A stretch of DNA of 34,462 bases from an uncultured Bacteroidales bacterium. GTDB taxonomy: Bacteria > Bacteroidota > Bacteroidia > Bacteroidales > WCHB1-69. A program made the position numbers and the translations under genes. The stretch spans positions 1-34,462 of the forward strand of contig CAJOKR010000049.1 in assembly GCA_905235135.1 (NCBI GenBank). Reading direction: 5' to 3'. Below the pieces are notes generated by a model. That model was not told where the DNA came from. It was given only the letters and a program-made list of their open reading frames with translations, and did not search any database. Below, piece by piece: positions 1-34,462 of this stretch (its first letter is position 1; the number at the start of each line of letters is the position of its first letter).

Positions 1-48
1 ACACGTGGTCTGCGTTTTGTAGGACACTTTCGTTTAAAAAACATATTG

Positions 49-56
49 TATTTTTG
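49..56 (+). promoter_or_regulatory. Bacteroidota-type -7 box of the transposase remnant
   Basis: TATTTTTG matches the TAnnTTTG -7 consensus of the Bacteroidota housekeeping sigma factor. It lies only 5 bases before the ATG at 62, so the leader would be nearly absent. No -33 TTG at good spacing is visible. Confidence 0.45.
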
Positions 57-61
57 CCGCC

Positions 62-566
62 ATGCATGCGAACGTACAATGGCGACATGACCCCGCGACG
101 GGCGAAGAGGCTCCCTACTACAGGCTCAAGGAGTCGTACCGCGACGTGCGCGGCACCGTCCACTCGCTCATCGTGCTGAACATCGGCTTCGAACCCGCGC
201 TGACCCCGCGCCAGATGCACCGCATCGCCGCCGCGCTGACCTCGCGCTTCGCACACCGCCACCAGAAAGACGCTTTCGGCGGCCCACTGGAGGGACTCGA
301 CCCGACCGAGCGCGGCTACGCGGAACGGTACTGGCGGCAGATGATCACCGACGGGCAGATTGACCGCTTCGACAGCAGGGAGGAGCGCAGCGCCTGCAGG
401 CTGCTGCTCAGGGATAACGGCTTCGACTACCTGTGCGTGTCGCGCACCCACCCGAAAGACTACGGAGCCGTCGAAGCAGGCCCGCGAAATCTACCGGAAG
501 CTCGGCTACAAGGAGGCCCCGTTCAAGAAAATGAAAATCTGTAGGTCACAGCGGCCTCCAGACTGA
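62..566 (+). pseudogene. IS1634-like transposase remnant, internally deleted and frameshifted
   Basis: The first ~140 codons look like the N-terminus of the IS1634/IS4-superfamily transposases common in Bacteroidota: a MHANVQ start, a 'PATGEEAPYYRLKESYRD' block and an 'LTPRQMHRIAAAL' block. The frame then ends early at 544. In the +1 frame the sequence continues to 566 as 'AREIYRKLGYKEAPFKKMKI', which resembles the C-terminal tail of the same family. The middle of the protein, including the DDE catalytic core, is missing. I read this as an internal deletion that joined the two ends out of frame. No convincing terminal inverted repeats were found. It is GC-richer than the genes that follow, which fits a foreign origin. 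Confidence 0.7.
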
Positions 567-664
567 AACGCCAACCACTGCCAACAGGGGAAGTGTGTCT
601 TGGCGGGGTGAAAGTTGACTGAAGAAAAAAACAAAAATAGTTACCATAATATGGGAATTTTTTG

Positions 665-672
665 TATTTTTG
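665..672 (+). promoter_or_regulatory. -7 box of the toxin-antitoxin operon
   Basis: TATTTTTG matches the Bacteroidota -7 consensus and lies 22 bases before the ATG at 695. This supports that ATG over the upstream in-frame start at 662, which would precede the promoter. Confidence 0.6.
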
Positions 673-694
673 CACCCTCAAAAAATATCACATT

Positions 695-1018
695 ATGATC
701 GTTGATTTTGCGGATACTGACTTACAAGAATTAATAGAGTATGGAAAAAACAACAAATATAAGAAACTATCTAAGGATAAAGTCTTCTGCGCATCATTAG
801 TGTCGGTTTACAATCGTTTGCTATCGGTGGAAGGCACAAAAGAATTGAAACAATTTAGCTCTTTACACTATGAGAAACTCAAATTCGACCGATCGGGACA
901 AAGTTCCGTGAGAATTCAAAACGGACGTGTAGAGCGATTGATATTCGAAGAATTTGACGAAGGCATTAGAATATTACTGTTAGAAATAAACGAATCCCAT
1001 TATGGAAGAAAAAAATAA
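695..1018 (+). CDS. higB: HigB-like type II toxin (RelE/ParE superfamily)
   Basis: This is a 107-residue basic protein of the HigB / 'plasmid maintenance killer' type. These small ribosome-dependent mRNA interferases are neutralised by a HigA antitoxin. Visible family features are the length, the 'YKKLSKDKVF' block near residues 20-30, a helix with an 'RLLSVEGTKEL' block, and a 'RIQNGRVERLIFEEFDEG' strand pair with a basic residue in the middle. The ATG at 695 is chosen because it follows a -7 box at 665-672. The gene overlaps the antitoxin gene by 17 bases (1002-1018), in the toxin-first order usual for higBA. It looks intact although its partner is frameshifted. Assignment is from family resemblance only. 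Confidence 0.7.
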   Translation: MIVDFADTDLQELIEYGKNNKYKKLSKDKVFCASLVSVYNRLLSVEGTKELKQFSSLHYEKLKFDRSGQSSVRIQNGRVERLIFEEFDEGIRILLLEINESHYGRKK

Positions 1019-2083
1019 AATAGTACCCTTTTTGGCAGTCGCTCCCGGAGCGACCATTAAAGCCGAACTTGAGGCGCGCAACATCAAGCAAAAGGATTTT
1101 GCCAAAGCCATTGGTATGCAAGCCACCCATTTGAGCGAGCTCATCAAGGGCAAGCGCGCCATTTCCCCGAAAGTTGCTGAGGATTTAGAACGCGAGCTGG
1201 GCATCAATGCGAAATTCTGGATGAAGTTGCAAGCCGAATACGAGTATGATTGTGAGGTTATAAAAAAGCGCAGCATTGAGGAACAAAAAGTTCAGCTCTT
1301 GCTCAATGAGTATAACGAAATGCTTGACGTCAATTTGATATTCAAACGGATTGGCGTTGTGTTTTCTTCATGTTTCGAAAAATTGAGTTTCATTGTCAAT
1401 CAATTGCACCAGCCAAAACCAGCCGAACTGAAATACAACTTGGGGAAATTCCGCAAATCTGAAAAATCCGGTACAGATCATCGGGCTATATACACATGGG
1501 AGGTTCTTGCCCAGTATGCTGCACGTCAACAGCAAACCACTCAGGCGTACAACCCTGAAAAGGATGATTATATACAACAATTGGCAGATGTTTTTAATAA
1601 AAATGAAGATGTCATAGAAAGCACCCGGAAAATATTGTCAGACAATGGAATTCGGTTTTGTATTGTGGAGAAAGTCGATAAAGCAAGCATGGCTATTCGT
1701 TTTTAGATGAGGATGGAACTCCTTCCATTGTGGTAACCAAGCGATACGACAGAATCGACAACTTCGCTTTTGCGGTGATGCATGAAATTGGTCATTTGAA
1801 GCTTCACGTATCGGAAACCGAAAAAAGATTTATCAATCTGATGGAGGACACCAAAGAAGAGCAAGAAGCCAATATGTTTGCTTGCAATCATCTTATTCCT
1901 GAAAAACTGTGGAGATCCACCACCATTCCTCAAGTACAACTCAACAAACCTTGGCTGATTGAAAAAAAATATAGCCAGTGGGCAGAAATGAACCATCTAA
2001 ACAAATGGATAGTACTGGGTCGCATTTCCCACGAAACCGGCATGTACAAATTCAAAAACGACGAATCTCGGAAAATTCATTGA
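1002..2083 (+). pseudogene. higA: HigA-type antitoxin with C-terminal ImmA/IrrE metallopeptidase domain, frameshifted
   Basis: The first frame (1002-1706) encodes 234 residues. An XRE helix-turn-helix spans roughly residues 15-75 ('IKQKDFAKAIGMQATHLSEL'), in the VapI/HigA style that follows 'PGATIKAELEARNI'. A long linker and a 'GIRFCIVEKV' strand come next. The frame closes at a TAG at 1704-1706. Near 1680-1700 the other frame takes over ('GYSFLDEDGTPSIVVTKRYD') and runs to 2083. It contains the HEIGH zinc-binding motif of ImmA/IrrE (DUF955) peptidases near 1780. Together they match a single ~360-residue XRE plus ImmA/IrrE protein split by one indel. The DNA-binding half could still be made and neutralise HigB, whereas the peptidase half would need frameshifting or is dead. 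A sequence error is possible. Confidence 0.72.
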
Positions 2084-2107
2084 AATAATAGCTCAAAAGA
2101 ATAAGAT

Positions 2108-3289
2108 ATGATGGATACAAAACAGCATATAGAAAAAACAGAGGCGTTGATTGACGCCCCTTCGTGCCACCTGCTCCGCATACGGATTGTCGGGCAATAG
2201 CAGCGAGTACAAAATCATTGTGCAGGTGTTCCTGTACAAATATTTGAACGACAAGTTCGGCTACGAAGTGAAACGTGCCGATACGGATTACCGCGACAAG
2301 CTGCGCAATGCCGAACATTGGGAAGACGCTTACAAAGAATTGACGGATGACGAACGCGAAGACCTGCAGGATTTTGTGCCGGAAGCTCCGCGGATGAAGA
2401 CCGCTGCACCATTTACAGCCAGGACCAGAGCCAGAAGAGCACCACAATGTTGCGGTTGAATCTGATTTTGAACAACCTGGTGCATTCGTTGCCCAATGTC
2501 GTGCAAGGCGATTCGCTCATCAGCTGGGGACACGCCGGCAAAAACGGCGAGATGAAGGAACAGTTCGACTATGTGGTCAGCAATCCTCCCTTCAATGTGG
2601 ATTTCAGCGAAAGTGTGACGCACAAAGCCTTTCAAAATACAGACCGTTTCTTCGCGGGAGTCCCAAATATCCCCAACAAGAAAAAGGACAGTATGGCCAT
2701 CTATCAGTGCTTCCTCCAGCACATCCTCTACATCCTGAAACCGACCGGCAAGGCGGCGGTCGTGGTGCCGACCGGATTCCTGACCTCCAGCAGCGGTATT
2801 CCGCTGAAAATCAAACAACGCATCATTGACGAAGGATGGTTGCGAGGTGTTGTCTCGATGCCATCCAATATCTTTGCCAACACCGGCACCAATGTCAGCG
2901 TTATTTTCATAGACAAGAGCAACACCGATGGCAAAGTCATCTTGATAGATGCCTCCAAACTTGGTGAAAAAGTCAAGATAGACAACAACCAGAAAACCGT
3001 TCTGCGCGACTTCGAAATAGAACAAATCATCGATACGTTCAAGCAACAGAAAGAGGTGGACGATTTCTCGAAAGTGGTCACTTTCAAAGAAATAAAGGAC
3101 AAAAAATATTCGCTTTCAGCTGGTCAGTACTTTGATATCAAGATTGAATACGTTGATATTTCCGAAGAAGAGTTCAACAGTCGCATGGCAGAACACAAAC
3201 AGAAGCTGAATGAAATGTTTGCAGAGAGCCACAAACTGGAGGAAGAGATTATGGAGCAGTTGGAGCAGTTGAAATTCAACGACAAGTAG
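2108..3289 (+). pseudogene. hsdM: Type I restriction-modification methyltransferase HsdM, frameshifted and internally deleted
   Basis: Translation from the ATG at 2108 (or 2111) gives a typical HsdM N-terminus but stops early. An extra C in the C run 2157-2160 breaks 'ALIDALRATCSAYG', and the other frame continues correctly to about 2385 ('DEREDLQDFV'). The sequence then jumps, back in the first frame, to 'EDRCTIYSQDQSQKST'. That block follows the SAM-binding motif I (DPxxGSG) in intact homologues. Roughly 150 codons, including motif I, are gone. The catalytic NPPF motif ('YVVSNPPFNVDF') and the C-terminus ('KYSLSAGQYFDIKIEY') remain. Without SAM binding the product cannot be an active N6-adenine methylase. 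No hsdS or hsdR follows; abiH starts 2 bases downstream. Confidence 0.85.
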
Positions 3290-3291
3290 AT

Positions 3292-4335
3292 ATGAATCGA
3301 CTCATCCTCATTGGCAACGGCTTCGACTTGGCGCATGGCTTGAAAACAAGCTATGCGGATTTTATTGATTGGTATTGGACAGAATGGGGGAAACGGTTGC
3401 GTAATGGCAAAAACAAATTGGAAGAAGATCGTTTTTATTCTTTCAGGTTGAGTGACAGTTTTGGTGTTGCTGCATGGTATCTTGCGTGGTCTTACTATGT
3501 TAAAGAAAATCCTAAACAACCTTGGAGCAACAAGGAAGTACTATCTATAGCAAAAACACATCAAGAACTATGCACCTTTAACAGCAAAAGCGATTTTTTT
3601 GAAAAGATTTGCGATCATCTACGAAGAAAGAAGTGGGTTGATATTGAAGACATTTTCTACGTCTTCTTGAAAAAAAGTTTTGTACCAAAACACATTAAAG
3701 AGGATTTAGAATTCCTCAAAAACAAACTCGTAGATTATCTGAAATCCTTGCAGGAGACAACTGTCAATCAAAACATTCAAAAACAGATTTTGGAACCTTT
3801 CCACAGGGAAGATATTGCTATAGGTTCCATGGATAAGTGGGACAAAATGGAACCGGATAATATCATGCTCCTCGACTTTAATTACACCAACACTGCGGAT
3901 ATGTATCTGCCAAAAGCATACAAATATTCGATTAATCATATCCACGGGAATCTGTCAAATCCCGAAAGCGTGATTTTCGGCTATGGGGACGAACGGGATG
4001 ACGAATACGAAGTGTTGATGAAAAAGAACGATAACGAATACTTACAGCATATTAAATCGTTCGCCTCAAACTATCGTAACATGCTCTCGTTTATTGAATC
4101 CGCCCCGTACCAAGTTTGCATCATGGGCCACTCCTGCGGTCTTTCCGACCGGACGTTGCTCGCCACACTTTTCGAACATCCCAATTGTGTCTCCATCAAA
4201 CCGTATTATTATAAAAGGAAGGACGGAACAGACAACTACCGCGAACTCGTGCAGAACATCGCCCGCAACTTCAAAGACCCCACCCTTATGCGCGACCGCG
4301 TGGTGGGAAAGGAGCGGTGCGAGCCGCTGGGCTGA
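3292..4335 (+). CDS. abiH: AbiH family abortive-infection protein
   Basis: This 347-residue protein begins 'MNRLILIGNGFDLAHGLKT', the signature N-terminus of the AbiH family (PF14253). Members are associated with phage abortive infection, and their biochemical activity is not well defined. Other family features are the 'DFNYTN' block, 'INHIHGN' followed by 'VIFGYGDE', and the 'IMGHSCGLSDRTLL' block near residue 280. The start lies 2 bases after the hsdM stop, so it was probably translated as part of a type I RM operon. AbiH is often carried as cargo in such loci. It appears full length and undamaged, unlike its upstream neighbours. Codon use is AT-richer than in the housekeeping genes, which is consistent with horizontal acquisition. 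Confidence 0.88.
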   Translation: MNRLILIGNGFDLAHGLKTSYADFIDWYWTEWGKRLRNGKNKLEEDRFYSFRLSDSFGVAAWYLAWSYYVKENPKQPWSNKEVLSIAKTHQELCTFNSKSDFFEKICDHLRRKKWVDIEDIFYVFLKKSFVPKHIKEDLEFLKNKLVDYLKSLQETTVNQNIQKQILEPFHREDIAIGSMDKWDKMEPDNIMLLDFNYTNTADMYLPKAYKYSINHIHGNLSNPESVIFGYGDERDDEYEVLMKKNDNEYLQHIKSFASNYRNMLSFIESAPYQVCIMGHSCGLSDRTLLATLFEHPNCVSIKPYYYKRKDGTDNYRELVQNIARNFKDPTLMRDRVVGKERCEPLG

Positions 4336-4360
4336 CAAAACGTTACAGAACCATCCCCAT

Positions 4361-4378
4361 TAGCCATCGCGATGGCTA
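4361..4378 (+). terminator. Perfect 18-base palindrome after abiH
   Basis: TAGCCATCGCGATGGCTA is a perfect inverted repeat 25 bases after the abiH stop and is followed by TTTCCCTT. It could fold as a short terminator hairpin for the defence operon. The loop would have to open the central CGCG, so a protein-binding palindrome is an alternative. Confidence 0.4.
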
Positions 4379-4456
4379 TTTCCCTTACAATTCTAAAATG
4401 GTGATTCAATAGTGTATTGTTTGATAATGAATGTGGGTGCGGAAAGTGCGTAATAA

Positions 4457-4702
4457 GGTTGGATATACGGTGGCTCTGATAGTGAATATTGGACACAAAA
4501 TATTTATGGCAACAAATACGAAATATACAATCCCATACGCCAAAACCAAAGCCATATTAGAATGCTCGGCCGCCTGTTGCCGGAAACACATCCCCGTCTT
4601 TTCGTCTCCATTATTGCCTTTTCAAGACAAGCCACATTAAAAAAACAGCATCTTGGAAATGTGATTTATTGGAATCGAATTAACAGGTTAATCTATTCAT
4701 AA
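4457..4702 (+). pseudogene. NERD-domain protein fragment, paralogous to the intact gene at 23484-24239
   Basis: Reading from 4457 gives 'GWIYGGSDSEYWTQNIYG' and continues without stops for about 80 codons to a TAA at 4700-4702. This aligns closely, with no gaps, with the centre of the intact NERD protein encoded at 23484-24239 on the minus strand ('GWIYGGANSDFWTQNIYG'). By eye about 60% of residues are identical, including 'SRxATLK' and 'NPxRQNQ'. There is no start codon and no N-terminal part: an in-frame TAA at 4454-4456 sits immediately upstream. The zinc-finger end is also missing. It is therefore a remnant of a second NERD gene. Confidence 0.82.
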
Positions 4703-4837
4703 ATTATCCGCGGTGCAGGTTTGCACATGATCTTTCATAGTTGGGCTTTTCGTTTGATATTCGTATGTGAACAAGGTTATGTCGTATCCTCGCCGCGAGC
4801 CATCATTCCGTTTGGCCGCCACACCCTGCCGAAAACG

Positions 4838-4930
4838 CTTGCCCTGGCCGACGAGCACAACGCTTTCCCCGCGAAGCTCAGCGCCGACGGCTGCCACCCC
4901 AACCCCAATACCTATTTTGTTATGGAAGTG
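4838..4930 (+). pseudogene. Possible C-terminal fragment of an SGNH/GDSL hydrolase
   Basis: In one frame the sequence reads 'ALADEHNAFPAKLSADGCHP' followed by 'NPNTYFVME'. This resembles block V of SGNH/GDSL esterases (DGxHPN...Y.xME), which holds the catalytic Asp and His. No serine block or start lies upstream, and the frame drifts into unrelated sequence afterwards. If right, it is a short relic at the edge of the decayed accessory region. The similarity is short and chance is possible. Confidence 0.35.
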
Positions 4931-5110
4931 TTATTAATTAATCTTTTTAATCTGCATAGAAAAACGATTTCTTTGGCAGCTGTTGACGTGTTGCTTCTCA
5001 AGAAGGTGAGGTAACGCCAGCGGCAGTTCTGCCATTTTGTCACGGTTCCCTGCCGTTGGCAGAGAGGACAAACGGCACCCGGACACGCGTCATCCTTCTT
5101 TTTTCAAAAT

Positions 5111-5126
5111 TGGCACGGATTTTGCA
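5111..5126 (+). promoter_or_regulatory. Sigma-54 (-24/-12) promoter of groESL
   Basis: TGGCACGGATTTTGCA matches the sigma-54 consensus TGGCACG-N4-TTGCA at every defined position. The GG and GC dinucleotides are exactly 12 bases apart. Transcription would start near 5137, giving a leader of about 45 bases before the groES ATG at 5182. No clear TAnnTTTG box or CIRCE element was seen in the same interval. The match is direct; its use in vivo is inference. Confidence 0.7.
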
Positions 5127-5181
5127 ACATTGTGTGCCGTCAACGAAAATGACGAAATTTCAAACTTAAAATAAAAACAGT

Positions 5182-5457
5182 ATGAAAAACATCAAACCTT
5201 TAGCAGACAGAGTTCTTGTGAAACCTGCAGAAGCTGAACAGAAAACCGCCGGCGGCATCATCATCCCCGACACCGCCAAGGAGAAACCCCAACAGGGCAC
5301 CGTCATTGCCGTCGGACCCGGCAAAAAGGACGAACCCATGACCGTCAAGGAGAAGGACACCGTACTCTACGGCAAATACTCCGGCACCGAGATCCAGCTC
5401 GACGGCGAAACCTACCTCATCATGAAAGAAAGCGACATCTACGCGATCTGCAAATAG
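5182..5457 (+). CDS. groES: Co-chaperonin GroES (Hsp10)
   Basis: This is a 91-residue GroES, the lid of the GroEL folding chamber in the cytoplasm. It has the canonical N-terminus '[20 protein letters not shown]', the mobile-loop region '[19 protein letters not shown]' (residues ~20-38) and '[13 protein letters not shown]'. The family C-terminal strand '[16 protein letters not shown]' is also present. Length is normal for the family. groEL follows after a 150-base spacer that carries two tandem hairpins, so the pair is likely one operon. The upstream region has a near-perfect sigma-54 site at 5111-5126 rather than an obvious housekeeping promoter. Confidence 0.98.
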
Positions 5458-5505
5458 TTAGCAGTTAGCAGCATTCCATAGGGCCGTAGGCCTGAAGTAT
5501 GCTAA

Positions 5506-5572
5506 CCCAGGGTGAACGCAGTGAGCCCTGGGAAAATACAGAAGCTCAGGGCGAACGCAATGAGCCTTGGGG
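5506..5572 (+). repeat. Two tandem hairpin units in the groES-groEL spacer
   Basis: Unit 1 (5506-5532) has arms CCCAGGG and CCCTGGG around a GAACGCAGTGAG loop. Unit 2 (5545-5572) repeats the design with CTCAGGG and CCTTGGGG around GAACGCAATGAG. Such hairpins between groES and groEL could attenuate transcription or shape mRNA stability. That role is inference. Confidence 0.6.
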
Positions 5573-5577
5573 AATAA

Positions 5578-7242
<1,665 letters not shown>

Positions 7243-7271
7243 GACTTGAGACTTAGGATTTAAGACTTTTG

Positions 7272-7300
7272 GGGAGTTCGAAAGGACTCCCTTTGTTGTT
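7272..7300 (+). terminator. Rho-independent terminator of groESL
   Basis: GGGAGT (7272-7277) pairs with ACTCCC (7286-7291) around an 8-base loop and is followed by TTTGTTGTTT. It lies 30 bases after the groEL stop. Confidence 0.75.
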
Positions 7301-7369
7301 TAAAACGATGAAGGGACGATGAATGACGATGAATTTTTATATCACCGCGTGTTGTATAAAGAAAAAATG

Positions 7370-7377
7370 TATTTTTG
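7370..7377 (+). promoter_or_regulatory. -7 box of mntA-hepT
   Basis: TATTTTTG matches TAnnTTTG and lies 21 bases before the ATG at 7399. This makes the upstream in-frame start at 7375 unlikely. A TTG at 7352-7354 is closer than the usual -33 spacing. Confidence 0.55.
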
Positions 7378-7398
7378 CCTTTGCAAAAGAAGACGATT

Positions 7399-7701
7399 AT
7401 GAGCACAGAAATGATAGAGACCATCCGCGAGTATTTCAAGACCCAGCCGGTGTTGAAGGCCTGGATCTTCGGATCGTATGCGCGTGGGGAGGAAACGGAG
7501 GATAGTGATGTGGACATCTTGGTATCATTTGACCAAAAATCAGGAAAAGGAGTGAGTTTATTGAAACACATCTCTATAGCGCTTGGTTTGGAAGATCTGA
7601 TTAACAAAAAAGTTGACTTGATTACCGAAGGAACTTTATATCCCTTCGTAAAAGAGACGGCCGACAAAGACAAAATATTGATTTATGAGAGAGCAAGTTA
7701 G
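7399..7701 (+). CDS. mntA: MntA-type antitoxin nucleotidyltransferase
   Basis: This 100-residue minimal nucleotidyltransferase (MNT) has a textbook active site: G25-S26, ten residues, then D37-V-D39 (GSX10DXD, 'GSYARGEETEDSDVDILV'). In characterised HepT/MntA pairs the MNT antitoxin adds AMP to a tyrosine of the HEPN toxin and silences it. The start at 7399 is chosen because it follows the -7 box at 7370-7377. The stop overlaps the start of the downstream HEPN gene by 17 bases, which implies tight translational coupling. All catalytic residues are present, so the system looks functional. Confidence 0.88.
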   Translation: MSTEMIETIREYFKTQPVLKAWIFGSYARGEETEDSDVDILVSFDQKSGKGVSLLKHISIALGLEDLINKKVDLITEGTLYPFVKETADKDKILIYERAS

Positions 7702-8038
7702 AGACAAAGGAAGACTGGAGCACATTCTCGAGTGTGTGAACAACATATACGAATTTGTGGGAGATTTTGAGCTTTCACAAATTCTCGATGACAAGGTGCG
7801 TTATTTCGCAATCGTCTATCAATTGGTTGTGATAGGTGAAGCATCGAATTTGCTTACTAAGGATTTTCGCGATGCACATGGTGAAACACCTTGGCGCGAC
7901 ATCATCAGCATGCGTAACTTCATCGTTCATGGGTACAACCTGGTGGACAAAAAAGAGGTTTTGCAAGTGATCGAGGATGATTTACCTGTTTTAAAAGCCC
8001 AAATTGAACAGTATTTGTCCGAACTGGACGAACAATAA
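7685..8038 (+). CDS. hepT: HepT-type HEPN toxin (DUF86)
   Basis: This 117-residue HEPN-domain protein is the partner of the upstream nucleotidyltransferase. HEPN toxins of this class are metal-independent RNases with an RX4HXY motif. It is visible here as R77-N-F-I-V-H82-G-Y84, where Y84 is the residue expected to be AMPylated by MntA. The family features 'VIGEASNLL' and 'PWRDIISMRN' are present. The ATG at 7685 lies inside the 3' end of mntA. Length and order (antitoxin first) are typical. The pair could act in stress or phage defence, but nothing in the sequence says which. Confidence 0.88.
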   Translation: MREQVRDKGRLEHILECVNNIYEFVGDFELSQILDDKVRYFAIVYQLVVIGEASNLLTKDFRDAHGETPWRDIISMRNFIVHGYNLVDKKEVLQVIEDDLPVLKAQIEQYLSELDEQ

Positions 8039-8112
8039 TATACCAACCCCAATTTTTCACCAAACCCCAAAGAACATCAAAAAGAAAAACTGAAATTATA
8101 ACATATTGACAT

Positions 8113-8128
8113 AAAGCGTTTTCGCTTT
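8113..8128 (+). terminator. Small AAAGCG/CGCTTT hairpin after hepT
   Basis: AAAGCG (8113-8118), a TTTT loop and CGCTTT (8123-8128) are followed by CCTTTT. It may end mntA-hepT transcription, although it lies 75 bases past the hepT stop. It also overlaps the spacer of a possible promoter (TTG 8106-8108, TCCTTTTG 8128-8135) for the structured element that follows. Confidence 0.35.
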
Positions 8129-8132
8129 CCTT

Positions 8133-8246
8133 TTGGATGTGGAAATCTGCAAATTTCGACATTGTTATCCATAATAGAAAGACGAGGATGCTCGCGATTA
8201 ATCGTGGTATTTTGGATAACAGGTATTGCAGAACCTCCACATCTGA
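8133..8246 (+). ncRNA. Candidate structured RNA with nested closing stems
   Basis: Four sets of pairings nest in order. 8136-8143 GATGTGGA pairs with 8236-8243 TCCACATC, extendable by G-U pairs. 8146-8152 TCTGCAA pairs with 8226-8232 TTGCAGA. 8162-8171 pairs with 8213-8222 around GTTATCC/GGATAAC. Inside lie the hairpins CGAG-GATG-CTCG (8183-8194) and CGA-TTAA-TCG (8195-8204). The result is a ~110-base rod with internal loops. A possible promoter (TTG 8106-8108, 19 bases, TCCTTTTG) precedes it, and the next gene has its own -7 box downstream. It may therefore be a stand-alone RNA; a 6S-like RNA (6S-Flavo type) would fit the shape. The strand is assumed. A decayed palindromic element is the main alternative. 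Confidence 0.45.
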
Positions 8247-8250
8247 TAAG

Positions 8251-8278
8251 TTGAAGTTCACGATTCTTTTTATGTTTG
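8251..8278 (+). promoter_or_regulatory. Promoter of the T9SS surface protein gene
   Basis: TATGTTTG (8271-8278) matches the TAnnTTTG -7 box, with a TTG at 8251-8253, 17 bases upstream. The predicted leader is about 65 bases long before the ATG at 8348. Confidence 0.5.
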
Positions 8279-8347
8279 TGACTGAAGGCGGAAACGATTT
8301 TGAACCGATTAGAAGAAAGATTAATACAAACATAAAAGATAATAATT

Positions 8348-11300
8348 ATGAAAAGAGTTAGTTTACTTTTGTTCGCAATTGTGTTCGCCATTGCAGGGCT
8401 GAACGCGCAGACCGTAGTCTTGAATGAGAATTTCTCTAACATTACGGATAGTACCGTCAGCCCTATAACCAACACGTTAGATTCATACACGCAGATGCCA
8501 GGTTGGAGTGGAGACTGGGTCTATCCGAGCAATGGCAAAGTAAAAATCGGCAAAGCGGCCGAAGCAGGATATATCCAAACACCTGCACTTGACTTGTCGG
8601 GCAATAACGGGCAGTTTTTCGTGACCTTCGATGCGAAAGCTTGGACTAACGATGCCACCAGTCTCATCGTGGTTGTTGACGGCGTTCCTTATACAGTGAG
8701 TGGTCTTAGCACTACGACTTTCAACACATTCTCTTTACCGTTCTCTGGTGGTACTTCGCATACAGTTATTAAATTCCAAGGTTCCCAAGTTAGCCATGGT
8801 CGCTTTTTTCTCGACAACGTGGTTGTCACGGTGGGAATGTTTGTGGACACTATTCCTCCATTGTTAATCGGGGCTACGGCATCAGCAAATTCACTCCAAG
8901 TTACATTCAGTGAAGATGTTGACCACATATCTGCTGAAAACATCAACAATTATTCCCTTGATCACAACATTTTCGTGACTTCCGCAACCATAACAGGAAG
9001 TAGTGTGGTCACGCTGGACCTATCTCCCTCATTGGTTGATGGTACCATCTATAACTTAACTGTTAACAATATAGCAGATACTGCTGGCAATATTATGCAA
9101 CCCTGCACAATATCATTTACATATTATGAGTGGAACGGTGAGTACTCTCCCTGGACAAATGGTACGGGCACAGAATCAGATCCCTTCCTAATCGAAAACG
9201 TCCAGCAACTTACCTATCTCGCCTACCGTGTGAACAACGGTTTGGATGCCGCCGGAGGTCACGTCTCCAATCACGATCTATATTACAAGCTGATGACAGA
9301 TGTAAATCTCAACGGAAGTGAGAATTTTCAATGGACACCGATAGGATATTGGATTTCTGAAAACAATTATTATTCTTTCGGTGGTCATTTCGATGGAAAC
9401 AACCACACTGTCTCAGGTTTATTTATTAACAGTGATGCAAATCGAGTAGGGTTTTTCGGTTATGTGGATGGGGCTGAGATTAAGAATTTAAGTGTGAGTG
9501 GAGATACAGTAGCTACAATAAGTGCATATGCTGGAGGAATTGTTGGTTACGCTCATGCCAGTACATTGAAAGATTGTAATAATCATTGCAACGTTATTAA
9601 TGCCGCTTTTTTGGGCGGCATAGTAGGATATGCCAGAGGAGCAACTTTCATTGATAATTGCTTTAATGTTGGTAATTGTATTTCTTCCCATTCTTCCTCT
9701 TGCCATTCTGGAGGTATTGCTGGGTATATCTATACTAATTTAACAATCACCCGTATCAACAACTGCTACAACAAAGGAAATGTTTCTTCCTCTTATAACT
9801 CTGATAGTTATTATTACTCAGGAGGTGGAATTGCGGGGTGCGTTAGTGGATCAGGAGAAGCTATTATCATCAATTGTTATAACTTAGGTAATGTTTCTTC
9901 GTCATCATCTTCTAAAGGAGGAATAATAGGGAGTGACAACACATATTCGTTATCAGTTATAAATTGTTATTATTTAGAAAGTTGCGGAGGCAATAACAAC
10001 TACGGTGGTTCACCCATGTCCTCGTCCGCCATGCAAACAGCAGATTTTGTCACAATATTGAACAACGGTTCCTGCGCGTGGGAACAAGACCTGCCACCGT
10101 ATGTAAATGACGGATATCCTGTTTTAACCATGATAATGGACAGTGCCTACACCGAACTCGCAACAGATTTAACGGCAACATCTGCCACGCTACATGGTTC
10201 TATCACAGTGGAACATGCCACAATCACTTCCAAAGGCTTCGAATACAGAGTATTGGGGTATTCAACCTTTACCTCAGTCAACGTTACAAACAATGATGAT
10301 ACATTTTTTTACACATTGAATGGACTTGCACCGAACACTACTTACGAATACAGGACATTCGTAAACGTGGCAGAATGTCCCTACACTTCTTACGGCACCA
10401 CCCAAACCTTCGAGGTCTCTTGGCTGAATGCGGACACTATCCTCATCTATGATACAGATATGTTACAGTGGGTGTCCAACCAGTGTAATAGTGGCACTAC
10501 CTTTGTGGGAAAATACATCAAGCTGATGAACAACATTATACTGCCACTCAACCAACCCAACAATATGACCTCTATCGGTGAGTATCCCAACCATCCTTTC
10601 AAAGGTACATTCGACGGCAACGGTATGACTATCACCAACCTGTATATCGACCAGCCAAACCCTACCAAGGTTTCTTCGGTTATACGCTGAACGCCAATTT
10701 GTATGAGGTGGGATTGGTGAATATCACCGCCAGTGGACGAAACTACACGGGTGGCATGGTGGCTTACGCAGAAAACACTTACATGCGCGATTGCTACGTG
10801 AATGGCGGAACTCTTTTCGCCCTTAGCTATTGCGGTGGTTTGGTAGGATATCAAACCGAAGGAACAAATTCCATCATTTCAGGATGTTATAACACCTGCA
10901 CGGTGAGCGGAAACCACTATGTGGGCGGATTGGTCGGTTTCAGTAACTATGCCACCGTGCGCAACAGCTACGTCGCTGCCAGTGTCACAGGCCAAGGAGA
11001 TGGCATCGGGGCCATCATCGGCGGGGCTAACGAGGTGCTGATGTATCATTGCTACTTTAATGACTGCATCACCGGTCAGACAAGTGCCATCGGCGAGAAC
11101 AACTTCAAAGACTACGAGGGGATGACTACAGCACAAATGCGCGATTCCGCTTTTGTAGCCACCCTTAACCAAGGACTTACCGTTCCTGTTTGGAAATCCG
11201 ACTATGTCGTCCCTATCAACAACGGTTTCCCGATTTTAATCTGGCAATATTCTGATGCAGAGCCGTGTGACGCGCCAAGCAACTTGTCCGCTTCCGTCAA

Positions 11301-11832
11301 CGACAATTCGGCCACATTGAGTTGGAATGGTGGTGAGAACGCCAGCTATTACGTCGTGGAATACGGGACAAGCGGCAGTGACACACATACGGAAAATACA
11401 AGCAACCATCAATTGATGATCAACAACTTGCAGAATGGAAACTATTTCTGGCGGGTAAAGTCCGTCTGTTCATTCGGTGAAAGCAATTTTGTGAACGGAA
11501 ACACCATCACCGTCGGCATCGAAGACCACAACCTCGGCGCGTCCATGAAAGTCTATCCCAACCCGACCACCGGCGTTGTCAAAGTAGAATGTACAATGAA
11601 CAATGGACAGGCGGGGACGGTGGAATTTCAATTGTTCGATGCGTTCGGACGGTTGTTACGGACAACCGACGTTGTAGGGGCGAATAATTATTCGTCCCTA
11701 CGGACGGACCCACACGGTTCCTCCGTACAAACCACGCAAATCAACCTCTCCCATTACGCCTCCGGCATCTATTTCATCAAAGCAGTGGCGGACGGAAAGG
11801 TGATGGCCGTGCGGAAGGTAATAAAAAATTAA
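8348..11832 (+). CDS. T9SS-sorted GLUG-repeat surface protein, with one frameshift
   Basis: A signal peptide ('MKRVSLLLFAIVFAIAGLNAQ') opens the protein. A jelly-roll/choice-of-anchor-like domain (~25-165) and an Ig-like SbsA-type domain ('DTIPPLLIGATASANSLQVTFSEDV' region) follow. Many GLUG-type repeats ('GGIVGYA', 'GGIAGY', 'GGLVGF', each near '-NCYN-GNVSS') come next. The C-terminal part has a fibronectin-III-like domain ('APSNLSASVNDNSATLSW') and a type A T9SS sorting domain ('MKVYPNPTTGVVKVE' to 'GIYFIKAVADGKVMAVRK'). The first frame stops at 10690; the second, needed from about 10672 ('GFFGYTLNANLYEVGLVN'), runs to 11832. One missing base near 10660-10672 explains this. Uncorrected, the product would lose its sorting signal. 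The family suggests an exported, cell-surface adhesin-like protein; its ligand is unknown. A 28-base palindromic repeat is inserted in frame at 11674-11701. Confidence 0.8.
11674..11701 (+). repeat. 28-base palindrome, GGGGCGAATAA subtype, inside the T9SS sorting domain
   Basis: The element runs GTAGGGGCGAATAA to TTATTCGTCCCTAC and is a near-perfect palindrome. It lies within the sorting-domain coding sequence and is codon-aligned, reading GTA GGG GCG AAT AAT TAT TCG (VGANNYS). The same subtype sits in the same frame at 16753 in an unrelated gene. Confidence 0.88.
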
Positions 11833-11848
11833 AAAATTCAGAATGAAT

Positions 11849-11878
11849 GGGCGCGGCCGGTGGTCGCGCCCGTTTTTG
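11849..11878 (+). terminator. Terminator of the T9SS surface protein gene
   Basis: GGGCGCG (11849-11855) pairs with CGCGCCC (11865-11871), with extra inner pairs, and is followed by GTTTTTGTT. It lies 17 bases after the stop codon. Confidence 0.85.
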
Positions 11879-11906
11879 TTACACAGGATAACGATTGGCG
11901 AGTGTT

Positions 11907-11934
11907 GTAGAGATGCAAAATTTTGCGTCTCTAC
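11907..11934 (+). repeat. 28-base palindrome, GAGACGC subtype
   Basis: The element starts GTAGAGATGCAAAA and ends TTTTGCGTCTCTAC, a 28-base near-perfect palindrome just downstream of the terminator. Other copies of this subtype lie at 14725 and 22444. Confidence 0.88.
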
Positions 11935-12088
11935 GCGTGCGGAACACGTCATTTCTGGCCCTTGCGGGGTAATCCTTTCCGTTATTGTGTGCCCTTGCGT
12001 GTATGGGGTTCCGTTTGGCCCGTACTTGCAAAACCATTTCGTTAATGCGTGGAGTTCGTAAAGACGAGGATTTTTCGGTAATGCAGGG

Positions 12089-12231
12089 TGGCCAAACGGA
12101 ATGGAGGTGTTTTTTCCGATATTTCTGTGCCCACCGTTATCCGGTTAATCGTTGCCGCCTGCCGTTTCGAAAAACTCACGCATCGGCCACCCCTGCTCAA
12201 ACGACAGCGCCCCCTCCATTCCGTTTGGCCA
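12089..12231 (+). repeat. 19-base perfect inverted repeat
   Basis: TGGCCAAACGGAATGGAGG (12089-12107) is the exact reverse complement of 12213-12231. A second, imperfect pair lies just outside/inside it: GCAGGGTGGCC at 12084 and GGCCACCCCTGC at 12185. The 105-base interior carries no gene. Confidence 0.85.
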
Positions 12232-12509
12232 CAAAAGCGAGACAGCAACTCGCCAGAGCAGTCATTGACGAAAAAGCTCGAAGGCAACTCGCGAGGGCAA
12301 ACGTGCCAAACGGAATCTCGTGCACGCAAGGGCGGGATATTACGAAAGAGCAGGATACCCGCAAGGGCAGAATATTGCGGAAAGAGGCATCTCGCCAAAC
12401 GGAACCCCATGCACGCAAGGGCACGAGATGTCGGAAAACAACTGATTGGTCGTGTGGTTGTGGATTTTCCCGTCCGGGTCCCGTCGCATCCCAATTCATT
12501 CATCGTTCC

Positions 12510-12554
12510 TTCATCGCTTTATTCATCGCTTTATTCATCGCTTTATTCATCGCT
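12510..12554 (+). repeat. 12-base tandem repeat, 3.75 copies
   Basis: The unit TTCATCGCTTTA is repeated exactly three times and then partially (TTCATCGCT). It ends 25 bases before the -33 element of the OPT promoter, so copy-number changes could alter promoter context. Confidence 0.9.
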
Positions 12555-12579
12555 ACGTTGTCCTGGCAAAAATTCCTTC

Positions 12580-12610
12580 TTGCGGGGGCAACGTATTTTT
12601 TTTATTTTTG
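12580..12610 (+). promoter_or_regulatory. Promoter of the OPT transporter gene
   Basis: TTG (12580-12582), 20 bases, then TATTTTTG (12603-12610) matches the Bacteroidota -33/-7 pattern. The leader to the ATG at 12710 is about 95 bases long. Confidence 0.65.
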
Positions 12611-12709
12611 CAGATTGTTTTTGACGGAAGGCAGAGTGGGGGAGTGGAAGCGGGTGATTCCGTCGGGAAATGTTTTGCCGAAGATGATAAATAATTGAAA
12701 ATTAACAAT

Positions 12710-14722
12710 ATGGAAGAAGAAAAAACTACGATTGAAGAACCCGAAAACGAAATCAAACTTCCCGAAAACGCGTATCGGGAGCTCAAGGAGGGCGAAGAGT
12801 ATAAGCCCATTCTGCTGAGCGACAGAAATTATCCCGAACTGAACGGCTGGACCATCTTCTGGGGCATCCTGATGGCGGTCATCTTTTCCGCCGCCACGGC
12901 CTATTCCGGTCTGCGCTTCGGTCAGGTCTTCGAGGCGGCCATCCCGATTGCCATCATCGCAGTGGGTATCTCCACCATCGCGAAACGGAAGAGCCCACTG
13001 TCGGAAAACGTGATTATCCAATCCATTGGCGCCAGTTCCGGCGTGATTGTGGCAGGTGCCATTTTCACCCTGCCGGCCATCTACATCATCAAGGAGACCA
13101 ACCCCGTGGCGGGCGCGGAAATCCAGGTCAATTTCTTCCAGATTTTCATGTCGTCGCTGCTTGGTGGCTTCTTAGGCATCCTTTTCCTGATTCCATTCCG
13201 CAAGTACTTCGTCTCCGACATGCACGGAAAGTACCCGTTCCCCGAAGCAACTGCCACCACCGAGATCATCGTGTCGGGCGCGAAAGGCGGCAACCAGGCC
13301 AAGCTGCTGTTGATCAGCGGTTTGGTGGGCGGTCTTTACGATTTCCTGATGACAACCTTCCACTTCTGGGCCGACACCATTTCCACCCGCATGACGGGCT
13401 GGGGCGAGCAGTTGGCCATGAATCATAAGTATGTCTTTAAGATGAGTGCGGAGTCCATTCTGTTAGGCACCGGCTACCTGATCGGTCTCAAATACGCCGC
13501 TGTGATCTGCGCAGGTTCAGCTCTTTCCTGGTGGGTGCTGACCCCACTGTTGGGCCATTATGGTATGGTTGAGCTGGACGGTGTGCAAACGGCCATGAGC
13601 ACCCTCGATCCCGACTTAATCTTCTCTGGTTATGTGCGTTACATCGGTATCGGTGGTATCGCGATGGCTGGTATTCTCGGAGTGATTAAATCCGCAGGAG
13701 TCATCAAAAAGTCCATCGGCGTGGCGGTGAAGGCCGGTAAAAATGCTACCGCTTCCAACGAGGTGTTGCGTACACAGCGCGACCTCTCCATGAAGATCAT
13801 CCTTTTCGGTTTCCTCGCTGTCATCGTGATGATGGTGCTGTTCTTCCTCTTCGGCGGTATGCAGATGAACCTCAAGCAGGTGCTGGTGGCTCTGTTGGTG
13901 GTCTTCTTGTTCGCCTTCTTGTTCACCACGGTTGCGGCCACGGCTATTGCCACGGTGGGTACTAACCCTGTCTCCGGCATGACGATGATGACGCTGATTC
14001 TCAGCTCCTTCATCCTCGCTTCTGTGGGTTTGAGCGGTGCTACGGGCATCATCACCGCATTGGTGGTGGGCGGCATTGTCTGTTCGGCACTTTCCATGGC
14101 CGGCGGCTTCATCACCGACCTGAAAGTCGGTTACTGGATCGGCACTTCGCCGTACAAACAGCAGGCCTTCAAATTCGTGGGCACCTTCGTCTCCGCACTG
14201 ACCGTCGGTGCAGTAATTATGTTGCTTTCAAAGACTTACGGATATACGGGTGAGAACGCCCTCGTGGCCCCGCAGGCTAACGCCATGGCAGCCATCATCG
14301 AACCGATGATGTACGGCGGTTCTACCCCGTGGATTCTCTACATTGTGGGGGCCGTTTTGGCCATCCTGCTCGATGTAATCGGCGTTCCCGCATTAGCCTT
14401 CGCCCTCGGTATGTTCATCCCGTTGCAGCTCAACCTTCCGTTGCTCGTCGGCGGATTCCTGGCATGGCTCGTGAAGACCCGCAGCACGGATGAGGCCATC
14501 AACAAGAAACGCGCCGAGAAGGGCACACTCCTCGCCTCCGGTCTGCTTGCAGGCGGTGCCATCATGGGCGTCCTCAGCGCCATCCTCAAATACGCCGGCG
14601 TCGAACCCACCTTCATGGCCGACTATATCGGATCCCCGATGTACAACATCCTCGCCATCGTCATGTTCGTGGCACTGTGCACCTATTTGGTGGTTCATGC
14701 CACGCATACGGAGAAACAATAA
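12710..14722 (+). CDS. OPT family oligopeptide transporter
   Basis: This 670-residue inner-membrane protein belongs to the OPT superfamily, which imports oligopeptides or metal chelates using an ion gradient. A short acidic N-terminus ('MEEEKTTIEEPENE') precedes the first helix. At least a dozen hydrophobic segments follow. Family blocks include 'AYSGLRFGQVFEAAIPIAI', 'GKYPFPEATATTEI', 'TVAATAIATVGTNPVSGMT' and 'MFIPLQLNLPLLVGG'. I chose the ATG at 12710, preceded by an A-rich stretch, rather than an upstream in-frame TTG at 12695. The substrate cannot be told from sequence. It has its own promoter and is followed directly by a palindromic repeat at 14725-14752. Confidence 0.92.
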   Translation: MEEEKTTIEEPENEIKLPENAYRELKEGEEYKPILLSDRNYPELNGWTIFWGILMAVIFSAATAYSGLRFGQVFEAAIPIAIIAVGISTIAKRKSPLSENVIIQSIGASSGVIVAGAIFTLPAIYIIKETNPVAGAEIQVNFFQIFMSSLLGGFLGILFLIPFRKYFVSDMHGKYPFPEATATTEIIVSGAKGGNQAKLLLISGLVGGLYDFLMTTFHFWADTISTRMTGWGEQLAMNHKYVFKMSAESILLGTGYLIGLKYAAVICAGSALSWWVLTPLLGHYGMVELDGVQTAMSTLDPDLIFSGYVRYIGIGGIAMAGILGVIKSAGVIKKSIGVAVKAGKNATASNEVLRTQRDLSMKIILFGFLAVIVMMVLFFLFGGMQMNLKQVLVALLVVFLFAFLFTTVAATAIATVGTNPVSGMTMMTLILSSFILASVGLSGATGIITALVVGGIVCSALSMAGGFITDLKVGYWIGTSPYKQQAFKFVGTFVSALTVGAVIMLLSKTYGYTGENALVAPQANAMAAIIEPMMYGGSTPWILYIVGAVLAILLDVIGVPALAFALGMFIPLQLNLPLLVGGFLAWLVKTRSTDEAINKKRAEKGTLLASGLLAGGAIMGVLSAILKYAGVEPTFMADYIGSPMYNILAIVMFVALCTYLVVHATHTEKQ

Positions 14723-14724
14723 TC

Positions 14725-14752
14725 GTAGAGACGCACGGCCGTGCGTCTCTAC
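14725..14752 (+). repeat. 28-base perfect palindrome, GAGACGC subtype
   Basis: GTAGAGACGCACGG is followed by its exact reverse complement, ending GCGTCTCTAC. It begins 3 bases after the OPT stop codon and could also act as a transcript-end hairpin, although no T run follows. Confidence 0.9.
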
Positions 14753-14781
14753 AATAACCCATAACCAATAACCATTAAGAA

Positions 14782-15399
14782 ATGCATATTGCCGTCGCCG
14801 GAAATATCGGATCCGGAAAAACAACATTAACAGGGATGCTGGCCAAGCATTACGGATGGGAGCCCCTCTACGAAAGCGTGGAGGACAACCCGTACCTCGC
14901 CAGCTTTTACCAGGATATGCAACGCTGGTCGTTCAATATCCAGATTTACTTTTTGAACAGCCGCTTCCGTCAGGTGCTGGACATCCGTCAGCGCAAGAAG
15001 GACGTGATTCAGGACCGGACGATCTACGAGGATGCCTACATCTTCGCGCCCAACCTGCACCGGATGGAGCTGATGGCCTCGCGCGATTTCGAGAACTACG
15101 CCTCGCTGTTCGAGCTGATGAAGAAGTTCCTGCAACCGCCGGATCTGCTCATCTACCTCAAGGCGGACGTCGAGACGCTCATCTCGCAAATCCTCAAGCG
15201 CGGCCGCGCCTACGAGGGCGACATCAGCCTGTCGTATTTGGAGAATCTCAACAAGCTCTATAACGACTGGATTGAGAACTACAAGGATGGAAAACTTCTT
15301 GTGGTGGATGTCAACAAGTTGAAATTCGCCGAACGGCCCGAGGATTTCGGGGTGATTATCGAGAAAATTGATACCGAATTGTACGGTCTGTTCAAATGA
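14782..15399 (+). CDS. Deoxynucleoside kinase
   Basis: This 205-residue cytoplasmic kinase of the dNK/dGK family phosphorylates deoxynucleosides with ATP in the salvage pathway. It has the P-loop 'GNIGSGKTT' (residues 7-15) and the family 'ESVEDNPYLASFY' block (~31-43). The 'QDRTIYEDAYIFA' motif (~77-89) carries the DR pair of the active site, and the lid-region 'LKRGRAYE' is present. Substrate preference cannot be read off with confidence. Its stop overlaps the kdsB start by 4 bases (ATGA), so the two are translationally coupled. Confidence 0.92.
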   Translation: MHIAVAGNIGSGKTTLTGMLAKHYGWEPLYESVEDNPYLASFYQDMQRWSFNIQIYFLNSRFRQVLDIRQRKKDVIQDRTIYEDAYIFAPNLHRMELMASRDFENYASLFELMKKFLQPPDLLIYLKADVETLISQILKRGRAYEGDISLSYLENLNKLYNDWIENYKDGKLLVVDVNKLKFAERPEDFGVIIEKIDTELYGLFK

Positions 15400-16136
15400 G
15401 AGATTTCAACGTTTTTGGCATTATCCCCGCACGGTACGCCTCATCGCGGTTCCCCGGCAAACCGTTGGCGCTGATCAACGGCAAACCGATGGTGCAATGG
15501 GTGTATGAGCGGGTGCAGTCGTCGGAGGTGCGCGACCTTGCGGTGGCCACCGATGATGAGCGCATAGCGGATTGTGTGCGCGGATTTGGCGGTAAGGTGG
15601 TAATGACCTCCCCCGACCATGCTTCCGGCACCGACCGCTGTGGCGAAGCTGCCTTGGCGATGCAACCGGCTGATAACGATGTGGTTATCAACATTCAGGG
15701 GGATGAGCCTTTGATTTCCCCGAAGGAGATTCACCTGCTCGCCAGCGCCTTCGAAGACCGTTCCGTGCAGATTGCCACGCTGGTGAACCCTTTCCACGAT
15801 GATGCGCTGTTGCAGAATCCCAATGTGGTGAAGGTGGTGAAAGCGAAAAACGGCAACGTGCTCTATTTCAGCCGCCTGCCAATTCCGTATCTGCGTGGTG
15901 AAAGCGCCGTCGCCCCGAAGCACTACTACCGCCATATCGGCATCTATGCCTACCGTTACGGTGTCCTCCGACAGATTGTGCAGCTCCCGACTTCCGAGTT
16001 CGAAAACAGCGAGAAACTCGAACAGCTCCGCTGGCTCGAAAACGGCTACACCATCCGCGCACTGGAATGCGACTACCAAGGGATTGGGGTGGATACCCCG
16101 GAAGACCTTGCATTAATTCAGAATGTTGAATTATGA
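15396..16136 (+). CDS. kdsB: 3-deoxy-manno-octulosonate cytidylyltransferase (CMP-KDO synthetase)
   Basis: This 246-residue enzyme makes CMP-KDO from CTP and KDO, activating KDO for lipid A-core assembly. Clear signatures are 'IIPARYASSRFPGKPLALI' (nucleotide binding, residues 8-26), 'VATDDERI', 'GTDRCGEA', 'INIQGDEPLI' and 'YFSRLPIPYLRG'. The C-terminal 'RWLENGYTI' and 'GVDTPEDLAL' blocks are also present. Length is normal. The gene overlaps the upstream kinase by ATGA. Its presence supports a Gram-negative outer membrane with KDO-containing lipopolysaccharide. Confidence 0.97.
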   Translation: MRDFNVFGIIPARYASSRFPGKPLALINGKPMVQWVYERVQSSEVRDLAVATDDERIADCVRGFGGKVVMTSPDHASGTDRCGEAALAMQPADNDVVINIQGDEPLISPKEIHLLASAFEDRSVQIATLVNPFHDDALLQNPNVVKVVKAKNGNVLYFSRLPIPYLRGESAVAPKHYYRHIGIYAYRYGVLRQIVQLPTSEFENSEKLEQLRWLENGYTIRALECDYQGIGVDTPEDLALIQNVEL

Positions 16137-16152
16137 TTATACTCCTTGAACA

Positions 16153-16218
16153 GCCTCGAAGAGGCAAAACGCGCGAAGCGCAATTAACCCCACACAAGGC
16201 GAAGCCGCAGTGTGGGGT
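16153..16218 (+). repeat. Three consecutive hairpins with GAA loops
   Basis: GCCTC-GAA-GAGGC (16153-16165) and GCGC-GAA-GCGC (16171-16181) are followed by a larger hairpin. Its 9-base arms ACCCCACAC (16187-16195) and GTGTGGGGT (16210-16218) enclose GGC-GAA-GCC (16198-16206). The cluster fills the kdsB to HU/SPOR gap. No T run follows, so simple termination is doubtful. Confidence 0.7.
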
Positions 16219-16248
16219 CGTAAATCGCAAACGTTAAACTTAAACCCA

Positions 16249-17733
16249 ATGATACCCTACATCCTCAAAACCCTCCAAAAGGAAGACCACGTCTTCATCG
16301 AGCGGCTTGGTGAATTCCGGCTGCGGATGAAGCACGCGGAAATCAAAAAGGACTCCGTCTATCCTCCTTATAATGAGGTGGTTTTCTCGCCGAAAGAGAG
16401 CGAGGAGAACAACTTCGCCCTCGCCAATTTGGTCAGTCGCGAGAAGCAGTGCCTTTTCACCGAGGCCAACGAGATGGTCACGGCCTGGGTGGATGAACTG
16501 CTGTCCGCCCTGCAGCACAACAAGTCCGTCACCTACGAGGGCTTCGGCACGTTCATGCTCGACAAGAAGGGGAATCTCTCGTTCGAGAACGAGATCATCC
16601 CGCAGCTGAACAGCCTTTTCGAGGGGATGGAGCCGATCGAGTTAGTGCATCCGATTGCGGCTGCGGTGATTGAGGAAGAGGAGACAATTAATGAAGAAGA
16701 AGAGGTGAAGGCTGTTGAAACAGAAACGGTCGAGGAACCTGTCGCCGAACCGGTAGGGGCGAATAATGATTCGCCCGTGGAACCGGAACCTGTTGTTGAA
16801 CCAGAGCCCATTAAGGAACCGGAACCTGAAGTTGTTTCTGAGCCTGTTGCAGAACCGGAACCTGTTAAGGAACCCGAACCAGAAGTTGTTGCTGAACCAA
16901 TCGTTGAAGAAAAACCTGAGGTTATTCCTGAACCTGTCGTTGAATCTGAGCCCATAAAAGAGCCTGAACCTGTCGTTGAACCTGAACCAATCAAGGAACC
17001 TGAGCCAGAAGTTGTTTCTAAACTAGTTGAAGAACCTGAACCAATTGTTGAAGAAGAACCCGAGGTTATTCCTGAACCAGTCGTTGAACCTGAACCCATT
17101 AAGGAACCGGAACCTGAAGTGGTTCCTGAGCCTGTTGTAGATTCTGACGACGATGATGAAGATGAGGATGACGAGGAGGATGAGGAAGAAGATGATGATG
17201 TTGACGAAAAGAAACGTCACCGTCTGGCATGGCTGTGGATACTGTTGCTGATTCTCGCCGTGTTGGGTGCGCTCGGATACATCTTCAAGGACAAAATCAC
17301 CGACTACTATCATCAGTGGAAAGAGAAGAAACAGCCTGTGGAACAGGTGGTTACCACGGATGAGGCAGTGAATGAGACAGTCGCGGAACCGGAAACGTTT
17401 GTGGAGCCGGAGACCGTCGAAAACGAGCCCGAAACCGTTGAAGAGCCCACTCCCGAAACATACACGCCCGAGGTGATGAAACAGACCGCCGATGGCAAGT
17501 ACAACTACGTCCGCTTCGAGTCCGGACACTTCTACGCGATTGCGGGCAGCTTCCCCGGCGAGGCCGACGTGGAGCGCCATATCCGCCAGAAAAAACTCGA
17601 CCAATACTCGCCCGTGATTGTGAAACAGGACGGCGTAAGCAACCTCCGTGTTTGCATCGGCATCTTCGACACGGAAGAGGAGGCGGAAAGTTTTGCCAAA
17701 GGGGTTAGTTCGAGCTATTGGGTACTGAAATAA
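16249..17733 (+). CDS. HU-CCDC81/SPOR domain envelope protein
   Basis: The 494-residue protein starts at the ATG at 16249. Residues ~1-125 match the bacterial HU-CCDC81 N- and C-terminal repeats ('[18 protein letters not shown]', '[19 protein letters not shown]'). A long Glu/Pro-rich spacer (~140-300) repeats blocks such as '[13 protein letters not shown]', then becomes an Asp/Glu run. A single transmembrane helix ('[20 protein letters not shown]', ~326-346) follows. The C-terminus is a SPOR domain ('[20 protein letters not shown]' to 'SYWVLK') that in the family binds denuded peptidoglycan at division sites. The predicted topology is a cytoplasmic HU-like part and a periplasmic SPOR, linking DNA or cytoplasmic partners to the wall; that role is inferred. 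A 28-base palindrome is inserted at 16753-16780. Confidence 0.87.
16753..16780 (+). repeat. 28-base palindrome, GGGGCGAATAA subtype, inside the HU/SPOR gene
   Basis: GTAGGGGCGAATAA is followed by the degenerate second arm TGATTCGCCCGTGG. It is codon-aligned as GTA GGG GCG AAT AAT GAT TCG CCC GTG (VGANNDSPV, residues ~169-177). It breaks the Glu/Pro repeat pattern. The reading frame is the same as in the copy at 11674. Confidence 0.82.
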
Positions 17734-17746
17734 TAACGTTATTACA

Positions 17747-18473
17747 ATGACAATCAACCTGAAATCTCATATTCCAAACACGATAACCTGCCTGAATCTG
17801 GTATGTGGCTGCTTCTCCATCATGTCCTCGCTGAACGGCAACCTGACCTTCGCGGGCATCTGGATCGTGACGGCCAATCTTCGACTTCTGTGACGGTCTC
17901 AGCGCCCGTCTGCTGCACGTCGCCTCCGACATCGGCAAGGAGCTCGATTCTCTCTCCGATGTGGTTTCTTTCGGGGTCGCCCCGACGATGATCGCCTACA
18001 AGTGGCTCACCATCTGCTATCTGCAGATGGCACCCGCCGCGCAGACGACCTTTGCCTCATACATGACCTACTTGGTGTTCCTCGTGCCGGCACTCTCGGC
18101 GGTGCGACTGGCAAAGTTCAATCTTGATACGGAACAAACTGAGAAATTCATCGGGATGCCGACGCCGGCCAATGCCCTGTTTTTGGGCTTCATTCCCGCC
18201 GCAGCCGAGCATATCGCCATCCTCAACAACTTTTGGGTGGTGCTCCTTTTCGCCATCTTCTTCGCCATCCTGCTGGTTAGCCCAATCAACATGATCTCCC
18301 TGAAATTCAAGAACTTCAAACTCACAGGCATGAACATCGCCCGCTTTCTGATTCTGCTGGTCGGCATCATCCTTTTCCTTGTTTTCAAGTTGGGCGCGTT
18401 CCCGCTGATCATCTTCGGCTACCTGCTCATCTCCATATTTTATCACACTTTAACGAATTTGGACGTATTATGA
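17747..18473 (+). CDS. pssA: CDP-diacylglycerol-serine O-phosphatidyltransferase, with a frameshift
   Basis: This inner-membrane enzyme makes phosphatidylserine, the precursor of phosphatidylethanolamine. The first frame from 17747 begins 'MTINLKSHIPNTITCLNLVC', the usual PssA N-terminus. After '...AGIWIVTAN' (about 17878) the frame is lost. The correct continuation 'IFDFCDGLSARLLHVA' lies in another frame and runs to 18473. That part has the complete CDP-alcohol phosphotransferase motif: DG at 17892, AR, G, and two further Asp ('DGLSAR...GKELDSLSD'). Several transmembrane helices follow. A 2-base loss, or 1-base gain, at 17875-17883 explains the break. The gene is normally essential and the motif is intact, so I suspect a sequence error. 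The stop overlaps the next ATG. Confidence 0.85.
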
Positions 18474-19057
18474 AGTATAAATCATTGGCATTATATTGCG
18501 GTTCTTCCACAGGCAAAAATCCCGCATACGCACAGGAAGCGGCGCGTTTTGGCAAGTTGTGCGCCCTGAAGCAGCTGACGCTCTATTACGGAGGTGGTTC
18601 TATCGGGCTGATGGGAGCTGCGGCCGAGGCTTCGCTCAATCACGGGGGGAAAGTCATCGGGGTTGCCCCGGATTTTTTCGCCCAGGGCGAGGTACTGGCC
18701 ACCAATCTCACCGAGATGATCATGGTAAAGACAATGAGCGAGCGCAAGCAGCTTTTGGAAGAAAGAGCCGATGCGTTTGTGGTTTTCCCCGGCGGCTACG
18801 GCACGATGGACGAGCTTTTCGAAATGGTCACGGACGCGCAGTTGGGACTTCATTTCAAACCCATCGCCATCTATAACTATATGGGATTCTACGACTTGCT
18901 GATTCAACAATTAGACAAGTTTATGGAAGAGGGCTTTCTGCGTCCGTTCCACCGCAACTTGCTGATTCATGCGGAGAATCTGGATGAACTGTTCTACAAA
19001 TTGGAGGTTTACGAAAACACCAATGACCATACTTGGTTGGAGAAAATCAAACACTAA
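18470..19057 (+). CDS. LOG family protein (TIGR00730-type Rossmann fold)
   Basis: This 195-residue protein belongs to the LOG ('lonely guy') family. Members hydrolyse nucleoside 5'-monophosphates, including cytokinin ribotides, to base and ribose phosphate. The phosphate-binding 'YYGGGSIGLMGA' is at residues ~39-50. The family signature 'PGGYGTMDELFE' is at 107-118, with the catalytic Arg/Lys region 'MSERKQLLEERADAFVVF' before it. The start overlaps the pssA stop (ATGA), so the two are coupled. The physiological substrate in bacteria like this one is uncertain. Confidence 0.92.
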   Translation: MKYKSLALYCGSSTGKNPAYAQEAARFGKLCALKQLTLYYGGGSIGLMGAAAEASLNHGGKVIGVAPDFFAQGEVLATNLTEMIMVKTMSERKQLLEERADAFVVFPGGYGTMDELFEMVTDAQLGLHFKPIAIYNYMGFYDLLIQQLDKFMEEGFLRPFHRNLLIHAENLDELFYKLEVYENTNDHTWLEKIKH

Positions 19058-19069
19058 AATCTTGACAGC

Positions 19070-20230
19070 ATGTTATTTAAGGATGTCTTAGTCGATTCCG
19101 AACTCAAACAGAAACTCATTGACCTCGCCCGTCAGGGGAGAGCGGCGCACGCGCAGTTTTTCCTGGCACAACCCGGCAGTCATGCGCTTGCGCTTGCAAT
19201 TGCCTACGGACAATATCTCTGCTGCGAAAATCCCGGCGAGCACGACTCCTGTGGCGAATGTCCGTCATGCAAGCAGTTTGCCAAATTGTCACATCCCGAC
19301 CTGCACCTCTATTTCCCCAACTGTACGACTAAATCCGTGAAAAAAGACCCCGATTCGAGCCAGTTCATCAACGAATTTCGGGATTTTGTGCTGAAAAATG
19401 ACTTCCATGTCGATATTAACGGGTGGCTGAATGTATTAGAGGGCGAGAACAAGCAGGCCAGCATCAACATCCGCGACTGTTCCGACATTTTGCGGCACAA
19501 CAACACGCGCTCGCATCAGGACGGCTACAAAATCTATGTCCTTTGGTGCATGGACCGTCTGTATCACACCGCCGCCCCGAAATTGCTGAAGACCCTCGAA
19601 GAACCCGAGCCAAACTCCGTGTTCCTCCTCATTTCGGAGGAGCCAGACAAAATCCTGAACACCATCCTGTCGCGCACGCAGCTCGTGAAGATTCCCCGTC
19701 TGACTGATGCGGACATCGCCCAGAAGTTGCAACTAACTTACCCGGATCTCACCCCCGAGGAGGCATCCGACATCGCTATTTTAGCCGACGGCAACTACAA
19801 CAAGGCTATCCACATTGTGACGGACAACGAGGACCAACGGGTGCTGTTGCAGCAATTCGAGGTGGTTTTCGACAGCATCACCGCGTTGGCGCAGAACAAG
19901 CCGTTGGCCACGGTACAGTACGACCAGGCGCAGTCGGTGCTCACGGAAGTGGTTGGCAAAGGTCGCGAATATCAGAAGCAGTACCTCCAGCTGATGCTGC
20001 GTATGTTGCGGAACATTCTGATGCTGAATACCAACAATCCGCAGATGCTGAAGGTAACCCATCAGGAGCAATCCGTCCTTGACAAATACCGCGGAATTCT
20101 CCATCTTAAGCAGGTTTCCGCCATAACAGCCCTCTGCAACGAAGCCCTCTACCACATCGCCCGCAACGGCAACACCTCCCTCATTCTGACCGATTTGTAT
20201 TTCAATTTAGTGAAGGAGTTTAGGGGTTAA
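19070..20230 (+). CDS. holB: DNA polymerase III delta' subunit
   Basis: This 386-residue clamp-loader AAA+ protein is related to DnaX. A zinc-binding cluster with Cys at ~51/52, 61, 64 and 67 ('DSCGECPSCKQF') is followed by 'SHPDLHLYFP'. The sensor region reads 'KIYVLWCMDRLYHTAAPKLL' then 'KTLEEPEPNSVFLLIS', and the arginine-finger motif reads 'ILSRTQLVKIP'. The Walker A site is degenerate ('AQPGSHALALA', without GKS). This is expected for delta', which does not hydrolyse ATP. It lies 12 bases after the LOG gene and is probably in the same operon. Confidence 0.92.
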   Translation: MLFKDVLVDSELKQKLIDLARQGRAAHAQFFLAQPGSHALALAIAYGQYLCCENPGEHDSCGECPSCKQFAKLSHPDLHLYFPNCTTKSVKKDPDSSQFINEFRDFVLKNDFHVDINGWLNVLEGENKQASINIRDCSDILRHNNTRSHQDGYKIYVLWCMDRLYHTAAPKLLKTLEEPEPNSVFLLISEEPDKILNTILSRTQLVKIPRLTDADIAQKLQLTYPDLTPEEASDIAILADGNYNKAIHIVTDNEDQRVLLQQFEVVFDSITALAQNKPLATVQYDQAQSVLTEVVGKGREYQKQYLQLMLRMLRNILMLNTNNPQMLKVTHQEQSVLDKYRGILHLKQVSAITALCNEALYHIARNGNTSLILTDLYFNLVKEFRG

Positions 20231-20259
20231 ACGGTTACACGGTTACACGGCTATGTGGG

Positions 20260-20277
20260 GGCGAATAATTATTCGCC
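20260..20277 (+). repeat. Palindrome core, GGGGCGAATAA subtype, upstream of batD
   Basis: GGCGAATAATTATTCGCC is a perfect 18-base palindrome and the core of the 28-base family. Its flanks have decayed (GTGGG to the left, TATGG to the right). It lies between holB and the sigma-54-like site. Confidence 0.82.
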
Positions 20278-20300
20278 TATGGGGGGATGATATACAATAA

Positions 20301-20316
20301 AGGCACGGTTTTTGCG
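20301..20316 (+). promoter_or_regulatory. Sigma-54-like promoter of the BatD gene
   Basis: AGGCACGGTTTTTGCG matches the sigma-54 consensus except at its first and last bases. The GG (20302-20303) and GC (20314-20315) have the correct 12-base spacing. The predicted start near 20327 is 19 bases before the ATG at 20346. Confidence 0.55.
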
Positions 20317-20345
20317 TTATAGCGACCGCAAAAAAAAATTTGAAT

Positions 20346-21743
20346 ATGAGACGTAATATCCTATTGATTGTGTCGCTGTTTTTGTTGGGCGGTTTTTATA
20401 TGGCGAATGCCCAAGACGAATCCGTCTGTACCGCCAAAGCACCGGCGGAAGTGGTTGTGAACCAGCAGTTTCAATATACCGTGACGACCTCTGAGAAGGG
20501 TACGATTTTGGATACCGACTTCGGAAAATTCGAGTTTGTGGGTGGACCGAGCATGGGATCCAGTACCTCCATTTCCATCGCCAACGGGCATACCGAACAA
20601 AGCACGCAATACACTTACACGTACATACTTACATGCAAGCGCGAGGGTACGTTCACGATTCCGGGCGTGTCCATATCCGTGGATGGACGCGTGCTGCGTA
20701 GCAATGCCGTGGAGGTTCGGGTAGTGAAGGCCGGTAAACAGCAACCAAGCCAGCAGCAAGACGACCAGTCGGGATTCTTCCACTTCGACTTTCCCGATTT
20801 TGGTGACTTTTTCGGCAACGACAGACGGCAACAGCCCAAATCGAAATCAGAAAGCGTTGAGTATAAGAACGATATCAAGAAGGAAGATATGTTCGTCAAA
20901 GCGGAAATTGCCCAAGCCGAAGCATGGCAGGGTGAGGCCGTGGTGGTGACACATAAGCTCTACATCAAGCAGGACATTCGGGGGTATGACATCGCCCGCG
21001 CCAACTATGCCGCCACCGACGCACTTTGGCTTGACCGCTTGGACAACAGCTACAGCGAGGAATCGACCGAGACCATCAAGGGCGAGCGTTACCACGTCTA
21101 TACCCTCCTGCAGACGGCGGCCTATCCGCTGAAAACCGGCAAAGTGACCATCCCGAAACTCGACCTCATTGTGCGCATCGGGGTGCCCGCCACGGTTCAC
21201 AACCCGTTCTGGGGCGACATGACAACCACCCGCGCCAAGGATTTCCGGCTGACCTCCAACGACCTGACTCTCAAAGTGAAACCGCTTCCGGGTGCCCGCA
21301 ACGACGGCAAAACGGAAACAGTCGGTCATTTTGACATTTCCGCCTCCATCAACAAGACGGAAGTACGTGTAAATCAGTCGTTCACGCTCACCGTAACGGT
21401 TTCCGGTAACGGCAATCTCCACCATATTGAGGCCAAAGACTTGAACATTGAATTCCCCACCGACTGTGATGTCACCTATCCGCGTGTCAGTCAACGCATT
21501 GGCGCGAAGGGCAACCTTGTGAGCGGCAGCAAGACCTTCCAGTTCACGCTGATTCCGCGCTCCGAGGGCGAATATTTCATCCCCGGCGCCACCTTCACCT
21601 ACTACGATGACGAGACGCAGACCTACAAGACCATCACCACACAGGATTTCCGACTTGACGTAAAGCCCGGCAGCATCTCCACCCCGAAAGACGAAGAGGA
21701 GAATGCCCCATCGAAGCCGAAGGGGAAGGTGTATAAAATTTAG
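20346..21743 (+). CDS. batD: BatD family protein, short form
   Basis: The 465-residue protein has a signal peptide ('MRRNILLIVSLFLLGGFYMA'). Several beta-rich modules of the BatD (Bacteroides aerotolerance, DUF-type) family follow: 'VVVNQQFQYTVTTSEKG', 'FVGGPSMGSSTSI', 'YTYILTCKREGTFTIPG', then 'AEAWQGEAVVVTHKLYIK' and 'SGNGNLHHIEAKDL'. A Gln/Phe/Asp-rich stretch lies near 140-170. Bat proteins are envelope proteins linked to stress tolerance. BatD homologues I know are longer and end in a transmembrane helix. This one stops at 'KGKVYKI' with no such helix, right before the heptamer array, so it may be truncated or a soluble paralogue. No batA, batB, batC or batE neighbours are present. The ATG at 20346 is chosen over a TTG at 20340. 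Confidence 0.82.
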   Translation: MRRNILLIVSLFLLGGFYMANAQDESVCTAKAPAEVVVNQQFQYTVTTSEKGTILDTDFGKFEFVGGPSMGSSTSISIANGHTEQSTQYTYTYILTCKREGTFTIPGVSISVDGRVLRSNAVEVRVVKAGKQQPSQQQDDQSGFFHFDFPDFGDFFGNDRRQQPKSKSESVEYKNDIKKEDMFVKAEIAQAEAWQGEAVVVTHKLYIKQDIRGYDIARANYAATDALWLDRLDNSYSEESTETIKGERYHVYTLLQTAAYPLKTGKVTIPKLDLIVRIGVPATVHNPFWGDMTTTRAKDFRLTSNDLTLKVKPLPGARNDGKTETVGHFDISASINKTEVRVNQSFTLTVTVSGNGNLHHIEAKDLNIEFPTDCDVTYPRVSQRIGAKGNLVSGSKTFQFTLIPRSEGEYFIPGATFTYYDDETQTYKTITTQDFRLDVKPGSISTPKDEEENAPSKPKGKVYKI

Positions 21744-21890
21744 TTTAAGGTTTAAGGTTTAGGGTTTAAGGTTTAGGGTTTAAGGTTTAAGGTTTAAGGT
21801 TTAGGGTTTAGGGTTTAAGGTTTAGGGTTTAAGGTTTAGGGTTTAAGGTTTAGGGTTTAAGGTTTAGGGTTTAAGGTTTAGGGTTTAAGA
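21744..21890 (+). repeat. 21-unit TTTARGG heptamer tandem array
   Basis: The array starts on the base after the batD stop codon and runs without interruption for 21 units of 7 bases. The units are TTTAAGG or TTTAGGG, alternating regularly from unit 11 to unit 20. The last unit is TTTAAGA. There are no spacers and no coding potential. It ends 7 bases before a palindromic repeat. Confidence 0.97.
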
Positions 21891-21897
21891 GACGGTT

Positions 21898-21947
21898 GTA
21901 GGGGCGAATAATTATTTGCCCAAAACAGGCGATAATTATTCGTCCCC
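21898..21947 (+). repeat. Two half-decayed palindrome copies, GGGGCGAATAA subtype
   Basis: GTAGGGGCGAATAATTATTT is followed by GCCC (21898-21921), and a second partial unit GGCGATAATTATTCGTCCCC lies at 21928-21947. The outer arms can pair with each other, forming one larger hairpin. The second unit overlaps the 3' end of the minus-strand methyltransferase gene and supplies its last codons and TAA stop. Confidence 0.82.
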
Positions 21948-23198
21948 GATTTTATGTGTTTGCAGGATGACCTTCGAACCATTCCAAAGCGTGCATCCGA
22001 ATAAGTAAGACTCATTCCCATCTTTGATTTTCAGCGTTTTCCGTAATTCTTCCGCCGTTAACGGGAAATTGCGCACGGCGATGCTGGCGCTTTCGAGCTG
22101 CGAGAGTTCCTTAGCTGTTTTTCGCGGGTGGAACTCGAGCAAAGTCTCAATGCGGAAAATGCGGCCCGGAAAATTCTCACGTAATTCATTGGTGGTGAAT
22201 AAGTTAGTGTTTTTCGCCAATTTCGAAATCTGGAACTGTTGCGAAAGGGCATTGAAAATGCCGGCCTTCATCACGGCAGCGTTGGGTTCGTAGAGGTAAG
22301 TGCCCAATTCCGTGGCGATGTGAGGTGGGGTGGTGCGTTCGGTTTCAAGAGTGGTTTCAACACGGGTAATGGCGTTTTTGTTAATATCGACGGCAACGAT
22401 GGTTGGGTTCATTATGGCGATATCCGTTTCGATTGGGTCCGTTGTAGAGACGCGGCGCATTGCGTCTCTACAGGTGCCGTTAATCATTTCGTTTCCCGTT
22501 TTCAACAAAAACACCACCTCCTTGCATTCCCCTTCCACGGCCACCACGTGCACGGCGTATGTCTCCGGTAAATCCCGCAATGTTTGGGAAATGTCGATCA
22601 TTGGGGACATTTTGACCATCAAGATGTTACAACGATCCAACAGGGCGGATTTCCATTCGAGGAGGTTGGGGGTGCAGTCCGCCAAGGAGACCACCCGCCG
22701 TCCGTGCGTGTCGCGTCGGGACGGATCCAAGTAGATCATATCCACAGGCTCGATAGCGGCGAGGTTATCCTCCATCGTTCCGTTGACGATATTAACATTG
22801 TTGATATCCAGTACTTTGCAGTTATGTTGAAAAAGTTCGCATAGTTCCTGTTGTGGTTCCACGTAGTAGCCTTTCCCGAACTTTTTAGCGAATGCGGCGG
22901 TATCGACCCCGAACCCGCCGCTGAAGTCCGCAAACAAATTCCCTTTCACCAAGGATGCCTTATACTCAGCCGTTTGCGACGATGAGCACTGTTCCATGGA
23001 GACCTTTTTCGGGTAAAGGATGCCCTCAATGGCGTACCATTCGGGCAGCTTCTCTTTGGCCTTCTGCCGTCCCGCGATCTGCTGCAGCGCCATGGGCATA
23101 TCCACCTGCGGGTCTTTGGAGGGGTGCAGGGCGAGGTGGGACACGTCGTCGGAGGCGTGGGCGGAGATGTAGTGTTGGGTGGGTTCGTTAATGTTCAT
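21936..23198 (-). CDS. THUMP-like, class I SAM-dependent methyltransferase (PG_1098 type)
   Basis: This 420-residue protein is typical of Bacteroidota. An N-terminal helical region is followed by a Rossmann methyltransferase domain. Its SAM motif I is 'FADFSGGFGVDTAAFAKKFG' (~89-108), the acidic motif II is 'YYVEPQ', and the catalytic-type motif is 'YLDPSRRD' (~156-163). The C-terminal half holds the PG_1098 ferredoxin-like and THUMP-like domains. DPSRRD plus the THUMP-like part suggests RNA methylation; the target is unknown. A 28-base palindrome is inserted in frame at 22444-22471 (peptide 'CRDAMRRVST'). The final codons 'GDE' and the stop come from another repeat copy. A TACCTTTG -7 box lies at 23374-23381. 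Confidence 0.87.
   Translation of the reverse strand: MNINEPTQHYISAHASDDVSHLALHPSKDPQVDMPMALQQIAGRQKAKEKLPEWYAIEGILYPKKVSMEQCSSSQTAEYKASLVKGNLFADFSGGFGVDTAAFAKKFGKGYYVEPQQELCELFQHNCKVLDINNVNIVNGTMEDNLAAIEPVDMIYLDPSRRDTHGRRVVSLADCTPNLLEWKSALLDRCNILMVKMSPMIDISQTLRDLPETYAVHVVAVEGECKEVVFLLKTGNEMINGTCRDAMRRVSTTDPIETDIAIMNPTIVAVDINKNAITRVETTLETERTTPPHIATELGTYLYEPNAAVMKAGIFNALSQQFQISKLAKNTNLFTTNELRENFPGRIFRIETLLEFHPRKTAKELSQLESASIAVRNFPLTAEELRKTLKIKDGNESYLFGCTLWNGSKVILQTHKIGDE
22444..22471 (-). repeat. 28-base palindrome, GAGACGC subtype, inside the THUMP-like methyltransferase gene
   Basis: GTAGAGACGC, 8 central bases and GCGTCTCTAC form the element. On the coding strand it reads as 'CRDAMRRVST' with no stop. 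It falls between the methyltransferase domain and the C-terminal domains, a likely loop. Confidence 0.88.
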
Positions 23199-23373
23199 AG
23201 TGTTCTTTGTTTATGTCATAGGGCTCGACTTCGCCTTACCATAGGTTAACATAGGTCGGGATTTCAGTCCTTCCGTCATTTCCTAATTTCCCACAAGGTG
23301 GAGGGATATATTTTCTATTGTATTCATAATCAAAGTATTGGTGTAGTCACCATGATGGTTGGGGACTGGGGTG

Positions 23374-23381
23374 CAAAGGTA
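23374..23381 (-). promoter_or_regulatory. -7 box of the methyltransferase gene
   Basis: On the minus strand TACCTTTG matches TAnnTTTG, about 175 bases before the start at 23198. The rest of the 23199-23483 gap shows no gene or strong structure. Confidence 0.4.
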
Positions 23382-23483
23382 GGAAAAATATCACCTCGCC
23401 GTGCTGTTTCTTAGTTGTTGCATCGTTCTATCCAAGTCGTTCACGATTATAGGCAATTACTATAGACTTGAGAACTTAAAAAG

Positions 23484-24239
23484 TTACAATTGTTTGGTGA
23501 ACTTACAATGCGGATAATTGCTGCAGCCATAAAAATCCCCATATTTCCCAACACGCAACACTAACTTTCCACCACAGTGCGGACAGCGACCGTTGGAAAT
23601 GGATACGTCATGCATAGATATCTGTTTTCGAACATTTTGGACATGTTGTTTTCGTGTATCTTTAGATTCGATATTAGCTTCCATCAAAGTGTCGTATACG
23701 TGCTGCGCCTGCTCGACAGTAATCTTTTTCTGTGAATAGGAACGTATCACCCTGTTAATTTGGTTCAAATATACAACATTGTCTAAGGATTGGTTTTTAA
23801 GCGTGGCTTTTCTGGAAAAGGCGACGATGGAAACAAACACATTAGAGGGCAGGTCTTTGAGCAATTGTTTGAGTGCTCTGATATGACCTTGATTCTGTCG
23901 TAAGGGGTTATACAATTGATATTTGTTGCCATAAATGTTTTGAGTCCAAAAATCGCTGTTTGCCCCGCCATATATCCAGCCCTTATAGTTCTTGGTCTCA
24001 ATGACAAATATACCATATTCCGACACTACCACATGGTCAATCTGAGTAGTTTGCCCATTGTTGCTGATAAAAAGATTGTTGATAATTTTGTACTTTTCTG
24101 AAGACAGCATCCGGAGTCTCAATTTCACATTTAGCTCACCCTTTTTTCCTCGGACAAAAGCAACTAGTGGTTTTCTGAGAATAAGTATCAATGGAATAAG
24201 AGCAAGAAAGATTATTAATGCAACTGTTTCAGACATCAT
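23484..24239 (-). CDS. NERD-domain membrane protein with C4 topoisomerase-type zinc finger
   Basis: This 251-residue protein has an N-terminal transmembrane helix (residues ~6-22, 'VALIIFLALIPLILILRK'). A NERD (nuclease-related) domain follows, with 'GKKGELNVKLRL', 'TTQIDHVVVSEYGIFVIETK' (QIDH 66-69, ExK 81-83) and 'GWIYGG'. These acidic/Lys positions resemble the (D/E)xK nuclease core. The C-terminus is a topoisomerase-I-like C4 zinc finger: CPHCGG, then 'YGCSNYPHC'. Nuclease activity is predicted for the family but not proven here. It is transcribed divergently from the four-helix-suffix gene, which carries the same kind of zinc finger. A decayed paralogue lies at 4457-4702. Confidence 0.9.
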   Translation of the reverse strand: MMSETVALIIFLALIPLILILRKPLVAFVRGKKGELNVKLRLRMLSSEKYKIINNLFISNNGQTTQIDHVVVSEYGIFVIETKNYKGWIYGGANSDFWTQNIYGNKYQLYNPLRQNQGHIRALKQLLKDLPSNVFVSIVAFSRKATLKNQSLDNVVYLNQINRVIRSYSQKKITVEQAQHVYDTLMEANIESKDTRKQHVQNVRKQISMHDVSISNGRCPHCGGKLVLRVGKYGDFYGCSNYPHCKFTKQL

Positions 24240-24257
24240 TACTAATTATTCAATCCG

Positions 24258-24265
24258 CAAAAATA
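24258..24265 (-). promoter_or_regulatory. -7 box of the NERD gene
   Basis: On the minus strand TATTTTTG matches the -7 consensus, 18 bases before the start codon. The 24266-24530 interval between the divergent promoters is AT-rich and shows no gene. Confidence 0.6.
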
Positions 24266-24533
24266 GCAAAATAACGGAATATAATTTGCATTGTTCAAGA
24301 AATTTTCTGCACATGGCCCCAAAAAGATCATTGAGGTTCTATCAAGTCAGCAGAAGAGTTTGTTTCATCTGCAATCACTCAGCGCCATTCCTTATCAAAT
24401 ATCTTCATACAAAATGATAAAATCGCACCATCCTCCCAAATCCACAAATTGTTTTTAACTATTACGCTCTGATCAGTTAACATACATACTACAATAAGCT
24501 GTAATCCAGTCAGATAAAAATTTCGCAAAACCC

Positions 24534-24564
24534 TTGACAATTGCTCCGTCTTGTTGTATCTTTG
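24534..24564 (+). promoter_or_regulatory. Promoter of the four-helix-suffix gene
   Basis: TTG (24534-24536), 20 bases, then TATCTTTG (24557-24564) is a good Bacteroidota -33/-7 pair. The ATG at 24608 is 43 bases downstream. Confidence 0.7.
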
Positions 24565-24607
24565 CCGCCTGAAATTAATTAAACCTACAAACGAAATTTA
24601 AACCGTT

Positions 24608-25351
24608 ATGGAAATAAGAAGATTAGGTTACTATTGGTTAGACACCTGGGTGTTGGCAAATGTGATACAGCTGGCTACGCAGGATTTCTGTATGCGTTAC
24701 CTTAACCGCAAAAACGACCCGTGTGGCCGTCAATACGACCAAATGACACAGGCGGCTCGGTCAGTGCCCGCCAACATCGCAGAGGGCAGTTCGCGCCGCT
24801 CCACTTCCAAGGAAATGGAGATGAAGCTTACCGATGTGGCACGCGCGAGCCTCGCCGAGCTGGCTAACGACTATCTAAACTGGCTGCTGCGAGGGGAGGA
24901 TGTGCCCTGGTCGGCGAAGTCGGAGGAACACAAGGCCGTCACAGCCGTTCAGCTCGACCCGCCCACCTACAAAGACGATGTGCAACATCTGAGCAGCATC
25001 CACATCCTGCAGCAGAAGCGGAAATTCGACCGGTGGCTCCGTTCAGGAAACCCTACACTGGAGGCCAACTGCCTGCTGGTCCTTTGCAACCGCCTTATTA
25101 TGATGCTGCGCAAGCAGCTAAAAAACCAGCTAGCCACTTTCAAGGAGGAGGGCGGTTTCTCCGAGGCCCTTACCGCTGACCGGCTTGCCTACCGCGCGGC
25201 GCAAAGCGTCCAAGCGGACGCCCCGAAATGCCCGAAATGCGGCAAACCCATGATCAAGCGAGTTGCCAAGAGGGGATTAAACGCAGGAAACGAATTCTGG
25301 AGCTGCAGCGGTTATCCGGAGTGCAAAGGAACGAGGAGTTTGAAAGGGTAG
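24608..25351 (+). CDS. Four helix bundle suffix domain protein with C4 zinc finger
   Basis: The 247-residue protein begins like the 23S rRNA-intervening-sequence/S23 four-helix-bundle family: 'LATQDFCMRYLNRKNDP', then 'RQYDQMTQAARSVPANIAEG' and 'SSRRSTSKEMEMKLTDVARA', and 'ELANDYLNWLLRG'. It is longer than the ~120-residue family core. A second helical region (~140-185) precedes a C-terminal C4 zinc finger ('CPKCGKPMIKRV' then 'FWSCSGYPECKG'). This matches the 'four helix bundle suffix domain' architecture. The molecular function is unknown. The shared zinc-finger type and the divergent position next to the NERD gene suggest a functional link, which is inference. The start follows a good promoter. 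Confidence 0.85.
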   Translation: MEIRRLGYYWLDTWVLANVIQLATQDFCMRYLNRKNDPCGRQYDQMTQAARSVPANIAEGSSRRSTSKEMEMKLTDVARASLAELANDYLNWLLRGEDVPWSAKSEEHKAVTAVQLDPPTYKDDVQHLSSIHILQQKRKFDRWLRSGNPTLEANCLLVLCNRLIMMLRKQLKNQLATFKEEGGFSEALTADRLAYRAAQSVQADAPKCPKCGKPMIKRVAKRGLNAGNEFWSCSGYPECKGTRSLKG

Positions 25352-25362
25352 TGTTGGTGTTG

Positions 25363-25407
25363 TCGAAATATCAAAATTTCGATTTTTCGAAATAATTGAT
25401 ATTTCGA
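25363..25407. terminator. Bidirectional hairpin between convergent genes
   Basis: TCGAAATATCAA (25363-25374) and its exact reverse complement (25396-25407) enclose a second small palindrome around ATTTCGA/TCGAAAT. It lies between the convergent four-helix-suffix and mfd genes, 12 bases after one stop and 8 bases after the other, and probably ends both transcripts. Confidence 0.6.
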
Positions 25408-25414
25408 AGCAAGA

Positions 25415-28400
25415 TTAAGCATCCTTCTCCACCGCCTGCTCCATCTTCCCCAGCCAATGGTACGCCGCCTTGAACGTCGGGATGTTGTGGATGCTGCAGA
25501 CCAGCTTGTGGTTGGCCTCCTTGAGCTGCACGACGGGGTGGTTCATCTGCATGAAAAGCAGGAACTTGCCGAACTCGTCGGACTGGAAATAGCGGGACTG
25601 CGAGTTACCGGTGAAGTAGCCATGGAAAGTACGCTTCTTGAGGACTATTTTCTCGAAGTGGAGGTCGGCGGCGAGCATGCGGAGCGGAATGGTCTGCATC
25701 AGCTCCTCGGTTTCACGCGGCATCGGACCGAAAATGTCGGTGACCTTCTTGCGAAATTCCTCCAGTTTTTGCGGATCTTGGATGGATTCCAGCTCCTTGT
25801 AGAGGTTCATGCGCTCGGTGACGTTGGAGATGTAGGTGGATGGGAAGAGTGCCTCGATGTCGGTTTCCAACGAACAGACACGGCGCAAAAGGGCGCTGTT
25901 GTCGGCCATCTGGAGGTCGCCAAAGCTCTCGTCACCGCTGTCTTTCATCTCCTGAATGGCCTCGTTGAGGATTTTCTGGTACATGTCGTAGCCCATCTCG
26001 TTGATGAAGCCGCTCTGGTCCGCACCGAGAATATCGCCGGCCCCACGAATGTCCAAGTCGCGGAGGGCAATGTGGATGCCGCTGCCGATGTCTGAGAACT
26101 GTTCGATGGCCTGCAATCGCTTGCGTGCCTGGTCGTTGAGAGTGTCCCACGGCTTGATGAAGAGATAGCAGTAGGCCTTCTGGTTGTTGCGACCCACACG
26201 CCCGCGCAGCTGGTGGAGCACGTTGAGCGCGAAATTCTGTGCATCGTTGATAATCATGGTGTTGGCGTTCACGATGTCCAATCCAGACTCCACAATGGTA
26301 GTGGAAACCAGCACGTCGTACTCACCGTTGATGAACTGCGTCATAATCTTTTCGAGCTGGTCTCCCTCCATCTGCCCGTGCCCGATGGCCACTCGCGCTT
26401 TCGGAACTAATCGTTGAATTAAACCCGATAACTCTTTGATATTCTGGATTTTGTTATGGATAACAAAAACCTGTCCGCCACGGTTTAACTCGAACTGTAT
26501 GGCATCTCGCATGATATCCTCGTCGAAGACATGCACCTGGGTGTCGATGGGTTGACGGTTTGGCGGTGGGGTGGTAATGACGGAGATGTCGCGGGCCCCG
26601 ATGAGCGAGAACTGCAGGGTTCTCGGGATGGGCGTTGCCGACATGGTGAGGGTGTCGATAGTGGTACGCATCTCGCGGATCTTTTCCTTGGCCGCCACCC
26701 CGAACTTCTGCTCCTCATCGATAATCAGCAATCCCAAATCCTTGAAAACCACGTCTTTGCTTAGAATTCGATGCGTGCCGATGAGTATATCGACTTTGCC
26801 CTCTTTCACCCGTTTCAGCGTATCCTTAATCTCTTTCGTGCTCTTGAACCGGTTGATATACGCGATGTTACACGGCATATTAGCCAATCGCTCGCTGAAC
26901 GTGTAATAGTGTTGCATGGAGAGTACGGTGGTGGGCACTAAAACGGCCACCTGCTTGCTGTCGCACACGGCCTTGAATGCCGCACGGATGGCGATTTCGG
27001 TCTTCCCGAACCCCACATCACCGCAGATGAGGCGGTCCATCGGGTGGTCGCTTTCCATGTCGGACTTCACCTCCGCCAGCGTCTTAATCTGGTCGGGGGT
27101 GTCTTCGTAGATAAACGACGATTCCAGCGTACTTTGCAGGTAGCTATCGGGGGAGTAAGCAAACCCCTTCTTAGCCTTACGCTCGGAGTAAAGCTTAATC
27201 AGGTCGATAGCTAACTCCTTAACTCTCTTCTTGGTATGTTCCTTCAGCTTTTCCCAGCTACCGGAACTTAGGCGGTGGATAGTCGGCGGAGTGCCCTCCT
27301 TGCCAACGTATTTGCTGATTTTGTGCAGCGCGTGGATGCTTAGGTAGAGCGTGTCGCCATCCTTGTAGCTAATCTTGATGACCTCCTGCGTGCTGTCGCC
27401 CATCTGCATCTTTTGCAGACCCTCGTAAACCCCGACTCCGTGGTCGATATGGGTGACGTAATCGCCAGGTTGAAGGTCATATATTTCCCTGAGTGTCAGC
27501 GCTTCGCTCTTCTTGTAGCGGTCGCGGAGCACCATGCGTTGGAATTTGTTCCAGAACTGGTGGTCAGTGTAGAGGGCGATTTTGTGGTCCGCGTCGGTGA
27601 AACCTTCGTGCAACACCTCGCGCAACGGCGTGTAAAGCTGCTCGATCTTGAATGCAGCGTCGTTCTGCCGGTTGTACTTTTCAAGAATGTCGAGCATCAC
27701 TTTGTAAAGGCGGTCGAGCTGCGACTGCGTTTCCGACAGGAAGTAGTTGTGGATGCCATGTTCCAGATTATCAATCCATTCCAGCAGCAGGTAGTCGAAA
27801 CTCTTGTCGAAATCGTGCTGCGGCTGCATGTTGAAATCAAGCGTCAAGGTAGGGGTGTCAACCTCCTGGGTGTTGACATAGACCCGTTGGAAATTCGCTA
27901 CCTCTTTTAGATAGGTTTTCTTGTTGATGATGGGTATTCCGCTTTCGGCAAAGTATTCATTATCAACAATATCCTGATAGGAGGTGTGGATAGTGGAGGC
28001 GATATTGGCGGCATGCATCTGCCACACGACGCAGTTCTCGGGCAGGACGGAGAAAAACGGCACACGTTCACCGTCTTCGGTCTCTTTTTGCGCGATGGGG
28101 GTCATGATATAGACCTGTTCCAACTCCTTGACAGACAGTTGTGTTTCTGGGTTGAAGAAGCGGATGGACTCGATTCGGTCGCCTTCAAATTCAACACGGA
28201 TGGGGTATTCCTCGGAGTAGGAGAAGATGTCGAAAATGTTACCACGCCACGCGAACTGTCCTGGCTCATAGACGAAATCCTCCGGCAGGTATTCCAGCTC
28301 GTAGAGTTTGTTGAGGAAGTCATCAGTAAGGATTTCTTCGCCGCGCTTCACGGAGAAGGATTTCCGGTCGATATAGTCCTGGGTGACAACGGTTTCCGCC

Positions 28401-28810
28401 ACGCCTTCGGGGTAAGAGACGAGGATCAGCGGCTGCTGGTCAGGTCGGGAAAGTTTGTGGAGGATTTCGGCACGGAGTTTCACGTTGGAGGGGTCGGTCT
28501 CACTCCAGCGGCTGTTGCGCTTGTAGGACGACGGCAGATAGAGCACTCGCTTGTCCTGCAGCGCGTTACTGCGGTCGTTGAGCAGAATCTCCATGTCATT
28601 GTAGAAAAAGGCGGCCTCCTCGCTGTCGCGGAAGAGGAACAGCTGGGTGTTGGGGATGTTTTCGGACGCCTGCGCCGCGATGAAGGCCAGCGCGGAGCCT
28701 TTCACGCCGTTCACCGCCACCACATTCTCCTGCTGCTGAGGTCCCAGGACCTTCGTAAGTCGCTCAACCTCAGTCTTGTAATATCTCTTTTTAAGTTCTT
28801 CGAGGGTCAT
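25415..28810 (-). CDS. mfd: Transcription-repair coupling factor Mfd
   Basis: This 1131-residue DNA translocase removes RNA polymerase stalled at lesions and recruits UvrA. The N-terminus is UvrB-like. A CarD-type RNA-polymerase-interaction domain follows ('LQPGDYVTHIDHGVGVYEGL', ~450). The RecG-like helicase has Walker A 'GDVGFGKTEIAIRAAF' (~595), the DEEQ box 'LLIIDEEQKFGV' (~697), 'MSATPIPRTLQFSL', 'GHGQM' and 'TTIVESGLDI'. 'HQLRGRVGR' and the C-terminal Mfd domain complete it. Length is normal. I place the start at 28810 because the -7 box at 28825-28832 lies just upstream; an earlier in-frame ATG at 28858 would precede the promoter. Confidence 0.98.
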   Translation of the reverse strand: MTLEELKKRYYKTEVERLTKVLGPQQQENVVAVNGVKGSALAFIAAQASENIPNTQLFLFRDSEEAAFFYNDMEILLNDRSNALQDKRVLYLPSSYKRNSRWSETDPSNVKLRAEILHKLSRPDQQPLILVSYPEGVAETVVTQDYIDRKSFSVKRGEEILTDDFLNKLYELEYLPEDFVYEPGQFAWRGNIFDIFSYSEEYPIRVEFEGDRIESIRFFNPETQLSVKELEQVYIMTPIAQKETEDGERVPFFSVLPENCVVWQMHAANIASTIHTSYQDIVDNEYFAESGIPIINKKTYLKEVANFQRVYVNTQEVDTPTLTLDFNMQPQHDFDKSFDYLLLEWIDNLEHGIHNYFLSETQSQLDRLYKVMLDILEKYNRQNDAAFKIEQLYTPLREVLHEGFTDADHKIALYTDHQFWNKFQRMVLRDRYKKSEALTLREIYDLQPGDYVTHIDHGVGVYEGLQKMQMGDSTQEVIKISYKDGDTLYLSIHALHKISKYVGKEGTPPTIHRLSSGSWEKLKEHTKKRVKELAIDLIKLYSERKAKKGFAYSPDSYLQSTLESSFIYEDTPDQIKTLAEVKSDMESDHPMDRLICGDVGFGKTEIAIRAAFKAVCDSKQVAVLVPTTVLSMQHYYTFSERLANMPCNIAYINRFKSTKEIKDTLKRVKEGKVDILIGTHRILSKDVVFKDLGLLIIDEEQKFGVAAKEKIREMRTTIDTLTMSATPIPRTLQFSLIGARDISVITTPPPNRQPIDTQVHVFDEDIMRDAIQFELNRGGQVFVIHNKIQNIKELSGLIQRLVPKARVAIGHGQMEGDQLEKIMTQFINGEYDVLVSTTIVESGLDIVNANTMIINDAQNFALNVLHQLRGRVGRNNQKAYCYLFIKPWDTLNDQARKRLQAIEQFSDIGSGIHIALRDLDIRGAGDILGADQSGFINEMGYDMYQKILNEAIQEMKDSGDESFGDLQMADNSALLRRVCSLETDIEALFPSTYISNVTERMNLYKELESIQDPQKLEEFRKKVTDIFGPMPRETEELMQTIPLRMLAADLHFEKIVLKKRTFHGYFTGNSQSRYFQSDEFGKFLLFMQMNHPVVQLKEANHKLVCSIHNIPTFKAAYHWLGKMEQAVEKDA

Positions 28811-28824
28811 AATAAAAAAGTTGG

Positions 28825-28832
28825 CAAAGGTA
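28825..28832 (-). promoter_or_regulatory. -7 box of mfd
   Basis: On the minus strand TACCTTTG matches TAnnTTTG, 14 bases before the ATG at 28810. It decides the start codon. No -33 TTG is evident. Confidence 0.6.
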
Positions 28833-28910
28833 CGATTTTTTGACGTGTTTCCGACCATTTCTATCGATTATTAGGGCATTGAATTCTTGGGTATACAAGA
28901 AATTTCGGCT

Positions 28911-29807
28911 TTATTCCGTCTTATAGTCTCGCCACACTACAAAATTCACGTTTTCCGCATCCTTCCAGCGGTGCACGTCGGTGCCCCAGGAGCTGAAGCC
29001 GGTCTCCTGGGCGCGGAAGAACCCGTAGGCGTCGGCACCGACAAGGGAGATGGCGTTCTGGACGCCGAGGTCCGCCAAGGACTGTGAAAAATCGTGGAAG
29101 GACTCCATGTCCAAACTGCTGACGATGACAATTCTGCCGTCCAGCTCGCACAGCGCGTGCCGCACTGCCTTGTTCTTAGGCTTGTTCTCCACCATCCGCC
29201 CGTTGCTCACTAACGGGTATTGCCGGAAGAAGTAGCCGTCCTGGCTGGTGGCCTCCTCAAACAGCGGAGTGCTTTCAGCCATCCCGAGTTGGATTTTCCC
29301 GCCGAGGATGGCGCAGAAGCCCTTTTTGGCGACCCCACGCGACAGCAGCTCGCCCTTGAGAACGAACGCGCCTACAATTCCGCCGTTGTCAGCGCGGATG
29401 TCTGCCGCCTGCAACCCTAAAACGAGGCTTTCGTCCGTGGTGTCAGGGATGCCGAGAATCAGCTCTGGCACGGCGTTCACGGGGGTAAGAATCTGCAACG
29501 GCACGTCGTTGATCACGGTGTCGAAAACGAGCACATCGGCGGGCTCGTCCTTATAGAGCATCGGGGAAACGGGCGCGGGTGTCGCCTCAATGACATCGTA
29601 TCCAGCTTTAGGAGCGGCATAACTCTCTAAGAAACGTCTAGAGTGGATGCTCCATAGCGTCAGCAGGCTAACCACCACCAAAACGATCAGGGCCACCCAG
29701 AACCACCACTGCCGATAGAGCCGCGGTTTGCGCTTAGGAGACGTCTGGGCAGCCGAATTCCCGATGATTCGGATTTCGTCGTCGGATATATTGTCGATAT
29801 GCATCAT
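28911..29807 (-). CDS. Membrane-anchored phosphodiester glycosidase-like protein (NAGPA/DUF2233)
   Basis: The 298-residue protein has a cytoplasmic N-terminus of ~32 residues and one transmembrane helix ('WWFWVALIVLVVVSLLTLWS', ~34-53). The extracytoplasmic domain resembles the NAGPA/DUF2233 family: 'ADIRADNGGIVGAFVLKGEL', 'SQDGYFFRQYPLVSNGRMV', then 'ALCELDGRIVIVSSLDMESF' and 'SQSLADLGVQNAISLVGADA'. Related proteins cleave N-acetylglucosamine-1-phosphodiester bonds or act in exopolysaccharide metabolism. The substrate here is unknown. The start overlaps the stop of the upstream LytTR gene by 4 bases, so the two are coupled. Confidence 0.78.
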   Translation of the reverse strand: MMHIDNISDDEIRIIGNSAAQTSPKRKPRLYRQWWFWVALIVLVVVSLLTLWSIHSRRFLESYAAPKAGYDVIEATPAPVSPMLYKDEPADVLVFDTVINDVPLQILTPVNAVPELILGIPDTTDESLVLGLQAADIRADNGGIVGAFVLKGELLSRGVAKKGFCAILGGKIQLGMAESTPLFEEATSQDGYFFRQYPLVSNGRMVENKPKNKAVRHALCELDGRIVIVSSLDMESFHDFSQSLADLGVQNAISLVGADAYGFFRAQETGFSSWGTDVHRWKDAENVNFVVWRDYKTE

Positions 29808-30172
29808 TTTTTCGTTGTTTTGGGTTCAACATATTCTTTCAGCAGCTTGAGAGCTTCCTTGGAGGCTTCGAGGCTGAATTTGAAGGTGTGACAGTCGGAC
29901 AGGACGATCTGCTTCTTCGAGGGGTTGATATAGTGCACGAAACTCAAGTTCACAATCAGACTTTTGCCGATGCGCACAAACTCCCGACTACGGTCCGGCA
30001 TCTGATCTTTGATCATCTCCTCAATCATCCCAAGCTGCACGGTAACTGTGTGTTTATGCCCGTCGCGGGTGCCGATGTCCGAGTAGTTGCCGTCGCTGGA
30101 CACAAAAACCAAACTCTCCGCCGGGATGCGGAGAAATTCGCTGGTATTGGTGATGATCAGAAAATCGGGCAT
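29804..30172 (-). CDS. Stand-alone LytTR DNA-binding regulator
   Basis: The product is 122 residues from the ATG at 30172. It is a lone LytTR domain: 'LIITNTSEFLRIPAESLVFV', 'SSDGNYSDIGTRDGHKHTVT', then 'FVRIGKSLIVNLSFVHYINP' and 'KKQIVLSDCHTFKFSLEASK'. LytTR proteins bind direct-repeat operators, usually as response regulators. This one has no receiver domain, so its signal is unclear. A TATGTTTG box at 30188-30195 supports the ATG at 30172 over an upstream TTG. It is translationally coupled to the NAGPA-like gene and may control it. Confidence 0.85.
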   Translation of the reverse strand: MPDFLIITNTSEFLRIPAESLVFVSSDGNYSDIGTRDGHKHTVTVQLGMIEEMIKDQMPDRSREFVRIGKSLIVNLSFVHYINPSKKQIVLSDCHTFKFSLEASKEALKLLKEYVEPKTTKK

Positions 30173-30187
30173 ACTCGAAATTTGGCG

Positions 30188-30195
30188 CAAACATA
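30188..30195 (-). promoter_or_regulatory. -7 box of the LytTR operon
   Basis: On the minus strand TATGTTTG matches TAnnTTTG, 15 bases before the start at 30172. Confidence 0.55.
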
Positions 30196-30242
30196 CACAA
30201 ATTTCGAATATGCCCGGAAAAACAGACGATTTCCCATAGATG

Positions 30243-31430
30243 TTACGGTTCCACCGGTTGTCCTTTACTGTTCAACATAATACCGCGTCCGTAGTCGGTT
30301 TCGCAGAGGTATAGGTCCTTCGCAATGGCCGTGATGTTGACAAACAACGGCGGGGTGATTATTCTGCCGTCGGGCGACATCAGCCCATACCAGTCCACTT
30401 CCCCCTCGTAGCGCAGGCAGGTAGCCACGTCCATCCGCTCAATAGGGTTGGTGTAGCAGTAATATTCGTCGGTGCATTCGTGACCGTCCTTGTTGACAGG
30501 GTACATGACCTCGCGTGTCTCATACATCATCTGCTCCACATTCCCGATTTCCGCATTCGTAATTAGCTGGCCTTGAAGAGAATATACCTTTTGCGAATGG
30601 TCAGCGAAAGTAGCCAAAATGGTGGTGTCATCGATAATGAAGCTGGCCGCCGTCATGGGGATTACAGTGTCCATCCCGAAGGTGAGGACAGCCTGTCGGT
30701 TACCCTGTGTCAACACCAGAAACGTATCCCTCAGATTGACTTCGTCATAGACTGGCGGCAGCACCCATTTGCCGCTGCGGTCGATGATGCCCATTTTATC
30801 CCCCGAGCTCTCCCGCACCGCGCAACGTCCGCTGTGGAACACGTAGCCGCAGTCATCCTCGTTGTAGGCAAAACGTCGGTCAATAACCACATCGCCCTTG
30901 GTGTCAATGAATTTCACCCAGCCATCCTCATCCACCGCGGCAAGACCCTCGGAGAAGATCCAGGCGTGCTGGTATTTGGGCTTCACCACCACGCGGCCGT
31001 CGCGTAGGTGGAAATAGCCACGGCGTTTCCCGTTGCTGTAACACACTAACGAGTCGCCCTCCAGCGGTTTGGAAACCCACTCGATATCCTTGAGCACCTT
31101 CCGGTTTTTGCCGTTGCGCAGGTAACCGTCGTTGCCGTAATAACCTTTGTAGTAGCTGAGGTTCTCGGAAAGATGTTCCACATAATAGTAGTCGTCATCG
31201 CCCTTGTCGAAGAGATTGTTGATCCGCCAGTGGAGGGAGCGTCCGAGCCCATAGAGGGCCGCCGCCGCCCAAACGACGAGAATCACGGCGAAGGCGGTGC
31301 TAACGATTCCGCGCAGCACTCGTGCATACTTGGTGTCCTCCTTCATTCCGAACAGGGTTGCAAACCATTCAATCACCGCCGTAAAGACGGCCTTGATGCC
31401 ATTCCATAATGTTTTGATTGCGTTTTTCAT
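30243..31430 (-). CDS. WG-repeat membrane protein
   Basis: This 395-residue protein has an amphipathic N-terminus, then a transmembrane helix ('IVSTAFAVILVVWAAAALYG', ~42-61). The C-terminal region carries degenerate WG-type repeats: 'GYFHLRDGRVVVKPKYQHAW', 'WVKFIDTKGDVVIDRRFAYN', 'MGIIDRSGKWVLPPVYDEV', 'YGLMSPDGRIITPPLFVNI' and 'GRGIMLNSKGQPVEP'. Such repeats form beta-propeller-like surfaces of unknown function, common in Bacteroidota. The bulk is predicted to lie outside the cytoplasm. A TATTTTTG box at 31485-31492 precedes it. No partner is evident. Confidence 0.85.
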   Translation of the reverse strand: MKNAIKTLWNGIKAVFTAVIEWFATLFGMKEDTKYARVLRGIVSTAFAVILVVWAAAALYGLGRSLHWRINNLFDKGDDDYYYVEHLSENLSYYKGYYGNDGYLRNGKNRKVLKDIEWVSKPLEGDSLVCYSNGKRRGYFHLRDGRVVVKPKYQHAWIFSEGLAAVDEDGWVKFIDTKGDVVIDRRFAYNEDDCGYVFHSGRCAVRESSGDKMGIIDRSGKWVLPPVYDEVNLRDTFLVLTQGNRQAVLTFGMDTVIPMTAASFIIDDTTILATFADHSQKVYSLQGQLITNAEIGNVEQMMYETREVMYPVNKDGHECTDEYYCYTNPIERMDVATCLRYEGEVDWYGLMSPDGRIITPPLFVNITAIAKDLYLCETDYGRGIMLNSKGQPVEP

Positions 31431-31484
31431 TGCTTTGGTATTTATAGGTTAGTGTTTTTTTCCTTTGGAAATTGAAACCGGCGG

Positions 31485-31492
31485 CAAAAATA
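31485..31492 (-). promoter_or_regulatory. -7 box of the WG-repeat gene
   Basis: On the minus strand TATTTTTG matches TAnnTTTG, 54 bases before the start. It sits immediately after, and overlaps the T-rich tail of, the upstream terminator. Confidence 0.6.
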
Positions 31493-31530
31493 GAAAACCC
31501 CTCCGCACGTCTCGCACGCACAGAGGGGCT
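31493..31530 (-). terminator. Rho-independent terminator of the TerB-like gene
   Basis: On the minus strand CCCCTC (31523-31528) pairs with GAGGGG (31498-31503) around a 19-base loop and is followed by TTTTCTATTTTT. It lies about 125 bases after the TerB-like stop. Confidence 0.75.
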
Positions 31531-31654
31531 ATTGTATGAAATGGTGGTTTGGGTGTATGAAATGGTTACACGGTTATTCGAGAGGACCGATCCATCCAAA
31601 CATGGCGAAAAAAACAGTCTGTAAATGTATGTGATATGTGGGAAAGTGGAGCAA

Positions 31655-31974
31655 TCAGAGGATCACCCCCTCAACCCCTCTCAACATGTACTCTTCCACC
31701 GGCAGCAGCTTGCCATCGGACTCCACCACAGACTTCAGATCCGCCAACAGTTCCTGGCGTTCCGCGTCGGTGGTGAAATAGTGCTTTTTGTGCTCCTCGA
31801 TGCATTGCAACACCTCCACGTCGTTCATTTTGGAAAACTTGAGCCTGATTGCCGAAAAAACTTTCGGGGAGGTCCGCTCCAGCATTGCACGGACTTCTTC
31901 GGGGTTCACATGGCGTCGCTATTAGCCACATAAAGCATGAGTAACACTTTGAATTCTTCTTTTGACAATTCCAT
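31655..31974 (-). pseudogene. TerB-like small protein, frameshifted
   Basis: From the ATG at 31974 the frame reads 'MELSKEEFKVLLMLYVANSD', then A-M, and stops at a TGA at 31906-31908. The other frame continues directly as 'HVNPEEVRAMLERTSPKVFS' and on to 'EEYMLRGVEGVIL', ending at 31655. The joined ~106-residue product resembles small TerB-like helical proteins of Bacteroidota, whose function is unknown. One missing base near 31912 explains the break. The promoter (32010-32017) and terminator (31498-31528) are intact, so either the lesion is recent or it is a sequence error. Confidence 0.68.
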
Positions 31975-32009
31975 ATTCTTGTTTTATTTTGATGATATAT
32001 TTTAAACCG

Positions 32010-32017
32010 CAAAAATA
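32010..32017 (-). promoter_or_regulatory. -7 box of the TerB-like gene
   Basis: On the minus strand TATTTTTG matches TAnnTTTG, 35 bases before the ATG at 31974. Confidence 0.6.
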
Positions 32018-32069
32018 AAAAAAATATATTTATCTCCGCGTCGTCTGTGGCTCCGTCAAGTGCCGGGTC

Positions 32070-33224
32070 TCACCTTTGCCACTTCTTCGAACATTCGAAT
32101 GAGCGCCTGTACGCTGCGGCGATGTCGTAGGGTTTCATCGACTCAACATATTTCTTGCCCATTTCCCAGCGCTCTTCGGGGAGGGAGAGCCAGTAGTCGA
32201 TGCGCTGGGCTAACGCTTTTGGATTTCTTCCGGGAAAAGTGCTGCGGTCGTCAAGGGCGAACTGGGCAGAGGCGCTGTATTTGGCGGTGGCGATCACGGG
32301 TACCGTTCCCTGCTGCAGGGCCTCCATCACACTGAGACCCTCCACTTCGGTGGTGGCGCAGTGTACGCACAAGTCGGCATCCGCCATCAGCTGACAGAGC
32401 TCCTGATGCGAATAGAACCCGAATTCGGGCATGTAGGTGAGCACGCCTTCGTCCACGAGCTTTTTTCCACGACGTTTCAGGTCTTTTTCGGTCGGACCCT
32501 GTCCCGCAAATTGCAGCTGTATGCGCTTGGCGAATTGGCTGTATTTCATGGCTTTGAAGAGGGTGGGCTGGTCTTTCTCGTCGGAAAGGCGACCGATGCA
32601 GATCACCTTCAGCGGGCGGTTCTCGTCGAAATAGTCCGCCGGCGGTGTTTCCGGACGCAGACATTCGTCGGGAATCACTCCGTTGGAAATCACCCGCATC
32701 GGCACGTTGACGCGGTAACGGAGCAGCCGCTCCTTCACGTTTTCCGTCGGGCATTGGATCATATCGCAACGGTTATAGACCGCGAACCGATATGTCAGTA
32801 GCATGCAGCGGTTCGGAAGATGCCAGCGACCCATTTTCATGGTACTGAACACGTTTTCGGGATGGTAGTGGTAGGTGGCGGTCACCGGTTTGCCCAACCG
32901 TTTCGCGATATTCAAAGTCTTGAACTGCAAGGTGAAAGCCTCCTCCAAATGCACCAAATCCGCCCAGCGGACGGCCTCTTCGATGAGCTTCGGGTCTTTC
33001 TTGGCCATCGAAATGCCTTGCGGGGTAAGCAACGGTTGGAAGAGGGGCATGTCGAACTTTTTCAGCACGTAGTCGGGCTGAGGACCGTTCGGGGCGGGAT
33101 TGGCGGCGGAGAGCACACGCACCTCCTGTCCGGCTTCCTGAAGCGCCTTCACCGTGCGCCGTGCCGATCCGGAAAGGCCGTTTCCCTTGATATAGAAGTT
33201 GTTGATGACAAATAGTATCTTCAT
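32070..33224 (-). CDS. Glycosyltransferase family 4 (GT-B) protein
   Basis: This 384-residue cytoplasmic or peripheral-membrane glycosyltransferase starts at the ATG at 33224 ('MKILFVINNFYIKGNGLSGS'), the usual GT4 N-terminus. The acceptor-side half has 'HYHPENVFSTMKMGRWHLPN' and 'MIQCPTENVKERLL'. The donor half has 'MRVISNGVIPDECL', 'LKVICIGRLSDEKDQPTLFK', 'LQFAGQGP' and the E-x7-E region 'CATTEVEGLSVMEALQQGTV'. The sugar and acceptor are unknown; a role in surface polysaccharide or glycolipid is plausible. A TACTTTTG box at 33285-33292 precedes it, divergent from the RNase Z gene. Confidence 0.9.
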   Translation of the reverse strand: MKILFVINNFYIKGNGLSGSARRTVKALQEAGQEVRVLSAANPAPNGPQPDYVLKKFDMPLFQPLLTPQGISMAKKDPKLIEEAVRWADLVHLEEAFTLQFKTLNIAKRLGKPVTATYHYHPENVFSTMKMGRWHLPNRCMLLTYRFAVYNRCDMIQCPTENVKERLLRYRVNVPMRVISNGVIPDECLRPETPPADYFDENRPLKVICIGRLSDEKDQPTLFKAMKYSQFAKRIQLQFAGQGPTEKDLKRRGKKLVDEGVLTYMPEFGFYSHQELCQLMADADLCVHCATTEVEGLSVMEALQQGTVPVIATAKYSASAQFALDDRSTFPGRNPKALAQRIDYWLSLPEERWEMGKKYVESMKPYDIAAAYRRSFECSKKWQR

Positions 33225-33284
33225 ACGCTCATAGTTTCGAATCGTTCCCATTCCCTGTTATAAACCGCCCGACAAACGATTGCG

Positions 33285-33292
33285 CAAAAGTA
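33285..33292 (-). promoter_or_regulatory. -7 box of the glycosyltransferase gene
   Basis: On the minus strand TACTTTTG matches TAnnTTTG, about 60 bases before the start at 33224. Confidence 0.5.
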
Positions 33293-33349
33293 ACAATTAT
33301 TTCACTCGGCTATTGTTAAAACCACATCATATTTGATTCAAAACTTTTG

Positions 33350-33357
33350 TATTTTTG
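33350..33357 (+). promoter_or_regulatory. -7 box of the RNase Z gene
   Basis: TATTTTTG matches TAnnTTTG, 23 bases before the ATG at 33381. This rules out the earlier in-frame start at 33333. Confidence 0.6.
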
Positions 33358-33380
33358 TCCCAGAGAAAATATATGTCACC

Positions 33381-34328
33381 ATGATAGAATTCACCGTCAC
33401 GATTCTTGGCTGCGGGAGCGCGAAGCCGACTCTCCGGCACCACACCTCCTCGCAGATTGTCAGCCGTTTCGGCAAGCTGTACATGATCGACTGCGGCGAG
33501 GGTACGCAGACGCAGTTCGTGCGATACGGCTTCCACCCCGGACAGTTGGAGCACATCTTCATCAGCCATGCTCACGGTGACCACTGTCTTGGGCTAGTCG
33601 GGCTGCTTTCATCCCTGTCGCTCGACAAACGCACTACCGACATCAACCTCCACGTGCCGGACGATTTCGTGGATATCCTCCAGGCGCAGATCGACTTCTT
33701 CGTCACCCATGCCGAATTCGGGATCCACATCCACCCGATTGACTGTCAGGAGCCGACCTTGATCTTTTCGGACCAGCACTTCGACGTAACGGCCTTCCCG
33801 TTGGAACACCGTGTGCCGTGTTACGGATTCCTGTTCCGCGAAAAGCAGGGCAATCGACACATCATCCCCGAATGTATCCAAAAATACGGCATCCCACGCC
33901 TGGAAATCGAACGGATTCAGGGTGGGGGAGACTTTACCACCGCTGACGGTCGGGTGATTCCCAACGTGGAGCTGACCACCCCGCCGGATCCGGTGCGCAG
34001 CTACGCCTACGTTTCCGACACCCGGCCGGTAATGCAGTATGCCGAGCTGCTTCAGGATGTGGACCTGCTCTATCACGACGCCACGTACTGCGAAGGGGAC
34101 GAGGATTTAGCCGACAAATACGACCATTCCACCGCCAGCCAGGCGGCCGAGTTCGCCAAAGCGTGCAATGCCGGCAAGCTGTTGCTGGGACATTTCTCGT
34201 CGCGCTACAAAACGGAGGATTGCTTCTTAGAGTGCGCCACCCGCTATTTCCCTGACGTAATGTTGGCTGACGAGGGGGTGGTGGTGAAAATTCTTACCAC
34301 TCCCGCCAGTTTTCCCGAGGATGGGTAA
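33381..34328 (+). CDS. rnz: Ribonuclease Z
   Basis: This 315-residue metallo-beta-lactamase-fold endonuclease matures tRNA 3' ends. The start 'MIEFTVTILGCGSAKPTLRH' is canonical. The zinc-binding 'HAHGDH' lies at residues 63-68. Later ligands lie in 'AYVSDT' and 'LLYHDATY', and the 'GHFSSRY' motif is near the C-terminus. 'FPLEHRVPCYGFLF' is also typical. Length fits the long-bacterial form. It has its own promoter, divergent from the glycosyltransferase gene. No tRNA genes lie in the window. Confidence 0.96.
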   Translation: MIEFTVTILGCGSAKPTLRHHTSSQIVSRFGKLYMIDCGEGTQTQFVRYGFHPGQLEHIFISHAHGDHCLGLVGLLSSLSLDKRTTDINLHVPDDFVDILQAQIDFFVTHAEFGIHIHPIDCQEPTLIFSDQHFDVTAFPLEHRVPCYGFLFREKQGNRHIIPECIQKYGIPRLEIERIQGGGDFTTADGRVIPNVELTTPPDPVRSYAYVSDTRPVMQYAELLQDVDLLYHDATYCEGDEDLADKYDHSTASQAAEFAKACNAGKLLLGHFSSRYKTEDCFLECATRYFPDVMLADEGVVVKILTTPASFPEDG

Positions 34329-34396
34329 GATAGGGACTGTCGTAAATTACCAAAACAAGCATGGCAAATTGATACCCAGCGTATTATAAATTTTTG

Positions 34397-34404
34397 TATC
34401 TTTG
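34397..34404 (+). promoter_or_regulatory. -7 box of a transcript running off the window
   Basis: TATCTTTG matches TAnnTTTG. It lies 68 bases after the RNase Z stop, and a hairpin starts 14 bases later. The gene or RNA it drives lies beyond the window. Confidence 0.55.
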
Positions 34405-34417
34405 CAACGTAAAAGAA

Positions 34418-34457
34418 ATTCCCCCAATTGCCCTGAGAAAGCAAAAATCGGGGGAAT
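34418..34457 (+). other. Hairpin at the start of an incomplete transcript
   Basis: ATTCCCCC (34418-34425) pairs perfectly with GGGGGAAT (34450-34457) around a 24-base loop. It lies immediately downstream of the predicted start site. It could be a 5' leader or the first stem of a non-coding RNA. The window ends 5 bases later. Confidence 0.5.
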
Positions 34458-34462
34458 CCAAT

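What the first reader, a model, noticed from the sequence alone, without database searches (positions are those of the whole stretch)
11674..22471. A family of 28-base GTAG...CTAC palindromes inserted between and inside genes
Seven copies in two subtypes: GTAGAGACGC-N8-GCGTCTCTAC (11907, 14725, 22444) and GTAGGGGCGAATAA plus its complement (11674, 16753, core at 20260, 21898). All are about 28 bases with the same ends. The copies at 11674 and 16753 lie in unrelated genes yet are codon-aligned identically (VGANN-S), and the copy at 22444 is read through as CRDAMRRVST. In-frame tolerance plus conserved ends points to a mobile, REP/MITE-like element that can add peptide linkers. Palindromes of the GTAGAGACGC type are, to my recollection, abundant in some Bacteroidota and Cyanobacteria; the mover is not identified.
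Basis: partly seen in the sequence, partly recalled or inferred. Interest (0 to 1): 0.78.

Follow-up and report, generated by a model that had tools for sequence, protein, structure and literature searches.

The report
Transposase-linked palindromic DNA repeats
The window holds copies of a 28-letter mirror-image DNA repeat that is scattered through this gut-type bacterium's genome, sometimes inside genes as a ten-residue peptide, and whose different versions go with different small transposase genes: a rich new example of a known kind of mobile repeat.

Summary
The repeats are real. Four of the seven reported copies are complete 28-nt GTAG-N20-CTAC palindromes; three are degraded. The genome (a 3.26-Mb MAG; named relatives are ruminant-stomach Bacteroidales) holds 202 exact copies against 0 for the reversed pattern. 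They are REP elements of the 'double-foot' type (Quentin 2018). A RAYT (TnpA_REP, HUH-Y1) gene lies on another contig of the same genome; Pfam missed it. [quoted passage not shown] Flanking copies share the in-gene core in 31 of 38 cases. Core type follows the RAYT tree (19 types, 20 changes; shuffles 35-41). So the arms are shared, but RAYT lineages have their own cores. Sampled copies lie mostly between genes, close to 3' ends; those in ORFs avoid the TAG phase. At two surveyed sites the element was exchanged wholesale for one with another core (core differences 0-2 or 7-10, never 3-6). Not shown: an insertion event, a clean empty site, enzyme activity. Most proteins depart from the subclass 2.4 Y motif. 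New member of a known kind.

The parts
11674..11701 (.). complete 28-nt double-foot REP, GAATAATTATTC core; inside ORF 10699-11832(+) within its Por_Secre_tail (T9SS sorting) domain, in frame as VGANNYSSLR
11907..11934 (.). 28-nt double-foot REP, AAAATTTT core, one change in an arm (GAGATG); between ORFs
14725..14752 (.). perfect 28-nt double-foot REP, ACGGCCGT core; just after the TAA stop of the OPT transporter ORF (ends 14722), about 30 nt before the deoxynucleoside kinase ORF (14782)
16753..16780 (.). degraded REP (GAATAATGATTC core, right foot lost) in frame in ORF 16210-17733(+) as [10 protein letters not shown]
20255..20282 (.). degraded REP (GTGG...ATGG feet, GAATAATTATTC core) in the gap after the DNA pol III delta' type ORF (ends 20230)
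21898..21947 (.). degraded REP half (21898-21921) followed by a second partial inverted half (21928-21947), same core type
22444..22471 (.). 28-nt double-foot REP with a mixed core (GCGGCGC left half, GCATTGC right half); in frame in ORF 21936-23198(-) as CRDAMRRVST

Best explanation
These are REP elements of the double-foot kind: 28-nt palindromes with GTAG at the 5' end of either strand. They are dispersed in trans by RAYT proteins (TnpA_REP, single-strand HUH-Y1 nucleases) encoded elsewhere in the genome. Inferred steps: when a strand is single-stranded (most likely the lagging-strand template), the palindrome folds into a hairpin, RAYT binds foot plus stem, cuts beside it and joins a copy elsewhere. 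The arms (GTAGAGACG) are shared by most types; the central 10-12 nt is the identity tag that goes with one RAYT lineage. Most copies survive in intergenic DNA near gene ends. Copies in genes survive where the reading phase avoids TAG; with the usual flanking T and A the unit would be 30 nt, that is ten codons (inferred, insertion length not measured). Shown: repeat family, RAYT-core association, in-gene and flank association, phase bias, genomic placement. Inferred: binding, cutting, insertion.
For: 202 exact copies, 0 in the control. Stable single-strand hairpins (five of five tested). RAYT on own contig C86, whose frame holds a slightly degraded AAAATTTT 28-mer, with two more degraded copies downstream. 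AAAATTTT is also the commonest core (32 of 138). In 66 distinct RAYT ORFs of the family, 39 hold a near-perfect in-frame palindrome, 39 of 42 in-gene copies lie between HUH and Y, and 31 of 38 flank copies match the in-gene core (shuffle mean 7.2, maximum 20 in 2000). Core type on the RAYT tree: 20 changes for 19 types against 35-41 in 200 shuffles. AAAATTTT copies outside the RAYT locus: mean 16.9 in the 9 genomes where a cognate RAYT was found, 2.0 in the other 95, p 1.8e-4. GGTGCATGCACC copies outside the RAYT locus occur in 4 of 5 genomes with its RAYT and in 3 of 99 others, p 1.2e-11. The RAYT profile finds PDB 4er8 (TnpA_REP), E 2.4e-9. 100 of 138 copies are intergenic although 89% of the sample is called ORF; in-ORF phases are 26, 6, 1. 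TnpA_REP cuts single-stranded REPs at C|T, with GTAG as guide (PMC8266576, passages).
Against: No clean empty site or target duplication was found. Only the AAAATTTT type has a RAYT found in this genome (88% complete). Two other own-genome RAYT-like genes (L018, L019) carry GGAG-footed palindromes instead. G064 (52 copies) and G052 (42) have many AAAATTTT copies, yet none of their profile-found RAYT places (3 of 3 and 4 of 4 fetched) carries that core; G043 has such a RAYT and 0 exact copies. 17 of 66 RAYT ORFs have no qualifying palindrome in the gene or within 700 nt, and 11 further loci were dropped before that count. Own RAYT scores below the curated NCBIfam cut-off (39 against 80 bits) and has no Pfam match. 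The copy-number tests do not correct for kinship.
Confidence: 0.86

Rival explanations
1. Static hairpins kept by selection as transcription terminators or mRNA 3' stabilisers, not mobile.
For: Copies lie near 3' ends (median 15.5 nt), over-represented between convergent genes (30 of 100 intergenic copies; 19% of intergenic bases) and under-represented between divergent genes (12 of 100; 20%); the 14725 hairpin is followed by a T-rich tail on the minus strand.
Against: Terminator-like sites in the region are no more than chance (16 against 15.1). By my count, 19 of 138 lie at least 20 codons inside ORFs. Core types follow separate RAYT lineages. No Rfam match at gathering scores in 11000-23500. 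A secondary role as RNA hairpin is not excluded.
Confidence: 0.06
2. Binding sites of a chromosome-organising or regulatory protein, spread by selection for the site.
For: Palindromes with fixed arms and genome-wide spread.
Against: A single binding protein would not explain many different cores, each tied to its own RAYT lineage, nor palindromes inside RAYT genes.
Confidence: 0.03
3. MITEs of an ordinary DDE insertion sequence, or REPs moved by the IS200-like (subclass 1 type) Y1 proteins L016/L017.
For: Own genome has two such Y1 genes (IS200-like judged by motif).
Against: No 28-mer lies in the L017 locus, and one degraded copy lies about 1.3 kb from the L016 gene. Of 29 further Y1 loci (L020-L048) only L032 and L035 hold a 28-mer. 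Feet, size and in-gene copies match RAYT REPs. No search for DDE elements with matching ends was made.
Confidence: 0.04

Closest known systems
Double-foot REPs of TnpA_REP subclass 2.4 (Quentin et al. 2018, PMC6006769; abstract, sections 12-14 and 31 and passages read)
   Same: GT[AG]G at the 5' end and C[TC]AC at the 3' end; copies flank the RAYT gene and lie in frame inside it between HUH and Y motifs; found in Bacteroidetes.
   Different: Most proteins here have YIENNV-like, not YIxNNP (6 of 66 fit by a rough regex). Many different cores on nearly constant arms within one bacterial family, and wholesale exchange of elements at fixed sites; I did not see these two points in the parts read.
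GTAG-tagged REPs (Di Nocera et al. 2013, PMC3733652; abstract, passages and section 15 read)
   Same: GTAG foot, intergenic near 3' ends, uni- and convergent placement, intragenic in-frame copies, TAG of the foot used as a stop codon; different REPs at about the same site of recB in two Xanthomonas species.
   Different: That survey lists GTAG repeats for Proteobacteria, Cyanobacteria, Chloroflexi and the PVC group, and names Bacteroidetes only for CGTC repeats; its tag is described as unpaired and at one end.
REPIN-RAYT systems of Pseudomonas (PMC3116915, PMC8049555; search listings with the start of the abstracts only)
   Same: RAYT in trans, short palindrome populations within a genome (partly recalled).
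   Different: REPINs are inverted pairs of REPs (recalled); here mostly single complete palindromes, pairs not surveyed.
Rickettsia palindromic elements (recalled; mentioned in section 15 of PMC3733652)
   Same: In-frame palindromes that add peptides to unrelated genes.
   Different: RPE-1 is described there as longer; RPE-4 and RPE-6 as CGTC repeats; no RAYT link is given in that section.
Small dispersed repeats of cyanobacteria (Elhai et al. 2008; seen only as a reference, content recalled)
   Same: Very short dispersed mobile repeats.
   Different: Not compared by sequence.

Membership tests
Double-foot REP | GT[AG]G at 5' end and C[TC]AC at 3' end | tested here: met
   four of seven window copies; 202 genome-wide
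Double-foot REP | folds into a hairpin as single-stranded DNA | tested here: met
   five of five sequences given, -8.9 to -12.5 kcal/mol, z -5.1 to -8.0
Double-foot REP | copies flank a RAYT gene (REPtron) | tested here: met
   29 of 66 RAYT ORFs have one within 700 nt; own RAYT has two degraded copies downstream, its other side is the contig end
Double-foot REP | REP in frame inside the RAYT gene between HUH and Y motifs | tested here: met
   39 of 66 ORFs; 39 of 42 in-gene copies between the motifs; own RAYT copy is degraded
TnpA_REP subclass 2.4 | Y motif YIxNNP | tested here: not met
   6 of 66 by a rough regex that misread several rows; own protein has YIENNV
TnpA_REP subclass 2.4 | HUH motif NH[IFV]H | tested here: met
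   43 of 66; own NHIH
TnpA_REP subclass 2.4 | WQ motif | tested here: met
   present in own protein; in the 66 it was part of the selection regex, so circular there
RAYT / TnpA_REP | homology to known TnpA_REP | tested here: met
   profile of 23 to PDB 4er8 E 2.4e-9; NF047646 E 6.9e-10 for own protein, below its curated cut-off; one of eight given proteins (L149) over it
RAYT / TnpA_REP | cuts single-stranded cognate REP at C|T | not testable with these tools
   biochemistry; the flanking base is T in 65% and C in 19%
REPIN | two REPs in inverted orientation with a spacer | not tested
   not surveyed; one degraded pair at window 21898-21947
MITE of a DDE transposon | target-site duplication | tested here: inconclusive
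   378 elements with flanks: 10 with an empty-like relative, none clean

The most novel reading that the evidence does not exclude
REP sites here are lasting slots whose occupant is overwritten. An incoming single-stranded REP from whichever RAYT is active replaces the resident one in place, through the shared 9-nt arms or by RAYT cutting at the shared feet, so the position is inherited while the core records the history of RAYTs. Each RAYT gene carries its own substrate inside its reading frame as a linked, selection-protected master copy, and new enzyme-substrate specificities arise as the in-gene core and the enzyme change together.
Probability: 0.28. Interest if true: 0.72.

Novelty: new member of a known kind. 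Interest (0 to 1): 0.47.

Why it matters
To my knowledge REP movement has not been watched directly, and what sets which RAYT serves which REP is only partly known. This bacterial family offers a natural series: 66 related RAYT ORFs, 50 of them labelled with 19 core types on nearly constant arms, many carrying their substrate in their own gene. That makes enzyme-substrate co-evolution directly testable by swapping proteins and 28-mers in vitro. The exchange of whole elements at fixed sites suggests a replacement reaction that could be looked for. It also warns annotators that ten-residue peptides such as VETQNFASLQ, CRDAMHCVST or VGANNYSPLQ in Bacteroidales proteins can be repeat insertions.

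Tried and rejected
Pfam PF01797 as the RAYT probe: found four Y1 genes in the own genome, none with complete 28-mers close by, and missed the C86 RAYT (no Pfam match). A relative's RAYT protein (L066) used as probe found it.

Empty sites: searched in syntenic relatives, a close genome pair (about 17-19 kb of G082/G067 aligned), G064:C72 and others and by joined flanks. One search was spoiled by self-matches and re-filtered. 10 of 378 elements had an empty-like relative; the best for the window (14725 against L081) lies in a CCAATAA-type repeat tract, so its ends are ambiguous. Rejected as proof.

Chimeric cores as a general route: only the 22444 core is clearly half one type, half another among 138 (my reading of the list). 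Not general.

Left-right matching of the flanking bases (a longer palindrome or a duplication): 50 of 123 equal at -1 against 58 expected; rejected.

A Fisher test of GGTGCATGCACC presence against RAYT presence (p 6e-7) was set aside as circular, since the RAYT was recognised by its in-gene copy; copies outside the RAYT locus are used instead. The first AAAATTTT test (p 1.6e-5) was redone without locus copies (p 1.8e-4).

Structure of the 22444 protein: three-row alignment, mean pLDDT 31.9, unusable; no fold search was made. Rfam: no match. Viral contigs: 109 stretches hold the 28-mer, no RAYT-like ORF by regex. Peptide GAGLKPAPT in papers: none.
Full report
What was checked. The window is contig C49 of a 3,263,445-base genome in 118 contigs, 88% complete, 4.8% contaminated. 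Its nearest named relatives, by a CTP_transf_3 (kdsB-type) protein of the window, are Bacteroidales/Bacteroidetes MAGs, several titled rumen, omasum or abomasum of goat, sheep or yak, at 84-93% protein identity (L069-L084). Four of the seven reported copies are complete 28-nt palindromes, three are degraded. GTAGRGRCG is found 9 times in the window against 0.52 expected. The exact palindrome pattern occurs 202 times in the genome and the reversed control 0 times. In a sample of 1,043,777 bases (the window plus stretches, most of them chosen because listed copies lay there, so density is biased upward) there are 138 copies with at most two changes in the arms, 92 exact, and 0 in the reversed sequence.

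Anatomy. The arms are nearly constant (GTAGAGACG, less often GTAGGGGCG), the centre varies. Cores in the 138: AAAATTTT 32, ACGGCCGT 17, AATGCATT 15, CCATGG type 11, GAATAATTATTC 5, TTGCGCGCAA 5, GCGGCGCGCCGC 4, GGGGCGCGCCCC 2, and near variants of these for most of the rest. 82 of 138 have all six core positions paired and 41 have five. The five sequences given fold as stable DNA hairpins. The base before GTAG, read on either strand, is T in 65% and C in 19% (123 copies, both sides pooled), so TGTAG...CTACA, 30 nt, is the fuller consensus.

Placement. With a simple ORF caller (898 ORFs, 89% of bases), 33 of 138 copies fall in ORFs, 100 between ORFs and 5 at stretch edges. Of the 100, 58 are between tandem, 30 between convergent and 12 between divergent genes; by bases these classes are about 61, 19 and 20%. 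The median distance to a 3' gene end is 15.5 nt. In-ORF phases are 26 (GTA codon), 6 (xGT AGA) and 1 (TAG phase, at an ORF start and probably not coding). By my count from that list 19 of the 33 lie at least 20 codons from both ends; some of the rest are probably upstream of the true start. One copy stands 3 nt after a tRNA-Arg gene. This placement is what Di Nocera 2013 reports for REPs (section 15).

The mover. Pfam's Y1_Tnp found four genes in the own genome. Two (L016, L017) look IS200-like by motif; two (L018, L019) are RAYT-like but carry GGAG-footed palindromes. None explained the GTAG family. In a relative from another genus of the family (G009, L066) a RAYT fragment has GTAGGGGCGGGTTTGAAACCCGCCCCTAC in frame. 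That protein as probe matched in 25 of 40 genus genomes, among them own contig C86. In the 30 loci returned (94 kb) there were 49 28-mers, 0.52 per kb, against 0.13 per kb in the own sample with a slightly different pattern. A profile of 23 of these and related proteins found matches in 68 of 104 family genomes. It matches TnpA_REP, PDB 4er8, at E 2.4e-9; single proteins match NCBIfam's REP-associated tyrosine transposase, own protein below the curated cut-off.

RAYT lineages and cores. I took 93 loci; 11 had no ORF that fits my HUH plus WQ pattern (own L019, with its GGAG-footed repeats, is one of them), identical proteins were merged, and 66 ORFs remained, four of them of the L018 type. Not every place listed was fetched. 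39 of 66 hold a near-perfect double-foot palindrome in the gene, 29 hold one within 700 nt, 49 either. The own RAYT and its closest kin (L143, L145-L148) hold a slightly degraded in-gene copy that the strict count misses. [quoted passage not shown] in-gene phases avoid TAG except one copy (L168) at the gene's end, which appears to supply the stop codon. Of 38 flank copies in 19 loci with both, 31 have the in-gene core within two changes; shuffling in-gene cores among loci gives 7.2 on average and at most 20 in 2000. On a tree of the 66 proteins built without most of the linker, 50 labelled rows (five AAAATTTT labels set by hand; cores one change apart merged) with 19 core types need 20 changes, the minimum being 18; 200 shuffles need 35-41. 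The tree is a quick one with many weak forks.

Copy number follows the enzyme, with exceptions. AAAATTTT 28-mers outside the RAYT locus average 16.9 in the nine genomes where I found the cognate RAYT and 2.0 in the other 95 (p 1.8e-4). But G064 has 52 and G052 42 copies, and none of their profile-found RAYT places (3 of 3 and 4 of 4 fetched, some of them contig-edge fragments or distant kin) carries that core, while G043 has the RAYT and no exact copy. GGTGCATGCACC occurs in 8 of 104 genomes. Five of these have a RAYT place with it inside (for G023 by coordinates only, its frame failed my filter); copies outside the RAYT locus occur in 4 of these 5 and in 3 of the 99 others. Neither test corrects for kinship. 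Beyond the family, 51 of 395 phylum genomes (own included) have at least one GTAGAGACG-type copy; own 184, next 21.

Exchange at fixed sites. The gene with the 22444 copy has 25 orthologous rows (three pairs are the same genome twice). Ten distant rows (43-51% identity) and L069/L173 (69%) lack the peptide. Near relatives carry REP peptides of different types at about the same place: RDAPWHVST-like, YRDAKFCVST, HRRDAINRVPT (from a GTCG-footed copy) and the window's CRDAMRRVST. In a survey of 193 elements in 126 loci (RAYT loci left out, though L208/L209 still contain one), 44 pairs stand at sites with both flanks aligned: 25 differ by 0-2 of 12 core positions, 19 by 7-10, none by 3-6, and the 19 are still 5-6 of 6 paired. 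Three of the 25 are the same genome fetched twice. The 19 come from two sites only: a loop of T9SS sorting domains (L055, L056, L214, L216, L217, L079; ortholog and paralog rows mixed; Pfam tested for L055 and L056) and the gap before kdsB (L075 against L071). At the first, GAAT-type and GAGACG-type copies come with different bases just downstream, so older alleles may be involved; TTGCGCGCAA and CCATGG types share arms and nearby bases and differ in the core. The window's 11674 copy sits in a Por_Secre_tail domain too. Independent insertion into a tolerant loop is not excluded. Di Nocera 2013 reports different REPs at about the same site of recB in two Xanthomonas species.

What it is. By feet, size, hairpin, RAYT flanks and in-gene copies this is the double-foot REP type that Quentin 2018 ties to TnpA_REP subclass 2.4, including in-frame REPs in the tnpA_REP gene. 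The Y motif test for subclass 2.4 was not met by most proteins, so I call them 2.4-like. TnpA_REP cuts single-stranded REP at C|T with GTAG as guide (PMC8266576, passages); the single-strand, replication-linked route is from Quentin's discussion and is inferred here. I saw no paper that describes this family in searches (listings only); the library lacks most subscription journals.

Limits. No insertion event, target duplication or clean empty site was obtained; no enzyme was tested; the genome is an incomplete MAG; ORF calls are crude; the structure prediction failed.

Noticed in passing
window 21743-21887: Array of GGTTTAA/GGTTTAG heptamers in the gap beside the 21898 element.
   Followed up: no
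window 16780-17196: Glu-Pro rich 18-nt periodic repeat in the HU-domain ORF that also hosts the 16753 element; relatives L072 and L081 carry other 28-mers in a similar stretch.
   Followed up: partly
window 12510-12554: Three direct copies of a 21-nt stretch built on TTCATCGCTTTA.
   Followed up: no
L018:3-1253 (own C94) and L158 (G085): RAYT-like protein with a C-terminal Fic/DOC domain in one frame (L018: PF01797 plus PF02661; L158 judged by its similar sequence).
   Followed up: no
L019 (own C20:81564-84791): RAYT-like gene flanked, and overlapped at both ends, by AGGAG...CTCCT palindromes of a second, GGAG-footed REP family.
   Followed up: partly
L164 and L165 (G067, G082): RAYT linker made of DAINHNA repeats that differ by 42 nt between two close genomes.
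   Followed up: no
L321, L322, L323, L336, L342: Viral-collection contigs with two 28-mers exactly 1857 bases apart; no RAYT-like ORF there by regex.
   Followed up: no
L244:14112-14215 (own C20): A 28-mer starting 3 nt after a tRNA-Arg gene.
   Followed up: partly
L432 (G012:C179): A 63-residue RAYT remnant with HDHIIR and YIKNNV, no 28-mer in the stretch.
   Followed up: no
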